Shown here: positions 1-64,000 of the stretch, piece by piece
How positions within the stretch are numbered: position 1 is the stretch's first letter
How the letters are laid out: every line of letters starts with the position of its first letter
Assembly: GCA_017558005.1 (NCBI GenBank)
Contig: JAFYWN010000030.1
Coordinates: 1-64,000, forward strand
Length of the DNA: 64,000 bases
Direction of reading: 5' to 3'
From: Kiritimatiellia bacterium
GTDB lineage: Bacteria > Verrucomicrobiota > Kiritimatiellia > RFP12 > DVOR01
Translations under genes and position numbers: made by a program
The notes under the pieces: model-generated
Databases searched by the model: none
What the model was told of the DNA's origin: nothing
What the model saw: only the letters and a program-made list of their open reading frames with translations

Positions 1-343
1 ACTAACATCAAAAGCAGTCGAAAATCTCCAAGAGAAACTCGTTAACTATCCAAGACCTACACAACTCAAACAGAAGGTGGCAGCATGAAGATTTTTAACC
101 TTTTTCCAATATCCCCCCGCGATTTAACTTGCATTCCAGTGGAGTGGCTGCGCCACAGTGGCAAGTGGAAAGTGGCAAGTGGGCGCTGCGCGCAGGACTG
201 CCAGCGTGGTAATTAACGCAAGAGCGCTAATCTTACAAATCCGCTCACCTCGGCGCGAGGAGTGTTATGCTATGCATTCCACTCCCCGAGGATGACGGAT
301 TTGCGCTGCACTTGCTTAAAAGATACGCTCGCGATGCTCGCTT
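1..343. other. Intergenic left edge, no gene seen
   Basis: No reading frame here looks like a protein. The stretch holds short direct repeats of the type 'gtggcaagtgg' near 158-181. It also holds a GC-rich palindromic fragment at about 183-206 (gcgctgcgcgc followed by aggactgccagcg) that recurs near 3276-3291 and 3326-3342, so it is repeat debris of the same kind that flanks the transposase. Confidence 0.5.
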
Positions 344-1732
344 TTAGTGGCGAGGGGGGTGTGGCGCCGCTAATTCATCATTCATCATTGGACCTGCAAG
401 AGCTTTCACCAAAAAGCTGATGTAGTAAAAGGGCACGGTCAGCAGTTTTTGTTCAGCGTTATAGCCATAGTGATTCTTTGACACCTTTATCGCATACGCG
501 AATTTATTGTGATTGGCAAACTTTTCTAGAGAATTAAGGCTACCTCTTCCCTTTTTAACATCCATTGGGATAATCTGATTGTTTGAGGTAAGAATGAACT
601 CTAATTCGGCTGTCGCTTTGCCTCGCCAATAGAAGAGTTTAACGTCATTTGCAACCAGTTCATTCGCGACAAAATTTTCATAGAAGATGCCAGACAACGT
701 GTTTTCTCCTTCATTGGAGACAAAGGACGAGGGGTTAACGCCGCTTTGATAAGAAAACATTCCAATGTCTGCTAAGAAAATTCTAAAATTACTGTCGCAG
801 TCTTCAAGTAAGGGCAAAGTAATATGCTCTTTTAATTGAAATGAACGATGGATAATGTGAGCCATCTCAAGCCATTGAATGGCCATCGCATAGTCTCGCG
901 TTTTTGCTTTCGCTTCAAGAAGGCCTGGTGAAAAATTCTTATTCTCTTTATTTAATTCTTTATAAATGTTTTGAAAAAGCGTTCTTGAGCGTAAGATGGA
1001 CTCTCGACTCGCCTGGTAGAGTTCCATATCCGCTAAGTAATTATCATAGAGTTCTCTTAGGATGGCCCTTGTCTCCAAAAGGTTACCACGTGTCAGGTAC
1101 GCCTCTACTGCTTCAGGCATGCCGCCAACTAACAAATATTTTTGAACTGCTTCAAGTGCCAACTGATGAATTTCAGGAGATAATTCGGTACGCGTTTCAA
1201 ACGCTACTTTGAGCTTTGAATAGAGTCGTTCATTGCTATTGATTAAAAACTCATCAAAGGTCATTGGGTAGATGGTCAACTGCTGAATCTTCCCAACTGG
1301 AAAGAGGAATTTTTCACTTCCCCCACCCCTCTTATGCAATTCGCGTTGGATTTTGATTCGCACCATCGATCCCGTTGCAATCACCGGAATCTCCCGTGCA
1401 TCTTGGCAAAAGTATTTTAACGCAGAGATGATGTTCGGACACTCTTGAACCTCATCAAAGATTAAAAGTGTCTGATCTGAAATGGACTGATTACTCCAAA
1501 GCTCTAGGAAATCAATAATCTTTTTTGCATTCGCGGTTGTTTGACAAAAGCTCCGCACCTCATCATGCGCCTTAAAGTCTACATAGACATAGCGCTTCTT
1601 GTAATACGTCTCGGCAAAAAGCGTCTTAACCAAATAAGTTTTACCCACTTGGCGTGCACCCCAAACAATTAAGGGTTTCTTATTAAGATTCTCTTTCCAA
1701 ACGACGAGATCATTCAACGCATTACGAAACAT
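344..1732 (-). CDS. AAA_14/DUF4143-family ATPase
   Basis: This is a 462-aa P-loop ATPase of the AAA_14 plus DUF4143 type. Residues 25-32 read GARQVGKT (Walker A), and LLIFDEVQE near residue 90 is Walker B. The C-terminal half has the features of a DUF4143 domain (IFYENFVANEL, then FYWRGKATAELEFIL). Such ATPases are common and often multicopy in gut anaerobes; their cellular role is not established. The gene stands alone. Its ATG is preceded by AAGGG about 8 nt upstream and by an extended -10 (TGGTATAAT), with a 34-bp tandem repeat immediately behind that. The last residues (HPPRH) run into repeat-like GC-rich sequence, so the natural C-terminus may have been altered. Family assignment is strong and function is unknown. 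Confidence 0.88.
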   Translation of the reverse strand: MFRNALNDLVVWKENLNKKPLIVWGARQVGKTYLVKTLFAETYYKKRYVYVDFKAHDEVRSFCQTTANAKKIIDFLELWSNQSISDQTLLIFDEVQECPNIISALKYFCQDAREIPVIATGSMVRIKIQRELHKRGGGSEKFLFPVGKIQQLTIYPMTFDEFLINSNERLYSKLKVAFETRTELSPEIHQLALEAVQKYLLVGGMPEAVEAYLTRGNLLETRAILRELYDNYLADMELYQASRESILRSRTLFQNIYKELNKENKNFSPGLLEAKAKTRDYAMAIQWLEMAHIIHRSFQLKEHITLPLLEDCDSNFRIFLADIGMFSYQSGVNPSSFVSNEGENTLSGIFYENFVANELVANDVKLFYWRGKATAELEFILTSNNQIIPMDVKKGRGSLNSLEKFANHNKFAYAIKVSKNHYGYNAEQKLLTVPFYYISFLVKALAGPMMNDELAAPHPPRH

Positions 1733-1767
1733 AACAAAAGCCCTTTAAATCAGTCTTCTTGCCGAGC

Positions 1768-1776
1768 ATTATACCA
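1768..1776 (-). promoter_or_regulatory. Extended -10 promoter of the ATPase
   Basis: Read on the minus strand the sequence is TGGTATAAT, a perfect TATAAT with an upstream TGn, placed about 36 nt before the ATPase ATG. No good -35 is visible at 17 bp, as expected for an extended -10 promoter. The same string TGGTATAATGCTCG lies in front of exbB at 38061. Confidence 0.6.
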
Positions 1777-1865
1777 TAACTTGCACCAAATATGGGTATT
1801 TTTAGAGGCATAACTTGCACCAAATATGGGTATTTTTAGAGGCATAACTTGCACCAAATAGGGTG
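1775..1865 (-). repeat. 34-bp tandem repeat, about 2.6 copies
   Basis: The unit begins cataacttgcaccaaatatg at 1775, 1809 and 1843, an exact 34-bp period; the third copy is cut after about 21 bp. The array abuts the -10 element of the ATPase promoter, so the repeats occupy the position of an operator or upstream element. Because 34 is not a multiple of three, reading through the array gives all three frames of one repeat. The short open frame across it is therefore not a gene. Confidence 0.85.
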
Positions 1866-1881
1866 TTTCGCTCGCAATGCT

Positions 1882-2008
1882 CGCCTTTTCACCCGGCTGG
1901 AGGGCGCGCCTCTTAAAGCAGTAAGAAAGGTGCAGGTGCTCAGCCTCGCCACGGCTGAAGCCCAATGAACGGACGGAGCGCAGCGCGCTCCGTCTGACAT
2001 GCGCCTAC
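1882..2008. repeat. REP-like repeat, copy a (two hairpins)
   Basis: Two hairpins lie head to tail: ggctgaagcc at 1953-1962 and ggagcgcagcgcgctcc from 1975, joined by the conserved linker aatgaacggac. The flanking segment (cctcttaaagcagtaag) also matches the copy at 11190-11320, so the repeated unit is about 125 bp. The copy lies just past the 3' side of the transposase gene. Confidence 0.75.
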
Positions 2009-2162
2009 GTGGGAGGCATAAGGCACGGGCCTACAGACACACGCAGAGCGTGGGAGGCATACGGCGGGTGGATGAGACGAGTATGAGAGGGTAATGTGTG
2101 TCAGAAGCGAGGGGCGAAGACCCGAGTGCCCGTTGATCGGACCTCGCGTCCGTGGTGAGCCC

Positions 2163-3113
2163 CTACTCTCTCGGTGGCGAGGGGATGTTGCAGGCGATTT
2201 TAGCGATAACTTCTTTGAGTCCACCGCCAGCATGGCATCTTTTGTAGAGTTCGCCTGCGGAGGCTTGGGCTGGATCGAAGACGAAAGGTGTGAGATAGAG
2301 GATGCGGCCTTGTGCACAAAATGCTTCCATCTCTACGCCTGGATGCCAGTAGGGTGAGATGCCCTGTGGCAGAAGGACGATGAGTGAGCCTCCTTTTTTA
2401 AGAATGGTGCTCTGCACGGCTTTCTCACAGGGACTCATAAAGGTACCGATGCCTACGCCTGAGGCAGTAAGCGATGCGGCGGCTTTTTGCCAATCCTCCC
2501 AAAGGGGTGAGCCCGTTCGAATTTTACGCGAGCATTCCACGGCAAGGATGGTGGGATATTTGACAAGGGCAAGATTACCATAATACCACCATTGTGTGCC
2601 GTCTTTCGCGCGATAGGTACGGCGCTTACAGAAGTCGGAGGTCTTTCTACGATGCGCACGGAAGGGATTGTCATCGATGTACTGTCGCATACGACGCGTA
2701 GCCTCTGGCGTAAAGGCGATTGAGTCATCCCAAGAAGGATTAAGGGGCTGAAAGTCTGTAGATCCGTGAATTTGATGGTAGGCTTCTGTCAGGAAGGCGA
2801 TGCACTTTTCCACCACGATGATGAGATTCGTGCGTTTCGCTGTGGGGAGTTTATTTAGGTAAATGAGCAGATGAATGTGATTCGGCATAAGGATAAAGCG
2901 CCGAACCGAAACCCCGCCTTTAAAGTACTGTTGTAAACGCTTCGTAATCACATCGGCGAAGGGTGCTGTAAGTGGAGTGTAAGTGATGCCGAGCTTTGTA
3001 TTAGGGGCTAAAACAGAAAGTGGCTCGGCCTGCGGATGCATCTTCAACGTCACCATATAGGCGCGCGCCTTTGTGTAATCGTAATTTGATAAGCGATAGC
3101 GTTTCTCCTGCAT
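2163..3113 (-). CDS. REP-associated Y1 transposase with extra C-terminal domain
   Basis: The N-terminal ~165 residues are an IS200/Y1-type HUH domain: MPNHIHLLIYL carries the HxH metal-binding pair, and the helix RRMRQYIDDNPFR carries the likely catalytic Tyr. RAYT proteins of this class process REP hairpins through single-strand cleavage. Here REP-like hairpins flank the gene on both sides (1882-2008, 3158-3270), supporting a RAYT/REP pair. At 316 aa it is much longer than a minimal Y1 transposase. The extra ~150 residues contain SPCEKAV, GGSLIVLLPQGISPYW and GRILYLTPF, which look like a Rossmann-type nucleotide-binding fold; I infer that only from the alternation of strands and Gly turns. 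No clear Shine-Dalgarno is seen at the chosen ATG. Confidence 0.82.
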   Translation of the reverse strand: MQEKRYRLSNYDYTKARAYMVTLKMHPQAEPLSVLAPNTKLGITYTPLTAPFADVITKRLQQYFKGGVSVRRFILMPNHIHLLIYLNKLPTAKRTNLIIVVEKCIAFLTEAYHQIHGSTDFQPLNPSWDDSIAFTPEATRRMRQYIDDNPFRAHRRKTSDFCKRRTYRAKDGTQWWYYGNLALVKYPTILAVECSRKIRTGSPLWEDWQKAAASLTASGVGIGTFMSPCEKAVQSTILKKGGSLIVLLPQGISPYWHPGVEMEAFCAQGRILYLTPFVFDPAQASAGELYKRCHAGGGLKEVIAKIACNIPSPPRE

Positions 3114-3157
3114 AAGTGTATTTTAACATATCCACCTATGGGAAAACAAGAAATCTC

Positions 3158-3203
3158 ACCACGGACTAAAGCCCGATGAACGGGCGGAGCGCAGCGCGCT
3201 CCT
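3158..3203. repeat. REP-like repeat, copy b
   Basis: The copy reads ccacggactaaagcccgatg followed by aacgggcggagcgcagcgcg and ctcc. The second hairpin (ggagcgc-agc-gcgctcc) is perfect and the first is degenerate. It lies just upstream of the transposase start. Confidence 0.75.
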
Positions 3204-3224
3204 GGAGACACTGTGTGGAAAGCT

Positions 3225-3279
3225 CGCCACGGGCTGAAGCCCGATGAACGGACGGAGCGCAACGCGCTCCTTCTGACAG
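3225..3279. repeat. REP-like repeat, copy c
   Basis: It begins gccacgggctgaagcccgat and continues with gaacggacggagcgcaacgc and gctcc. The first hairpin (gggctgaagccc) is perfect and the second has a one-base change in the loop. It lies 21 bp from copy b in the same orientation, a pairing like those in BIME-type REP clusters. Confidence 0.78.
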
Positions 3280-3375
3280 GACTGCCAGCGTAGGGAAAAC
3301 CACAGAATACACAGAAGACACAGAAAGAGCGCTGCGCGCAGGAAGAAGGGTGAAGGAGGGTGATGTGGGGGCGCT

Positions 3376-4536
3376 TTAGGGCCAGAAGATTTTGGAGGCG
3401 GGGGAGAGGCGAATGGTGTCGGGGGTGGGGAGGGTTTTGAAGCGGGCGAGCATTTCATCAAGGGTGTCGCCACCGAGTTTTTCCATGAGGGCGGTGGCAA
3501 GTTCGATGAGGACGACGCTTTCAATCACGACACAGGCGCGGGGCACCGGACAGGTGTCGGAGCGTTCGTAGGTCGTGGTGGCGGCTTCGCCCGTGGCGAG
3601 GTCGATGCTCTTCTGCGGAATAATGGTGGTGGGAATCGGCTTCATCGCCACACGCAGACGGAGGGGCTGCCCTGTGGTCATGCCTGCTTCAAGGCCGCCA
3701 CAGCGATTGGTGGGGCGTACGATCGCGCCCGTTTCATCACGAACGATGGGGTCATGCAATTCACTGCCAGGGGTGGCGGCACCCGTAAAGGCGTCGCCGA
3801 TTTCCACACCCTTAATGGCATTAACCGACATCACCGCAGCGGCAAGGCGCGCATCTAAGCGACGGTCGGGGGTGACATAGGAGCCTAGCCCCACAGGAAG
3901 GCCTGTCACTTCAAGGGCGATGACACCGCCGAGGGTTTCGCCTTTGCTTTTCGCGATGTGGATGGTATTTGTGTAGGCGTCTTCTTGCGCCTGAGAGGGA
4001 GCGCGGCTTTCGGAGGTTTCTGCAAAGGCGAAGGCCTCGGCTTCTGTGACCTTCGCTTCAGGCACTGCGCCGAGAGACGCCACATACGAGCGCGCCTTAA
4101 TGCCAAAGGCGGCCAAGAACTGGCGCGCAATGGCACCCACCGCAACGCGACAGGCGGTTTCACGCGCACTGGAGCGTTCCAACGCCTGGCGAATATCATT
4201 AAAGCCATACTTCACACACGCAGCGAGGTCTGCATGGCCAGGGCGTGCGGTGGTGTAAGCGGGGACTTCCCTGCCCTTCCATGCGGCGTGGTCTTTATTC
4301 ACAATCTGCAAGGCGATGGGCGCACCCGTGGTGAGCCCCTGCATAACCCCTGCGAGGATTTCGGCGCGGTCCGTTTCAATCGCCATACGCCCACCCGCGC
4401 CAGCTTTCAATTGGCGCTTGGCAAGGTCAGCGGCGAGCATCTCTGCATCCAACGGCAGCCCTGTGGGGACCCCTTCCACAATAACACTTAAACACGGGCC
4501 GTGAGATTCACCTGCAGAGAGATAACGGAAAGCCAT
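3376..4536 (-). CDS. aroC: Chorismate synthase
   Basis: AroC converts 5-enolpyruvylshikimate-3-phosphate to chorismate using reduced FMN, the last shared step to aromatic amino acids. The 386-aa product opens MAFRYLSAGESHG, the family's N-terminal signature. It also contains ARPGHADL, the RSSARETACRVAVG helix, GMTTGQPLRLR and RSDTCPVPRA. The open frame extends 14 codons upstream, but family alignment and an AAAGG motif about 11 nt before this ATG favour 4536; the ATG at 4545 is the alternative. It is last in the minus-strand run that follows lpxD. The stop codon falls inside a fragment similar to the family-B repeats at 11.0 and 11.3 kb (gatgtggggg...ctttagggcc). Confidence 0.95.
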   Translation of the reverse strand: MAFRYLSAGESHGPCLSVIVEGVPTGLPLDAEMLAADLAKRQLKAGAGGRMAIETDRAEILAGVMQGLTTGAPIALQIVNKDHAAWKGREVPAYTTARPGHADLAACVKYGFNDIRQALERSSARETACRVAVGAIARQFLAAFGIKARSYVASLGAVPEAKVTEAEAFAFAETSESRAPSQAQEDAYTNTIHIAKSKGETLGGVIALEVTGLPVGLGSYVTPDRRLDARLAAAVMSVNAIKGVEIGDAFTGAATPGSELHDPIVRDETGAIVRPTNRCGGLEAGMTTGQPLRLRVAMKPIPTTIIPQKSIDLATGEAATTTYERSDTCPVPRACVVIESVVLIELATALMEKLGGDTLDEMLARFKTLPTPDTIRLSPASKIFWP

Positions 4537-4553
4537 TTTTAACATCGCCTTTC

Positions 4554-4676
4554 TTAACGAAACAACATCCAACACCACGCCACAATCACCAATAGGGTGA
4601 AGAGAACCCGGACGGCCTTACGCCGTGCCGGGTTTGAGATTTCAATAAAACGTTCGCACAGTAAGCGCCAAAACAT
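4554..4676 (-). CDS. 40-aa single-pass membrane protein (small ORF)
   Basis: An ATG 3 nt after the lpxD stop opens a 40-codon frame, beginning MFWRLLCERFIEIS, that closes 17 nt before the aroC start. The product has a basic stretch (ARRKAVR) followed by a hydrophobic helix (VLFTLLVIVAWCWMLF). That arrangement predicts one transmembrane segment with the N-terminus inside. It fills the lpxD-aroC gap almost exactly and its end carries the aroC ribosome-binding site, so it is well placed for translational coupling. Its own Shine-Dalgarno would be GAGG in the last lpxD codons. I do not recognise a family. It could be a chance frame. Confidence 0.5.
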   Translation of the reverse strand: MFWRLLCERFIEISNPARRKAVRVLFTLLVIVAWCWMLFR

Positions 4677-4679
4677 GGC

Positions 4680-5717
4680 TTACTTACCCTCAAGCGCCTT
4701 CAAACGCGCTTCGAGATCGGCAATCTTTGCCTTCTGCTTCTCAACCTGACGGCCGATGAGTAGCGACTGCGCGAAGGCACGCTTCGGCATGGCGGGCGTA
4801 CCAAGGACATATTCCCCTTCGGGGACATCTTCCTTCACGCCAGACTGCGGGCCAACCTGAGCACGTTCATGCACCGTGAGGTGACCTGCGATACCCGCCT
4901 GAGACCAGATGAGTGCGCCCGTTTCAATCTTAGCCGAGCCAGCAATCCCTGCCTGAGCAATGATGCCCACGAAGGGTGCAATCTGGACATTGTGGCCAAT
5001 CTGCACGAGATTATCAATCTTCACGCAGTCACCGATGCGGGTGCGGCCAAAGCGCGCACGGTCAACGCAGGTATTCGAGCCAATTTCCACGTCATTACCG
5101 ATTTCCACGATGCCAATCTGCGGCACCTTGGTAATCACCGGGCCCTGGGCACCGATTTCAACGGCATACCCATAACCATCCGAGCCGATTTTCACGCCGG
5201 CATGGAGGATCACGCGGTCACCCAAGACGCACGATTCGCGCACATTCACCTGAGGATAAAGGTGGCAGTCCTTACCAATCTTCACATCCTGAGCGATAAA
5301 GACGAGACCATCAATGACGGTATTGTCGCCAATCACCACGCCATCTTCAATCACCGTGTGCGGGCCAATATAGACATTCTTGCCGAGGGTCACGTTCTCA
5401 CCGATGACGGCGGTCACGTGGATACCCGATTCGCGGACGACTGGCTTGGGGCCAAAGATCGGTGCGAGCGAAGCGAAGGCCTTATTCGGATCCTCCACAC
5501 GGATGAGCGCGGCCTTGGTTTCACCAGCATAGTCCATCGCCACCAACACCGCAGAGGCTGCGGTATCCTTCATCTGCGAGGCGTATTTTTGGTTGGCCAA
5601 GAAGGAGATATCCCCCTTACGTGCCTCCAAGAGCGAGGCCATTGCGCAGATTTCGATATCAGCATTTTCAGCATCAATGGTGCCGTTTACGGCTTTCGCG
5701 ACATCAGCGAGTTTCAT
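4680..5717 (-). CDS. lpxD: UDP-3-O-acylglucosamine N-acyltransferase
   Basis: LpxD adds the N-linked hydroxyacyl chain to UDP-3-O-acylglucosamine, the third step of lipid A synthesis. The 345-aa product has the N-terminal uridine-binding domain (MKLADVAKAVNG, then ISFLANQKYA). A long left-handed beta-helix of hexapeptide repeats follows, with the catalytic His in VQIGHNVQIAP. It ends in a C-terminal helix (VEKQKAKIADLEARLKALEG). The start at 5717 has AAGGAG 6-7 nt upstream; the open frame continues 20 codons further but that part overlaps the preceding gene. It is ten nt from the zinc-finger gene and 3 nt from the small ORF, so it is clearly in an operon. Confidence 0.96.
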   Translation of the reverse strand: MKLADVAKAVNGTIDAENADIEICAMASLLEARKGDISFLANQKYASQMKDTAASAVLVAMDYAGETKAALIRVEDPNKAFASLAPIFGPKPVVRESGIHVTAVIGENVTLGKNVYIGPHTVIEDGVVIGDNTVIDGLVFIAQDVKIGKDCHLYPQVNVRESCVLGDRVILHAGVKIGSDGYGYAVEIGAQGPVITKVPQIGIVEIGNDVEIGSNTCVDRARFGRTRIGDCVKIDNLVQIGHNVQIAPFVGIIAQAGIAGSAKIETGALIWSQAGIAGHLTVHERAQVGPQSGVKEDVPEGEYVLGTPAMPKRAFAQSLLIGRQVEKQKAKIADLEARLKALEGK

Positions 5718-5727
5718 TGGCCACTCC

Positions 5728-7377
5728 TTATGCTTCGGAAGGTTCAGATTCTGCGGAGACTTCAGGGGCGGGCTCAACCACGGGCTCTGCGGGCGCTTCA
5801 GCGACTTCCTCAGCAGGCGCTTCGGTCACCTCTTCAGCGGCAGGGGCGGGTTCAGCCTTTTTGGATTCGACGCCAGCGGCTTCACGTTCGCGCTTCATCT
5901 CCTCGGGGAGCTTACGGAAGCGAGGATTTGCCTCGGGCATCGCGAGCACGCCATTGTAGTATTCCACAATGTGACCCTTCGAGAACAAGAAGGCAATCTG
6001 GCGTGCCACGATATTGATATCCATGTCAGCCAACGTCTCACGCAGCGCGGTCATCAATTCAACACGCGTGCAGAGGGGGTGTTCGCTCACGTACTTCAAT
6101 GCCTCTGCGAGTTCGCGGACGACGTGCTCTGCGGTGAAGGGCGTGGGGATCATGTTTGCCACGAATTCAGGACCGCGGGCATCATTCGCACGGAAGAGCG
6201 TGAACTTGCGATGACGGAAGGCACCACGCAGTGCGAAGAAGAGCGAACGCGGATAACGCTGTTCGTCACGGAGCGTATTCTTCAAGAGCAATTTGAGTGC
6301 CAAAGAAGGCGACTGTTGCGCCACCGAAACCGGCACGCAGACATGCTTCGCAGAAGCCACCAAGGTCGGCAAGATATCGCGACGGAAAATTGCTTCAGCC
6401 TGATCGCGATTGTAAGCGGGGCGCACATCAGCGGCAGGGGCAGCTTCCTCACCTTCAGCGGCGGGAGCCACTTCAGCTTCAGCCTGCTTCAGTTTGTAGA
6501 CGGTGCGCTTCGTTTCGGTCTGCTTCCATGCTTCGACCGATTCGGGGTCACGGCACATCTCGACGGTGCGCAGATAATCCTTTTCGGACATCCCAGCGCG
6601 TGCAGCGAGTTCAGCCACACGATGCTTATAATTGTGGTGGTTCGGTGCGCCGACCCATTCACCCGTAATCGTGCACTTTGCCACGCAGGGGAAGGTGCCC
6701 GAGGGGGCTTCACAAGCCTCTTCAGTGATATCAAAGACATCACCCAAGTGTGCAGACATCACGTGTGCCACGACATCTGCTTCGCTCAATGCCACGAAAC
6801 CGCACGTCTTGCACGACCAGAAAATGGTATCCGTTTCAGGCTTTGCTTCAAAACGTGCCAAGCAGGCCTGCGGATTATCCAAGAAGAGATTCACGAACTT
6901 CTTCACCGGATAAGCCATATGCGTGGCCTGAAGCGTCTTGATAATCATGCCCAAGTTCTTTTGGTTGGGCAAAATTCGCAACTCTGCATCCAACGGCTTC
7001 ACGAACTCACGGCGTTGGAAGGGGCGATCGGTGCGGGGCTGACGATGGGGACGTTCGGCGGCTTCGTGTTGGCGATCTGCACCTTCACGGGGGCGATCCC
7101 CCTCGCGACGAGGACGGAATTCGTCATTACGCTCACGGCGGGGACGACGTTCACCCTCGCCATTTTCACGGCGCGGGGGACGGGAGCGGTCAAACTCGCG
7201 ACGTGGCGGACGCTCACGGTCGCGGAAACCACCCTCACGACGGGGACGCTCTTCGCGGCCAGTCCGCTCATCGTAAGTCTTTCCCTGATAACGGCTCACA
7301 TACTCGTCGGCGGACTTACGCGCCCAATCCGGGGCGAAGTCAAAGCCGAAGGACTCGTTGTTCTCTGCGTCGCTCAT
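5728..7377 (-). CDS. Arg-rich C2H2-type zinc-finger protein, unknown function
   Basis: This is a 549-aa protein in four parts. Residues ~43-130 are a low-complexity Arg/Glu/Pro segment full of RPRRE-like units. Residues ~188-209 form a Cys2His2 finger, CxxC-x12-HxxxxH (CKTCGF ... HVMSAH), followed by FPCVAKC and GAPNHHNYKHR, which could bind a second metal. Residues ~290-500 are predicted mostly alpha-helical and resemble a winged-helix region near their end. The last ~40 residues are an acidic Ala/Pro/Glu tail. An Arg-rich disordered arm plus a finger suggests RNA or DNA binding, but this is inference. The start at 7377 is supported by AAAGGAG 8 nt upstream; the longer frame overlaps the aconitase gene. 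It sits between aconitase and lpxD. Confidence 0.8.
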   Translation of the reverse strand: MSDAENNESFGFDFAPDWARKSADEYVSRYQGKTYDERTGREERPRREGGFRDRERPPRREFDRSRPPRRENGEGERRPRRERNDEFRPRREGDRPREGADRQHEAAERPHRQPRTDRPFQRREFVKPLDAELRILPNQKNLGMIIKTLQATHMAYPVKKFVNLFLDNPQACLARFEAKPETDTIFWSCKTCGFVALSEADVVAHVMSAHLGDVFDITEEACEAPSGTFPCVAKCTITGEWVGAPNHHNYKHRVAELAARAGMSEKDYLRTVEMCRDPESVEAWKQTETKRTVYKLKQAEAEVAPAAEGEEAAPAADVRPAYNRDQAEAIFRRDILPTLVASAKHVCVPVSVAQQSPSLALKLLLKNTLRDEQRYPRSLFFALRGAFRHRKFTLFRANDARGPEFVANMIPTPFTAEHVVRELAEALKYVSEHPLCTRVELMTALRETLADMDINIVARQIAFLFSKGHIVEYYNGVLAMPEANPRFRKLPEEMKREREAAGVESKKAEPAPAAEEVTEAPAEEVAEAPAEPVVEPAPEVSAESEPSEA

Positions 7378-7390
7378 AGCGCTCGCTCCT

Positions 7391-9325
7391 TTAGGCCTTG
7401 CCCTGGGCGACGGCGGCAAGCAAGCCACCGGCCAGGAGCAGGTTTTTCTGACGGTCAGACAGTTCGGTCATCACGTCGAATGCATTGTTATTCGTAAGAT
7501 CTTTCACGGTGGCACGTCCATCGCCTTCAATCGTGGCGCGGAGGCCTTCGATGACGAGAGCATCCCCCTGAGCCACGCGATCGTAGTCTTCAGGGTTCAC
7601 AAAGACGAAGGGGACGATACCGAAATTGATGAGATTGGCGCGATGAATGCGCTCAATGCTCTTGGCGATGACGGCGCGAACACCGAGGTACATCGGGCAG
7701 AGTGCGGCGTGTTCACGCGAAGAACCCTGACCATAACTTTCGCCGGCAATAATCACATTTGCCTTACCACTGTCACGATTGGCGCTGGCAGCAGCATAGA
7801 AAGCGGGGTCCGTGTGTTCAAAGACGTACTTGGCGTACTCGGGGATATTCGAGCGGTACTTCAAGCGAGCGCCTGCGGGCATGATGTGGTCGGTGGTAAT
7901 CTTGTCGCCCACCTTGACGGTGGCCACGCCCTGGAGCGTTTCATCCATGGGCTTGCCTGGGGGCACTTCACCGATATTAGGGCCACGCTTAATCGTGGTG
8001 GCAGACACGCCAACCCCCGCGGTTTCGCGATAGAGGAACATGCCATCATCAATCGTGAAGGCCGAAGGCATCGGCACTGCGGGCACTTCCAATTGACGAG
8101 CATCAGCAAAGGTGCCCGTGATGGCAGAAGCGGCGGCCGTTTCAGGAGAGACCAAGTAGACCTTCGCCGACTGGGTTCCCGAGCGACCTTCGAAGTTGCG
8201 GTTGCTCGTGCGCAAGCAGACGGCATTTGTCGAAGGGCTCATATGTGCGCCAATGCAGAATCCGCACGCATTTTCAAGAATACGGCATCCCGAGGCGATT
8301 AATTCACCCAAGAGGCCCTCATCTGCGAGCATCCGTACCACCTGCTTCGAACCGCAAGCAATGCCCACCTCCACATCGGGATGCACCTGCTTCCCCTTGA
8401 GGAGCAAGGCGACCGTCTTGATGTCGCGATAAGAGGAATTTGTGCAGGAGCCAATCATAATCTGATGGACACGTTCGCCCGCGTGTTGCGCCACGGTTTC
8501 GATATTACCGGGGTTATGCGGTGCGGCGGCGAGGGGTTCGAGCGTGGAGAGGTCGAGTTCCCATGTGTCATCATACGATTCATCATCGGCGATGAGTTCC
8601 ACCCAGTCCTCACCGCGACCCTGCGCTTCAAGGAAGGCCTTCGTCACATTATCGGAGGGGAAGACAGAGGTGGTCACGCCGAGTTCTGCGCCCATGTTGG
8701 TAATGGTCGCACGCGAGGGCACATCCAAGTGTGCCAACGCGGGGCCGTAGTATTCAAAGACCTTGCCGACATTTCCCTTCGAACCGAAACGGCGAAGCAC
8801 GGCAAGAATGACATCCTTTGCCGAAACGCCGGGGGTGAGTTGGCCCGTGAGGCGAATGCCCACGACCTTCGGCCAGGCGATGTTGTAGGCGCCGCCGCCC
8901 ATAGCAACGGCCACATCGATACCACCTGCGCCAATGGCGACCATGCCGATGCCACCGCCCGTAGGGGTGTGAGAGTCAGAACCGATGAGCGTCTTACCCG
9001 GCTTACCAAAGCGCTCCAAGTGGAGTTGATGGCAAATGCCGTTGCCAGGCTTGGAATAAATCACCCCGTATTTCTGCGCCACGCTCTGCAGATAATCGTG
9101 GTCATCGGCATTTTCGAAGCCGATTTGCACGGTATTGTGGTCCACATAACTCACAGAGACTTCGGTCTTTGCGCGGTCAAGGCCCATGCTCTCGAACTGG
9201 AGGTAGGCCATGGTCCCGGTGGCATCTTGCGTTAAGGTCTGGTCAATACGGATGGCGACCTCCTCCCCTGCGATAGGATTACCGGAGACGAGGTGCGCGT
9301 GAAGGATTTTTTCTGTAACGTTCAT
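7391..9325 (-). CDS. Aconitate hydratase
   Basis: The 644-aa enzyme isomerises citrate and isocitrate through cis-aconitate. Cluster ligands are visible: Cys in IGSCTNSS (~residue 292), and the CxxC of NACGFCIG (~352-355), which together hold the [4Fe-4S] centre. GSDSHTPTGGG and the C-terminal swivel-domain loop YGQGSSREHAA are also typical. The length matches the shorter monomeric bacterial aconitases, not the ~890-aa AcnA. No strong Shine-Dalgarno precedes the ATG. It lies 28 nt after pssA and 13 nt before the zinc-finger gene. Homoaconitase or isopropylmalate isomerase are less likely, because the swivel domain is fused and the motifs are aconitase-like. Confidence 0.93.
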   Translation of the reverse strand: MNVTEKILHAHLVSGNPIAGEEVAIRIDQTLTQDATGTMAYLQFESMGLDRAKTEVSVSYVDHNTVQIGFENADDHDYLQSVAQKYGVIYSKPGNGICHQLHLERFGKPGKTLIGSDSHTPTGGGIGMVAIGAGGIDVAVAMGGGAYNIAWPKVVGIRLTGQLTPGVSAKDVILAVLRRFGSKGNVGKVFEYYGPALAHLDVPSRATITNMGAELGVTTSVFPSDNVTKAFLEAQGRGEDWVELIADDESYDDTWELDLSTLEPLAAAPHNPGNIETVAQHAGERVHQIMIGSCTNSSYRDIKTVALLLKGKQVHPDVEVGIACGSKQVVRMLADEGLLGELIASGCRILENACGFCIGAHMSPSTNAVCLRTSNRNFEGRSGTQSAKVYLVSPETAAASAITGTFADARQLEVPAVPMPSAFTIDDGMFLYRETAGVGVSATTIKRGPNIGEVPPGKPMDETLQGVATVKVGDKITTDHIMPAGARLKYRSNIPEYAKYVFEHTDPAFYAAASANRDSGKANVIIAGESYGQGSSREHAALCPMYLGVRAVIAKSIERIHRANLINFGIVPFVFVNPEDYDRVAQGDALVIEGLRATIEGDGRATVKDLTNNNAFDVMTELSDRQKNLLLAGGLLAAVAQGKA

Positions 9326-9353
9326 CGGAGAATAATTATTGATTCAATGCACT

Positions 9354-10154
9354 TTAGGCGGCACGCTTGGCGAGCCAACGCTTCTTCAACGTAAACCAGA
9401 AAGGTGCGACATAAATGAAGAATAAGGTCACCGGCACGAGGTAGCAGCAGCTGACCACTGCCGTCTTCGGGCCGAGGAAGAGACCGATAAAGGCCAGCAC
9501 ACCGATAAATTGACCAATCGGCGTATTGGTCGGTTTCGGATATTTGAAAGGAGAGACTTGCAACAAGAGGCAGATGATGCAGTTGATGTACATCAACCAC
9601 GAGAGCCAACCGCCATCCTGGAGGTTCACCCATGCCGGCAGGGCGACCTTAGTGCCCCAACCATTCGGCGCATTCCAGGCTTCAATGAAGAGGATGATAC
9701 CCGCAAGGCAGAGGGCATTGACCGTAATCGGCATGCCTGTGTAACCACTCATGCCGTGGTCATCGTCCACCACCTTAAAGCGTGCCAAGCGCAAGGCGCC
9801 CGAGAGCACAATCGCCACACCCAGCAACGCACCGAGCGTGTGGATGCCTGCCCCCATCGCCGCCGTAAAATCGTGGAAGAGATAGAAGTAGACCAACATC
9901 GCAGGTGCCACACCAAAGGCCGTGATATCAACAAAGGTGTCAAATTCTGCGCCGAACTGCGATTCTGCCTTCAAGAGACGCGCACACGTGCCGTCCAGAC
10001 CATCAAGGATCATCGCGCCCAAAATCAAGACCGCTCCGAGGTAAAAATTCCCCGAAGCGGAAAACATCGTGCTTAACAAGCCGCAAACCAACGCACCAGA
10101 GGTGATCGAATTGACGATGACCTTATTGGCGGGGATTTTTTTACCTTCAGCCAT
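9354..10154 (-). CDS. pssA: CDP-diacylglycerol-serine O-phosphatidyltransferase
   Basis: It makes phosphatidylserine from CDP-diacylglycerol and serine at the inner membrane. The 266-aa protein carries the CDP-alcohol phosphotransferase motif around residues 50-75, DGLDGTCARLLK followed by FGAEFDTFVD, with all four metal-binding Asp residues present. Several hydrophobic helices follow. It is 18 nt from psd, which uses its product, and the pairing is the usual route to phosphatidylethanolamine. The C-terminus is basic (LKKRWLAKRAA). A Shine-Dalgarno GGAGG lies about 6 nt before the ATG. Confidence 0.95.
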   Translation of the reverse strand: MAEGKKIPANKVIVNSITSGALVCGLLSTMFSASGNFYLGAVLILGAMILDGLDGTCARLLKAESQFGAEFDTFVDITAFGVAPAMLVYFYLFHDFTAAMGAGIHTLGALLGVAIVLSGALRLARFKVVDDDHGMSGYTGMPITVNALCLAGIILFIEAWNAPNGWGTKVALPAWVNLQDGGWLSWLMYINCIICLLLQVSPFKYPKPTNTPIGQFIGVLAFIGLFLGPKTAVVSCCYLVPVTLFFIYVAPFWFTLKKRWLAKRAA

Positions 10155-10172
10155 GGAGCACCTCCGTTTGTC

Positions 10173-10892
10173 TTACTTGCGCTTTGCGATGATGGTTTCA
10201 CCCGCGACCACCGGATCGCCAGGCTTCACGCAGACTTCAACGCGATCTGCGGGCAACCAAATATCCATACGCGAACCAAACTTCATCATACCAAGGATAC
10301 CACCGCGCTTGACGGGTTGGTCCTGGTCAAGCCAGAAGACCACGCGACGCACCACAGGGCCCGTAATCTGCTTGTGCAAGCAACGCAAGCCATCAGCGTC
10401 TTCCACCAAAATCACAGAGTGCTGATTGTAAAGGCTGGAACGTTCGTCCATCGTGAGCAAATGCTTACCATGGCGGTATTCACAGAGCTTCACAATGCCG
10501 CCAATCGAAAGGCGGTTCACGTGCACATGGAGCGGAGAAAGGAAGGTCGAGATACGCACAGCCTTTTCGCCAGGGAAGAATTCCTTCACCACCGCGCTGG
10601 CAGGAGAGCCGTCATCTTCGGTCACATACTGCACCGAACGCACCGTACCTTCTGCACCCGAGACGATGTTTTCTTCGCCCACCGGTGCCACACGCGTCGG
10701 ATTACGGAAGAACCACAGCATGAAGAGCACGAAGAACATGCAGAGGCCAAACCACGTGTAGCCCAACCAGCACAGCCCATCAATGTGGCAAATACCGCAA
10801 CCGCCGCCCAAGCCCAGAATCAATGCCGGGAGAATCAACGTCCAACCGTTGGTGATAATCAACTGATGTTCACGCTTTTCGTTGTTGTACAT
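10173..10892 (-). CDS. psd: Phosphatidylserine decarboxylase proenzyme
   Basis: It decarboxylates phosphatidylserine to phosphatidylethanolamine. Two hydrophobic helices occupy residues ~14-60. The self-cleavage motif KFGSR lies near residue 203, where the Ser would become the pyruvoyl group of a short ~35-residue alpha chain. At 239 aa it fits the short type-A Psd family. The open frame starts two codons earlier, but GAGG lies 7 nt before the ATG at 10892, so I prefer that start. It is first in the minus-strand run psd-pssA-acn and has a good promoter upstream. Confidence 0.94.
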   Translation of the reverse strand: MYNNEKREHQLIITNGWTLILPALILGLGGGCGICHIDGLCWLGYTWFGLCMFFVLFMLWFFRNPTRVAPVGEENIVSGAEGTVRSVQYVTEDDGSPASAVVKEFFPGEKAVRISTFLSPLHVHVNRLSIGGIVKLCEYRHGKHLLTMDERSSLYNQHSVILVEDADGLRCLHKQITGPVVRRVVFWLDQDQPVKRGGILGMMKFGSRMDIWLPADRVEVCVKPGDPVVAGETIIAKRK

Positions 10893-10923
10893 AATCATTC
10901 CTCTTCAAAATGACGAACCCATC

Positions 10924-10936
10924 GGGGACAATCCCC
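10924..10936 (-). promoter_or_regulatory. Small hairpin in psd 5' leader
   Basis: GGGGATTGTCCCC on the minus strand forms a 5-bp stem with a 3-nt loop between the inferred transcription start and the psd ribosome-binding site. It may be only a stabilising hairpin. Confidence 0.3.
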
Positions 10937-10950
10937 AACTGTCATCTTAA

Positions 10951-10979
10951 AGTGTAGCAAATAGATGGACTGAACGCAA
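10951..10979 (-). promoter_or_regulatory. Promoter of the psd operon
   Basis: On the minus strand TTGCGT (10979-10974) and TACACT (10956-10951) are separated by 17 bp, with TGC directly before the -10. The 5' leader to the psd ATG would be about 50 nt. Confidence 0.72.
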
Positions 10980-11017
10980 GCAAGGATGTGGCAGATAGCA
11001 GACGTGAGTGGGCGCGA

Positions 11018-11130
11018 TGAGAAGTAAGGAGGGTGGAGGGAGAGATGTGGGGCTCTTTAGGGCCTTCCCTCCGGAAGGCGCGGTCGTGTGGCGCGATGCA
11101 CCACGCCCTGTGATAATGCAGTGCGGGTGC
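11018..11130. repeat. Family-B repeat, copy 1
   Basis: It is about 90% identical by eye to 11333-11449. It contains the hairpin GCCTTCC-ctcc-GGAAGGC (11062-11079), a second stem GTGTGG/CCACGC (11086-11091 with 11101-11106), and the string TGTGATAAT at 11109-11117. The second stem is kept in both copies by a G-U to A-U type change, which hints that an RNA or single-strand structure matters. Confidence 0.75.
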
Positions 11131-11189
11131 ACTGCTACTCAGATGAATCAAGAGCAGCTCAAGCTGCCCCCTTTCTCCTCGTTTCACAT

Positions 11190-11320
11190 ACGCGCCTTTT
11201 TACCCGGCCGGGGGGCATGCCTCTTAAAGCAGTAAGAAGGAGTGCATGTAATCAGCCTCACCACGGGCTGACGCCCGATGAACGGACGGAGCGCACGCGC
11301 TCCTTCTGACATGCGCCTGC
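11190..11320. repeat. REP-like repeat, copy d
   Basis: This copy matches 1882-2008 including the flank cctcttaaagcagtaag. The core is ccacgggctgacgcccgatg followed by aacggacggagcgcacgcgc and tcc. It lies about 9 kb from the transposase, between psd and the TatD-family gene. Confidence 0.75.
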
Positions 11321-11332
11321 GGCGCGGTAAGG

Positions 11333-11449
11333 TGAAAGAAGTAAGAAGGGAGGAGGGAGAGATGTGGGGGCTCTTTAGGACCTTCCCTTCGGAAGGCACG
11401 ATCGTGTGGCGCGGTGTACCACACCCTGTGATAATGCAGTGCGGGTGGT
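11333..11449. repeat. Family-B repeat, copy 2
   Basis: Partner of 11018-11130. It has the hairpin CCTTCC-cttc-GGAAGG at 11381-11396, stem GTGTGG/CCACAC at 11404-11409 with 11419-11424, and TGTGATAAT at 11427-11435. The last motif is a fair extended -10 placed about 36 nt before the TatD-family ATG, so this copy may supply that gene's promoter. Confidence 0.75.
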
Positions 11450-11470
11450 TTTGTGTTATCCTATGAGGTG

Positions 11471-12250
11471 ATGCAGTTATTTGATGCCCATCTTCATTTA
11501 TTTGATCCACGAGTCACTCCTGTGCGAGCGGCGTTTGAGTCCTTTGCGCAAGCGGCGGGGGTGGTGGCGTGTATTGGCTGCGCGGAGCATCCCACTTTAT
11601 GGAACGCGCCCATTGATAGCGCCCTCTCTGTGGTGCGCGCGTATGGGATTCATCCGTGGTATGCGGACGAAGGCCTGGGCGCTTTAGGAGATTTACGCGA
11701 GCGCCTGAGTGCCGACCCCGCGGCGATTGTGGGGGAGATTGGGTTAGATGGGATCCGTCCGACTTCAGACAATGGCGCGGCACAGGTGGCGCTCTTTCGC
11801 GCGCAACTCGCCCTTGCGGCAGAATTGAATCGTCCCGTGGTGCTCCATGGAGCGCGCGCGTGGCAGGCCCTCTTTCGTGAATTGACGCCATGGGTCGCCC
11901 GCCTTCCTGCGATTCTCCTCCACGGGGCGACCTTTTCACCCGAAACCCTCCGCCTCCCCCTCTTCCGAAAGGGGAATTTTTGGATTAGCCTCGGCGGCGC
12001 GGTGGTTAATCCCAAGGCGCGGACGGTTCGGGCCCTTGCAGCAGCCCTGCCTGCGGAGCAACTCCTCATTGAGACCGACGCGCCCGACCTCCTCCCCTAT
12101 GGCGCGGAAGGTTTGGGCGAAGCGCGCCTCAATCACCCAGGAAATCTACCCCTTATCGCAGAGGCTGTGGCGCAGCTACGCGGGTGCGATGTGGCCACCC
12201 TTGCGGCACAAACCTTCACCAACGCACGTGAATTTGCCGAAAAACGTTAA
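11471..12250 (+). CDS. TatD-family metal-dependent hydrolase
   Basis: The 259-aa product is a TIM-barrel amidohydrolase of the TatD type; relatives are 3'-5' DNases or deacylases. Metal ligands are visible as DAHLHL at residues 5-10, GEIGLDGI, VVLHGA, ILLHGAT and ETDAPD. The open frame begins at a GTG (11453), but the family start M-x-x-[FI]DAHxH and the ATG at 11471 agree. The GAGG in front of that ATG is unusually close (2 nt), so the GTG remains possible. It is alone on the plus strand, directly downstream of family-B repeat copy 2. The true substrate cannot be told from sequence. Confidence 0.87.
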   Translation: MQLFDAHLHLFDPRVTPVRAAFESFAQAAGVVACIGCAEHPTLWNAPIDSALSVVRAYGIHPWYADEGLGALGDLRERLSADPAAIVGEIGLDGIRPTSDNGAAQVALFRAQLALAAELNRPVVLHGARAWQALFRELTPWVARLPAILLHGATFSPETLRLPLFRKGNFWISLGGAVVNPKARTVRALAAALPAEQLLIETDAPDLLPYGAEGLGEARLNHPGNLPLIAEAVAQLRGCDVATLAAQTFTNAREFAEKR

Positions 12251-12289
12251 ACAATCCATGCAAATCGTGCCCCTTTTCGCATAAAAGGT

Positions 12290-12318
12290 TTGCGTCGCTT
12301 CCTTTTTTAGGCTATACT
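12290..12318 (+). promoter_or_regulatory. Promoter of the nucleotidyltransferase gene
   Basis: TTGCGT (12290-12295), 17-bp spacer, TATACT (12313-12318). The leader to the ATG is about 58 nt, with AAGGAG 9 nt before the start codon. Confidence 0.75.
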
Positions 12319-12382
12319 ATCTAATAATTGTACGAGACGAGACGTACAGTACTGTTGATTTCAACAAAAGGAGTTCAGCACA

Positions 12383-13306
12383 ATGCAAAAGAAACCTACT
12401 CTCTTGATTCTCGCTGCTGGTATGGGCAGCCGTTATGGTGGTTTGAAGCAGATTGACCCCGTGGGTCCCTCTGGCGAAACCATCATGGACTACTCGATCT
12501 ATGACGCCATTAAGGCGGGCTTTGATCGCGTTGTCTTTATCATCCGTAAGGACTTTGAAGAAGCTTTCCGCGAACAGATTGTGGCAAAGTACGAAGGCAA
12601 GATTAACATTGGTCTCGCATTCCAGGATCCGATGGACCTCCCCGAAGGCTGCACCTTCCCCGAAGGTCGTGAAAAGCCCTGGGGCACCGCACACGCTATC
12701 CGCGCTGCACGCAATGTGATTGACGCCCCCTTCGCCGTGATCAACGCCGACGACTTCTATGGCGCAGACGCCTTCAAGCAGCTCGCGAAATTCCTCTCCA
12801 CCGTTGACACCGAAGCGGCAGATCCCAAGCCCTTCGCAATGGTTGGCTACCGTTTGGACCAGACCCTCTCCGAAAATGGCACCGTGGCACGCGGCATTTG
12901 CGAAGTGGCTGACGACGGCAAGCTTATCGGCGTGACCGAAATGACGAAGATCGCCTGCAAGGAAGACGGCACCATCCAGAACGAAGAAGACCCCGAAAAT
13001 CCTGTGGTGCTCACCGGTGATCGTCGCGTCTCCCTCAACCTCTGGGGCTTCACCCCTGCCCTCTTCGACGGCATGGAAGAACGCTTCACCACGTGGTTCA
13101 AGGAAAACGAAGGCAAGCTCAAGGCCGAATGGTACATTCCTTTCTACGTGGACGAACTCGTCAAGGGCGGCAAGGCCACTGTGGATGTGCTCCCCACCAA
13201 TTCTTGTTGGTTCGGTGTCACCTACCGTGAAGACAAGCCGGTCGTGGTGAACGCCATCCAGAAGATGGTTGATGCTGGCGAATATCCCGCTAAGCTCTGG
13301 GAATAA
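12383..13306 (+). CDS. Sugar-phosphate nucleotidyltransferase family protein
   Basis: This 307-aa protein belongs to the NTP_transferase family. The N-terminal signature LILAAGMGSRYGGLKQ binds the NTP, the sugar-phosphate region follows (KPWGTAHAIRAAR), and INADDFYG is the metal-binding Asp site. Members join an NTP to a sugar-1-phosphate. The exact nucleotide and sugar are not readable, and divergent members act on other phosphorylated substrates. It has its own strong promoter and a clear terminator, so it is monocistronic. A phosphohexomutase lies convergently downstream and could supply a sugar-1-phosphate. Confidence 0.85.
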   Translation: MQKKPTLLILAAGMGSRYGGLKQIDPVGPSGETIMDYSIYDAIKAGFDRVVFIIRKDFEEAFREQIVAKYEGKINIGLAFQDPMDLPEGCTFPEGREKPWGTAHAIRAARNVIDAPFAVINADDFYGADAFKQLAKFLSTVDTEAADPKPFAMVGYRLDQTLSENGTVARGICEVADDGKLIGVTEMTKIACKEDGTIQNEEDPENPVVLTGDRRVSLNLWGFTPALFDGMEERFTTWFKENEGKLKAEWYIPFYVDELVKGGKATVDVLPTNSCWFGVTYREDKPVVVNAIQKMVDAGEYPAKLWE

Positions 13307-13324
13307 GTCCTACGCGATAACCAA

Positions 13325-13360
13325 CAAAAAAGCCACCTTCGCGGTGGCTTTTTTGTTTTT
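13325..13360 (+). terminator. Rho-independent terminator
   Basis: GCCACC-ttcgc-GGTGGC stem preceded by an A run and followed by TTTTTTG TTTTT. It sits just after the nucleotidyltransferase stop. Confidence 0.88.
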
Positions 13361-13401
13361 AGTGCGCGATATGAACCTCGTCCTATCGTGCTTTTCATGT
13401 G

Positions 13402-13424
13402 AGCGGGGCGCGCATCTGCCCCGC
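13402..13424 (-). terminator. Probable terminator of the phosphohexomutase operon
   Basis: GCGGGGC-agatgcgc-GCCCCGC forms a strong GC stem immediately after the mutase stop on the minus strand. There is no U tract, so Rho-independent action is uncertain. Confidence 0.45.
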
Positions 13425-13434
13425 TTGAGACAGC

Positions 13435-14799
13435 TTATTCATTCGCCAATGCGGCGGCTTTCGCCGTGGCAATGAGCGTCTCCAACCGCGCGGCGTCCTG
13501 CGTTTCGCCGGCAAGGCGGAGAATGGGTTCGGTATTTGAGGCACGAACGCCAAACCACGCATCTGCCCAGTCCAGACGGACGCCGTCAAAATCGGCGCGC
13601 GTTTGGGGTGACCCCATGAGGGCGGTTACGGCGGCTTCCACGCGCGCCACAGCTGTGGGACGATCCGCCACGCCGTGGACATTTACCTCGCCCGAGCGCA
13701 CATAGCGATCGATAATGGGCGAAAGCACCTGCGAGAAGGTTTTGCCCTGGCGCTTCGCATCCGCGACAATGGCCAACAGGAAGAGTGCGGCGAGTTCACC
13801 GCTATCACACCAATGGAAGTGACGGAAGTAGTAATGCCCTGCCACTTCACCCCCACAGAGACCGTTTTGTTCACGCAGAGCGGTCTTGGCAAAGGCGGCA
13901 CCCACGCGCACCATGAGCGGTTCGAAGCCCGTCTCACGCAAGACCTCAATCACGCCACGAGAGGTGCGAATATCATGCACCACCACAGGAGCCATCCCCT
14001 CCACAGGGAAGTGTGCACGTAACCAATCGGCAAACAAGGGAATCAAAGCATCTGGCGGCACGAATTCACCGCGTTCATCCACACACATGACACGGTCCGC
14101 ATCACCATCAAAGATAATGCCCACGTCCAATCCCCGCTCACGCACTGCGGCGATGAGCTGAGCGCAGTTTTCGGGTTCGAGCGGATTCGGGCCGTGATGC
14201 GGGAAGGCGCCATCGGGGGTGGCATTCATCAAGACCGATGCCGTGCCGAAGAGATCGGCGGCAATCACCCCAGAGGCGCCATCCGAACAGTCCACTGCGT
14301 AATTCAGGCCCGCAGTATCCCCAGCAAAGGAACGCAACCACGCGACATACTCTGCACGATAGTCAGCAATCGTCACAGCACCCTTCACCTCAGCAACCGG
14401 CGGCAATGCGTCAGATTCAATCCACGCCTCCACCTCACGCAAGCCCAAGTGATAACCGCACGGGCGCGCCTCAGCTTTGGAGACCTTGAGGCCGTTATAC
14501 TCGGGCGGGTTGTGCGAGGCAGTAATCATCACCGATCCGCCAAAACCCTTCGCAGCGGTAAAGAAATAGACCATCGGCGTTGTGGCGAGGCCCATATCGG
14601 TCACATCGGCACCAGCCTCCGTAAGCCCGCGAATCAATGCGTCACGCAAGGCATCAGAAGACGTGCGTGCATCGCGCCCAACCAAGATGGACTTCGCGCC
14701 GAGCATTTTGGGGAGGCAACGCCCCACGCGGTAGGCCAAGTCATCGGTTAATTCCGTGCCGTAAATGCCTCGAATGTCATATGCCTTAAATGCAGTCAT
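13435..14799 (-). CDS. Phosphomannomutase/phosphoglucomutase
   Basis: The 454-aa enzyme moves phosphate between C6 and C1 of a hexose, giving the sugar-1-phosphate used for nucleotide-sugar synthesis. The active-site Ser loop TASHNP lies near residue 95, the Mg-binding loop DGDADR near 231, and the sugar-binding GEVAGHYYF further on. The start has GAGGAGG 6-7 nt upstream. It is third in the unit rph-methyltransferase-mutase, 23 nt from its neighbour. Mannose versus glucose specificity cannot be decided. Confidence 0.92.
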   Translation of the reverse strand: MTAFKAYDIRGIYGTELTDDLAYRVGRCLPKMLGAKSILVGRDARTSSDALRDALIRGLTEAGADVTDMGLATTPMVYFFTAAKGFGGSVMITASHNPPEYNGLKVSKAEARPCGYHLGLREVEAWIESDALPPVAEVKGAVTIADYRAEYVAWLRSFAGDTAGLNYAVDCSDGASGVIAADLFGTASVLMNATPDGAFPHHGPNPLEPENCAQLIAAVRERGLDVGIIFDGDADRVMCVDERGEFVPPDALIPLFADWLRAHFPVEGMAPVVVHDIRTSRGVIEVLRETGFEPLMVRVGAAFAKTALREQNGLCGGEVAGHYYFRHFHWCDSGELAALFLLAIVADAKRQGKTFSQVLSPIIDRYVRSGEVNVHGVADRPTAVARVEAAVTALMGSPQTRADFDGVRLDWADAWFGVRASNTEPILRLAGETQDAARLETLIATAKAAALANE

Positions 14800-14822
14800 G
14801 ATTTCCTCCTCGCTTTAGATTA

Positions 14823-16010
14823 TTACTCCACGTGGCAGAGCAAACCTTTTAGGTAGAGCCCCTCGGGGAAGGTCAGCGCCTCCACATGGTCAGGCGCCTG
14901 ACGCAATTCCTGTACAATGCGCAACGTACGGCCAGCATCGCGTGCCGCCTCAGCCACGACCGTGCGGAAAAGTTCTGGCGTAATCGCACCCGAACACGAA
15001 AACGTGGCGAGCCAACCGCCCTTCTCCACCAATTTAATCCCGATCAGATTCACATCCTTATAGCCACGCAAGGCCTTCATCGTCTGGCTGCGCGTCTCTG
15101 CGAATTTAGGCGGGTCAAGAATTACGAGACCAAACGAACGGCCACGATCGCGGAAGGCACGGAGTTCGTGGAAGACATTGCCTTGAATGAAGGTGGCCGA
15201 ATCCTCTGCAAAGCCATTGAGAACCGTATTGGCGCGCGCCTGTTCCAAAGCGGGCGCAGAGATATCCACATGCGTTACGCTCTTGGCGCCCGCCTGCTGG
15301 GCCGCAATACCAAAGCCCCCTGTGTAAGAAAAGGTATTTAACACATCGCGACCTGCGGCATAAGAAGCCACAATACGTCGGCTATCGCGTTGGTCAAGAT
15401 AATACCCCGTCTTGTGCCCCTTCCGCACATCCACGCCAAAGCGCACCTCGCCCTCGTGAATAATCACGCGTTCGGGAGGTTCTTCACCAGCGAGTAAGCC
15501 CGTCTCCTGTGGCAAGCCCTCACGTGTGCGTCCATCCACATCGCTTCGTTCGTAGAAGGACTTCGCGCCCGTCAATGCCATCAAGGCGCGAACCACCATT
15601 GGCTTGGCCCATTCTGCACCCGCCGTTGCGAACTGCCCTGAGAGCACGTCGCCGTAGCGATCGACCGTAATGCCAGGCAAACCATCTGCCTCTGCATTCA
15701 CAATGCGTAAAGCATTGGTATTAAAGCGTTCAGCCATGCCCTCACGCACCGCAAGCGCGGCGGCGAGCTTTTCATGGAAAAAGGCCTCATCAAGAGGGTC
15801 TACACTTCCAAAACGCCACATGCGCACGCGGATTTGTGATTCGGGCGACCATGCGCCCACGCCCAAAGGTTCACCCGAGGCGGCGCACACCACAACGGGT
15901 TCGCCCACGGCAGGCGTGCCAGAGACCGAGTCGATCGCACCCGAAAAAATCCACGGATGGCCCTGACGCGTGGGCCGATCACGTTTGGGTTTTAAGGTAA
16001 CCGTAAACAT
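14823..16010 (-). CDS. RlmI-like 23S rRNA methyltransferase
   Basis: The 395-aa protein has an N-terminal PUA-like RNA-binding domain (RPTRQGHPWIFSGAI), a linker domain, and a class I SAM-dependent fold. FSYTGGFGIAAQ is the SAM loop, LDPPKFA (~residue 298) is motif IV, and TFSCSG (~335) carries the Cys expected for m5C chemistry. E. coli RlmI methylates C1962 of 23S rRNA, and the same site is likely but not provable here. A GTG precedes the chosen ATG; 16010 gives MFTVTLK, typical of the family. It lies 14 nt after rph. Confidence 0.88.
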   Translation of the reverse strand: MFTVTLKPKRDRPTRQGHPWIFSGAIDSVSGTPAVGEPVVVCAASGEPLGVGAWSPESQIRVRMWRFGSVDPLDEAFFHEKLAAALAVREGMAERFNTNALRIVNAEADGLPGITVDRYGDVLSGQFATAGAEWAKPMVVRALMALTGAKSFYERSDVDGRTREGLPQETGLLAGEEPPERVIIHEGEVRFGVDVRKGHKTGYYLDQRDSRRIVASYAAGRDVLNTFSYTGGFGIAAQQAGAKSVTHVDISAPALEQARANTVLNGFAEDSATFIQGNVFHELRAFRDRGRSFGLVILDPPKFAETRSQTMKALRGYKDVNLIGIKLVEKGGWLATFSCSGAITPELFRTVVAEAARDAGRTLRIVQELRQAPDHVEALTFPEGLYLKGLLCHVE

Positions 16011-16024
16011 CACTAAAAATCCTC

Positions 16025-16711
16025 TTACTGTGCGAGCGCTGCTTCCTGTGCGGCGAAGAGTTTGGTACAGCCATCCTTGGCAAGCGCGCGCAGGATATCA
16101 AGTTGTTCATCCGTGAAGGGATCATGCTCTGCGGTGCCCTGCACCTCCACAAAACGTCCATCAGAGGTCATGATGACATTCATATCCACATCGGCGGTGG
16201 AATCGTGCGCGTAGTCGAGGTCTTGGGTGGGTTCGCCCCCGCAAATGCCAACGCTAATCGCAGACACGCGGCGCACGATTGGATTCTGTTCAAGCAAGCC
16301 CTGTGCCATCAACTTGCGAATGGCATCCTCAAGCGCCACCATGCCACCAGTAATGGATGCGCAACGTGTGCCCCCATCAGCCTGAAGCACATCACAATCG
16401 ATGGTGATGGTACGTTCACCCAAAAGCTTCATATCAATTGAAGCGCGGAGTGCGCGGCCGATTAAACGACTAATTTCCACACTGCGACCATCCTGCTTCA
16501 ACTTCTTAATATCGCGATCCTTACGCGTCATCGTGGCAGAAGGCAACATCGCATACTCTGCAGTTACCCATCCCTCCCCGCTATCACGCTTAAAGGGTGG
16601 CACCTTCTCCTCCACGCTGGCCGTGCAGAGCACCCACGTGTTTCCCTGCTTGTAAAGCACCGAACCAGCGGCATACTTCGTAAAATTGCGGATAATCTCA
16701 ACGTCGCGCAT
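16025..16711 (-). CDS. rph: Ribonuclease PH
   Basis: RNase PH is a phosphate-dependent 3' exonuclease that trims tRNA 3' ends. The 228-aa product keeps [20 protein letters not shown], the [13 protein letters not shown] core and [15 protein letters not shown]. The N-terminus is about ten residues shorter than E. coli Rph and lacks the usual RxxGR-x-LRPV opening. The frame does continue upstream for 29 codons, but that extension does not resemble the missing part, and AGAAAGGA lies 7-8 nt before this ATG. It heads the unit that continues with the RlmI-like and mutase genes. tRNA-Arg and its terminator lie just upstream. Confidence 0.93.
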
Positions 16712-16738
16712 GGCAAAATCCTTTCTTATTCGCCCTCT

Positions 16739-16747
16739 ATGATAGCA
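16739..16747 (-). promoter_or_regulatory. Possible extended -10 for rph
   Basis: TGCTATCAT on the minus strand, about 28 nt before the rph ATG. It has the same TGC prefix as other promoters in the window, but no good -35 at 17 bp. Confidence 0.4.
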
Positions 16748-16809
16748 AAAGCACGCCCTCAAGGGCAGAACTATCCCCTTGAAAGGCTGTGGTGTCATAT
16801 GAAAAGTAC

Positions 16810-16847
16810 AAAAAACGTCACCTCGGTGAATCGAGATGACGTTTTAA
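16810..16847 (-). terminator. Terminator after tRNA-Arg
   Basis: AAAACGTCA-t-CTCG pairs with CGAG-g-TGACGTTTT around a 6-nt loop, followed by TTTTTTG on the minus strand. It separates tRNA-Arg from rph. Confidence 0.85.
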
Positions 16848-16850
16848 AGA

Positions 16851-16927
16851 TGGCGCGCCTGGAGGGGTTCGAACCCCCGACCCGCGGCTTAGAAGGCCGC
16901 TGCTCTGTCCAACTGAGCTACAGGCGC
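16851..16927 (-). tRNA. tRNA-Arg (UCU)
   Basis: A complete cloverleaf can be drawn: acceptor GCGCCTG/CAGGCGC, D arm, anticodon stem GCGGC/GCCGC with loop CTTCTAA (anticodon TCT), TTCGAAC T-loop, discriminator G and an encoded CCA. The 5' end is 11 nt after the lptD stop, so the tRNA is likely cut from the lptD transcript or has a promoter inside lptD. Confidence 0.95.
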
Positions 16928-16938
16928 ATCAAATTAAA

Positions 16939-19356
16939 TTATTCCTTTATTTCCCCCAAGAGGCGCATGTTCGTGAGGTTGCCCCACTCCATCCAGTCGT
17001 GGTCATCCTCCTTCGGGAAGACGCGCAACCACGCACCCAGCGAAATCCTGAAGTCGCTGTCATGCTTGTAGCCATCCTCCGAAACATAGTCCATGAGGTA
17101 TTCCAAATTCAAACGGAAGCTAATACAGTCAAGATTATACTGAACAAACCCGCCGATTTCTTCCAATTCGCTGCGCTCTATGTTGTGACGCAGGTAGAGC
17201 GACCAGTCAAAGGTGTCGCAGACATGGTGGATGAAGCCGCCGTAGATGAGCGCATCTTCAATCGTGTCAGTCCAGTAGAAGTCATACATGTCGTGGTCAC
17301 GACGCAAGTAGCCGATGTAGTAAGTAATCTTATCCATCTTCGCACGAAGGCCGATATCCCAATAGGCCAAGCGACCTTCGGCAGGATCATACTGCACATC
17401 CATCAAGACATCCAACTTACGCGTGGGCGAATAGACCGCATCCAAGCCCAACACACGGAAGCCCGTTTCCTCTTCAACACGACGTGCGCGACCGCGATAG
17501 TTATCGCGACCCGGCTGATCGCGGTGCGTCCAACGCACCCAATGATCCTGCGTCTGCGCCACGAAGACACCATAGAGATCCCAATTGAGGTAACGCGAAA
17601 GGGTGTTGTCTTCAGCGCGCTTCTGCAAGAGGTTACGCACACCGAAGCGAAGCCCCGTGTAACGGTGCGTCGGAGTCATGCCATCAGCAGCAAAGCGATC
17701 ATGCCATTCGTATTCTTGGTCAATGCGATCAAAGGCATAAGGAATTTCGTCTGCGCTCTGTTGGGAGCCTGGCACAAAGGTGAAGTCCACATAGGGCATC
17801 ATCGTGTGGCGATAATTTTCAAAATCCTTCCAGTAACGCGCCTGTAAAGTGGCGCCCAATTCAAAGAGCGAACGGAAGTAATTGCCCCCATCCGGCGAAT
17901 CCGAATAGTACGTACCACGCCATCCGAGGCGAGGCGTAAGGGTGACCCCTTCAGCAAGCGTGTACGGGCGACGGAAGATGTGACGCGTATCCAAGCGCGC
18001 GCTTTCAAAGTAAGCCCAGTTGCCAGGATTGTAGCGATACCGATCTATCACCGCACCGCTATTCTTTCCAGGCTGACGGCTATACCAACCCACCGAGGTC
18101 TGCGATTCGTAGTAGAGATTTGGGATATCAAAGACATTTTTCGGCAAGGTGTCCAAGCGGAACTCCGGCAACCGGCGCACGCCTCCATAGAAGGAATTTA
18201 AAGGACCCGCCAAGGTGACGGCAGAAACCCACGTATTCTCGCGGTGTTCGTAATTGAAGATACCCGCAGATTGTGCAGCCTCACGAACAGAAATTTCCTT
18301 GTAGTCCGAACGGAATTCAGAGTCACTCAAATACTCACCCGCAATGGAGATGTGATCACGCGGAGAGAAGTCAATGCGTTCACGGAGACCAATCGAGTAA
18401 CGATAATCTTTATACGGGCTCTGCCAGTTCAAGTCTTCGGGTTGCTGCGCTTCGCCATGATCCGCCACATAGACCGAGAAATAACCGCGCTGAACCGTAT
18501 CTTCACCGAGGAAGCCGCCATTGGTGAACCACGTAAATTCCTGACCTGCCGCCACGCCGTATTCGCTGCGCAAATCAACCACGGTTTTACCGTAGAGCAA
18601 GCCATCATCTTCGTAGCTACCCGCAATCGGATAAACATAACCCGTCAGCAAGTAAAAGCCCCACTTCGAAGAGTAGCCAGGGCGGAAACGCCAACCGTAA
18701 TGCGTGTTCAAATCGCGGTAATAGTACGGTGCCCATAAGACCGGCACCCCACCGAGGCGAACCACGGCATTCTTCAATTCCAAGAATTCCTTATCCTTAT
18801 AGCGGCCCTCACCCGTAACGCTCCAGTGCCACGAATGCATTTCATTCGTACACGTCGTCACGGTCGCATTACGCGAATAAGCGACACCATCTTCGTCACG
18901 AACAAGGCTATCGGCAAGCACGGTGAACTGACCGAGCTTCAAAAGGCCCGTACCAACCAAACCCTCACCCGTCTTGTGGTTGAAGTCAATCGAATCACCC
19001 TGCCAGGAACCACCCGCCTTCGAGACAATCTTTACATCGCCTTCGGCGTGGATATTGCCCGTTTGGTAATTGTACGTTGCCTTTTCACAGGTCAATGTGA
19101 TGTCCGAGAAGGTTACAATCACATTGCCGTGCAGTGTCGCGAGCGATTGTTGATGGTCTGCGCTCATGCGGTCGGCGTCAACCTTGATGTCATCCATCAT
19201 GTTGAGCGTCGGCATGCGGAAGTTCAACTTCGAGAGCGCATCCGAGGTAATTGACTGTGCCTGCAGCACAGCACCTAACAACACACCTACGCAAAGCGTC
19301 AGCATCCGCCACAAGCGCGGACGCAAACGAGAGGTGTGTGAATCAATTAAACGCAT
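16939..19356 (-). CDS. lptD: LPS-assembly protein LptD
   Basis: LptD is the outer-membrane beta-barrel that inserts LPS into the outer leaflet. The 805-aa product has a signal peptide (LTLCVGVLLGAVLQAQS) and an N-terminal OstA/LptA-like beta-jellyroll of ~60-200 (ATLHGNVIVTFSDITLTCEKATYNY, split here as LHGNVIVT ... CEKATYNY). A long barrel region with aromatic-rich strands and the FRPGYSSKWG segment follows. A Cys pair near CEKATYN/TTCTNE could serve the inter-domain disulfide. The start at 19356 lies 13 nt after the RNase G/E stop with only a weak Shine-Dalgarno. The extension upstream would overlap that gene. Confidence 0.92.
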   Translation of the reverse strand: MRLIDSHTSRLRPRLWRMLTLCVGVLLGAVLQAQSITSDALSKLNFRMPTLNMMDDIKVDADRMSADHQQSLATLHGNVIVTFSDITLTCEKATYNYQTGNIHAEGDVKIVSKAGGSWQGDSIDFNHKTGEGLVGTGLLKLGQFTVLADSLVRDEDGVAYSRNATVTTCTNEMHSWHWSVTGEGRYKDKEFLELKNAVVRLGGVPVLWAPYYYRDLNTHYGWRFRPGYSSKWGFYLLTGYVYPIAGSYEDDGLLYGKTVVDLRSEYGVAAGQEFTWFTNGGFLGEDTVQRGYFSVYVADHGEAQQPEDLNWQSPYKDYRYSIGLRERIDFSPRDHISIAGEYLSDSEFRSDYKEISVREAAQSAGIFNYEHRENTWVSAVTLAGPLNSFYGGVRRLPEFRLDTLPKNVFDIPNLYYESQTSVGWYSRQPGKNSGAVIDRYRYNPGNWAYFESARLDTRHIFRRPYTLAEGVTLTPRLGWRGTYYSDSPDGGNYFRSLFELGATLQARYWKDFENYRHTMMPYVDFTFVPGSQQSADEIPYAFDRIDQEYEWHDRFAADGMTPTHRYTGLRFGVRNLLQKRAEDNTLSRYLNWDLYGVFVAQTQDHWVRWTHRDQPGRDNYRGRARRVEEETGFRVLGLDAVYSPTRKLDVLMDVQYDPAEGRLAYWDIGLRAKMDKITYYIGYLRRDHDMYDFYWTDTIEDALIYGGFIHHVCDTFDWSLYLRHNIERSELEEIGGFVQYNLDCISFRLNLEYLMDYVSEDGYKHDSDFRISLGAWLRVFPKEDDHDWMEWGNLTNMRLLGEIKE

Positions 19357-19369
19357 AGAATTAATCCGT

Positions 19370-20947
19370 TCAAACAGAGCGGTTTTCCGAGACGGCATAA
19401 AGCACCTTACCGTCACGATCGAGAATAGAGAACGATTCGGGATGACGCGCGACCTCGCTCTTAAAGGTCAATTTACCCGAATAACGGCGCTGCATTTCCA
19501 CGAGCATTTGCTCATCTTCATTGCGCAAACGTTCCATCACAGAGGGGGCCACCAAGACCTGCAACTCTGTCGCACCAGGTGCACTTTGTTGCTTACGCAT
19601 CACTGCGGCGATTTGGCGTTGGATATCCACCGACAAGGCGAGCGGGCTCTTGATGACACCGTGCCCCTTACAGTACGGGCAGTCAATGTACATCTGCGAG
19701 AGCAAGCTTTCCTCCTGACGCTGACGCGTCATTTCCATCAAGCCGAGTTCGGAGATGGGGAGCACATTGGTACGTGCACGGTCACGCTTGACCGCGGCCT
19801 TCATTGCCTTGTAGATTTGATTCTGGTGCTTACGGCTCTTCATATCGATGAGGTCAATCACAACCAAGCCACCGATATTTCGCAGACGCAATTGACGCGC
19901 CACCTCTTCCACGGCCTCCATATTCACCTCAAGAATCGCCTCTTCTTGCGATCCCTTACCGCGATGACGGCCCGTGTTGACATCAACAGCAATGAGCGCT
20001 TCCGTTTCGTCAATCACCAAGTAGCCACCGCTCTTGAGATTCACCTTTCTACGGAACGCCTCTTCCATCTGCGTTTCCACGCCATAGTGGTCGAAGATCG
20101 GCAGATGACCCTTGTACAATTCAATCACGCGACGTGCGCGACGCGAAATGCGGCCCGCCACTTCACGAATTCTGGAAAATGCCTCAGCATCGTCAATGAT
20201 GACGCGATCAATGTCTTCGGTGAGCCAGTCGCGAACGACGCGTTCCACCAAATCAGGTTCAGAATAGACACACGCAGGCGCATTCAAGGTCTTGATATTG
20301 CGTTGCAAGACACCCCACACGTCGAGGATATTCCGCAAATCACGGCAGAATGCACGCTGATTCGCGCCCGAACCCACCGTTCGCACGATGATACCCACGC
20401 CAGGCGGCAAAGGCAAACGATCCAAAATCTTCTTGAGGCGCAGACGCTCCTTCGCATCTGCAATCTTTCGCGACACGCCACGCGTGGACTTTGCCGACGG
20501 CATCATCACCAAATAACGCCCAGGCAACGAGAGGTTTGCCGTTACGCGCGGCCCCTTCGTGCCGATGGGACCCTTCGTGACCTGCACCACGATTTCACTT
20601 CCCGGAGGGAAACGCTTTGCGATTTCGTCATTTGAGATGCGCTTCCGCTTTGAGGCACGATTATCCTCATCTTCATCCAAGCCATCTTCGTCTGGAATCA
20701 TGTCCCAATAGTGCAAAAAGGCATTCTTTTTGAGACCGATATCCACAAAGGCGGCCTGCAAATCGTGTTCCAAATTCTGAATGCGACCTTTAAAGATACA
20801 TCCGACCAAACGTTCTTCCATCGGATGCTCCACCTGAAACTCCTCGACGCGACCGTTTTCTACCACGGCCACGCGCGTTTCAAGCTTTTCGACATTAACG
20901 ACTATTTCGCGTCGCTTACTCTTTCGTTTAAAAAGCCAACCAAACAT
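19370..20947 (-). CDS. rng: Ribonuclease G/E family endoribonuclease
   Basis: The 525-aa enzyme has an S1-like RNA-binding stretch near residues 45-90 (GCIFKGRIQNLEHDLQAAFV). The DNase I-like catalytic part has AVDVNTG (~320) and VVIDLIDM (~363), which carry the two Asp metal ligands. The zinc-link CPYCKGHG is at ~425. It has no long C-terminal scaffold, so it resembles RNase G or the RNase E catalytic half. A very acidic insert (PDEDGLDEDEDN) interrupts the S1 region. The Shine-Dalgarno AGGT is ~8 nt upstream. It sits between rodA and lptD; rng next to envelope genes is a known arrangement in proteobacteria. Confidence 0.93.
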   Translation of the reverse strand: MFGWLFKRKSKRREIVVNVEKLETRVAVVENGRVEEFQVEHPMEERLVGCIFKGRIQNLEHDLQAAFVDIGLKKNAFLHYWDMIPDEDGLDEDEDNRASKRKRISNDEIAKRFPPGSEIVVQVTKGPIGTKGPRVTANLSLPGRYLVMMPSAKSTRGVSRKIADAKERLRLKKILDRLPLPPGVGIIVRTVGSGANQRAFCRDLRNILDVWGVLQRNIKTLNAPACVYSEPDLVERVVRDWLTEDIDRVIIDDAEAFSRIREVAGRISRRARRVIELYKGHLPIFDHYGVETQMEEAFRRKVNLKSGGYLVIDETEALIAVDVNTGRHRGKGSQEEAILEVNMEAVEEVARQLRLRNIGGLVVIDLIDMKSRKHQNQIYKAMKAAVKRDRARTNVLPISELGLMEMTRQRQEESLLSQMYIDCPYCKGHGVIKSPLALSVDIQRQIAAVMRKQQSAPGATELQVLVAPSVMERLRNEDEQMLVEMQRRYSGKLTFKSEVARHPESFSILDRDGKVLYAVSENRSV

Positions 20948-20970
20948 TTAGATACCTGCGTCAAAAAAGG

Positions 20971-22137
20971 TTACCGGCGAAAGACCGCTTCTACGTTGCG
21001 CCCATGAATCGCAACACTCTGCAATATCCCCGTTGCCATCATCATTACCAGCATGAAAGTCCCTCCCTGGCTGATAAACGGCAATGGAAGCCCCGTAATC
21101 GGGACTATTCGCACTGTCATACCTATATTAATAAAAACATGACAAAAAATCAAGGTTACAACACCAATACATAAAAGTTTTCCTCGATTGTCTACACACC
21201 TGACCCCAATAATGACCCCAGGGAGCAATAAACCGAAGAAGTAAACCGCCAAAAGAATCGTCGAACCCACAAATCCCGTCTCCTCTGCAACCACGGGAAA
21301 AATGAAGTCATTCATACTCACAGCGACAGGCAAATAGCCCAAGCGGTGTTGCACGCCGCGCCCATATCCCTTCCCCCACGTGCCACCGCTGCCCACGGCG
21401 ATTTCACTCTGGCGCGCATTGTAACCGGTCTTGTAAGGGTCGCGTTGCGGATAGAGGAAGGTTTCCACGCGATCAATCTGGTGTGGGCGCAATCCCGTCC
21501 ACTTGAGGAGTTGCTCCGACCGCGCAGGGTCGGTTCCCTCTGCCTTCGCGATTTTTACTAAGGTCAATTCATACGTCGCCGTGAGCACCAATGCTAAGAC
21601 ACCAATGCCTACCACCTTTGGCGAAATCCGCGCTGCGAAGAGCATGGCCAAGACGGTGGGCCCCAAGACCAGTGCCGTTCCTAAGTCGGGTTCTAACAAA
21701 ATCAAAATCGCGGGAATCCCCGCCAAGAGTCCGCACAAGCAAAGTCCACGGAAGTTACGATAACGCTCCACGTGCCGCCCTAAGAGCCAGGACAAAATCA
21801 TCACGACCGCTAATTTCGCCGGCTCACTGGGTTGCAAACCGAAGAGCCAACGGCGTGCACCCATGCGCTCTACCCCAATGCCAGGAATCAACACGAGGAT
21901 TAGTGTCCCCAAAATGCCAACATACACCCACGGCGCAAGCTTTACCCAACGCCGATAGTCCCAAAAGGCCAAGGCGAACATCAACACGATGCCCCAAAAG
22001 ACAAATTCCAACTGCCCCATCCACAAAGACTGCAAGGCGACCGTTGCACGCGCACTGCAGGCCGACTTCACAAACATCACACCCACGATGGGCAACAACA
22101 ACGAGACGATTAAAAGCGTCAGATTCAGACGCTTCAT
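20971..22137 (-). CDS. rodA: RodA peptidoglycan polymerase (SEDS family)
   Basis: RodA polymerises glycan strands in the lateral wall with its partner PBP2. The 388-aa product has about ten hydrophobic helices. It has GARRWLFGLQPSEPAKLAVV after TM4, LLEPDLGTAL, and a C-terminal FVNIGM-like segment (HVFINIGMTVRIVPITGLPL) ending in PFISQGG, all family signatures. The open frame extends to 22218, but those codons run into the tRNA-Tyr terminator. I chose ATG 22137 because GGGAG lies just before it and the first helix begins at once; ATG 22170 is the alternative. It heads the unit rodA-rng-lptD-tRNA-Arg. Confidence 0.93.
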   Translation of the reverse strand: MKRLNLTLLIVSLLLPIVGVMFVKSACSARATVALQSLWMGQLEFVFWGIVLMFALAFWDYRRWVKLAPWVYVGILGTLILVLIPGIGVERMGARRWLFGLQPSEPAKLAVVMILSWLLGRHVERYRNFRGLCLCGLLAGIPAILILLEPDLGTALVLGPTVLAMLFAARISPKVVGIGVLALVLTATYELTLVKIAKAEGTDPARSEQLLKWTGLRPHQIDRVETFLYPQRDPYKTGYNARQSEIAVGSGGTWGKGYGRGVQHRLGYLPVAVSMNDFIFPVVAEETGFVGSTILLAVYFFGLLLPGVIIGVRCVDNRGKLLCIGVVTLIFCHVFINIGMTVRIVPITGLPLPFISQGGTFMLVMMMATGILQSVAIHGRNVEAVFRR

Positions 22138-22208
22138 CTTCTCCCAAAGTTGTTGATACCACGCTTCCATCTCGTAGGTGTAGAGTTGATTTCGGTAAAA
22201 GTGCACAA

Positions 22209-22236
22209 AAAAACCCACGAGAAAACTCGCGGGTTA
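22209..22236 (-). terminator. Terminator after tRNA-Tyr
   Basis: AACCCGCGAG-tttt-CTCGTGGGTT followed by TTTTTG on the minus strand, immediately after the tRNA. Confidence 0.88.
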
Positions 22237-22238
22237 AA

Positions 22239-22323
22239 TGGTGGTGGGTCTACGATTCGAACGTAGGAAGGCAGAGCCAGCGGATTTACAGTCCGCCCCA
22301 GTTGGCCACTTTGGTAACCCACC
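22239..22323 (-). tRNA. tRNA-Tyr (GUA)
   Basis: Acceptor GGTGGGT/ACCCACC, anticodon stem GCGGA/TCCGC with loop CTGTAAA (anticodon GTA), a long variable arm as in bacterial class II tRNA-Tyr, T arm CTACG-TTCGAAT-CGTAG, discriminator A and encoded CCA. Confidence 0.96.
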
Positions 22324-22341
22324 GAACTGAAAACGGCGCAC

Positions 22342-22371
22342 ATTGTATCAGAAACCCCTCTCCCCCGTCAA
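22342..22371 (-). promoter_or_regulatory. Promoter of tRNA-Tyr
   Basis: TTGACG (22371-22366), 18-bp spacer, TACAAT (22347-22342) on the minus strand, with TGA before the -10. This is the strongest consensus-like promoter in the window. Confidence 0.78.
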
Positions 22372-22472
22372 GCACTTTTTTTACATCTCTTCACAATCAT
22401 TTAATCCCTCGTCCGCCCTCCCCTCCACCTACTTCTCCCTGCCACCCGCTATCTAGAGTGGCACCAACCAAC

Positions 22473-22490
22473 GGGGACGCTGCGCTCCCC
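22473..22490. repeat. Family-E hairpin (ggggacgctgcgctcccc)
   Basis: The hairpin GGGGA-n-GC...GC-TCCCC recurs at 37017, 37557 and, inverted, at 36320. A degenerate form occurs at 37898. It is typically preceded by 'ccaaacaac' or a similar string and followed by cgctcccctcgcg or similar. This is a second REP-like family, distinct from the copies near the transposase. Confidence 0.65.
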
Positions 22491-22521
22491 GCTCCCCTCG
22501 CGAGGCCTTCTCCCATCTCCT

Positions 22522-22659
22522 TCTCAGGCGAGTCCGCAGGACGAGCACGGGGTAAAGCGCCCCACTGCCGCAGTGGGCAGTGGCTACGATAAACGGGTCC
22601 GCACAGGGGTGCAGGGGTGCGTAGCCCTGCGCAGGGGAGTGGGGCAGCGCCGCCACCCT
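22522..22659. repeat. Family-C GC-rich repeat, copy 1
   Basis: It begins ctcaggcgagtccgcaggac, then gagcacggggtaaagcgccc, then the palindrome CCCACTGC-c-GCAGTGGG. It ends in an aggggtgcag/gcaggggagtg segment. Copies occur at 22700-22838, 36196-36282 (partial) and 37712-37850. Confidence 0.75.
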
Positions 22660-22699
22660 TCTCTCCCCTCACATCATCCCTCGCGGCGCCTCTCTCCAT

Positions 22700-22838
22700 C
22701 TCAGGCGAGTCCGCAGGACGAGCACGGGGTAAAGCGCCCCACTGCTGCAGTGGGCTGTGGCTACGACAAACGGGACCTCACAGGGGTGCAAGGGTGCGTA
22801 GCCCCTGCACAGGGGAGTGGGGGCGGCGCCGCCACCCA
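22700..22838. repeat. Family-C GC-rich repeat, copy 2
   Basis: Same unit as 22522-22659, with the palindrome changed to cccactgctgcagtgggctg. The copies are about 180 bp apart in direct orientation, suggesting local duplication. Confidence 0.75.
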
Positions 22839-22868
22839 CTGGCTCTCTACACATCACGCATGACAGAC

Positions 22869-22907
22869 AAAAAAAGAGACAGCCGAGTGGGCTGTCTCTT
22901 TTTTTTG
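22869..22907 (-). terminator. Terminator of the 3975-aa gene
   Basis: AAAAAGAGACAGCC-gag-GGCTGTCTCTTTTT-like stem with A and T runs on both sides (plus strand read), 14 nt beyond the stop of the giant gene. It would act in both directions. Confidence 0.88.
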
Positions 22908-22920
22908 ATTTGGTACAGCC

Positions 22921-25900
22921 TTAAGGCGTTACCGTGGTGACCGGGAGTTGATCTACTGACCAGAGTGCGGCACGGAAGAATTTGTACTCATCCTTACCAC
23001 TAATGATAATCTCAGAAGTTTCCAAGAGGTCACCGTCGACACCATCTTCAAGTTTCATAATGAAGTCCCATTCGGCATCCTCAAGGCTCTTCTTACCCAA
23101 GAGCACCACGCATCCATCACCGTTGAGATCGGTAATGCGTTCACGATCCGGCGTGCCTGCCTTGGAGAGTAGCACCTTGACTAAGGGAGCTTCCACATCA
23201 GGCTGCGTGAGATCATAGTACGTCCCGATGTGCGTGAAGGCGAGGGCGGGATCAACCACTTCATCCGGGGTGGTTGCACCGAGCCAATAACGTTCCGAAG
23301 CGGTTGTTCCCTCAGCATCCGACAATCCCGCGACAGCTTCAGGCGAGACCTGTTCAAGCCATGCGATAAAGCGAGGATCCTTCGAGGCGAGTTCTCCACG
23401 CGCACTCAGGGCCAACGCCTTTTCTGTGTAGGAATAGGTCAAGTTGTAGAAGAGATTTTCGGTAACGAGATCCTTGTCAATCAAGAGGCTCGCCGAGGTG
23501 GCATAGGTCTGCGTGGCAGCATTGAAAGCATAGGTCGTAGCAGGCGTATACTTCGGAGCGAAGTCGCTTCCATTACGCGTAGCCTTATTCAACGCATACC
23601 ATTCCTCGTTCAAGTTCTCCAAGTCGAGCTGGTAATCCGTACCCATCGGCACCTTCACGCTCACAGAAGTGCCTTCATCCACTTCCGTGCCTGCGGCGGC
23701 GGTCAACTTCAACTTCGCCTCCGAACCGCCACCCGTGAGTGTCGCACCAATGGTCGCGAAATGCGCATCCTGTGCAGCATACTCTAAGTAAGGCTGCTTG
23801 TAGCTATACCCACTCTGATTACCGCCTGGGACTTCCCACTTGTTCTGAGCAGAAAGCGTGGAGTACATGCGACCATCGTCATTCGAAATCACTTCCCACA
23901 GGAGAGAGGACGTGCCGTAGACGTTGGTAAACTTCAAGAACTGCGCCGTGTAGGCTTCGCCGGAAGAGCGCAACGGACGCTTTGCGTAGGCACGCACCAT
24001 TCCCACGGTGGTCTTGTTGAGGAGTTCGCTTTCCACTGCCACATTGACGCACTTGGCATAGTAGGTGTAGCCATCCTCACCATAACCCTTCGGCAATTGG
24101 TTGTAGAAGAGCACCGCATCTTCCACTGCGCCATTATTACGTACCAATGCGATTGAGTAGAGGACACCATTGTTATAGCCACCCTCCTCAAGCAAGGTCT
24201 CTTCAAGGCCTGCATTAAAGAGATCGGCATCCTTCCCCGCCTCCTTGTCCGTGATGTCGAAGTTCAACCACTGGAACTTCGGATTCACCGTGCCATCGGC
24301 GTAAGTGTAACTTGCGGAACGATAGGCATCCGTGAGAATTGAGGCCGTACTATCGAAGTCAACCGTTTGATCCTTCACGGGGTCAACCGTTGCCATGTAG
24401 TAGTCCAAGTCATAACTTCCCTGATAACCCGGCATCACAATGCGACGATAAGGCACCCAACTATGCAAGGGCACTTCCTTGTGCGTCGTCCACTCAATTG
24501 GCGTGGCGGGATCTGCATTCATCGTCGGCATCGGTGCATAACGCGTAATGACCTTCCAGCCATCCAACGAACGCGTCGGCGTAAAGGTCTTCGGCGGATT
24601 TGCAGGATCGCTGACATCCTCCTTGAGCGGAGAGGCGTACATCGCCAATTCAAAGGCAGAGGCAACGCGCTTTTCACCTGCGGGGAGCGCAAAGGGACGG
24701 ATTTCATTAATCCACACGCCACCCTGCGGGATCGAGTAGATCCATGCGAAGGGCGAGACGCCGCCCCCTGCATCGGCTGCGGAGGTCGCGCGGTTAATAT
24801 TCGTCTGCGCATCCGGAATGTACCACGGGCAGTAGACCTCCATCGCCTCCGAAGAGAAGTTCGAGATCGACTGACAATCATACACCGTGCCAGAGACCGC
24901 ATCTGCAATCACGACTGCGAAGCGAAGCACCGCACCATCCTGCCAGACCAATTCATCGGTCATATCAATTTCGGAGGTGTAATCCAAGCGCGGATTCTCT
25001 GCATCGGGCAGTTCGTCGCTGATACCCGTCGTTGCCGAGTTCTGCTTTGCAGTGGCCAATTCGTCCGCCGTAATCGTGCGGAACGCGAGCAAGGTGTCAG
25101 CGGCACGCTTCTCATCCTCAATTGCCCCAGCCTGAAGGTCGCTATTGGCATCACAATAACCGACATAGGTCATCGGGATAATACCTGCGTTCGAATAGAG
25201 GGCATTACCCTTCTTCAAATTGCGGCGCAGGGTATCCAACGAAAGCGTCACGCCGTCCTGTACCGAAGGCGAACCAAGCCATGCGTTGAGACCCCACTGG
25301 CTGATGAACTCATTTCGCGGCATTCCATTATTGGTGAGCGAGGTATCGAAGAGATTCGTCGGCACCTTCGACTTCGGAATTGCCGTCCACACAAGGAAGG
25401 GACGCACCGAAGGCATATCTGCGGTGAGCAACTCAGTTGCATCACCCAAACGGCCACCCTGCAGACCCAAATCAGGATTAATCACAGCAGACATGCCTAC
25501 CTTATCGCCGACAAGCGGTTGATAAATCCAACCATGACGATTGGCATACTTACCATCCTTGTTGCCATTTTCGTCAGACCAAATCGGCTTCAACGTCGTA
25601 TCGCCGCCCTTTGTGCTATCCGGCATGAGCACGCCCGTGCCATCATCCGTCAAGGCATAGAGTGTCTGCGTAATCATCCACGCACCCACCTTCACCTCAC
25701 CCTGCGTGAAGGTCACCTCAATGCTATTCTGCGCAGAGATGGGCTCTTCCATGATAAGGAGCGAGATGACGTAGTTGTCGCGATCCGCGAAGGTGATGGG
25801 TTCACCCTCTTGGTTGACGCCTTCCGAGTAATCTGCATTAAAGAGAATTCTACCCGTGGGTTCACCCTGCTGCATCTCCACCGTGGCGCGACCTTCCAAG

Positions 25901-28900
25901 GTCAACCACTCAGTGGTCTTAATCGCAGGATCCGTCTCAGCCCAATTCTTCAACTCCGTCGCACGGTTGAGAATGGTCTCGCGCGTCAAGGCGCCCGGAT
26001 TTCCGATGAGCATCACCTTACCGATGAGTTCGGCAGGGAGAGTAATGGACTCAAAGTAGTAACCCGTGCGCGGACGATACGAGAGGACGAAGCCATCCAG
26101 CGTTTCATTGTACACCCACTCTGCACCACCCAACGTGAGCGAAATCGGATCCGTTTCACCAGGTGTACCTTCCACCTCAAAGGCGCCAGGCACAAGCTGA
26201 TAACCGCACGTTGTGCCCGCATACACGGCATTGCGCAACGTAGAGGTCACCGTCACCTGATTCCACACAGGCTTATTGTCTGGCGGGAGGTCATTGTTAT
26301 CAGTCCCCTTCGTGGTTTCAGCAAAGGCCCACACTGTACGATCCTTCACTGCGGAGGAGATGCATTCCATCTTGTATCCCGTAGAACCCAATTCGCGGAA
26401 GAGGGTCTGACCCACAAGCTGCACCGAGCCCGCCACATCCACTGCATCGGAGACGCCCGGCACCACATAGGCGCTCTCTGCGACCAACCATGCATCCTGC
26501 AACGTCGGCACAATCTGATCGCCGCCGTTCTGCGTTACAGCCGTCCAGACGCCACCTTCTGCGGCACCACACGGACGATGTAAGACATAAGCAATCGGAT
26601 CTTCAGCATCCACTTGAGCAATGTCCACCGTGTAATACGCATAGGACAACGCACCCGAAGGCGTCTGCGTACCCGTTGCGACATCAACGGTTTCAGTGTT
26701 CACGCCCGCATCATTGTAGCGGCGAACCGTCCACCCCGAGGGCTCCGCTGCGGGCACCGAAGCATTCGTGATTCCCTCACGCAAGACGGGGAAGGTCACT
26801 TCTGCGAACGGCGCTTCATCGCCCGTCGCTTGATACAAGTTCACTTCGCTGAGCCATGCTGCCTCTGGCGGTGTGCTATAGAGATAGAAATACGGCAGTG
26901 CAGCGCCATCCACCTGCGCAGGTGCATACCATGCGGGCACCTGCCACACAGGTGCGGGCATCGCCTGGCGCATGAGGAAGGAGACCTTTTCATTGCCATT
27001 CGCCGTCTGCACGGTCACGGTGTAAACACCCCACACGCAGAAGGGAATCGCAGGTTCCTTCTTATCTGCGGTTGCGGCCGTGCCATCATAACCCGCAGCC
27101 TTCGCATAAGCATCGCTCAGGACTGCCACAGCAGAGGCATCAGCATAGAAGCCCGAACCATCCGCATTGAGTTCGCCCGAGCGGAGTTCCACATAGCGCG
27201 TGCCCACCGTCGGCACAAAGACCTCATTGAGCAATGCCTTTGCCTCGGTGTATTCCATGCCTTCCAACGTCTTCATTACCTGCGCATTCGTGACAGGATC
27301 AGTGTATTCCACCGCCTTTGCGCCAGTCCAAGTGGCCTCTTGCACATTCCATGCAGTCCGTGCATTTGCCGTCGGAGAGGGATAGGTCACAATGACGCCA
27401 CTGAGTATCGCCGAACCATCCAAGACCTGCGTATCGTAGTCGACCTTGAAGCCGAAGTTGCTGCCCCACCAGGGCTGATACTTCGCAGTATCAGAGAGCG
27501 GGAAGGCTTCCGAACCTTCACCACAGTAGGGGCGAACGTTCGTAATCACCTCACGCGCCTTACCACCGGTCGGATCAATCTCAAAGGTTGCCTTTGCTTC
27601 CACAGAGTAACGCTTTTCTTCGAGGGTGTTCGGCTTCAGGGTGAAGGTTGTTACGGAAACCTCTGCCGCGCCCGCGGTGGGCACCACCGTAATCCAACCT
27701 TCCGTTGTGAAGGTCGCTTCATCAATTGCACCACCCGAGATTTCAACAATCGCCGCCTTCAGCTCGTCCAAGTCTGTAATCACCTTGGAGGCATCTTCGG
27801 CATCCTTCAGGCGGAAGGTGACACTCTTCACCAAATGGAAGGGGAAGGCCGTGTAGGTCAACTTCGTCTTCGTCACTTCCTGCGAGAGTACCCAGGTCTG
27901 CGGCGAAACACGACCCGCGGCATTAACGCCTAACGAGACCTCGCCGCCATTCGTATCCGTGCCAAAGCGTTCAAGGGTGTGGCTACCAAAGTGACCCTCC
28001 AATTCCGAAGTCACCGAACCCGCACCAATGCCAGAATAGAGGATCAAGTACTGGTCAGGGTTAATCTGACACGGCGTCACCTGCACCACAGGCGCAACGC
28101 CAGTGCCATCACCCGGCTCAGTGATACGCGTCTGAACGGTCGGGTTGATTGTGGCGGGCCAGGTTCCCGTCATCACATCCGTCAAATCCAAGGGGCCATT
28201 GACCACGTCTTCATTGATTGCATTCTTACGCGTGACAAAGATACCACCCATGTCCACCGTTGCGATGGAGTTCGCGAAAACAGTTCCTGCAATATCGGTC
28301 ACATAGGCTGCGCCTGTGGCAGTCGTTGCAAAGCGATTATCATTTGCAGGATCCGCGATGAACTTATCCGCCTTCACGAGACGGCGTGCGTGCATCTTCG
28401 CAGGCAGCGCTTCCTTATTCCCGAAAGCATCTGGATTCGTATCCGCAACGAAATCCTCCCAGGTGCCCGTGGTGAAGGTTTGGAACCATTCGCCACCGAA
28501 GCCTGCTTGGGCATAACCATCACGATACTTCGTGTAAATCGCATCAAGGTTCTTGAGAGAGGGCGAATCGGAAGTGGAAGGAATAAGATTCGTTTCCGTA
28601 TTCAACGAGAAGCAGACGATGTGTTCTGCACCACCGGTCGGACGATGGAGGCGAATACTCGCCGCCTGCGCCCCAGAGCCGATACTCACGCGGTCAACAT
28701 CTTGCTGAACGACACCACCATTCTTCGTCTTCTTCAACTGCGTCTGCGGCGTACCCGCGGCATCACGATAGTACACCTTGTTGTATTCGGAGATTGCCGT
28801 GTAGAAGCCACGTGCAGCACTGGTGGCAACCTTTCGCTGATAGGGTACCGCACCCATATCCGGCGAAAGAATCGTCTTGCTCGTTTCAGCCGTCACATCT

Positions 28901-31900
28901 GCGGCATCCGGCGCGATGGAAATCGAGTGGTTGGCAATGTTTTCAAGCGCATTGCGACCCGTCATTTCCACACGCCAACCGCCAAGATTGGTATTCGCAG
29001 GTGCGCAGATTTCCACGAACTGCTGCGTCGAGGTCACCAGTGCAGAGTTTGTATTATCCGCAAGGTTAAATTCGTTAATGAAGGCTTCACCGGGGAGGTA
29101 AGCGTAGACCCAGAAGTAAGGCGAGAAGAATGCCGTCGTCTTGGGATTGGCCTCCGTGGAGGCCTTTTCACGCAATTCTGCATTGAGGCTACGCGGGAAG
29201 TACCACGGGAATTCCGTGTAGTCCACCGGACGAATCTGCGCATAGAACCACTGGTCGCTTTCTGCGCTCTGATAGACCACCCATGCGTTGTAACGCACCA
29301 AGCTATTCGCCGGCAATTCACCCAAAGACAAGGGTGCAAGGTCTGCGTAATAGTTTAAGGTGTCTGCATCCGCAGGACGCTTCAATTCAATCGTATTCTC
29401 TAACCCGAAGTCACCCACTGCAGGGTCAAATGCCGCGTCATTCAGTTTCTGCTGAATTGCCGTGTCATCAAACCATGCCGAGAGGGGCCAACGTTCCAAA
29501 TTCGTCTGATCCCATGTGTAGATCGGATGGTCGCTTTCAGCCGAAACTTCACCTCCGAGTACGTCAGTATACGAATACTCATTAGTAAAGGTGCGCAAGA
29601 GCGATCCCGACGCATTCGGATCCACGCTATGCGGATTCACCGTCAAGAAGACGCGAATCGAATCGGTCTTCAACAACTGTGCACGATCGAGATGCAGCAT
29701 TGCACGGAGCGAAGCGCCCTGCACTGGCTGCGACAAGGGCGAGCGAGCATCAAATTCTGTAGGCACATTATTGCCTGGCATATTCGAGAAGGCAACAGAT
29801 GCCACGCGAATCGAGGGCAGTACGGGGTTGGCAATTGCCACTTGGTCAATCAAGACGCGACCATAGCTCGGCTTTTTCCCAAAGCCATCATCGGTCGCAC
29901 CATCCCCATTCACAAAGGCGCGAAGCGTCAGACGGCGAACCTCTGCGCAGTTGAAAGGATAACCCGCGTCACCCGTACCAGGCGTACCGTCGTCATTCGG
30001 CGTCGTGTAGTAGTGCTTGTACTTGGAGAGGTCAATTTCATAGGTGGTGTAGACCGTATTGGTCACATCCACATAGGTAATCGGCTTCAAACCAATCATG
30101 TCATCCGAGTCATCCGTCGTCGCATTGAGATAGAGACGGACGGGTTGCGACTGTGGCGTCGTGAGGCGAGCGGCAAAGGTCACGAGTCCTGCACCTTCGG
30201 GCAGAACAGGCGATTCCAACACCGTCGTGGAATACGTGCCTTCGGTGTCGATACCGTTCGTTACATTATTCAATTCCATGCCACGCGTGAGCGAACTCTT
30301 TTCAGCGAAGGAGGAGTCTTCGGTTTCGGGAGGCGTGGCGCCATCCGTCGCAAGACGATCCTTCCAATAGAGATTATTCACAGGCGTGGACGAGACGCGC
30401 ACGTTCTTCGCCGTCCAGGAGGCGGAGGAGCCTTCCTTATTATCGGTGACGCGCACATCATCCAAGTAAACGTAGGGGTCATCCTGGTCGGTCATATCCT
30501 GAGAGATGACCATCACCAAACGCATGGTACCCTTCGTCGCCACGAGCTCCTTGAATTCCTTACCATCCCAGAATCGCGGCAGAATGGTAGTCAGCGCCCA
30601 TTCGCCATTCGTATTGCGCAATTCAACAGGGTCAGAGACATTTTCCCACTGGTAATCCTTGGGGCCACCCGTCGCACTCAGGAAGGTGTCGTACGGACCT
30701 CTATCCACAAATTGGAGCATCACACGTACTGGCGGCATCTTATTCTGCTTGCCAAATTCATCGGTAGCAGGGATGCGATAACGGAAACTGACGGGACCAT
30801 AACCATCTGCAGAGTAAGGCAGATAGAGCGCCAATGCGCTACCGGTGTGCTTAATTACACCCGTGCGCCCCTCGGTCTCAGTTTCCTTAAAGCCTTCGTC
30901 GTTATTCTGACGCGAACGCTGCATTAAGAGGACCTGCTTGCCCGTGTAACGCTCTGGCAACACATTGAGTTGCGATTCGTCTTCGGGGCGAATCCACAGA
31001 CCCACACCAGAGAAGCCTGTGGTCGGAGAGAAACCGAGGTCTGTGTGCACAGGCACATTTTCTGTGCCATTACGAGACCCATCATTTCCGCGCCAAGAGG
31101 TGAAGGAGATATCATCAAGCAAGACATTACTCTCATCGTTTGACGGGATAATTGTCACCTCTGCATCGGTCATACCGATGGTCATCTCAAAGGTTTGGTC
31201 CATCTTGCTCGTAGCAAAGACCTTTTCCACTTTGAACTTTTCATTGGTGCGGCTCTTTGCGGTCACCGTAACGCTACAAATCTGGTCTGCATTCGGCGTG
31301 ATACGTTGCAACTGCAAACGTCCAGAAGTGCTCGTCTTCTTCGTCCACGCCGGGCGATCAGCATTTGTTCCTGCGATAAAGACATCGACTTCATCTGGCG
31401 AGAGCGGCGTAAAGGCCTTTTCGCCATTTGTATTGGCACCCGCCTGCGACGTGGAATTCACCTGCTGGAAGAGCGGGCGGCATTCAGCCGACCCCAGTGC
31501 CATCCAAAATTGCTTCGTTGCATCGGTCAAGGGCTCACTGGAATAAGCCACCGTATTCAATGCATCATTGCTTGAACCGCCACGCTGACCCAAGGCAATG
31601 CGACCATCTTCACGCACCCACAAGCCATAGGTCGTATTCACCAATGTCTTGCCCGCTTCATAGAAGCTCGCCTTAGCCCCATTGTTGGTCAAGGTTAACG
31701 ACTGACGCGTCGGCTTACCACTGGACCACTTGTAGAGTTCCATCACGACGACGTCACGCGGCTCCTTCGTCGTGTCATCCTCAAAACGCATCACCTGAGA
31801 AACGCGCAATTCGTAATACACCAACTGACGCGGACTCATGTAGTCAATCAAGTAATACGACACGGAGTAACCCGAAGGTGCGCAATCTTGTTGGAGATTA

Positions 31901-34848
31901 GTAAATTCAACCCCCGCAGAAAGCCCGCGCCCTGTAATATTCAAACTCTTGCCATCGGCAGAAACCAATTCGGCAATTGAACCAAGGTCATAGGGCAGTG
32001 ACGCGCTCAACTTAAAGCTCAGCTTACCCACGCCATTCAGGTTAATCGAAACATTACCATCGTCTCGCGGTGCCAAGGTGCCACCACCACCCCGCAGACG
32101 GAAGAGGGCATCTGGACGGTAAATCGCGCCTTCGTAGGTGTAACGACGACGGAGGAGCACCTCGGTGTTTGCCCCCATCTTCAAATAGTCCGAGTAGTCC
32201 GACCCCATGTCGCCCTCTGCGCGCAACCAATCTGGCTCGGCTTCATCGGGCGAAGCACCCCAAGAGGCGAAGGCCTTCGTTTCCGTCACATAGGAATCTT
32301 CACGCAAGATAAACGCAAACTCACCTGCCTGTTTCAAACGTCCAGTGAGCAGCTTTTCAATAAAGGAAGTCGTATTTGCCAAGGGGCCTTCATCAGGAAT
32401 CCACCCGTTCATTTCACCGAGCCCACTCACCCCAGGCGTGCAATCAAAGTCTGCCGTGGCAGAGGTGACGTTTTCACGGAATTCCGTTTCCACAAAGCGT
32501 TCGGAGGGATCCCAAGTGTTGAAGTCTTGTTTGAAGGAGCCCGCCAAGTGCGCAACGGGTGCGTCAGGATTGGTGAAGTCAAGCTCCACCATCAGGTGTG
32601 CATTCGGGATGGTATCCACCGCCACAACCACGGGCACGGTCGCCGCTTCAGACTCTGCCTTAACAAAGGTTTCGGTTACAGAGGGAACAACTTCTACTGC
32701 GTTCGGACGCAAGGAGGAGGTGGAGACTTGAAGGTTCTGACCATACCATGTCTCTTTTCCTTCCTTATCTACAGCGCAAATCTTAAAGGAGATAAAACCG
32801 GCCTCACAGATGTCATCGGTCGGATCCGTTGATGTCTGGTCGTCCTCTTCGCGTTCGTCACCCCAAGCATACACAGCGGAGGGTTCTTCATGGCGCAACT
32901 TCTTTTCAAGGTCCACGCGCCAGGTGTTCTTCGCCTTCGAGGAGGGCAAGAGCTGCGCATCAAAGTAATCGAGGTCGTAGTTCTTTTCAGAGGTACCCGT
33001 GCGGTAGGTCACGCGCAGGAAGACCGACTCAGCAACGGCGGGTTGCTCACGTACATTTAATAAATAAGGATGGTGAATCGACTGTAGGGGGTTGGCCGGA
33101 TCTTCTGTGTCATAGCCGTCCAACGTCTGCCGAATCGTTTCAAATCCATCAATGTTCTCACGGCCCGCTTCGAAGGAACCATAGACGCCGCAGTCCACTT
33201 CCACATCGTAGACCCCTGCCAACATACCCGTCAAGCGACCATTCACATCGGTAAAGAAGGCGTTTTCACGCACATTCACCGTGCCATCAGCATTCGTGAT
33301 GAGGACACCGGGGGTGAAGTTCGCCGTCAGGGTGGCATAGGCAGTGCCTTTATCCTCCGCGACCGTCGCCGGCACTTCATACCATGCACGGGCGCTATCC
33401 CCTGCGGCGCGACGACGGAAACGGAATGCGCCTTCATAACCGCGCGGGGTTTTCGTCGTATCAGAGACGGGTTTCACCGAAATCTTTGTCGTGAAGGCAC
33501 TTCCTGCGTGGGGTTCAGCGCTATCATCACGCTGGTCTGCTAAATCCACCCCCAACGCGCTAAAGGTGGCCTCAGGTTTCGCAGAGCGCACCAACAAATC
33601 GCGAATGATGTAGGTGAGGCCATTTGCCACGTCACTGACTGCATAGGCTTCGTTGAGACGCACAATACGGAAGCGTGCCTCCGCATTTTCTGGCAAGTTG
33701 TCAAAGTTGACCGTATAGGTCTTAAAATCAGCCGTCAGGGTGATGGTTTCAACGTCCACCCACGCATCATTCACCCATGCCTGCACGAGTAATTCTGCAG
33801 GCACTTCGTCCTCATTCATAAAGGTGCGTGCCTTAAAGATAATGGAGGAGACGCCATCGGGATAGACGGGAGATTCCACACGTGCAGCATCGGAATAGTC
33901 CGTCTTCGTGCGCGCCACACTCAAGAGGTGCAAGCCCGCATCGCCATTCTGAGAACTTCCAATCGCACCGTTGTAAATCTGCCAAGAACCATACTTTTCG
34001 GATTCAGCGATTGCCGTGTTCTTGGAAATCATCGGCATTGAGGCGAGGATGTAGGAGTCATACTTGCCCATCAACACCTGAGAGGAGGAATCTAAGTGTT
34101 CAGACTCTGTCCCCTGAGGCGTCCAAAGACGCACATCCTGGAAGCTCATCTTACGGCCATGGTCCTGAATATCGGAGATGCGCGCCACAGAACCCAAACC
34201 ATAGCGGGAGGCAATAAACCATTCATAGGTCGCTTCACCTCGCAGGAGTGAGCCCACCATCTGCAAGGTCGGGTCCGTCGTGGAGGTCTTCAAGGCATCC
34301 GTCACCAAGATGGGTGCCGTGAGATAGGTCGCTTCCCAACGTGCCGGATTGTGCGCCATGCCCACGCCGATGTAGTCCACGGTGGTCGTGTCTGATACTG
34401 CAGTCAAATTGAGGTTCGTCGGCTCAAGAATCGAGATCTGCTCATCGTCAACCTGCGGCATCGGATAGTAAGCACTCGTTGCCGGTACTCCCGCCGTTTC
34501 ATCAGTGTACGGAGCATCGCGCGTAAGCGTGAGCGAACCGTCAAAGGCAGTGGAGGGACCACGATGTTTACGGAACATCACACGTGAGGGCGAAGCATAC
34601 ACCGGAATCGCACCATAGCGATTTGATGTTCGTGGCACACTCACGGTCACTTTCAACCGCACCAACGAGGTCGTATCCGTTACCGGTCCACCCGTCTTGG
34701 TATTAAGTGTGCCATCACCCGCATCAATCAACGAAAGCGCGTAGGAAACGCGTTCTTCCTGTACCACACCCTGTGCTCGCGCGGCGAACCCGTAAAACAG
34801 GCTCGCCGTAAGGAGGAAAAGGGCTCCGAGTTTAAATTGTCGCTTCAT
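22921..34848 (-). CDS. Giant secreted protein, 3975 aa, three repeated modules
   Basis: The product starts MKRQFKLGALFLLTASLFYG with cleavage likely after ARA, so it is exported. No enzyme motif was found. Three copies of a module are seen near residues ~1905, ~2650 and ~3365. Each runs WY-x-P ... P[YF][FA]W/YxY followed by [IL][NS]E (for example YLPGEAFINEF, PPEAAWLSEV, PQGGVWINEI). The first resembles a lamin-tail domain (QFVEICAP...LGGWRVEM). Jellyroll-like stretches recur: VESPVYPDGVSSIIFKAR (~328), LESPVLPEGAGLVTFAAR (~1549) and LLDDISFTSW. The C-terminus has a DLNGDGCVVLLG loop and ends FFRAALWSVDQ. I see no LPXTG, PEP-CTERM or autotransporter barrel. The start lies 6 nt after the pseudopilin stop, with no clear Shine-Dalgarno, which implies coupling. 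A surface or matrix role is inferred. Confidence 0.85.
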   Translation of the reverse strand: MKRQFKLGALFLLTASLFYGFAARAQGVVQEERVSYALSLIDAGDGTLNTKTGGPVTDTTSLVRLKVTVSVPRTSNRYGAIPVYASPSRVMFRKHRGPSTAFDGSLTLTRDAPYTDETAGVPATSAYYPMPQVDDEQISILEPTNLNLTAVSDTTTVDYIGVGMAHNPARWEATYLTAPILVTDALKTSTTDPTLQMVGSLLRGEATYEWFIASRYGLGSVARISDIQDHGRKMSFQDVRLWTPQGTESEHLDSSSQVLMGKYDSYILASMPMISKNTAIAESEKYGSWQIYNGAIGSSQNGDAGLHLLSVARTKTDYSDAARVESPVYPDGVSSIIFKARTFMNEDEVPAELLVQAWVNDAWVDVETITLTADFKTYTVNFDNLPENAEARFRIVRLNEAYAVSDVANGLTYIIRDLLVRSAKPEATFSALGVDLADQRDDSAEPHAGSAFTTKISVKPVSDTTKTPRGYEGAFRFRRRAAGDSARAWYEVPATVAEDKGTAYATLTANFTPGVLITNADGTVNVRENAFFTDVNGRLTGMLAGVYDVEVDCGVYGSFEAGRENIDGFETIRQTLDGYDTEDPANPLQSIHHPYLLNVREQPAVAESVFLRVTYRTGTSEKNYDLDYFDAQLLPSSKAKNTWRVDLEKKLRHEEPSAVYAWGDEREEDDQTSTDPTDDICEAGFISFKICAVDKEGKETWYGQNLQVSTSSLRPNAVEVVPSVTETFVKAESEAATVPVVVAVDTIPNAHLMVELDFTNPDAPVAHLAGSFKQDFNTWDPSERFVETEFRENVTSATADFDCTPGVSGLGEMNGWIPDEGPLANTTSFIEKLLTGRLKQAGEFAFILREDSYVTETKAFASWGASPDEAEPDWLRAEGDMGSDYSDYLKMGANTEVLLRRRYTYEGAIYRPDALFRLRGGGGTLAPRDDGNVSINLNGVGKLSFKLSASLPYDLGSIAELVSADGKSLNITGRGLSAGVEFTNLQQDCAPSGYSVSYYLIDYMSPRQLVYYELRVSQVMRFEDDTTKEPRDVVVMELYKWSSGKPTRQSLTLTNNGAKASFYEAGKTLVNTTYGLWVREDGRIALGQRGGSSNDALNTVAYSSEPLTDATKQFWMALGSAECRPLFQQVNSTSQAGANTNGEKAFTPLSPDEVDVFIAGTNADRPAWTKKTSTSGRLQLQRITPNADQICSVTVTAKSRTNEKFKVEKVFATSKMDQTFEMTIGMTDAEVTIIPSNDESNVLLDDISFTSWRGNDGSRNGTENVPVHTDLGFSPTTGFSGVGLWIRPEDESQLNVLPERYTGKQVLLMQRSRQNNDEGFKETETEGRTGVIKHTGSALALYLPYSADGYGPVSFRYRIPATDEFGKQNKMPPVRVMLQFVDRGPYDTFLSATGGPKDYQWENVSDPVELRNTNGEWALTTILPRFWDGKEFKELVATKGTMRLVMVISQDMTDQDDPYVYLDDVRVTDNKEGSSASWTAKNVRVSSTPVNNLYWKDRLATDGATPPETEDSSFAEKSSLTRGMELNNVTNGIDTEGTYSTTVLESPVLPEGAGLVTFAARLTTPQSQPVRLYLNATTDDSDDMIGLKPITYVDVTNTVYTTYEIDLSKYKHYYTTPNDDGTPGTGDAGYPFNCAEVRRLTLRAFVNGDGATDDGFGKKPSYGRVLIDQVAIANPVLPSIRVASVAFSNMPGNNVPTEFDARSPLSQPVQGASLRAMLHLDRAQLLKTDSIRVFLTVNPHSVDPNASGSLLRTFTNEYSYTDVLGGEVSAESDHPIYTWDQTNLERWPLSAWFDDTAIQQKLNDAAFDPAVGDFGLENTIELKRPADADTLNYYADLAPLSLGELPANSLVRYNAWVVYQSAESDQWFYAQIRPVDYTEFPWYFPRSLNAELREKASTEANPKTTAFFSPYFWVYAYLPGEAFINEFNLADNTNSALVTSTQQFVEICAPANTNLGGWRVEMTGRNALENIANHSISIAPDAADVTAETSKTILSPDMGAVPYQRKVATSAARGFYTAISEYNKVYYRDAAGTPQTQLKKTKNGGVVQQDVDRVSIGSGAQAASIRLHRPTGGAEHIVCFSLNTETNLIPSTSDSPSLKNLDAIYTKYRDGYAQAGFGGEWFQTFTTGTWEDFVADTNPDAFGNKEALPAKMHARRLVKADKFIADPANDNRFATTATGAAYVTDIAGTVFANSIATVDMGGIFVTRKNAINEDVVNGPLDLTDVMTGTWPATINPTVQTRITEPGDGTGVAPVVQVTPCQINPDQYLILYSGIGAGSVTSELEGHFGSHTLERFGTDTNGGEVSLGVNAAGRVSPQTWVLSQEVTKTKLTYTAFPFHLVKSVTFRLKDAEDASKVITDLDELKAAIVEISGGAIDEATFTTEGWITVVPTAGAAEVSVTTFTLKPNTLEEKRYSVEAKATFEIDPTGGKAREVITNVRPYCGEGSEAFPLSDTAKYQPWWGSNFGFKVDYDTQVLDGSAILSGVIVTYPSPTANARTAWNVQEATWTGAKAVEYTDPVTNAQVMKTLEGMEYTEAKALLNEVFVPTVGTRYVELRSGELNADGSGFYADASAVAVLSDAYAKAAGYDGTAATADKKEPAIPFCVWGVYTVTVQTANGNEKVSFLMRQAMPAPVWQVPAWYAPAQVDGAALPYFYLYSTPPEAAWLSEVNLYQATGDEAPFAEVTFPVLREGITNASVPAAEPSGWTVRRYNDAGVNTETVDVATGTQTPSGALSYAYYTVDIAQVDAEDPIAYVLHRPCGAAEGGVWTAVTQNGGDQIVPTLQDAWLVAESAYVVPGVSDAVDVAGSVQLVGQTLFRELGSTGYKMECISSAVKDRTVWAFAETTKGTDNNDLPPDNKPVWNQVTVTSTLRNAVYAGTTCGYQLVPGAFEVEGTPGETDPISLTLGGAEWVYNETLDGFVLSYRPRTGYYFESITLPAELIGKVMLIGNPGALTRETILNRATELKNWAETDPAIKTTEWLTLEGRATVEMQQGEPTGRILFNADYSEGVNQEGEPITFADRDNYVISLLIMEEPISAQNSIEVTFTQGEVKVGAWMITQTLYALTDDGTGVLMPDSTKGGDTTLKPIWSDENGNKDGKYANRHGWIYQPLVGDKVGMSAVINPDLGLQGGRLGDATELLTADMPSVRPFLVWTAIPKSKVPTNLFDTSLTNNGMPRNEFISQWGLNAWLGSPSVQDGVTLSLDTLRRNLKKGNALYSNAGIIPMTYVGYCDANSDLQAGAIEDEKRAADTLLAFRTITADELATAKQNSATTGISDELPDAENPRLDYTSEIDMTDELVWQDGAVLRFAVVIADAVSGTVYDCQSISNFSSEAMEVYCPWYIPDAQTNINRATSAADAGGGVSPFAWIYSIPQGGVWINEIRPFALPAGEKRVASAFELAMYASPLKEDVSDPANPPKTFTPTRSLDGWKVITRYAPMPTMNADPATPIEWTTHKEVPLHSWVPYRRIVMPGYQGSYDLDYYMATVDPVKDQTVDFDSTASILTDAYRSASYTYADGTVNPKFQWLNFDITDKEAGKDADLFNAGLEETLLEEGGYNNGVLYSIALVRNNGAVEDAVLFYNQLPKGYGEDGYTYYAKCVNVAVESELLNKTTVGMVRAYAKRPLRSSGEAYTAQFLKFTNVYGTSSLLWEVISNDDGRMYSTLSAQNKWEVPGGNQSGYSYKQPYLEYAAQDAHFATIGATLTGGGSEAKLKLTAAAGTEVDEGTSVSVKVPMGTDYQLDLENLNEEWYALNKATRNGSDFAPKYTPATTYAFNAATQTYATSASLLIDKDLVTENLFYNLTYSYTEKALALSARGELASKDPRFIAWLEQVSPEAVAGLSDAEGTTASERYWLGATTPDEVVDPALAFTHIGTYYDLTQPDVEAPLVKVLLSKAGTPDRERITDLNGDGCVVLLGKKSLEDAEWDFIMKLEDGVDGDLLETSEIIISGKDEYKFFRAALWSVDQLPVTTVTP

Positions 34849-34854
34849 GGTTGG

Positions 34855-36009
34855 TTAGTCCAATTTTTCTGCTTGGTTGTTCAGTCCGCCCGAACCATAC
34901 CATTTTGAGAGTTTTTGTCTACGTGAAGTATTGGGCGTTGAGGGGTCCAACGAAGGATCGCGAATCGCCTCAACATGTCCATCTGCAAAGCACACATGCG
35001 CATAGTACATGCCGTTGTCTTCATGAATAAAGCCCATACTCTCGTCGCCGCCATCCCAGTCCCAAACCTGGTCACCTGCGGTATCATTCGCGGATTTGAC
35101 ATTTTCATTATCCAAATCCAACTCCACAATCAACGCCGTCTTCGAGGGTAATGCCTCTTCCTGCGACTGTGTATCAACGTACACCATCAAATCCGAGCGG
35201 CCCAAGCGAATCGCCGCATGGTCATGGTTGGAACCGCACGAAAGGCAAGCGCCAGAACCGCCACCGCCAGCCGTGCCACCACCTACACCATAACGGTCGC
35301 GACCCGTTTCGTAAAGATCCTTATCCGTGCCCGTAGCCACATTCATCGCATACGCACGGCAAATCTGATGCTTTGGAATACGCAACTTCGCCAACGCCAT
35401 AGCGTCAAACGAAGGATTCGAAAAGACCTTCAAATCACCGTCGACATACTCGTACAGTGCGCCATTGATAATCGCCACCTGACCCTGGGAATAGACTCCC
35501 TCTGCCGTGCCATACCAACTCGCCGGAACAGGGTTCATTCCCCCTTCGCTGCTCTTCGAGTCAAAGCACAAGCAGCACCCCAATTCATTCACTTCGGTCC
35601 CATCCACGGAATCATTGTTGTCCAAACGGCCACACCCGTCGATATCGTGATTGCCATCGCCAATCACATCCCCTGCGCCATCTTCGCCCTTCGAACGCGG
35701 GCAACTGTGTTCAAAGTAGACCCAACCCCGCGCACGGCCATAACGGCGTTCACGCGTGCCATTTTCATTTTCGCGCCAGAAATTGGAAAAATAACCGCCC
35801 GCCGCAGGATAGCAATTCTTGTTCTCCGAACGGTACGTCATCACCGCACGCCCTAAACGCATGAGGTTATTGCGACTCACCGCATCATCCCCCACCGAAA
35901 GGAAACGCCCCACCGCAGGCACCATCGCCGCAGCCAAAATGCCAATAATCACAATGACGACCAGGAGCTCTATCATCGTAAAGCCCCGCTTCAAATTCGA
36001 GAAACTCAT
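34855..36009 (-). CDS. Pseudopilin with H-x-DG-type C-terminus
   Basis: The 384-aa product begins MSFSNLKRGFTMIELLVVIV: the prepilin peptidase site is G|FTMIE, with the conserved Glu at +5. A 20-residue hydrophobic helix follows. The C-terminal part contains AHVCFADGHVEAI, matching the FADGHV end of the large PVC family of prepilin-type 'H-X9-DG' proteins. An unusual Cys-rich segment (CCLCFDSK, ACLSCGS) and a Gly run (GGGTAGGGGSG) lie between. GAGAGG is 7-8 nt before the ATG; the frame runs 52 codons further upstream but without export features. It is co-transcribed with the giant gene just downstream (6-nt gap). Confidence 0.9.
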   Translation of the reverse strand: MSFSNLKRGFTMIELLVVIVIIGILAAAMVPAVGRFLSVGDDAVSRNNLMRLGRAVMTYRSENKNCYPAAGGYFSNFWRENENGTRERRYGRARGWVYFEHSCPRSKGEDGAGDVIGDGNHDIDGCGRLDNNDSVDGTEVNELGCCLCFDSKSSEGGMNPVPASWYGTAEGVYSQGQVAIINGALYEYVDGDLKVFSNPSFDAMALAKLRIPKHQICRAYAMNVATGTDKDLYETGRDRYGVGGGTAGGGGSGACLSCGSNHDHAAIRLGRSDLMVYVDTQSQEEALPSKTALIVELDLDNENVKSANDTAGDQVWDWDGGDESMGFIHEDNGMYYAHVCFADGHVEAIRDPSLDPSTPNTSRRQKLSKWYGSGGLNNQAEKLD

Positions 36010-36034
36010 TTTGTCACCTCTCACGTTGGATAAT

Positions 36035-36040
36035 AGTATA
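36035..36040 (-). promoter_or_regulatory. Possible -10 of the pseudopilin-giant operon
   Basis: TATACT on the minus strand about 26 nt upstream of the pseudopilin ATG. No convincing -35 sits at 16-18 bp, so the call is tentative. Confidence 0.4.
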
Positions 36041-36195
36041 GACGAAAAAGCAACATAATGGAAGCAAAAAATACAGAAATTCTTTCTAATAGAAACGCAC
36101 ACACCCGCATAACACACCCGCGCCACGAGCAAGCCCCCTCGCGCTCGCCTCACTTTCCCATCCACCTCGCGCTCCAGCTACCCGCCCTTTAGCCA

Positions 36196-36282
36196 TCCGC
36201 CCTCCAGCGTAGCTCCACTGCCGCAGTGGGCAGTGGCTACGATAAACGGGCCTCATCGGTGTGGCGGCGGCGCCCTTCTCTC
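36196..36282. repeat. Family-C repeat, partial copy 3
   Basis: It keeps ccactgccgcagtgggcagt, then ggctacgataaacgggcc, and the gcggcggcgcc end. The left part of the unit is missing. Confidence 0.65.
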
Positions 36283-36319
36283 CTCTCCCCCTGCCACCCC
36301 ATCTCCCAGCCAGGGGGGC

Positions 36320-36337
36320 GGGGAGCGCAGCATCCCC
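36320..36337. repeat. Family-E hairpin, inverted copy
   Basis: ggggagcgcagcatcccc is the reverse complement of the family-E core with one change. Confidence 0.55.
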
Positions 36338-36349
36338 GTCGTTTGTGTC

Positions 36350-36850
36350 GTTTACGGGCGTAAAAAGGACTGCGCGAAAAGTTCACTTTTTCAGAAATTT
36401 TAGCGATTTTTCGCCTGTTGAAAACTTTTTTGAGTTATCAACAAGTTATCAACAATGAGACTTTTTCGACGCAGCTTTTGAAACTTTTTTCGGCGAATGA
36501 GCAGATTTTTGAACGAAATGCCGAAGCACACAAAAAATGCACAACTCCTTTAGGGAAAAAGAGATAATGCAAAAATGAGGGACAATCAACTCCGCTACAG
36601 TGGCTTCGTTGCGAAAAATTGACCCCGAGGGAGGAGAAAAGTTATCAACAATTTACCCCTTTTTGAGGAAGATCTGCAGAAATTTTCGGTCAATATCGAC
36701 GAAATTGGGCTGCAATACTAGCGAAATTGGGGGGTCAATATCAGCGAAATTGAGCGTCAATTTTGCCGATATTCAGCGCCCATTTTTGCCCTTTTTTTGT
36801 TACATTTTAACCCTTTCTAAAATGACGATTTGACACATTAGAAAAGTTTT
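36350..36850. other. AT-rich region with DnaA-like boxes and iterons
   Basis: About 500 bp without a credible gene. Three TTATCAACA strings occur in the same orientation at 36435, 36446 and 36642; the first two are 11 bp apart, one helical turn. Three iterons of about 22 bp (core CGAAATTG, preceded by CAATA or similar) have GAAATTG at 36701, 36723 and 36746. TTATCAACA differs from the E. coli DnaA box TTATCCACA at one position. Boxes plus iterons plus AT-rich DNA resemble a replication origin. Genes to the left are read leftward and the nearest genes to the right rightward. No dnaA or dnaN is in the window, so this stays a hypothesis. Confidence 0.4.
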
Positions 36851-36851
36851 G

Positions 36852-36868
36852 TTACACTGTAAGTGTAA
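36852..36868. promoter_or_regulatory. Perfect 17-bp inverted repeat
   Basis: TTACACT-gta-AGTGTAA. It has the size and symmetry of a repressor operator and sits at the right edge of the AT-rich region, but no gene starts nearby. Confidence 0.4.
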
Positions 36869-37016
36869 GTAGAAATAAGACACATTTTCTCATATTTTCT
36901 ACCGATTGACAAGCTTTTTCCTGCAGTCCAAGGATACCCCTCGCGAAGTCCTTCCTGTCCCACCTCTTCACCACCTGCACGCCTGCCATCCGCTCTCTAG
37001 CGTGGTGCAAAACAAC

Positions 37017-37034
37017 GGGGACGCTGTGCTCCCC
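37017..37034. repeat. Family-E hairpin
   Basis: ggggacgctgtgctcccc, with the same flanks as the other copies (aacaac before, gctcccctcgcg after). Confidence 0.6.
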
Positions 37035-37117
37035 GCTCCCCTCGCGCCCACACCCCGCACGAAGCATCTCTCTCCCCTCGCACCCAGCCTTCTCCTCTCC
37101 CATAGACCCGCCGCCCG

Positions 37118-37412
37118 CCTTCATCACTCCGCGTCACCCTCACATATCTCACCGAAAGGTGAGGAGAAGCACGTCTCTCTCCAGAGTGTCACCAAACAAC
37201 AAGGAGAAGGATCTTCTCCATAGAAGGACCCCAGAGGAGTCTGCGGCGCAGCCGCTTATCTATCCCTCACCTATCTGAGCGGCAGGCCGTTGCCTGCCTT
37301 ATCTATCCAGAAGCGAGAGTGGCCATCGGAGATAGATGAGACGGGCAGCAGCCCGTCTATCAGATAGATTACGGATAGATTAAAGATAGATTATTTAGCC
37401 AGCCCGCACCCC
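37118..37412. repeat. 295-bp repeat, copy 1 (family D)
   Basis: This segment is nearly identical to 44177-44471. It starts cttcatcactccgcgtcacc, contains a short hairpin caccgaaaggtg and a second gcggcgcagccgc, and ends agcccgcaccccag. Its right half is the structured unit at 37258-37380. Just past it (37401-37502) a sequence repeats that lies to the left of the other copy (44128-44230), so the two loci share three blocks in a different order. Confidence 0.9.
37258..37380. ncRNA. Structured element, copy 1 (outer stem and three hairpins)
   Basis: The ends atctatccctcacctatctg and cagatagattacggatagat pair with three mismatches. Inside lie GGCAGGC-cgtt-GCCTGCC, then ATCTATC...GATAGAT, then GACGGGC-agca-GCCCGTC. 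I type this as ncRNA only because of the predicted fold; a non-autonomous mobile element is an equal possibility. No transcription evidence is available from sequence. Confidence 0.4.
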
Positions 37413-37556
37413 AGCCGCCATCCCATCACTCCACACTCCGCCATCAGCCTTCATCACTCCGCGTCACCCTCATGGGTCTCACCGAAAGGTGAGGAGAAGC
37501 ACCGCCATCCAGCCCCACCTCTTCGCCATCCACTCTCCAAAGTGATGCCAAACAAC

Positions 37557-37574
37557 GGGGACGCTGCGCTCCCC
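37557..37574. repeat. Family-E hairpin
   Basis: ggggacgctgcgctcccc, identical in the core to the copy at 22473. Confidence 0.6.
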
Positions 37575-37711
37575 GCCCCCCTCGCGCTCACCTCGGTGAT
37601 TCACCTCTACCTTCCCTCACACACCATCCCTCTCGCCCCACCTCGATGCCCCGCGAAGGCATGACCCTCGAGAGACCGCACCCCCGCCCCCCTCGTGGCG
37701 CCACTCTCCTT

Positions 37712-37850
37712 CTCAGGCGAGTCCGCAGGACGAGCACGGGGCAGCACGCCCCACTGCCGCAGTGGGCAGTGGCTACGACAAACGGGGCCTCGCGGGTGCA
37801 GCGGCGGAGCCCCTGCACAGGGGGTGTGGGGGCGGCGGTGCCCCACCCTT
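37712..37850. repeat. Family-C GC-rich repeat, copy 4
   Basis: Full-length copy of the 22.5-kb unit, with the palindrome cccactgccgcagtgggcag. It is preceded at 37651-37687 by ccgcgaaggcatg and ctcgagagaccgca, a string also found at 44070-44105. Confidence 0.75.
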
Positions 37851-38060
37851 CTCACCCACACTCTGGCCATCCACTCTCCAAAGTGGCTCCAAACAACGGG
37901 GACGCGGCGCACTCCTCGCGAAACCCGCCCCCTCGCACCACCCACACCTTCTCTGCTCGCTCCCCCCACCTCACTCTCCTCCCGCCCCCTTCGCGCGAGC
38001 TTGTCGCCTTGATTTTATCGCGTGAATGTTTCGTAGATTTACGTATTTCTCCATTATTTA

Positions 38061-38069
38061 TGGTATAAT
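38061..38069 (+). promoter_or_regulatory. Extended -10 promoter of exbB
   Basis: TGGTATAAT, 28 nt before the exbB ATG; the surrounding TTATGGTATAATGCTCG is the same as at the ATPase promoter (1768-1776, minus). AAAGGA lies 10 nt before the start codon. Confidence 0.65.
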
Positions 38070-38096
38070 GCTCGCTTTTGAAAGGATACAAAAGTT

Positions 38097-38768
38097 ATGA
38101 CGTTCTTTTTGATGTCGATTAGCGCTGCACAGATGACGTTGATTGAAGCATGGAATCATGGTGGTTGGCTAATGTGGGTATTGGCCGGGATGAGCGTGAT
38201 TGGTGCGACGTTCTGCCTTTATTTCTTGGCTACGTTGCGCGAACGCGCGGTGGTGCCCTTCCGTTTGCGTCGTGATTTGCCGGGTTATTTGCTTTTGGAC
38301 GACGTCTCGGATGCGCGCCGTCTGTGCGAAGACTCCCCCTCGCCCTTCTCTGCGGTGATGATTGCAACGCTTGATGCGGTGCGCAATGCGCCCAAGGCGA
38401 GCCCCGAATTGATCTCCAAGGTAGCCGAGAGCGAAGGCGCTCGTCAGTCGGACCTCATCCAGGGCCAGACTCAGTGGTTGCTCGAAATTGCGACCATTGC
38501 GCCGATGGTGGGTCTCTTGGGTACGGTTATTGGTATGCTTGGCGCCTTCGGTGCAGTGGCTTCCGATGTGGCGGCAGCGAAGCCGACGCTTTTGGCTGAA
38601 GGTGTTTCTCAGGCAATTATCACAACGATTTTCGGTCTTTTTGTGGCAATTCCTGCGATGATGATGTACGCCTTTTTCCGTCGTCGTGCAGCGAAGTTGG
38701 TCGCCGTCTTAGAGAGCACCTGTGCAGAGATGGTGGCGATCTTGAGCAGCAAGTACGCACAGGACTGA
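38097..38768 (+). CDS. exbB: MotA/TolQ/ExbB proton-channel protein
   Basis: The 223-aa inner-membrane protein has a first helix at ~22-45 (GGWLMWVLAGMSVIGATFC). A cytoplasmic loop follows, then two helices in the conserved segment EIATIAPMVGLLGTVIGMLGAF and AIITTIFGLFVAIPAMMMYAFF. That pattern is typical of ExbB/TolQ. With ExbD it would pass proton-motive force to an outer-membrane partner. No TonB, TolA or TolB is in the window, so ExbB versus TolQ is unresolved. The exbD ATG follows after 10 nt. Confidence 0.9.
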   Translation: MTFFLMSISAAQMTLIEAWNHGGWLMWVLAGMSVIGATFCLYFLATLRERAVVPFRLRRDLPGYLLLDDVSDARRLCEDSPSPFSAVMIATLDAVRNAPKASPELISKVAESEGARQSDLIQGQTQWLLEIATIAPMVGLLGTVIGMLGAFGAVASDVAAAKPTLLAEGVSQAIITTIFGLFVAIPAMMMYAFFRRRAAKLVAVLESTCAEMVAILSSKYAQD

Positions 38769-38778
38769 GGCTACTGCT

Positions 38779-39237
38779 ATGAATTTTCGTCGCAGACAAC
38801 CGGCCTTGCCGCAGTTTCAGATGACCGCGATGATGGACGTGGTCTTCTTGCTCCTGTGCTTCTTTGTGACCTCTTCCGTCTTCTCCCAGTGGGAATACGA
38901 AGTGGATTTGACGCTTCCGAGCGCGCAGTCGGGACACTCCTCTACGCGTTTGCCTGGTGAAATCATTTTGAACGTGGCGCAAGATGGTCGCGTTACCGTG
39001 AATGGTCGCGTGCTTCAGGGCGATGCGCTTGATCGCCTTTTGGGTCAAGTGGCGGGCTACTTGCCTGACCAACCCGTCATTGTGCGCGCAGATGCGGCCA
39101 CCTCCTATGCCGACTTCATGAAAGTGGTGGATGCTTGCCGTATGGCGGGCATTGCCAATATCTCTTTGGCCACCGCTCAAGGCGACTCGGAGGATGCCTC
39201 CACTGATGCTCCGCCCCCGCCGCCGGAGGCGCTGTAA
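38779..39237 (+). CDS. exbD: ExbD/TolR biopolymer transport protein
   Basis: The 152-aa product has one N-terminal helix (MMDVVFLLLCFFVTSSVF) with the functional Asp at residue 20. A periplasmic domain with VNGRVL and PVIVRADAATSYADFMKVVDACR follows, as in ExbD. The tail is Pro-rich (APPPPPEAL). The exbB stop TGA is part of the TGAGG that serves as Shine-Dalgarno. The stop overlaps the next ATG by one base (TAATG). Confidence 0.9.
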   Translation: MNFRRRQPALPQFQMTAMMDVVFLLLCFFVTSSVFSQWEYEVDLTLPSAQSGHSSTRLPGEIILNVAQDGRVTVNGRVLQGDALDRLLGQVAGYLPDQPVIVRADAATSYADFMKVVDACRMAGIANISLATAQGDSEDASTDAPPPPPEAL

Positions 39238-39530
39238 TGACAGGATGGCTCTTTGAAGCCCTGATGCTTTTGGCCTTTGGGTGCAGTTGGCCTGCCTCAA
39301 TCGCCAAATCGCTTCGGACACGGTTCGTGCGTGGGAAGTCGCCCGCCTTCATGATTATCGTCATCAGTGGCTATGCATGCGGGATTGTGCACAAATTGCT
39401 CAATCCGCCCACGGAACCTGGCATTGAACAGTATGTGCTCTGGCTCTATGTGATGGACCTGCTCTTAGTCTCCACAGATTTGACGCTTTATTTCCTTTTC
39501 CGTAAAAATGATGCGCCGCGGGTGGCGTAA
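39237..39530 (+). CDS. PQ-loop/SemiSWEET-like small membrane protein
   Basis: The 97-aa protein has three predicted helices: an N-terminal one, SPAFMIIVISGYACGIVHKLL, and YVLWLYVMDLLLVSTDLTLYFL. CSWPASIAKSLRTR stands where PQ-loop proteins carry the Pro-Gln turn. A three-helix unit of this size is what SemiSWEET transporters dimerise from. Substrate is unknown. Translational coupling to exbD (1-nt overlap) is clear. Confidence 0.62.
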   Translation: MTGWLFEALMLLAFGCSWPASIAKSLRTRFVRGKSPAFMIIVISGYACGIVHKLLNPPTEPGIEQYVLWLYVMDLLLVSTDLTLYFLFRKNDAPRVA

Positions 39531-39551
39531 CCGAAAGGGATTTTTCGGGAA

Positions 39552-40517
39552 ATGCTCCGCACACTGCTCTTAATTTTCGGGTTTGCAGGGGGATGGTTCT
39601 GCCCTTGGTTGGCGGCACTTAAGCCCTTAATGGCGGTCTTTTTGGCGTACATGCTCACGGTGGTCTTCCTGCGTATGCGCGTCTCTAAGGGGACCCTCAC
39701 GGCGCGCCATTGGCGTGTTTTGGCAGCCAATCTACTCCTGCCCATCCTCATTTGGCAGGGAATGCTCCTCTGTGGCGTACCCGAACGTTTTGCACAGGCC
39801 GCCTTCTTCACGGCGGTCACCCCCACAGCGGCGGCGGCGCCTGTGATTGTGAATCTGCTGGGCGGCAGCATCTCCTTTGCCACGGCGGGCTTTTTATTGA
39901 GTACGCTCTGCATGAGTGCGGCATTACCTCTGCTCATTCCACCGGTGTTACATCGACCCGTGTGGGGCGAACTGCCCGCAGCGCTCACGAATGGTTCGCT
40001 CTCCCTTTGGGAGACTTGCGGCACCTTTTTCACGTGGTTGGGCGAGCAACCTGCAGGATTGATTCTCGGGCGCGTCTTCTTTGTGACGCTGATGCCGATG
40101 GTGCTGGCGGTGATTTTGCGTCGGAAATTCGGCGAACGGGCACGCAATTGGGGCAACCAGCTCACGCCCTCCACGCTCTACGTGTGGGTGGGATTAGTGG
40201 CAATCATCGCCTCCTCTGCGGCACAAACCTTGGAAGGGCACACGGCAGGGTTTCCGCGTTCGGATGTGCTGTGGGTGGTGCTCATTGATATCTTGCTCTG
40301 CGTTTTCATGTTTGCCTTTGGCGCGCTCATTGGCGGTCGGACACACCTCCGCGAGTGTTCGCAACTGCTCGGGCAAAAAAACACCTCCTACACCACCTAT
40401 TTGGCCTTCGCCTGTGACGCGCCCTTTGCCGCCCTTGGCCCAGCCTTTTATGTCTTTTTCCACAACACGTGGAATGGTCTTCAGCTGATCTTCCACAAAG
40501 ACCAACCCAAGAACTAA
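39552..40517 (+). CDS. BASS-family (bile acid:sodium symporter-like) transporter
   Basis: The 321-aa protein has about nine or ten hydrophobic helices. It shows TPTAAAAPVIVNLLGG in the middle and GQKNTSYTTYLAFACD ... ALGPAFYVFFHNTWN near the end, the pattern of bacterial BASS/SBF-fold transporters. Most such bacterial proteins move organic acids other than bile acids, so the substrate is open. It follows the PQ-loop-like gene by 21 nt and precedes gatC by 38 nt. Confidence 0.72.
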   Translation: MLRTLLLIFGFAGGWFCPWLAALKPLMAVFLAYMLTVVFLRMRVSKGTLTARHWRVLAANLLLPILIWQGMLLCGVPERFAQAAFFTAVTPTAAAAPVIVNLLGGSISFATAGFLLSTLCMSAALPLLIPPVLHRPVWGELPAALTNGSLSLWETCGTFFTWLGEQPAGLILGRVFFVTLMPMVLAVILRRKFGERARNWGNQLTPSTLYVWVGLVAIIASSAAQTLEGHTAGFPRSDVLWVVLIDILLCVFMFAFGALIGGRTHLRECSQLLGQKNTSYTTYLAFACDAPFAALGPAFYVFFHNTWNGLQLIFHKDQPKN

Positions 40518-40525
40518 TTTCAATT

Positions 40526-40534
40526 TGTTATACT
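40526..40534 (+). promoter_or_regulatory. Possible extended -10 for gatCAB
   Basis: TGTTATACT in the BASS-gatC gap, 22 nt before the gatC ATG. The spacing is short and there is no -35, so read-through from upstream is equally likely. Confidence 0.35.
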
Positions 40535-40555
40535 TTTATCCTTAAGGAGTTGATT

Positions 40556-40837
40556 ATGGCGGGATTTGATATTGATCGTGTGGCGCACTTAGCGCGACTT
40601 GATTTGACTGATGAAGAACGGGCCACCTTTGGAGGTCAGCTCGAAACCATTGTGGCATACGTGGATCGTATCGCAGGATTGGACGTGGCGGGCGAAGCGG
40701 CCACATTGCACGGTCATAGCGTGAACAACATTTTTCGCGCCGACACCCCCGTGGATGGTTTGGAAACCGAGGTCGCTTTGCAGAATGCTCCGGCACGAAT
40801 TGAAGATGAAATCCGCATGCCGCGTATTGTGGAATAA
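40556..40837 (+). CDS. gatC: Asp/Glu-tRNA amidotransferase subunit C
   Basis: The 93-aa GatC stabilises the GatCAB complex that converts misacylated Glu-tRNA-Gln or Asp-tRNA-Asn to the amide form. Typical features are VAHLARLDLTDEE, IVAYVDRI, FRADTPVDGL and APARIEDEIRMPRIVE at the C-terminus. ATG 40556 has AAGGAG 7 nt upstream; the longer frame runs into the BASS gene. It is first of a gatC-gatA-gatB operon. Confidence 0.95.
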   Translation: MAGFDIDRVAHLARLDLTDEERATFGGQLETIVAYVDRIAGLDVAGEAATLHGHSVNNIFRADTPVDGLETEVALQNAPARIEDEIRMPRIVE

Positions 40838-40848
40838 GGAGTTTTAAG

Positions 40849-42294
40849 ATGGAATTGCACAAACTGACCATCACTGAAGCGCTCAAGGGCTTGCGCGAAG
40901 GCGTCTTTACCTCTGTTGAATTGACCCAGGCCCTCATCAACGTAATGGAGGCCTCCCAGGCTGATATTCACGCCTATGTCACAATTGATGCCGCAGGAGC
41001 ACTTGCCCAGGCCGCCGAATGCGATCAACGTCGCGCCGCAGGTGAAGATCTCCCCTTGCTCGGCGTGCCAATCGCAATTAAAGACAACATGAATGTGATT
41101 GGCCAACCCTGCACCGCCTCTTCGCGCATTTTGGAAGGTTATGTCGCACCCTATGATGCGACGGTTATCGCAAAGCTCCGCGCCGCGGGTGCCATCTTCC
41201 TCGGCCGCACAAACATGGACGAATTCGCCCTCGGCTCGACCACGCAGACGTCTGGCTTCGGCCCCACCGAGAACCCGGTGGCTCGCGGGTGCATCCCTGG
41301 CGGTTCGTCGGGTGGTAGCGCGGCGGCAGTGGGTGGCGACCTCGCCATCTGCGCATTGGGTTCTGATACCGGCGGCTCGATTCGTCAGCCCGCTTCGCAC
41401 TGCGGCATCGTGGGCGTGAAGCCAACGTATGGCCGCGTGTCGCGTTATGGCATTGTGGCATGCGCCTCGTCGCTTGACCAGGTGGGCCCCATGACGAAGA
41501 CGGTCGAAGACGCGGCAATCCTCATGAACGTCATCTCCGGTCGCGACCCCATGGATGCGACCAGCCTTGATGAAGCAGTGCCCGATTACACCACGGCATG
41601 GAAGGATGCCGACCCCGAACAGCCCCTCAAGGGCATGACCTTCGGTATCCCCACCGAATACTATGGTGAAGGCTTGGACCCCGAAGTGCGCGCCTTCACA
41701 GAGGCGGCAAAGGAACGCGTCATTGCGCTCGGCGGCACACTCAAAGAGGTCTCGCTCCCGCACTCGGAATACGGCATTCCCACCTACTACATCTGCATGA
41801 CGGCAGAAATTTCCGCCAACCTCGCCCGTTTTGATGGCGTGCGTTACGGTCAGCGCGTGCCCTGCGATGATGTGATTGAACAGTACAAGCGGACGCGTGC
41901 AGAGGGCTTTGGCGCAGAAGTGAAGCGTCGCGTATTGCTCGGCACCTTCGTGCTCTCCAGCGGTTACTATGATGCGTATTACAACCGCGCCCAGAAGGTG
42001 CGTACGTTGATTCGTCGCGACTTTGACCAGGCCTTCGCGGAATGTGATGCGTTGCTCTCGCCCGTCACCCCCGAACCCGCTTGGCCGCTTGGTGTCTATC
42101 AGGACGATCCGATTCGCAACTATCTTTCAGACGTGCTCACCGTGGGTGTCAACCTCGCGGGGTGTTGCGCAATCGCAATCCCTGCAGGCACCACGCAGGC
42201 AGGAAAGCCGGTCGGGATTCAGTTGATTGCACCGAACTTTGGAGAGATGACCCTCTTCAAGGCCGCTAAAGCCCTGGAATTGCCTCGCGCTTAA
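40849..42294 (+). CDS. gatA: Asp/Glu-tRNA amidotransferase subunit A
   Basis: GatA releases ammonia from glutamine. The 481-aa product has the amidase signature: Lys in IAIKDNMN, cis-Ser in CIPGGSSGGSAAAV, and the nucleophilic Ser in GSDTGGSIRQPA. It begins 11 nt after gatC with AAGGAG upstream and ends 14 nt before gatB. Confidence 0.97.
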   Translation: MELHKLTITEALKGLREGVFTSVELTQALINVMEASQADIHAYVTIDAAGALAQAAECDQRRAAGEDLPLLGVPIAIKDNMNVIGQPCTASSRILEGYVAPYDATVIAKLRAAGAIFLGRTNMDEFALGSTTQTSGFGPTENPVARGCIPGGSSGGSAAAVGGDLAICALGSDTGGSIRQPASHCGIVGVKPTYGRVSRYGIVACASSLDQVGPMTKTVEDAAILMNVISGRDPMDATSLDEAVPDYTTAWKDADPEQPLKGMTFGIPTEYYGEGLDPEVRAFTEAAKERVIALGGTLKEVSLPHSEYGIPTYYICMTAEISANLARFDGVRYGQRVPCDDVIEQYKRTRAEGFGAEVKRRVLLGTFVLSSGYYDAYYNRAQKVRTLIRRDFDQAFAECDALLSPVTPEPAWPLGVYQDDPIRNYLSDVLTVGVNLAGCCAIAIPAGTTQAGKPVGIQLIAPNFGEMTLFKAAKALELPRA

Positions 42295-42308
42295 GGAGAT
42301 TTTAAAAG

Positions 42309-43733
42309 ATGGAATACGAAGTCGTTATTGGGCTTGAAACCCACGTTCAATTAAAGACCACCACAAAGATGTTCTGCGGATGTAGCACGGCATTTGGCGC
42401 CAGCCCGAATGCGCACGTCTGCCCCGTCTGCTTGGGCTATCCAGGCGCATTGCCCGCGATGAACGAAGAGGCTATTCGCTATACGGTCATGGCAGGCTTA
42501 ATGCTCGGATGTAAAATCGCCGACTACGCAAAGTTTGACCGTAAGAATTACTTCTACCCCGACTCCTCTAAAAACTACCAGATTACGCAGTTGGACTACC
42601 CGCTCTGCTTAGGTGGTGGCGTGGAAATCACGGGCATGGATGGCGCCAAGAAGACCGTGCGCATTCACCACATCCACTTGGAAGAAGACGTGGGTAAACT
42701 CACCCACCGCCCTGGATGCTCGGGGGTGGACTTCAATCGCGCAGGTACGCCGCTCATGGAAATCGTCTCCGAACCCGATATGCGTTCTGCCGATGAAGCG
42801 ATCGCCTATTTGACCGCATTGCGTGAGATGATGATTTACGCTGGCGTTTCGGAGTGCAACCTCGAAGAGGGCAATATGCGCTCTGACGTGAACATCTCCA
42901 TCCGCCCGAAGGGTCAGGAAGCCTACGGCACGAAGATTGAAATCAAGAACATGAATACCTTCAGTGGCATTCATGCCGCACTCTTGTATGAAATCGAACG
43001 CCAAAAGGCGGCTTGCGATGCAGGCCAGGCGCTCCGTCAGGAAACGCGCCGTTGGGACACAGACGCAGGCGAAACCACGGTGATGCGTTCGAAGGAAAAC
43101 TCCGACGACTACCGTTACTTCCCCGAACCCGACTTGATGCCCATCGCCCTCTCCGCTGAGCAGGTCGCCGAGTGGGCCGCCGCCCTCCCTGAAGCCCCTG
43201 CAAAGCGTCGCGAACGCATGATTGCCGAATACGGAATTCCCGAGTATGACGCAGGCGTGCTCTCGGCAGACCGCGCACTCGCAGACTTCTTTGAAGCCGT
43301 GGCAAAGCGTTGCGGCAATGGCAAACTCGCCTCGAACTGGGTCATGGCAGAAGTGCTTGCGCTTACTGCAAAGTCTGGCATCGCCCTGAGCGAATCGCAG
43401 TTGACCGCTGAAGCACTCGGCGACTTACTGAAGTTGCTCGAAGGCAAGACCATTAATGGACCAACCGCAAAGGCGCTCCTACCCGAACTCTTCGAAAAGG
43501 GTGGCGACCCCGCAGCCATCGTGAAGGAACGTGGCCTCGGCCAGGTTTCTGACACAGGCGCCATTGAGGCATTTGTTGATGCAGTGCTTGAGGCAAATCC
43601 CAAGGTGGTCGCAGAAGTGAAGTCCGGCAAGGGTGCCGCGATTGGCTTCCTTGTGGGCCAGGTCATGAAGCAGTCCAAGGGTAAAGCAAGCCCGCAAATC
43701 GTGCAGGAACTCCTCCGCAAGAAGCTCGGCTAA
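42309..43733 (+). CDS. gatB: Asp/Glu-tRNA amidotransferase subunit B
   Basis: GatB phosphorylates and amidates the mischarged tRNA. The 474-aa product opens MEYEVVIGLETHVQLKT and carries the kinase-site residues CPVCLGYPGALP, FDRKNYFYPDSSKNYQITQ and EEGNMRSDVNISI. The C-terminal YqeY-like tail ends LRKKLG. Its stop is followed at once by a terminator, closing the operon. Confidence 0.97.
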   Translation: MEYEVVIGLETHVQLKTTTKMFCGCSTAFGASPNAHVCPVCLGYPGALPAMNEEAIRYTVMAGLMLGCKIADYAKFDRKNYFYPDSSKNYQITQLDYPLCLGGGVEITGMDGAKKTVRIHHIHLEEDVGKLTHRPGCSGVDFNRAGTPLMEIVSEPDMRSADEAIAYLTALREMMIYAGVSECNLEEGNMRSDVNISIRPKGQEAYGTKIEIKNMNTFSGIHAALLYEIERQKAACDAGQALRQETRRWDTDAGETTVMRSKENSDDYRYFPEPDLMPIALSAEQVAEWAAALPEAPAKRRERMIAEYGIPEYDAGVLSADRALADFFEAVAKRCGNGKLASNWVMAEVLALTAKSGIALSESQLTAEALGDLLKLLEGKTINGPTAKALLPELFEKGGDPAAIVKERGLGQVSDTGAIEAFVDAVLEANPKVVAEVKSGKGAAIGFLVGQVMKQSKGKASPQIVQELLRKKLG

Positions 43734-43756
43734 TCCCCGCCCCTCAAGAAACACAC

Positions 43757-43788
43757 AAAAAAGCGGTCACCTCGGTGGCCGCTTTTTT
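43757..43788 (+). terminator. Terminator of gatCAB
   Basis: AAAAAAGCGG-t-CACC-tc-GGTG-g-CCGCTTTTTT, a long stem with A and U runs, 24 nt after the gatB stop. Confidence 0.88.
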
Positions 43789-44127
43789 CACCCCCTCTTC
43801 CTCGCCCAGAACCCTCGCGAAGCCCTTCCAGCCCCTCTCCACCACCCGCACGCCAGAGAGACACCAAACGACGGGGACACCCCCGAACCCCTCGCACCGC
43901 CCCGCACGAAGCATCTCTCTTCCCTCTTCCACCGCCCTCTCACCTCGACGCCCCGCTTCTGCCTCTGTGACAGTCAAACCCTCGGCTGGTGAGGACTGTA
44001 GGAGGCTTTCAAGCCCACCTTCCATACGGCCGTGAACAGTTCAACCCATAAAGGTTCTGCGGCCTTCGTTCCGCGAAGGCATGGCCCTCGAGAGACCGCA
44101 CTCCCACAACCCCACAGCACCTCGCGT
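43789..44127. other. Intergenic repeat debris
   Basis: There is no gene. The DNA is C-rich on the plus strand and contains degenerate pieces of the family-E flank (caccaaacgacggggacac near 43861 and again at 44528) and the string ccgcgaaggcatggccctcg at 44070, shared with 37651. Confidence 0.55.
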
Positions 44128-44471
44128 AGCCCGCACCCCAGCCGCCATCCCATCACACCACACTCCGCCATCAGCCTTCATCACTCCGCGTCACCCTCAC
44201 AGGTCTCACCGAAAGGTGAGGAAAAGCACGTCTCTCTCCAGAGTGTCACCAAACGACGAGGAGAAGGATCTTCTCCATAGAAGGACCCCAGAGGAGTCTG
44301 CGGCGCAGCCGCTTATCTATCCGTAATCTATCTGAGCGGCAGGCCGTTGCCTGCCTTATCTATCCAGAAGCGAGAGTGGCCATCGGAGATAGATGAGACG
44401 GGCAACAGCCCGTCTATCAGATAGATTACGGATAGATTAAAGATAGATTATTTAGCCAGCCCGCACCCCAG
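44128..44471. repeat. 295-bp repeat, copy 2, with left block
   Basis: 44177-44471 matches 37118-37412 almost base for base. 44128-44176 matches the block that lies to the right of copy 1 (37401-37449). Copy 2 therefore has block order A-B-C where copy 1 has B-C-A-B. Confidence 0.9.
44315..44437. ncRNA. Structured element, copy 2 (perfect 20-bp inverted ends)
   Basis: The left end atctatccgtaatctatctg (44315-44334) is the exact reverse complement of the right end (44418-44437). Between them three hairpins are predicted: ggcaggc-cgtt-gcctgcc near 44338, atctatc...gatagat in the middle, and gacgggc-aaca-gcccgtc near 44397. The fold would be cloverleaf-like on either strand. It may be a structured RNA, a MITE with terminal inverted repeats, or a DNA cruciform used by a protein. 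The type given here is provisional. Confidence 0.45.
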
Positions 44472-44631
44472 TCACCAGACTTACCTCATCACCCCACCTT
44501 CCATCTCTACCTCTTCACCACCCACTCTCCAGAGAGGCACCAAACGACGGGGGACACCCCCGCCCCCTCGCACCGCCCCGCACGAAGCTTCTCTCCCCTC
44601 TCCCTCTGCCCCATTCTCTTTAGATAAAACA

Positions 44632-44659
44632 AAGCGGCACACCGTGTGGTGTGCCGCTT
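44632..44659 (-). terminator. Terminator of the 4123-aa gene
   Basis: AAGCGGCACACC-acac-GGTGTGCCGCTT, followed on the minus strand by TGTTTTATC, 20 nt beyond the giant stop. Confidence 0.8.
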
Positions 44660-44679
44660 GTGTTAATTGAGGACTTGAA

Positions 44680-47600
44680 TTAGTCGAGAGACTCAGTCAT
44701 CGGGGAGGCCGAGAGGATGACCTTGAAGAAGGTGGCCTGCTCAGTGCCATTGATGATGGCTGCGGAGGTCGGGATCTCAACCGCAGGGGTCTGTTCACCA
44801 GCAACCTTCACCTCTGCGAGCTTGGTCCAAGTACCACCGAGGGTGGCGGCACCATAGACGGAGTAAGTTGCAGAAGTGTTCTTGCCTTCAGCGAAGAGCG
44901 CAGAGAGGTCATAGATGTCGCCATCGAGGCCAACTGCACCAGTGACCGTCCAATTCAAGGTGATCACATCGCCATTGAAGGAGATCTTATTGACGGTGAG
45001 GCCGTAGGACTTCACACCCTGTTCGATGAGGTTGAGCGCCACTTCATTACCGAGGAGGTCAAGGAGTTCCTTCGCGGCAGCGGCGTCTTCCACGCCTTCA
45101 ACCTTAACAGCGCCATTTTCATCAGGTTCGCCAACAACGGTCAAACCGTAGAGCTGAGCACCGAATGCGGTGAGTGCGAGGTTACCATCGATATCCGTGG
45201 TCCAAATTGCGGCGCTCTGCTGGAAGTCAGCGAGCGAACCGCCGAAGGTGTTGCACCAACCGCTATTGGTAGAACCGTCAGGCAGGAAGCTATCAGACTT
45301 CTTACCACCCTGGAGCCATTCCCAAGCATCAGCGAGCTTGTCATTATCCGTATCCACATCCTGGATGTAGAATTCGGCATTCCAAGCGGCACCACTCGAG
45401 AGCGGCGTAACGGCGAGCGGGTCAAAGTAGAAGCCACCAACGGCATCCAAGCCCTGCGTAGCATAGCCCCAAGGTTCCCAAGCATCACGCTTACGGTTAC
45501 CATTCAAGTCGAAGTACGCCAAGAGGTAAACCGGGCGATTCGTGGCCAAGCCGCGGAGTTCCACATCGAAGCGCGTGGAGAAGAATTCATCCTTCTCTTC
45601 GCCTGCAACCGTCGTCTTCGTGATCTTATCCTTCACCATCTTCACGCAACGGTTCAACTTCGGGAAGTCTGCCAATTTAGGATCAGTCGTGTCATCATAG
45701 ACCAAGACATCCGTCGTCGATGCGACCGGGTTACCATTGAAGGAGCCCGAGTAGTGTGCTTCCACAACGAGGCTTCTGTAACCGAATTCCGCAGGCGTAC
45801 GGAGCACACCATTGTAACGGATGCGCGTACGGACATAGTAGGAATCCTGGACATTGAAGGACGTATCACGTGTGGTACCTTCAAGTTCGGCAAGGTTTTC
45901 ATCGCCGGAAGCATTCAACTGCACCTTGAACTTTCCGCTCATCTTCTTCGGCTTGCCGCAGTAAGGCTTGAGCGTAAGTTCGTAGCTGTACGTGCCGTCA
46001 CCAAACAGAGCGGTGCCTTCGGAATTGATTTCACCAATACCGCGCGGCAACTTGTAACGATAGACAAACTGTTCCTGTGCGCCCGTACCAATGGCCGTTG
46101 CCGAAGGCGTGACACCGCGGATGCCCGTCTTGTTGAAGACCGTCTTGGACTCTGCGTCACCAGCGCCATTCGCAGTCTTACGAATGACCAAGTCGAACTG
46201 AGGCACCTGGATATTGCTCTTCCATTCGAAGGTCAGTTCCGTATTGTGCACGAAGGCACCACCCACAGGGCTGACCATTGCCGTGCTTGCTTCATCAAGC
46301 GTGCCGAAGGCATTGGTAACCACAGCGATGTTGTAGGGGGCACGTTCCGGCCAGCTCGAACTTTCCGCCATCGTTTCAGGCAAGAGATAGACCTTATAGG
46401 AGGCCGCAACGAGGTCGCCACCCAGATCTGCGAGGCCACCTGCGGTATCTGCATTGTTGAAGATGTCATCTTCAGTGAGATACGGCTTCTTCACATTGAA
46501 CGGCTTCTTGAAGACCACTGCGCCAGGATTTTCCGTCGAAACCGTAGCACCAATGCGTTCATACGCAGCGAGGAGCAGATAGTAGTTCTGCTTGGTCGCG
46601 AAGAGCGACGGCTGCAACGGATTATTCGTAGACGGATTGAGAATGGAGGAGTTGTCACCCGCCACGACATCATTGTTTTCATTTTCAGTCAACAACACGC
46701 CGAGGATTGCGTCCACGTCCAAGCGAACTGCGCCAGCAGGAGCCTGTTCAGAGAGAGCAACGTGGAGGACATCATTGACCTGATCAAAGCCAACGTCCAC
46801 ATCGTGCTGATCGGGCACACCTGCAGGTTCGCCGTCATTCCACTTGCCATTACCATCAAGGTCAGCAAAGACGAAGAAGTTGTTCGGGCCTTCCTTGATA
46901 TGACCTTCGTCAGGGTTCACGAGCGTGAAGGTATTGGTCTGACCGGGCACCACGCCATAGCTATAGGTGGCGACACCAACGAACTCGGTGCGATCATAGA
47001 CCGTGATATTTCCTTCATCGTCTTCAAGCGAACCCTTATCCGGCCAATCTTCCGTGCTAGTGAAATCAAGCGTGAATTCACCCGTACGATAGTTCACCCA
47101 ACCAGCCTTACGACGTGCAAAGCCATCGCCAACCAGTTCGCCATTGCCATCGACCCATGTCACTTCTTCCATGGCATAAAGTTCTGCCACGTCATTCACA
47201 GAAGACGTATCGCTCAGGATATTGAAGTAACCGTAGTCTTTTTCGTCCGTCTGGTCTTCTTCATACGGCGTATCCACCGCCATACGCGTGAACTTAATCT
47301 TGAGCGAGCCAGGCTTGATGTTACCAATGTGGAAGTAACCCGACATCACACCACGCTTCCAGGCGCCAATTTCATACTCAATCGTGTCGCTTTCTTGACC
47401 GCCGGTCAAAGCGAGCGGCAAGTTGAAGGTCGCATCAGGGGCAGAGTTGTTGTTCTTCGCCGTGTAGGTGTGAACCACAATCTTCGCCTCTGCGGTTGCA
47501 TTGGTGTACACATTCTGGTTGCCGAAGTAGTCCACGGTCATGCGCAATGCAGGCGTGGGCATTTCAAGCTGAATCTTACCCGTCTGCGAAATGGTCGTGG

Positions 47601-50600
47601 CCGCATTCGGATTGGTCGAGTGATAACCAGAGCGGAAGTTTGCACGCGCTTCTGCCCAGTTGCTCCAACCATCATTATCCGGGTCAGCAGCAGCATCATT
47701 CGAGTCAACAGAAAGTTTTTCCGAACGATTCTTTGCTTCCCAATGATCTTCCATGAAGTCATTGTCCGTGTAGAGCAGACCAAAGGTGGGTGCACCACGA
47801 CGGAACCACATCGGAATCTGATAGTCCGGTACGCCGTTACCCACGGTGGAGTACTTCAACGGATTAGCGCTTGCGAGATGTTCTGCGTAGTTGGTGAGGA
47901 AGTCACCATCCTGATCGCCGTGCGGGCCATTAATGCCTTCCGGATCTTCAGGATCGAGACCATAGTAATTTTCCCACCAGTTCGGCATACGATCGCCGTC
48001 GGTATCCTTTGTTTGACCAGCAGCGATATTCTGCTCGAGCCAATAACCGCCCTGAGAATACTGCTTGTCATTCAACTTCGAGCCAGCGTCCTTACCATCC
48101 TCATGGCGGAACCAATCTGCACCAGCCGGACCATCGTTGGTCTTATTACCAGCGGACGGGTCGGTCGAGGGAGAATTGTCCCACGTTTCACGTTCATACT
48201 TCGCGAAGACGTCACCGTAGATCAAGAGATCTGCAGGCATCTGAGCCTGGAAGGCGGGACGGACAATGTAGTTCGGCAAGTCAAAGAAGATTGTGCCGTG
48301 GTACATGTAACCATAAGGATTACCCGTGGTCTTCACATTGTAAATCGGCGTAGCCGACAGCAAACCATCCTTATTCGGACGATAAGGCGACCAGTAGAAG
48401 GAGTTCGCCACCTTCAAATTCTCTGCAGAACCAGAAGGCATCAACAATTCAGGCTTACCATTCTCCAATTCCACCGGCTCGTACGGATGGAGTGCAGCGC
48501 GCTGCACGTCTGCGAGCGGCAAGTGTGCAACGGTATTGTGCGCCAACGGCACGAATTCAGTGATAGGATTCGTCACAGTGGCAGAATCCGCTGGGCGATT
48601 TTCAGCATACTGCGTCGAACGGAGACCCACAGGCGTCTTCACGGTGTAGTAAGAGGTGAAGAGTTCTTCCACCGTAGGAAGCGTAGCAGGCGTAATGTAG
48701 GCGTGTACGTCTGTAGCCGCCAAGGTCTCCTGGAAGCCCTTACGACGATACATGAAGGATCCGGGAATTGTCGCATCACCCGTGAGCTGATCGCCAGGGT
48801 AACGTTCCCAAGACTGCGACTCTCCATCAGTAGAGCCATCCTTACGCTTACCAGCGAGGAGGTCATTGAAGGTGTAGATTGCCAACGGCTCTGCAGGCGT
48901 GTTCGGCTCAAAGTAACCCACGCCAGCCTCACGAGCATTGAATGCACTCATGCGGAGGGTGAGCAGTTCCGTCTGCGTCAACGTGCGACCGCGCGCTTCA
49001 GCCACCTGAGCCATCGTGCGGACACCATTCCAGATACGCACTTCATCAATGAAGCCCTTAAAGCTCTTCGTGAAGTACTGATCAAATGTTGCAGCAGGAT
49101 TATCAAGGCCAGCGAACCAGGCCGGCGTCACCGTAGCACCAATGACAATCGGAGCCTTACGATAGGTGAAGCGGCGAAGGTCGTCATTCGTGCTCTTCAC
49201 AGAGATCACGCCGTTAGCAGGAATGAGGCTGCTCGTTTCAGCAGCAGACTCCACACCATTGAGCAAGAGTGCCAAGCGTGCGCCGTCATACGACACTGCG
49301 ATGTGATTCCATTCACCTGCAGCAATCGTTTCACCCGAAACCACTTCAGGCGATGCTTTAGGGGTGGCATTCTGACCATCAACCGTCGTACCAGAGCCCG
49401 TGAAGTAGGCGAAGGGCTTAAACACCGTGCCATCCTTGCGGAGACCCAACACGAAGTTGTGACGGAGCGAACCAGGTGCATCAAAGCCTTCATTGAAACG
49501 CCAGGGACGGTCAATAAGGATGACCTCATCGGAAGCCTGATCAGCATCGGGCTTGACCCAGCATTCAATGGTGAAGGTCGTAAGCATCTGCGGACCGAAC
49601 TGCGTATCTTCCATCGTCTGGAGCACACCCTTACCACCGAAGTAAGCAGCCTGTTCACGATCAGGCGTACGCAAGGTCTGAGGATCGCCACGGAAGATAC
49701 CATTGGAGGTGAGTTCCACCAAGTCGCTGATGCCATCACCGTCGGTATCATAACCTTCGTTAATTTCATACGGGAAGACAGAGTCCGTTGCGAACGGCAT
49801 ATTGTCACCCGTCACGCCGAAGTAGCGCACGGAGAGCTTCGAAGCGGAGGTCGGGAGCGGACCCATCATGCCAGTTTCTTCACCCGGCACTGCGAACAAC
49901 GGATTCATGCTCGTGTAGAAACGCGAGACGAAGGAGTTCACGTTGGCAGGGTCCGTCATCCAGAGCGGCGACGGGTCGGTGCCATAGTGCGCAGGAGCGG
50001 TCGTTACAGGATTGACGGCTTCTTCGCTATTCAAGAGGCCATCACCATCAGGGTCAGCAAAGGGCACACCCGCCAACCACGGATAGGTGTAGTAGTCAAA
50101 GCCAGTGACTGACTTGTTGTCTGCGAAGTCAATGTTGCCAAAGGCATTGCTCGTCGGCGTCACCATGGTATAACCAATGGAAGAATCGGCGGCGGGGCAA
50201 ATCGCCAAGGCCAAACGATTGACGTTGTCATAGTCCTGACCAACATTTTCCCATGCATCAAAGAGGAAGTCACCGAGGACGGGGTTGAGACCATGGAAGA
50301 CTTCAAAGTAGTCATCCATGCCATCAATATCGGTATCTGCGTCCAAAGGCGAGGTGGTCAACATGCTCTTGGCAGGTTCGTCCCAGCCCGGGAAGGCGTC
50401 TGCACCCAAAGGCGCAAGCGTACTATTCATCGGCGTACCGAGCAAGATACCCTTGTCTTCTGCCAATTCGTCCTGACGATCCGCGAAGGGCTTCATCAAG
50501 GCATGCCAGCCGGTCGGCACATAGAAGAGATCGCTCTGGTGAGGCAACAAGCCACCATTGAAGCCACGCATTGCAGCACGGTAACGTGCGCGAATCAACG

Positions 50601-53600
50601 GATTCGAAGAGGTTGAAACCGCTTGTTCGTATGCATCCATGCCTGCATCAGCAACCTCATCAAAGAGGCCCTGGTCACCCTGGGTCTTCTTCAAGACCTT
50701 CGCGACTTGCGACTTACGAGCTTCCCAAATCGTCTTGGTGTCACCCGTCACGAGATCCTTCATGACAGGCTGCATCAAGGCCTGATTCTGGACGCAGAAT
50801 TCAAGCGTCTTATCGATGATGGTCATCAATGCGCGCAACTGCTGCACACTCTTGGTGCGATAGTTGTACTTTTCATCATCCTTCTTCAAGATGGTCTCAT
50901 AGCATGAGTATGCCACATCGCCCGACGAGTAACTCGCGCCTTCATTCAGTGTAAGCGTAGTCAAATAACGCGTCCATGCCATATCGAACTGCGTAAAGAG
51001 TTCGGGCAGACCTTCAAGATAGCTACGCACCGTCACGTATGCCAAATTATCCGGATCGCAATTGGTCAAGCCATAATCTGCCAATTCATCTTCCGTCGGA
51101 TAAGCAATCGTGCTATTCCAAAGGTAGTTGTAAGCCTCAGTAATTGCATCTGCGAATTGCGTACGCACGTTCGAGCGCATCGGCGGATTAGGACCGGGCA
51201 AGTCAGAGGCGAGATCGCTATTTGCAATGCCCTGTGCCAACAAGCGGACCTGTGCAGGAGCGCCACGTGTATAACGCAACGTGGTTGCATCTGCGAGATC
51301 ATTCGCCGTTTCGGTGGCGACATAGGCAAATTCAGGAGAACGGCCCGTGGTGGGATTGACCAAGTCCATGGTGGCCATATAGACATCAGGGAGCTTCGTC
51401 CATTCCGTATCCAAATCACTGATTTCAGCTTCGCGTGCTTCACCTGTGAAGCCCTTGTACATACGCGCCATATCAGGACCGAGGTCATAACGGAGATGAC
51501 GCAACGATGCCGTCAAGTATTCCTGATAGTTGGTCAAGCCATCACCATCAGCATCCAAGTCAGCATCCGTCATGCGTTTCTGCGCGTCATCCACGCCAGC
51601 ACGTGTCGGATCGGGAGCCTGAGAGTAAACGATTGTGCAACCATTCACCGAGTACGTGAGGTTGTCAACATCTTCCTCACCCTCTTCAGCGGGCGGAACA
51701 ACCACAGCGACATCGCCTTCTGCAGGAGCACCAGCAGAGAGCGGTTCGAGGCCATAACGGAATTCCCACGCATCGGACATACCATCGCCATCCGTATCGG
51801 GGTTATTCGGGTTACAACCACCACCAGCAATGTGTCTCGAGGAGGGCAGACCATAGATAAACTTGCTGCCTTCATCGGCATCCCAAAGGCCGTCGAAGTC
51901 CGTGTCAGGATTCCAGGGGTCGGTCGGAGCGGTCTTGTTCACCCAACCGCTTGCAGCACCAGAGGCATATTCCTGAGCCGTGGTCAAGCCGTCACCATCA
52001 CCGTCACGGTCGCCATCATTAGGAATATTTGCCGAACGTTCTGCGCGAACCCCCACATAGCGTGCCCAACCATCCGGCACACCATCATCATTCGTATCAG
52101 CCTTCGTCGGGTCGGTGGGAACAACCGTCCAATCACCATTACCCATCTTCACCGAGGTGTTGAATTCTTCACGAGAGACGAAGGCCTTCGTGTGAAGACC
52201 ACCCACAGCTGTGGTAGGATCAAAGCCAAAGGCACGATAGACTGCATTGTCGCGGAGGATGCAGAACTTCACTCGTTCCAAGAAGACTTTGCGACCATTC
52301 GGCGCATCCGCAATCTGGGCAGGATCAACCTCATCCGCCTTAAGCGTCTCCCCAAAGTCCATCTCCGTGTAATAAGGCTTTTCCGCAAGCGGTGCTGCGG
52401 GATCAACGATGTAATATTCACCAGACTTTTCATTAAAGTATGCAACATCCGTAATCGCCGGAGCTGTCCGGTCTGGAGTGTACACCTTCTCAACAATCTC
52501 TTGATATTCCGGATAGAGGAAGACACCCGTGTGAGCGAAGGTATCGCCGTCGGGGTTCTTTTCTGCGTCGTTCGGTTCTGCAGGGTCTGCGGTGTTGAAC
52601 GGATCAAGGCCGTAGGTCACTTCCCAACCGTCCGGCATCCAGTCATCATCCGTATCGCATTCGATCGGATTCGTACCCACAGCCAATTCTTCAACCGTAG
52701 ACAAACCGTCATTATCAATATCTGCGGCACCATTGCCACCCGCACAGGGGTTAAAGAGGGCGAGGACATCTTCCACTGGGATGGGCTCCCAATAGTTGCC
52801 CTTACCATGTGTTGCGTTGCCAGGGTAAGACTTCACTTCATAAGTTTCACCCACGCGCGTTGCGTCACTATAGAAGCCAGCCTTCGTGTCATCAGGGTCA
52901 TAATTGTTTTTGTATCTACGACCCATCGTGAACTGTTCGGTGCCGTACTTGTCATAAGAGTTGATCTCTGTACGCTTACGCATGTCGATTGCAGGCCAAA
53001 GTGCCGTATTGAGCTGAATGCCTGCGTCATTTTTGAAGACCGAACCATAAGCGATACGAGAAGCATAGTACCAGAAGTAGTACTCTGCTGCGTTGACAAT
53101 GCCGTCACCATCGGTGTCCGCCGTAGCACCAGAGAAGCGGCTCAACCAAGAGGTCAAACGCGGATCAATGTAGCCGCCATTCTTCTCCATCTTGAACGGT
53201 TCGTCGATCAGCACACCAGCGATTGCACGCGTATCCACGAAGTGATAGGCGGTGTAACCATAAGCATTGTAGGTAGTACCTGCGTACTGATCCACGGGCA
53301 GGGCTTCCTTCGGATCAACCACTACGCCCTGGTCATCAGTCTTATACATCGCGGCGTTAGCTTCTGCCACCGTTGCGAAGGGGAAGGGTGCGCCAGCTTC
53401 AGTAGAACCCGCTTCCCAAGCAGTGCCATTCTTAACACCCCAATTATCATAGGTGTAACGGAAGGCTTCATAATTCTCGGAGTTCGCATCAACGCAAACC
53501 ATCATGTTGTTGGCGTTGTACTTGCCCGCCTTCGCCTTGATGGGATGACCATCGGCATCAATCACATATGCCCAGCCATCCGTCACGTCGTTCGCGTTAT

Positions 53601-56600
53601 AAGGAATCTTATTGGCCGCAGTAAGCGCCACCTTCACTCCTGCCACAGGAGAGGTCATTTGGGAGGTCAAGCGAACCTTATTCCAAACCACCGAGAAGTT
53701 GCCATTCACCACTTCACCCGCGCGAACAGCATAGGAGCCATCTTCAAGCTTTTCTTCCGGGTGGACCAAAACAACCCACGCAGGGATGGAGAGCCAATTG
53801 CCCGCGCCGTCAGCAGCATTCAATGCTTCATCGCGACCGCGGATACGCATCTTGTATCCGAAGGGTGCGCCTTCCAATGCGCAAGTCGTTGCGAGGCGAC
53901 CCGCAGAGGCACCAAACTTATAAGCAAGGTCCCCTGCCCCAAAACCTGCAACGGGAAGACGTTCAGCATCGCCGGGGAAGGCTTCTGCAATTGAACCACC
54001 TTCAACCAAGGTTGCACGCGAAGTTTCACCCATATTCTTTAAGACCCAACCATCCGGCACGCCATCCTGGTTGTAGTCACCCAGTTCGTACATGTAGGGA
54101 TTCTGCGTATCTTTGAGCTTTGCTTCAATTGAGTCGCCAGGGAGATATTCTGCCACGAAGATCGCGGAGAGCATGATATCCTGCCACTTCGTAGGATCCG
54201 TGGCTTCGCCTTCCTTGACATACGCACGATTGAAGGTCAACGTTTCTTCATAACGCTGATACTGTGCCTTTTCGCCAGACGGCAGGATTGTAGCGAAGTC
54301 TTCATCGGCATCCCACATGTAGAAGAAGGAGTCATGCGTTGCAGAAGGACCATTGAAACGACCCAATGCAGTAGCAGTTGCCGTATTCTGACGAGCACCT
54401 GCAGAGAAGGGCTTTGCAATCACCTTCAGAAGCGTTTCGCCACTTCGAGAGCGCGAATTACGCGTGCTATCCGTGTCAAACGTCCAGTTCGTCAAAACGT
54501 CTGCACCCGTATCCCAAAGCACATAACCAGCGCCAGGGGCCGTGAGGTTATGAATCGTCTTGAAGATAAAGTGCTGAGAAGCATCAAGAGTGATGGTGCC
54601 ATTACGCGTTGCCATCCCCATGGAGGAGTCAATCACCGTAAACATCCAGTCCTGCGAGGCACCGGATTCATAGGCATGCTTGAATGTATAAGACTGTGTA
54701 TCAATCGTACGGCTCACGATGGGCAAGGTTTTTTGACCATCAGCCCCCGCGTAACCATACAAGTCAACAAGGGTCGCATACTCTGCTTCCCAAGCGGCAT
54801 CACCGCGGAGCTTCTTCATCGCACCTTCGTCCACCAACAAGGCGGCTTCCTGGATGCCATCACCGTATTCCATAATCATCACGAGGTAATCGCTGGCGGT
54901 GTCGGCCACGGTGAAGGTGAAGGAGGCCTGCGCACCGGTAGCAACCTTCGTCGGTGCAGAGACATTGCGGATTGAAGGATCGCGGTTTTCAACAAACGGA
55001 GTAATCAAATTGCACTCGTCACCATCACCAATAATGGTGTTATTCGCAGCGCAACGCTTTGCCGTAAAGTAGAGACCGCCCAAGGGAACTGTCACACGCT
55101 GGGCAGGATTCTGGGGATCAAGAACGTTCACATTCGTCTTGAAGAGATCTTTGTATGCTGCGTAATCGTTCTTGCATCCCACATAGAACTTAACGCTCGT
55201 TGCTCCTGCGGGCACCAAGACGCGCACTTCCGGAACCGTGCCCTGCGGCGCGCTACCACCCGTTGCCTGAAGCGTGACATAGGATGCGATTAAATCGTAA
55301 GCATTCACATCCTTTGTCGTGTTGACAGCAGGATCGGGCTTGTAGGTCAAACCGGCCACGGTAGCGTTCGAATCCACTCGATACTTACCAGTGGCATCCG
55401 TCGGATAGATCAAGAAGTAGCGAGGATCATCAGAGGCTTTCACAGAAAGCGTGTATTCAAGCACGTTGAAGGAGCCCGGCGTCTGACCTGCCGTTGCATC
55501 CTTAGGCTGATAGTATTCAATACCAGTGCCATCCGTTGTGGCGCTTGCGAGGAGCGTAATCGATTCACGCTTCGGCAATGCCTTTACCATTAAATAATAG
55601 GGCTTATCAACCGTTCCTGCGCCATTTGCATCTTCCAAGCCAGGGACGCGAATGCGGAAATAGGTTGCACCAGAAGCATCCACCTCGCCTACCGACAAAT
55701 TGACCTTATAGTCACCGTCATATGCATCAATCGGCACGTAGTAACGTTCAAGCTTCGCACTTGCGTTATTCGCAGCAGAAACCATTTCAATGGAGGCGTA
55801 AAGCGTTCCCTTGTCAGCAAGATCCTCTTCGCCCTTCTTTGCAATCGTAACGAGCGTAGATTCGCCAGCGCCAAGCTCAATGATGCCATCCACGGGCACG
55901 CCATCGAGATTCGTATACTTCATTTCTGCGCCAGGAAGCGTCAGCGTATCACCGGGCTCCAAGTTCACACTACGAACCGTATAGCCCTTAGCCACATCTG
56001 GAATCGGCGTTGCAATGACATTGTAATCAGTATAAGCATAGACGCTCTTCACGTCTGGATCATCACTATAGATACCATAGCAGAGACGAACCTTCGTACC
56101 AGGCAAGCCCTTCGGAACGTTAACAAAGAACTTCTGTTCGGTGAATGCCACCTGATCCATACCAGAAAGTTCAGCGGCATAGTTTGCGGGGAATGCCGTT
56201 TCTTCGGTAGGAGTGCCAGCTTCAATAATCTTAGCTTGTTCGCCAGCACGCGAATTCAACGAGGTTACACCCACGTTGTAGTATTTGCCATTTGTATCTT
56301 CTGCCCAGAGGTAGCATGCGTATTCAGAAGGCACCACGGTGTGCACGCCACTCTCAGGCTTAATGGTTTTCACTGTTACAGGCACAAGACCTTCGTAAAG
56401 CTTGCCACGGTTCGGATTGTCACTGCCATCGCCCAACGTAATCGTGTAACCACTCACCGGCACAGCCGCATCAGTGTCAGGATCATCCACGTTACCTTGT
56501 AACACGCTCTTGACCAACTTCACTTTCCCTGCGCCATCCACGGGGTCAATCGCAGAGATCGTGATTCCGCCAAGGTCACCGCCCAGCGCCAAACCGCCAT

Positions 56601-57051
56601 CCTCGAGATCCCACGTGATATCCGTGCTCATATCGCCAGGACGCACCTTGTAGATGAAGCGTAAGGTATCGGCAGTATCACCCGAGCCTGCATAGTACGC
56701 CACAGCCGTCTGCGTCTCCGAGGTCGAGCCATCTGGCAAAATCGAGTCGCCTGTCAGTGGCATCTTCAGCAACAAGTGGGGGCGCTCACCCGTGGCACTG
56801 ACATCATAACTATTGCCAGTAATCGTCCACTTTGCGCCAGTGCTTGTGTCAGCCAACTTCACGTCGAAGTAAACTTCCGTCGTTACAGGAAGCTTTGTCT
56901 TCGCGGGAAGTTTCTTCTCCACCGACTGAACTTTCACGTTTGCTGCAAAATACGAGGAATCCAAGTTTTGGGCTTGTGCCCATAACTTGTCTACGCCAAG
57001 TACGCAGAACAATGCGGTCATCATGACCAGGAGTGTTTGTTTTCTTTTCAT
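44680..57051 (-). CDS. Giant secreted protein, 4123 aa, LamG and Asp-rich loops
   Basis: A signal peptide (MKRKQTLLVMMTALFCVLGV, cleavage near AQA) exports it. Residues 1-~1300 look like beta-rich domains without motifs I know. From ~1310 to ~2440, and again from ~3020 to ~3130 and ~3905, many calcium-binding-type loops occur (DTDGDGIVNAAEY, DIDNDGLSTVEEL, DTDGDGMSDAWEF, DADGDGLTNYQEY, DTDGDGISDLVEL, DTDGDRMPNWWEN). They resemble thrombospondin type-3/dockerin-like repeats. A LamG/concanavalin-like domain spans ~2465-2680 (FTIECWVKPDADQ ... AGEWNHIAVSYDG ... FKGFIDEVRIWNG). Two EF-hand-like loops lie near ~3405 and ~3850. It ends in a SKLAEVKV...TFFKVILSA-type C-terminus, resembling that of the other giant. 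GAGGT is 9 nt before the ATG. The lipoprotein gene ends 51 nt upstream. Confidence 0.88.
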   Translation of the reverse strand: MKRKQTLLVMMTALFCVLGVDKLWAQAQNLDSSYFAANVKVQSVEKKLPAKTKLPVTTEVYFDVKLADTSTGAKWTITGNSYDVSATGERPHLLLKMPLTGDSILPDGSTSETQTAVAYYAGSGDTADTLRFIYKVRPGDMSTDITWDLEDGGLALGGDLGGITISAIDPVDGAGKVKLVKSVLQGNVDDPDTDAAVPVSGYTITLGDGSDNPNRGKLYEGLVPVTVKTIKPESGVHTVVPSEYACYLWAEDTNGKYYNVGVTSLNSRAGEQAKIIEAGTPTEETAFPANYAAELSGMDQVAFTEQKFFVNVPKGLPGTKVRLCYGIYSDDPDVKSVYAYTDYNVIATPIPDVAKGYTVRSVNLEPGDTLTLPGAEMKYTNLDGVPVDGIIELGAGESTLVTIAKKGEEDLADKGTLYASIEMVSAANNASAKLERYYVPIDAYDGDYKVNLSVGEVDASGATYFRIRVPGLEDANGAGTVDKPYYLMVKALPKRESITLLASATTDGTGIEYYQPKDATAGQTPGSFNVLEYTLSVKASDDPRYFLIYPTDATGKYRVDSNATVAGLTYKPDPAVNTTKDVNAYDLIASYVTLQATGGSAPQGTVPEVRVLVPAGATSVKFYVGCKNDYAAYKDLFKTNVNVLDPQNPAQRVTVPLGGLYFTAKRCAANNTIIGDGDECNLITPFVENRDPSIRNVSAPTKVATGAQASFTFTVADTASDYLVMIMEYGDGIQEAALLVDEGAMKKLRGDAAWEAEYATLVDLYGYAGADGQKTLPIVSRTIDTQSYTFKHAYESGASQDWMFTVIDSSMGMATRNGTITLDASQHFIFKTIHNLTAPGAGYVLWDTGADVLTNWTFDTDSTRNSRSRSGETLLKVIAKPFSAGARQNTATATALGRFNGPSATHDSFFYMWDADEDFATILPSGEKAQYQRYEETLTFNRAYVKEGEATDPTKWQDIMLSAIFVAEYLPGDSIEAKLKDTQNPYMYELGDYNQDGVPDGWVLKNMGETSRATLVEGGSIAEAFPGDAERLPVAGFGAGDLAYKFGASAGRLATTCALEGAPFGYKMRIRGRDEALNAADGAGNWLSIPAWVVLVHPEEKLEDGSYAVRAGEVVNGNFSVVWNKVRLTSQMTSPVAGVKVALTAANKIPYNANDVTDGWAYVIDADGHPIKAKAGKYNANNMMVCVDANSENYEAFRYTYDNWGVKNGTAWEAGSTEAGAPFPFATVAEANAAMYKTDDQGVVVDPKEALPVDQYAGTTYNAYGYTAYHFVDTRAIAGVLIDEPFKMEKNGGYIDPRLTSWLSRFSGATADTDGDGIVNAAEYYFWYYASRIAYGSVFKNDAGIQLNTALWPAIDMRKRTEINSYDKYGTEQFTMGRRYKNNYDPDDTKAGFYSDATRVGETYEVKSYPGNATHGKGNYWEPIPVEDVLALFNPCAGGNGAADIDNDGLSTVEELAVGTNPIECDTDDDWMPDGWEVTYGLDPFNTADPAEPNDAEKNPDGDTFAHTGVFLYPEYQEIVEKVYTPDRTAPAITDVAYFNEKSGEYYIVDPAAPLAEKPYYTEMDFGETLKADEVDPAQIADAPNGRKVFLERVKFCILRDNAVYRAFGFDPTTAVGGLHTKAFVSREEFNTSVKMGNGDWTVVPTDPTKADTNDDGVPDGWARYVGVRAERSANIPNDGDRDGDGDGLTTAQEYASGAASGWVNKTAPTDPWNPDTDFDGLWDADEGSKFIYGLPSSRHIAGGGCNPNNPDTDGDGMSDAWEFRYGLEPLSAGAPAEGDVAVVVPPAEEGEEDVDNLTYSVNGCTIVYSQAPDPTRAGVDDAQKRMTDADLDADGDGLTNYQEYLTASLRHLRYDLGPDMARMYKGFTGEAREAEISDLDTEWTKLPDVYMATMDLVNPTTGRSPEFAYVATETANDLADATTLRYTRGAPAQVRLLAQGIANSDLASDLPGPNPPMRSNVRTQFADAITEAYNYLWNSTIAYPTEDELADYGLTNCDPDNLAYVTVRSYLEGLPELFTQFDMAWTRYLTTLTLNEGASYSSGDVAYSCYETILKKDDEKYNYRTKSVQQLRALMTIIDKTLEFCVQNQALMQPVMKDLVTGDTKTIWEARKSQVAKVLKKTQGDQGLFDEVADAGMDAYEQAVSTSSNPLIRARYRAAMRGFNGGLLPHQSDLFYVPTGWHALMKPFADRQDELAEDKGILLGTPMNSTLAPLGADAFPGWDEPAKSMLTTSPLDADTDIDGMDDYFEVFHGLNPVLGDFLFDAWENVGQDYDNVNRLALAICPAADSSIGYTMVTPTSNAFGNIDFADNKSVTGFDYYTYPWLAGVPFADPDGDGLLNSEEAVNPVTTAPAHYGTDPSPLWMTDPANVNSFVSRFYTSMNPLFAVPGEETGMMGPLPTSASKLSVRYFGVTGDNMPFATDSVFPYEINEGYDTDGDGISDLVELTSNGIFRGDPQTLRTPDREQAAYFGGKGVLQTMEDTQFGPQMLTTFTIECWVKPDADQASDEVILIDRPWRFNEGFDAPGSLRHNFVLGLRKDGTVFKPFAYFTGSGTTVDGQNATPKASPEVVSGETIAAGEWNHIAVSYDGARLALLLNGVESAAETSSLIPANGVISVKSTNDDLRRFTYRKAPIVIGATVTPAWFAGLDNPAATFDQYFTKSFKGFIDEVRIWNGVRTMAQVAEARGRTLTQTELLTLRMSAFNAREAGVGYFEPNTPAEPLAIYTFNDLLAGKRKDGSTDGESQSWERYPGDQLTGDATIPGSFMYRRKGFQETLAATDVHAYITPATLPTVEELFTSYYTVKTPVGLRSTQYAENRPADSATVTNPITEFVPLAHNTVAHLPLADVQRAALHPYEPVELENGKPELLMPSGSAENLKVANSFYWSPYRPNKDGLLSATPIYNVKTTGNPYGYMYHGTIFFDLPNYIVRPAFQAQMPADLLIYGDVFAKYERETWDNSPSTDPSAGNKTNDGPAGADWFRHEDGKDAGSKLNDKQYSQGGYWLEQNIAAGQTKDTDGDRMPNWWENYYGLDPEDPEGINGPHGDQDGDFLTNYAEHLASANPLKYSTVGNGVPDYQIPMWFRRGAPTFGLLYTDNDFMEDHWEAKNRSEKLSVDSNDAAADPDNDGWSNWAEARANFRSGYHSTNPNAATTISQTGKIQLEMPTPALRMTVDYFGNQNVYTNATAEAKIVVHTYTAKNNNSAPDATFNLPLALTGGQESDTIEYEIGAWKRGVMSGYFHIGNIKPGSLKIKFTRMAVDTPYEEDQTDEKDYGYFNILSDTSSVNDVAELYAMEEVTWVDGNGELVGDGFARRKAGWVNYRTGEFTLDFTSTEDWPDKGSLEDDEGNITVYDRTEFVGVATYSYGVVPGQTNTFTLVNPDEGHIKEGPNNFFVFADLDGNGKWNDGEPAGVPDQHDVDVGFDQVNDVLHVALSEQAPAGAVRLDVDAILGVLLTENENNDVVAGDNSSILNPSTNNPLQPSLFATKQNYYLLLAAYERIGATVSTENPGAVVFKKPFNVKKPYLTEDDIFNNADTAGGLADLGGDLVAASYKVYLLPETMAESSSWPERAPYNIAVVTNAFGTLDEASTAMVSPVGGAFVHNTELTFEWKSNIQVPQFDLVIRKTANGAGDAESKTVFNKTGIRGVTPSATAIGTGAQEQFVYRYKLPRGIGEINSEGTALFGDGTYSYELTLKPYCGKPKKMSGKFKVQLNASGDENLAELEGTTRDTSFNVQDSYYVRTRIRYNGVLRTPAEFGYRSLVVEAHYSGSFNGNPVASTTDVLVYDDTTDPKLADFPKLNRCVKMVKDKITKTTVAGEEKDEFFSTRFDVELRGLATNRPVYLLAYFDLNGNRKRDAWEPWGYATQGLDAVGGFYFDPLAVTPLSSGAAWNAEFYIQDVDTDNDKLADAWEWLQGGKKSDSFLPDGSTNSGWCNTFGGSLADFQQSAAIWTTDIDGNLALTAFGAQLYGLTVVGEPDENGAVKVEGVEDAAAAKELLDLLGNEVALNLIEQGVKSYGLTVNKISFNGDVITLNWTVTGAVGLDGDIYDLSALFAEGKNTSATYSVYGAATLGGTWTKLAEVKVAGEQTPAVEIPTSAAIINGTEQATFFKVILSASPMTESLD

Positions 57052-57102
57052 ACCGTGTTACCTCACTACGAAAGAGGGTGTGTTAAAGTGTAATGAAAAT
57101 CC

Positions 57103-57678
57103 TTATTTGACGGGCGCATCTGTGGTTTGTTCACCACGCACAGGAAGACCTGCTTCGCGTGCTTTGGCATCCGCTTCGGCACGCATCGCATCATATGCAT
57201 CGGCAGCCGCCGTCATTTTGTTGCGAATCATTGCCATATTCTCACGACGTTGCGCTTCAAGCGCCTCAGCTGCTGCGGCTCGCTGCGCCAGCGTTTCACG
57301 ATACAAGGGGACCTTCTGTAGAGCATCCTCTAATAACGCCTCTGGAACCGCTTCGCCCATCTTCAAAGTCAAACTCTTTGCCATTTCCTTACGGATATGC
57401 GCCAGCTCGGCATCAACCTTAGCAAGCGCCGCAGAAAGATCAGAAATTTTTTGCGCGCCATCGGAAATTTTTGCCATGTATTCCTTATCCTGCGCGCGAG
57501 TTGCGACATCTGTAATCGTTACGCGCCCATTCGGAAAGGCCGCGTCTAACTTCGCATACGGATTAGCTTCTTGCGAAGAGTCATCCCCTCCGCACCCTTG
57601 AAAAATCAGGCTTCCGACGATACAGCTCACGCACACGGCAACCCATTTTACCGTGTGCGGAATCGTTAATTTCCGCAT
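57103..57678 (-). CDS. Lipoprotein with coiled-coil body
   Basis: The 191-aa product begins MRKLTIPHTVKWVAVCVSCI, with a hydrophobic stretch and a lipobox-like FQGC at about residue 29 followed by GGDDSSQE. The Asp shortly after the Cys is in a region that can influence sorting in enterics, but the rule may not apply here. Residues ~60-175 are charged heptad-like helix (ISDLSAALAKVDAELAHIRK, then RAAAAEALEAQRREN), predicting a coiled coil. GAAGAGG is 6 nt before ATG 57678, which is better than the frame's first ATG at 57705. It directly precedes the 4123-aa gene, so the two are probably co-expressed. Confidence 0.72.
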   Translation of the reverse strand: MRKLTIPHTVKWVAVCVSCIVGSLIFQGCGGDDSSQEANPYAKLDAAFPNGRVTITDVATRAQDKEYMAKISDGAQKISDLSAALAKVDAELAHIRKEMAKSLTLKMGEAVPEALLEDALQKVPLYRETLAQRAAAAEALEAQRRENMAMIRNKMTAAADAYDAMRAEADAKAREAGLPVRGEQTTDAPVK

Positions 57679-57705
57679 ACAAAACCTCTTCACCAACGCA
57701 ATCAT

Positions 57706-58072
57706 ATGGCACTAAAGTATCACAACCCGCCACTTTGAGCAAGTCTTTTAAATTTATCCACCCCCATCGCATCTTCCAATCCTCACGCTAATTTCCCCTT
57801 CCCACTCCTTTATTAATTAAGTGAACCAACCTCCCCTCTCTCTTAAAGGCACACCGAAACCCGATTTCCCACCCTCCACCTTTAGTCCGAAAGTTCACCC
57901 CGTTTATAAACCTTACACACCTCGTAAACGACCATTCTAATTAAGGAGACTATCCTAATTCCTCCACATTAATTTTTTCACACTAAATGTAAACCTACCT
58001 CCAAATAATGAACAAAGGGAAGATGGCGAACCACTTCCCTTTGTCCCTCTTTTCTACGAAATGTCAATTAGA
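57706..58072. other. Intergenic, no feature recognised
   Basis: AT-rich, with no convincing reading frame and no strong hairpin. It separates the giant-protein unit from the polysaccharide genes and marks the start of a lower-GC stretch. A weak TGTGATACT (minus strand, about 57718-57726) might be the -10 for the lipoprotein gene. Confidence 0.4.
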
Positions 58073-58852
58073 TCAAAACTGAAGCTTTTTTAAGTTCAAA
58101 TTCACACAAAAAGCATTCAGGCTTGAACACATCTGTTTCAGCGTCTTATCCGTAATAATCATGCCTTGATACTCTGGAACATTCTCCAGCTTACCCTCTT
58201 CAATCGCTGTGACGACTAATTCTGGATTGGAAACGCCCAACGGTCGTAGCACTTCTGGGGCATATCGCCACCAACGAGCCTTTAACAACCGCTCAATTAA
58301 CGACTCTGAAAAGCGATACTTTATCACTTTGGCGGGAATGCCCCCAACAATCGCATACGGAGGCACATCCTTTGTTACAACTGCGCCGGCTGCCACAATT
58401 GCACCATCCCCTATCGTCACGCCATCCATTACCACCGCATTAGCGCCAATCCAGACATCATTGCCAATTTGAACGGTTCGGTGCGTCCGAGAAGTTGCGC
58501 CTGTTGTGCAATCTGCCACTTCGTTTAACTTCAAATCTCCTAAGAAAAAAGATGAAGACAACCAATCCGCTGGGTGACATCCTGGTGCAAGCATCGCACT
58601 CGCAGCGATTGAACAATAGCGCCCAATCCGCGCGGTCATAATCTGAAGAGGCCAACGCTTCACACGGTCATTTGTTACTGCCGAAAAGGCCCCAATTGAA
58701 AATTCTCGCGAAAACGAACATGCCGTTGAGAGACGACAGGGAGCCTCAAGCGATACCTCTCCAAAAGTATAACGTCCAGGCGTTAGCGTTACTTTTGTCT
58801 TTTTTTGCAATACCTTAACGGCATAACGCGACAAATGTTTCCGAGCACCCAT
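58073..58852 (-). CDS. Hexapeptide-repeat acyltransferase (CatB/Vat-like)
   Basis: The 259-aa product has left-handed beta-helix repeats ([24 protein letters not shown], broken here as [10 protein letters not shown] and [10 protein letters not shown], then [20 protein letters not shown]). PAKVIKYRF follows, the usual end of xenobiotic/sugar O-acetyltransferases. A CoA-dependent acetyl transfer to a cell-surface sugar fits the neighbours. The active-site His may be in APGCHPADW. It lies 17 nt after the deacetylase gene. Confidence 0.82.
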
Positions 58853-58869
58853 ACAATTCCCCTTCCAAA

Positions 58870-59715
58870 TTAAACTTTGTATTTACCACGAGTGGCCAAC
58901 AGATAGTTCTGGAGCGGCGTCTTATCTCTAGGGATGATCTGACGATGAATGTGATAGGGTGCAGGTGCGACAGGACGCATCCGTTTATGCATCGTAAATG
59001 CATAACGATAACCTGCAGCTTTCACTAAATCCACAATTGCATCATTATACCCGCCACACGGATAGGCAAAACTCACGGGCGCAACTCCAAGAACCTCAGT
59101 CAACCACTTTACATTTTCACGAATAGCGACTTCAGCCTCTTCCAACGTCAACGTATCAAGTACCGAATGCGCCACCGTGTGTCCGCCAAACTCAACCAAT
59201 CCAGACGCATACATCTCTTGCACCTGTTTTGGAGTAAGAAATGCAGAGTCATCAGAGCCCCGATTTGTAATAAAACAGGTAGCCTTCACTTGATGTTGCT
59301 TTAAAATCGGAAAGAGATATTTATAATTGTCAACATAGCCATCATCAAATGTGATTACAACGCTACGACGAAGAGGTTTCTCCGCTGCTTCTGTAGCGGT
59401 CTGAAACACATACCCTGCCGCCTTCAAATCCACAATCAAACGATCCAATTCTTGCGGACGAATTGAGTTGTTTGCGCATGACTCATCCACAACTGCATCA
59501 GAAACAGAGTGGAGCATTAAGAATACAGGAATCTGCGCCGGAACACGGGCGAGCCACCACGTCCATCGTAACGACAGCCATATCGCAGGCAAGAGCAGTG
59601 CGACAACACATCCACAGCGCACGCCAAACGACACCGGCAAGCAACACGCCACCAAAATCGCCGCAGCCCAACCTATTCCTGCAACAACAAAAACTTTTTC
59701 CCAAGACCACTTCAT
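58870..59715 (-). CDS. Membrane-anchored polysaccharide deacetylase (NodB domain)
   Basis: Two N-terminal hydrophobic helices (residues ~8-50) anchor a NodB-type CE4 domain. TFDDGY near ~120 gives the catalytic Asp and metal Asp, GGHTVAHS near ~175 gives the metal His pair, and YPCGGY near ~215 completes the active site. All key residues are present. The enzyme would remove N-acetyl groups from a surface glycan outside the inner membrane. It is grouped with an acyltransferase and a glycosyltransferase, 50 nt downstream of the latter. Confidence 0.88.
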
Positions 59716-59765
59716 TCCAAGACCTCCAATCTATTCCTCAGTCCAAATCGTAGCGCCCTTACCGT

Positions 59766-60758
59766 CTATGAATTACCATGCGTATTAATGGGCATTCCAT
59801 TCAAAGCCTTTGCAAGGGCCTCCTCCCACAAAGAGAGAATCTTTTCACGCGAATAGTGACAAAGACAATACGCTTTTGCCTCTGCACCAAGTTTTGTTCG
59901 ATAATCCTCTTCCGCCATCAACTTACGTAATGAAGTGGCAAACGCTTTTTCTGTGGTAACAACTCCACATCCAATCCAATCGTGAATCATCACTGTAGGC
60001 TTTGAAAACATCGCTGCATCAATAATCGTGAGCGGGAACCCTTCTGTTTTAGACGGGAATGCCACAAATGCACATTCCGCGTATGGGCGAGCAAGGTCGG
60101 CATATCCCTTTAGCAACACGCGTTCTGAAAGATTATACCGAGCAATTAAGTGTTTCAACGCCTGAACATCTCGATCCTTTCCCTTCCCATAAATGTGAAC
60201 CTGCCACTCTGGGAATTCTTTAGCCACCTTGGCAAAAGCTTTCACCAACAAAGCCTGATTCTTATCTTTGTTCAATGCACCAGGATAGAGGATGACCTTT
60301 TGTGATGCAAGGCCTTGCTCATTTTCTGAATGTGCCTCAAATGTGCTCCAATTCCCGATTACCGAAATGTCTTGCGCTGTAACGCCACGAAGCAAGCGTT
60401 GAAGCTTTGTCATATGAGCAGAAACCAACACCTGAATCCGAGTGGCAAATTTTAAGGCCTTTTTTATCCGTAAATGACGCAACCATCGTTTCAACGGATG
60501 ACGAAAAGGATAGGTCACATCCGTGTGAAACTGCTGCACCACAGGGGGCAAATTAGGCACATTTGCTAAATCTTGAATTTCATTCGTCCCCGCAGATAAA
60601 ATGACATCATAATCCCCTTTAACTTTCTCGTCAAACTCAGGCTTTGTAAATAATGTTACAAGGTGCCCGCGTTCAACAAGCCCCGCCGAAAGATTTTTAA
60701 CCGCAATATCAGCTCCACGATTATTCGCGAACGTATCTTTGTAGAACGCAATTTTCAT
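59766..60758 (-). CDS. Family 4-type glycosyltransferase
   Basis: The 330-aa product has a GT-B fold. The N-terminal Rossmann domain begins MKIAFYKDTFANNRGADIAV. The C-terminal domain has ILYPGALNKDKNQALLVKAF and KTEGFPLTIIDAAMFSKPTV. In that last motif the usual EX7E pair appears as E-x7-D, a conservative change of the second acid. It transfers a sugar from a nucleotide donor to a growing glycan; donor and acceptor are unknown. No Shine-Dalgarno stands out. Confidence 0.86.
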   Translation of the reverse strand: MKIAFYKDTFANNRGADIAVKNLSAGLVERGHLVTLFTKPEFDEKVKGDYDVILSAGTNEIQDLANVPNLPPVVQQFHTDVTYPFRHPLKRWLRHLRIKKALKFATRIQVLVSAHMTKLQRLLRGVTAQDISVIGNWSTFEAHSENEQGLASQKVILYPGALNKDKNQALLVKAFAKVAKEFPEWQVHIYGKGKDRDVQALKHLIARYNLSERVLLKGYADLARPYAECAFVAFPSKTEGFPLTIIDAAMFSKPTVMIHDWIGCGVVTTEKAFATSLRKLMAEEDYRTKLGAEAKAYCLCHYSREKILSLWEEALAKALNGMPINTHGNS

Positions 60759-60864
60759 CTATCACTCCATAACAAAGCCTTGTTACACACTTTTACACCT
60801 ACATGAGCCATTCATCTATTAGACGTACGATGCTATCGCAATCATCTATTCGTGTAAAATCAGA

Positions 60865-61653
60865 TTAATCATCATATCTAATCCGTAATACGCCATGACG
60901 TTCAAGCCATTTGTGCATATGACGGTAGATTTTATAATGAATACGCTCCCACCACGTCATTGTCTTTGATTGCGCTCCATACAATGACGTTGATTTACTT
61001 TTAAACTTGTCCGTTAAACACACGCGATCAAACCATGCAAATTCATGTGTCCGTTCTTGAATATCATAGTTATTTCTTGCGCGATTAACGTGTCTCAAAT
61101 ACAGCGTTCCATCACCCTCAAATGGGATCTCCTCAAAATCGTTAGAGATATCATCAAATAGGACAAAGAAGATATCCAATGTGCCATTTGGGAAAACCGC
61201 TCGGATTTTACGATAGGCCTCAAGAATCTGGCTCCGTTCAACCGAAACGCAACTCATTGAGCAAAGTAAGCAAACAGATGACGATTGTTCAATCGTTTCG
61301 TAAAATCGTTCAATACGACGACGATACTTTTCCTTATTCTTCGCGAACTCCTCGTCTGTCAATGTGGGCGTAAAGAAATCGTGTGGGAATTCAATCTTCG
61401 TCCGTTGATTAATCACCAAGTAACGTCCCGAAACAGACTCCTTAGGATTCAATCTCAAATCATCCTTTTCAAAAAATGCTTCAAACCGACTTTGAATCAA
61501 GTCAACCATCGTTTGTAGTGCATTTTCCGGAGGGATTAAAATCCAATCAAACGGGAATGATGCCCGTCGCAAATTACGCTTTTTTAATTGTGATGCAGTT
61601 GCGCATGTCATCCCAATTGGAACAATCGCGTCATACTGTTTTATCTGTTCCAT
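60865..61653 (-). CDS. DUF1796-family putative cysteine peptidase
   Basis: The 262-aa product opens MEQIKQYDAIVPIGMTCATA and continues KKRNLRRASFPFDWIL, the hallmark of DUF1796 proteins, in which the Cys at ~17 is the suggested nucleophile. These are often found in capsule and exopolysaccharide clusters, and the activity is unproven. GAGGG is 6 nt before ATG 61653; the frame's first codon is TTG. It is transcribed away from the pyruvyl transferase gene across a palindrome-rich gap. Confidence 0.75.
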   Translation of the reverse strand: MEQIKQYDAIVPIGMTCATASQLKKRNLRRASFPFDWILIPPENALQTMVDLIQSRFEAFFEKDDLRLNPKESVSGRYLVINQRTKIEFPHDFFTPTLTDEEFAKNKEKYRRRIERFYETIEQSSSVCLLCSMSCVSVERSQILEAYRKIRAVFPNGTLDIFFVLFDDISNDFEEIPFEGDGTLYLRHVNRARNNYDIQERTHEFAWFDRVCLTDKFKSKSTSLYGAQSKTMTWWERIHYKIYRHMHKWLERHGVLRIRYDD

Positions 61654-61830
61654 AAATCCCTCACTCAAAATGTGAACGTTAGCACTTTAACATAAGTTAG
61701 CATTTTATTCAATAAAACTATCTCCAACCTACCACAAAATTACAGCCGTAAGCCCCTCTCCCCACAGTTTACCCCTCCTCACAAAATAAAACATACAATA
61801 CGAATCACTTTTTTGTTATCATAAGGATGG

Positions 61831-61847
61831 GTTATCACTGTGATAAC
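61831..61847. promoter_or_regulatory. Perfect operator-like palindrome
   Basis: GTTATCAC-t-GTGATAAC, 17 bp with perfect 8-bp arms, in the divergent gap 61654-61989. Its size and symmetry fit a GntR- or LacI-type dimer site. A related half-site TTGTTATCATAAGG lies just upstream at 61814. Confidence 0.6.
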
Positions 61848-61861
61848 ATTCGCATCACACG

Positions 61862-61935
61862 GTTAGTCATAACACGATTCACATGCATAACACTCATCTT
61901 CCCGTAATTATGGCCATATTGATATGATGACTAAC
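61862..61935. promoter_or_regulatory. Spaced inverted repeat in the divergent gap
   Basis: gttagtcat at 61862-61870 and atgactaac at 61927-61935 are exact inverted copies 56 bp apart. They could be paired binding sites that loop the DNA between them. The gap itself is AT-rich and holds no gene. Confidence 0.45.
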
Positions 61936-61989
61936 GGAAAATGACTCAAGTACAGTAATATTCCAATTGATAATTTGAAAGGGCGAGCA

Positions 61990-63147
61990 ATGCGTATTGG
62001 GCTACTAACCATTTTTCGATGTGTCAATTACGGCGCCGTTCTTCAGGCGACCGCACTCAAAGAGGTCCTTTCTCGTCAATTCCCCAATGCAACAATTGAC
62101 GTTATCAATCACTATATGGACCCACGTGATAATCACCTTTTAGGAAAGATTACAAATCCAAATACGCCTTGGTTTCAGCGTTGGAGAAATAAAAGAAAAT
62201 TTCAAAAACAGTTCTATCGCCCAGACTTCTTTGAAACAAGACGCGAGAGGACCATTCAATTCATCAACAAATTGCTGACACCTACCGAATACATCTTCAA
62301 AACACCAGAAGCATTGGGTAAGTTACAGCCCTACGATGTGGTTATCGTTGGGAGTGATCAGATTTGGAATCCCGTCTTAAATCATGATTTCAAGATCAAC
62401 CCTTATCTTTGTACTACGATTCCAGAAAAACAGCGGCGCGTTTCATATGCCGCTAGTTTTGGGATTGGTACACTTCCTGAAGAAGTTAAAGCCTCCTTCC
62501 GCGCAGCGCTATCCAAATTTGATGTAATCACTGTTCGCGAAGAAACTGGCGCCACGATTTGTGAAGAACTTCTCAACACCCGTCCACCTGTTGTAGTGGA
62601 CCCAACAATGCTATTAAATGAACAGGGGTGGCGTAACATCCTTTCCTCCCTTGGGCACAACGGAGAATCTGCAGAAAAGAATTATCTCTTTGCCTATTGG
62701 GTCCGCACTCCGACACAAGCGGATATTGATGCTCTTTCCGCCCACGCACAACGTGCAGGGCTTCCTATCCATCTCTTAGTCGCTGGCCAACTCCCCAAAT
62801 TGAACTTCCCAGAAAACGTGTTGCCTAAAACTGACTCTGGCCCATGTGAATGGTTGGCACAATTGGCAGAATCTGATGGCGTCATTACTGATGGGTTCCA
62901 CGGATTACAATTTGCCGTCAACTTCTCAAAGCCTGTTTTGGCCCTCGGAGAGCTCACCAATGTTAAATCAGATGCTTCACGTTTAACGGATTTCTGTGCT
63001 CGATGTGGCATCGCTAACGCCTGTGCAGAAATTCAAGAATTTCGTGCGGGAAAGCCTTGCACCCTAGTTCCAATCAATGATCCCTCTGTTTTAGATGAAG
63101 GCCGAGTACGCTCCACACAACTTTTAAAAGAAATGGTAAAGGCCTGA
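61990..63147 (+). CDS. Polysaccharide pyruvyl transferase family protein
   Basis: The 385-aa product starts MRIGLLTIFRCVNYGAVLQA, the standard opening of this family. VVIVGSDQIWNP lies near ~115-125 and TDGFHGLQFAVNFSKPVL near ~300. Relatives transfer pyruvate from PEP to a sugar as a ketal, and some are sialyl- or other glycosyltransferases of GT-B fold. ATG 61990 has AAAGGG 7 nt upstream; the frame's first codon is a TTG. It is the only plus-strand gene of the polysaccharide cluster and is divergent from DUF1796. Confidence 0.86.
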   Translation: MRIGLLTIFRCVNYGAVLQATALKEVLSRQFPNATIDVINHYMDPRDNHLLGKITNPNTPWFQRWRNKRKFQKQFYRPDFFETRRERTIQFINKLLTPTEYIFKTPEALGKLQPYDVVIVGSDQIWNPVLNHDFKINPYLCTTIPEKQRRVSYAASFGIGTLPEEVKASFRAALSKFDVITVREETGATICEELLNTRPPVVVDPTMLLNEQGWRNILSSLGHNGESAEKNYLFAYWVRTPTQADIDALSAHAQRAGLPIHLLVAGQLPKLNFPENVLPKTDSGPCEWLAQLAESDGVITDGFHGLQFAVNFSKPVLALGELTNVKSDASRLTDFCARCGIANACAEIQEFRAGKPCTLVPINDPSVLDEGRVRSTQLLKEMVKA

Positions 63148-63248
63148 TTTTAGACGAATGCGTTCTACACTCCTCGCCCACGCCTATGTGGGCGAGTTTA
63201 TTTTATCCATCCATCAGAAGAGATTTTTACTGTTTTTTCACTTTTTGT

Positions 63249-63277
63249 TTGCGTTTTTGGTTTAAGTTTGCTATCTT
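63249..63277 (+). promoter_or_regulatory. Promoter of tRNA-Gly/tRNA-Val
   Basis: TTGCGT (63249-63254), 17-bp spacer ending TTTGC, TATCTT (63272-63277), 13 nt before the tRNA-Gly 5' end. Confidence 0.68.
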
Positions 63278-63290
63278 TTGCGGCACTTCT

Positions 63291-63361
63291 GCGGGCGTAA
63301 TTCAATGGCAGAATAGGAGCTTCCCATGCTTCTTACGAGGGTTCGATTCCCTTCGCCCGCT
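63291..63361 (+). tRNA. tRNA-Gly (CCC)
   Basis: Acceptor GCGGGCG/CGCCCGC, anticodon stem GGAGC/GCTTC with loop TTCCCAT (anticodon CCC), T loop TTCGATT. The 3' CCA is not encoded: the sequence after the discriminator is CC followed directly by the next tRNA. Confidence 0.93.
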
Positions 63362-63363
63362 CC

Positions 63364-63440
63364 GGGCTGTTAGCTCAGTTGGTTAGAGCACTACCTTCAC
63401 ACGGTAGGGGTCGCTGGTTCGAGTCCAGCACAGCCCACCA
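63364..63440 (+). tRNA. tRNA-Val (CAC)
   Basis: Acceptor GGGCTGT/ACAGCCC, anticodon stem CTACC/GGTAG with loop TTCACAC (anticodon CAC), T loop TTCGAGT, discriminator A, CCA encoded. It is 2 nt from tRNA-Gly, so both are processed from one transcript. Confidence 0.95.
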
Positions 63441-63445
63441 TTCTT

Positions 63446-63478
63446 TGGCGGTTTCCGAAAACGGGAACCGTTTTTTAT
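63446..63478 (+). terminator. Terminator after tRNA-Val
   Basis: CGGTTTCC-gaaaac-GGGAACCG followed by TTTTTTA, right after the tRNA pair. Confidence 0.82.
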
Positions 63479-63500
63479 TTTCTTGACTGTACTTTTATTA

Positions 63501-63546
63501 AAACTCATCGCGCAATCGCCCTAAGTGGACAATTGCGCGATGAGTT
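63501..63546 (-). terminator. Terminator of clpB
   Basis: AAACTCATCGCGCAAT pairs with ATTGCGCGATGAGTTT around a 14-nt loop, followed by TAATAAAAG on the minus strand. The stem is 16 bp and perfect. Confidence 0.72.
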
Positions 63547-63569
63547 TATTCTCTTTGGGGCGAAGCAGA

Positions 63570-64000
63570 TTACATTTTAATCGTTTCGCCTGGAAGAACT
63601 TCGCCAGCGATAATTTTACGAGCCAGCGGCGTCTCAAGGCGACGCTGAATGGTTCGCTTGAGCGGACGAGCACCGAAGTCTGGGTCATATCCCTCTTCAA
63701 TGAGCGTAGCCCGCGTTTCTGGCGTTACCTCTAAGGTGAAATTCTCTTCGGAAAGACGCGCAGCCAGATCGCTCAACTGCAAGTCAAGAATCTTTTCAAG
63801 GCTTGCCTTGGTGAGCGGTTTGAAGATGAGCGTCTCATCCAATCGGTTAAGAAACTCTGGCGGGAATTTGCTTTTTAACAACGTTTCCACCAATTCCTTC
63901 ACCTCGCCTCCGTCCTTTTCCTGTTCGGCTCGAGCGATCAAATCACTTCCAAGGTTAGAGGTCATGATGATAATTGTGTTGGCAAAGCTCACCGTTGTGC
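63570..64000 (-). CDS. clpB: ClpB disaggregase, C-terminal part (cut by window edge)
   Basis: The frame is open to the end of the window, so the start lies outside. The visible ~143 residues carry VSFANTIIIMTSNLGSD (sensor region of the second AAA module), FPPEFLNRLDETLIFKPL with the Arg finger, and the D2 small domain GYDPDFGARPLKRTIQRRLETPLA. This is the ClpB C-terminus. ClpB rescues aggregated proteins with DnaK. ClpA or ClpC end differently, so ClpB is the better call, but the N-terminal half is needed to be sure. Confidence 0.88.
   Translation of the reverse strand, partial: TTVSFANTIIIMTSNLGSDLIARAEQEKDGGEVKELVETLLKSKFPPEFLNRLDETLIFKPLTKASLEKILDLQLSDLAARLSEENFTLEVTPETRATLIEEGYDPDFGARPLKRTIQRRLETPLARKIIAGEVLPGETIKM

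Follow-up and report, generated by a model that had tools for sequence, protein, structure and literature searches.

A cloverleaf-forming repeat in a Kiritimatiellia genome: a probable REPIN-like doublet whose unit also flanks the gene of a REP-associated transposase with a predicted DprA-like domain

Introduction

What is the highly structured sequence at positions 44315–44437 of a contig from a Kiritimatiellia bacterium, and what could have placed its copies where they are? The initial annotation of the window—the whole 64,000-nt stretch of DNA that was analyzed—described a cloverleaf-like element with inverted ends, present twice, and considered a structured RNA, a mobile non-autonomous element, a DNA cruciform, and even a new element class. 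Here we ask what the repeating unit is, how its copies are arranged across the host genome and which gene is associated with them.

Results

The 123 nt at 44315–44437 have perfectly complementary ends and three hairpins inside, as first described; a check of the sequence and folding of the region as single-stranded DNA (ssDNA) agree on this. The folding energy is −42.3 kcal/mol for the plus strand (z −10.3; none of 200 shuffles is as stable) and −40.8 kcal/mol for the minus strand (z −10.3), against a shuffled mean of about −14.5 kcal/mol for both. The copy at 37258–37380 folds less strongly (−31.6 kcal/mol, z −6.9) because its outer stem is interrupted: among the outer 22 positions, 21 are paired at 44313–44439 and 18 at 37256–37382, which bears out the broken outer stem originally reported for this copy. 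The neighboring genes had been interchanged between the two copies, however; it is the 37258 copy that lies upstream of exbB (PF01618, 38097–38768), and the 44315 copy that lies between gatB (PF02934/PF02637, 42309–43733) and the second giant ORF (44680–57051, minus strand). Both giant ORFs of the window are on the minus strand (22921–34848, 3975 aa; 44680–57051, 4123 aa), and Pfam has nothing that matches the last 1106 aa of the second. More intergenic repeats (...CAAACRACGGGGACGCTGCGCTCCCCGC...) surround the cloverleaf at 22463–22503, 36986–37079, 37525–37591, 43834–43937 and 44510–44611; the first of these matches a flank repeat of the RAYT (a transposase type discussed below) at C14:28 kb, and the remaining repeats of the CAAACRACGGGGACGCTGCGCTCCCCGC type are alike by eye.

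The duplicated segment is larger than the unit first claimed, comprising 313 bp at 95.5% identity (blastn) on the plus strand at 44165–44477, with the first cloverleaf, and at 37108–37420. The second block in the window could have arisen by ordinary segmental duplication or by recombination between intergenic repeats, instead of by REP transposition. We regard this as only slightly less probable than its opposite, given that the shared block far exceeds the element and that a 65-bp part of it is found again at 37438–37502. Such an event would concern the two window blocks only, not the identity of the element, and would leave unexplained the nine single copies at other sites that are described below.

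A 341-bp query that includes the element gave about 30 matches in the host genome, many of them spanning only half a cloverleaf. The cloverleaf is one hairpin element of about 52 nt, present in two copies placed head-to-head (foot-to-foot). Each element runs from a GATAGATnA foot, through a hairpin with a 7-bp stem and an AACN loop (GACGGGC-AACN-GCCCGTC or GGCAGGC-AACN-GCCTGCC), to a GATAG tail (CAGATAGATTAyGGATAGATTA), in which GATAG occurs every 11 bp, two or three times. The right arm of the cloverleaf at 44315–44437 is a plus-strand unit at 44388–44439 (covariance model R1, 80.5 bits, E 1.2e-10, and alignment), made up of a GATAGAT foot, a GACGGGC-AACA-GCCCGTC hairpin and the tail AGATAGATTAC/GGATAGATTA. 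The left arm is an inverted unit with the GGCAGGC stem variant, on the minus strand at 44313–44364 (77.5 bits, E 4e-10), and the 23-nt spacer between the feet (44365–44387) is the apical loop of the central hairpin. A third tail repeat of the GATAG direct repeat family (AGATAGATTA, 44441–44450, plus strand) lies 11 bp past the second, and an additional GC hairpin (GCGGCGCAGCCGC, 44300–44312) lies past the inverted unit; a counterpart of this hairpin, GCGGCTCCGCCGC, also follows the GGCAGGC variant in arrays on contig C14. The second cloverleaf has its right arm at 37331–37382 (plus strand, 77.1 bits, E 4.9e-10) and its left arm, with a GGCAGGC stem and a diverged tail, at 37256–37307 (minus strand, 74.0 bits, E 1.7e-9).

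The covariance search of the genome that had been proposed initially does find further copies: 25 strong ones (E up to 1.4e-8) in the 2.05-Mb assembly, on nine contigs (C4, C9, C10, C11, C14, C21, C32, C36 and C37), with four in the window pairs. Twelve copies form six head-to-head pairs with spacers of 23, 26 or 46 nt, four belong to the C14 arrays, and the other nine stand alone (one each on C4, C10, C11, C21, C36 and C37, two on C9, and one at 146 kb of C14). An element "present twice" is therefore, at the level of the half-unit, present in 25 strong copies, and the cloverleaf does not hold as the unit, since 9 of the 25 are single half-elements and the outer stem is paired at 12–19 of 22 positions in the four pairs outside the window. 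The 20-bp outer stem exists because two tails face each other. The outer stem was considered as a conserved feature and rejected, as single copies retain the tail without a partner. The GGCAGGC variant was found in pairs only. The copies lie outside recognizable genes, the only overlaps being with an unannotated frame of 122 aa and with the part by which the RAYT frame extends upstream, and they occupy unrelated intergenic places in both orientations.

This distribution bears on the options offered initially, of which the mobile non-autonomous element fits best. A structured non-coding or cis-regulatory RNA, folding into a four-way cloverleaf on transcription, would be consistent with the very stable fold and with the compensatory changes in the inner stem. 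Yet the two strands fold equally well, single half-elements are dispersed in both orientations among unrelated intergenic places, and outer-stem pairing differs among the pairs, with 12–21 of 22 positions paired; further, the arrays flank a transposase gene on both sides, and the window's matches at Rfam gathering score are tRNAs only, with no Rfam family for the element. An RNA is very unlikely on this evidence. The long perfect inverted ends at 44315–44437 could instead recall a MITE of a DDE-type IS, with terminal inverted repeats and target-site duplications, and mobilized whole as double-stranded DNA. We find this scarcely credible, in that the nine single copies are one-ended and, when checked as had been suggested, have no target-site duplication, and the adjoining transposase is of the HUH type. 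The sole longer match, an apparent 9-bp repeat at one copy (L032), was rejected as a target-site duplication, being the tail matching itself. No clean empty site was recovered: a within-genome search with the shared 3′ flank CCATTTAYRAMGTA returned only occupied copies or unrelated matches. Five single copies (L033, L034, L035, L163 and L164) have GGACTGCAkrTG directly 5′ of the foot and TTAACCATTTAYRAMGTA 3′ of the tail, although in several cases the sequence farther out is not alike; these shared flanks may reflect a mobile unit longer than 52 nt, a larger copied segment, or a preferred target.

Compensatory changes, a further check proposed at the outset, are present in the stem and also in a congener, G010. 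Among 21 distinct copies, 94.6% of the stem cells pair and 8 cells have changed on both sides; in a set of 24 copies, which includes two from G010, 93.4% of cells are paired and 11 carry double changes, values that 0 of 500 shuffles reach in either respect, with the caveat that the sequences are related (from one or two lineages) and the counts therefore overstate independent events. The G010 stems are compensated as GCAGGC/GTCTGC and GCAGTC/GACTGC. Near the RAYT gene of G010 itself (L208), which encodes the type of fusion described below, neither an R1 element nor a clear GATAG array was found, so that its elements are left without an assigned transposase gene.

The C14 arrays bracket one gene, of 320 aa (L031:9143–10105), with repeat units at 8597–9028 and 10173–10404 of the same locus; the 5′ and 3′ flanks have a 233-bp stretch in common, at 96% identity. 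The protein scores just above the cut-off of PF01797 (Y1_Tnp) and matches NF047646 (REP_Tyr_transpos) at E 7e-13, its 48.7–50.6 bits lying under the curated equivalog cut-off of 80; NF047646 also matches 26 of 27 relatives at E up to 0.01. With a profile of these 27 relatives, Escherichia coli TnpAREP (4er8) is the top match among solved structures (E 5.5e-8), and the N-terminal part of the AlphaFold model (pLDDT 88.8) matches the same structure at Z 12.7. M-P-x-H-x-H (H86, H88), Y147 and N151 are invariant in the alignment of 27 sequences, and the frame is open with every catalytic residue kept. The C14 gene encodes a REP-associated (RAYT/TnpAREP) transposase of the HUH/Y1 kind. Because arrays of the element bracket it, the copies are REPs/REPINs; to speak of a new element class is too strong for elements that behave as REPs/REPINs beside a RAYT. 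Beside the array, the plus strand of L031 encodes at 7864–8433 a small protein ending in PEPTALALLALGVAGFALRRRA, a PEP-CTERM-like tail.

The C-terminal half of the transposase has no Pfam match, PF02481 included, the protein as a whole matching Y1_Tnp alone. In its predicted fold, however, the C14 transposase is an HUH domain fused to a DprA-like Rossmann domain: residues 162–320 of the model match DprA (Z 9.4–10.1) and ShosA (Z 11.0), and by profile the C-terminal part of the 27 relatives matches Helicobacter pylori DprA (E 7e-5). R202 is invariant among the 27 sequences. Its counterpart in the alignment with H. pylori DprA is the arginine of a GTR motif, which we take, from the chain offset, to be R52; that residue is a reported ssDNA contact (PMC4066776). 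PADLOC gives no match for the C14 protein, for its paralog in the window, or for a stand-alone DprA-like relative. The sole PF02481 (DprA) match in the roughly 90% complete assembly, at C10:20103–20282, is to a 120-aa SLOG-like protein, and a canonical dprA was accordingly rejected as the origin of the fused domain; such a gene may be lacking in the genome or only missing from the assembly. In congeners (L063, L067, L070, L073, L056 and L069) the DprA-like domain occurs in a seemingly stand-alone protein of about 190–260 aa, and the four of these proteins that were scanned have no significant Pfam match.

The genome harbors six genes for such RAYT–DprA fusions, each single-copy, the nearest pair being 53–56% identical. 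One of them lies in the window itself, on the minus strand at 2163–3113 (316 aa; HUH H79/H81, Y145; alignments). It has diverged from its C14 paralog, and its AF2 model matches 4er8 TnpAREP at Z 11.3, DprA at Z 9.5 and ShosA at Z 11.2. This paralog has its own REP-like family, GGAGCGC-aRc-GCGCTCC, with palindromes at 3151–3290 (plus strand) on one side and relatives at 1945–1999 on the opposite side; the family also occurs at 11257–11311 and on other contigs. Five of the six paralogs are each flanked on both sides by a hairpin type distinct for that gene (GGCAGGC/GACGGGC; CCAGCC-GGCTGG; CGGGGC-GCCCCG with GGCGCG-CGCGCC; GGAGCGC-GCGCTCC; and GTGAGCC-GGCTCAC). The sixth, on C15 and nearest to the C14 gene (53% identity), has only GATAG-rich flanks, in which no matching perfect hairpin of at least 6 bp was found, only an unrelated one (AAAAACTGCCGC). 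Further copies of the paralogs' flank repeats are present in other parts of the genome, more for some than for others.

Repeat bracketing is common, not universal. Among 96 related genes with usable flanks, picked by similarity to the C14 protein, 36, with all six analyzed here among them, share a 5′/3′ repeat that scores above the 99th percentile for mismatched flank pairs, and the other 60 do not. When relatives were instead searched with a general RAYT model, 29 frames matched, 11 of them with the C-terminal domain. A tree built from the HUH part places the fused proteins together with only moderate branch support (85/89), bar one intruding frame, L210_2; the C-terminal domain is present in a second frame at that locus, which points to a fusion gene broken by a frameshift. 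Related loci occur in Kiritimatiellae, Lentisphaerae, other Verrucomicrobia and Bacteroidales. In G043, from another family, the flank repeat of the fused gene is found at many places, mostly on its own contig.

Discussion

We conclude that the cloverleaf is, with high probability, a REPIN-like doublet of inverted REPs, and that the C14 RAYT with its DprA-like domain is the agent most likely to have spread it. In the broad sense the element and this gene are a REPtron: the HUH/Y1 gene is flanked by the repeats, short hairpins are dispersed outside genes, and the HUH motif and catalytic tyrosine are intact. As in the REP/REPIN–RAYT systems of Gammaproteobacteria (4er8; PMC2817692, PMC3116915, PMC8266576), the hairpins are short, extragenic and dispersed, in part as inverted doublets or BIME-like arrays, carry a conserved 5′ foot and flank a single-copy HUH/Y1 gene; the C14 protein also has a fold match to the E. 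coli enzyme of that group. Unlike them, the system described here has a GATAGATnA foot, a tail of GATAG repeats spaced by 11 bp and a predicted DprA-like C-terminal domain, and the GTAG of the REP superfamily foot is absent from the element consensus. Its 25 copies are few for a REP family, short of the more than 100 per genome that PMC2817692 gives as usual, not as required.

Other known groupings overlap with this system in part. The TnpAY1 classification, in the portion of PMC6006769 consulted, places REP-flanked genes in five subclasses and a large C-terminal domain in other, separate subclasses; the HUH/Y1 core is common to these and to the C14 protein, whereas REP flanks and a C-terminal domain are combined here, and a DprA-like domain was not found in that portion of the account. 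The RAYT-like genes of TIRYT/TIRtron systems are bracketed by inverted repeats unrelated to GTAG, in moderately abundant families (PMC3733652); here, by contrast, the flanks are arrays of short hairpins whose units also occur singly elsewhere. In IS200/IS605 elements the transposase gene is multiplied with its ends, whereas each of the six paralogs is single-copy. DprA (Smf) and ShosA share with the C-terminal domain a Rossmann fold, on predicted models, and the arginine that aligns with the ssDNA contact of DprA is invariant; they differ in that the domain here is fused to an HUH transposase and has no match to PF02481.

The copies and their dispersal, the layout in pairs and singles, the stem covariation, the gene association, the catalytic residues and the conservation of R202 are all observed, the two-domain fold is predicted, and from them we infer that the transposase mobilizes the repeats. 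The REP strand, when single-stranded, for example as lagging-strand template, would form its hairpin; the HUH domain would bind hairpin and foot, nick beside the hairpin via Y147, and transfer the strand to another place. The DprA-like domain would hold ssDNA and may pass it to RecA for annealing. The cloverleaf fold would then be that of two neighboring inverted REPs. An alternative, compatible with the REP identity and differing on present-day activity only, is that the copies are immobile relics that persist because they serve the host, for instance in stabilizing mRNA or in terminating transcription between genes. Their position outside recognizable genes, low number and divergence are consistent with this, as are the host roles proposed for REPs elsewhere (PMC3733652). 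Nonetheless, the C14 gene is open with every catalytic residue, and related copies with compensated stems occur in a congener; by itself, neither is a sign of movement, and we consider immobility rather unlikely.

Favoring a REPIN-like doublet with a RAYT as its agent, we more tentatively suggest, at somewhat less than even likelihood, that these genes represent a distinct branch of REP mobilization in PVC bacteria and Bacteroidales, in which cleavage of the hairpin strand and delivery of ssDNA to recombination fall to a single protein, an HUH transposase with a DprA-like domain of its own, and each paralog in a genome maintains a private hairpin family. As far as we found, the repeat family and the DprA-like domain of the transposase are new, and the kind of system is already known; the open-access papers searched contained no earlier report of this repeat family or of a RAYT–DprA or HUH–DprA fusion.

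The spread of REPs is poorly understood. A REP transposase cuts and joins hairpin ssDNA in vitro (PMC8266576), and the mode of copy insertion is open. A natural RAYT–DprA fusion hints at a recombination step in REP spread and supplies a testable protein. Six diverged paralogs in a 2-Mb genome, five of them with distinct hairpins, also provide a natural set for the code of hairpin recognition.
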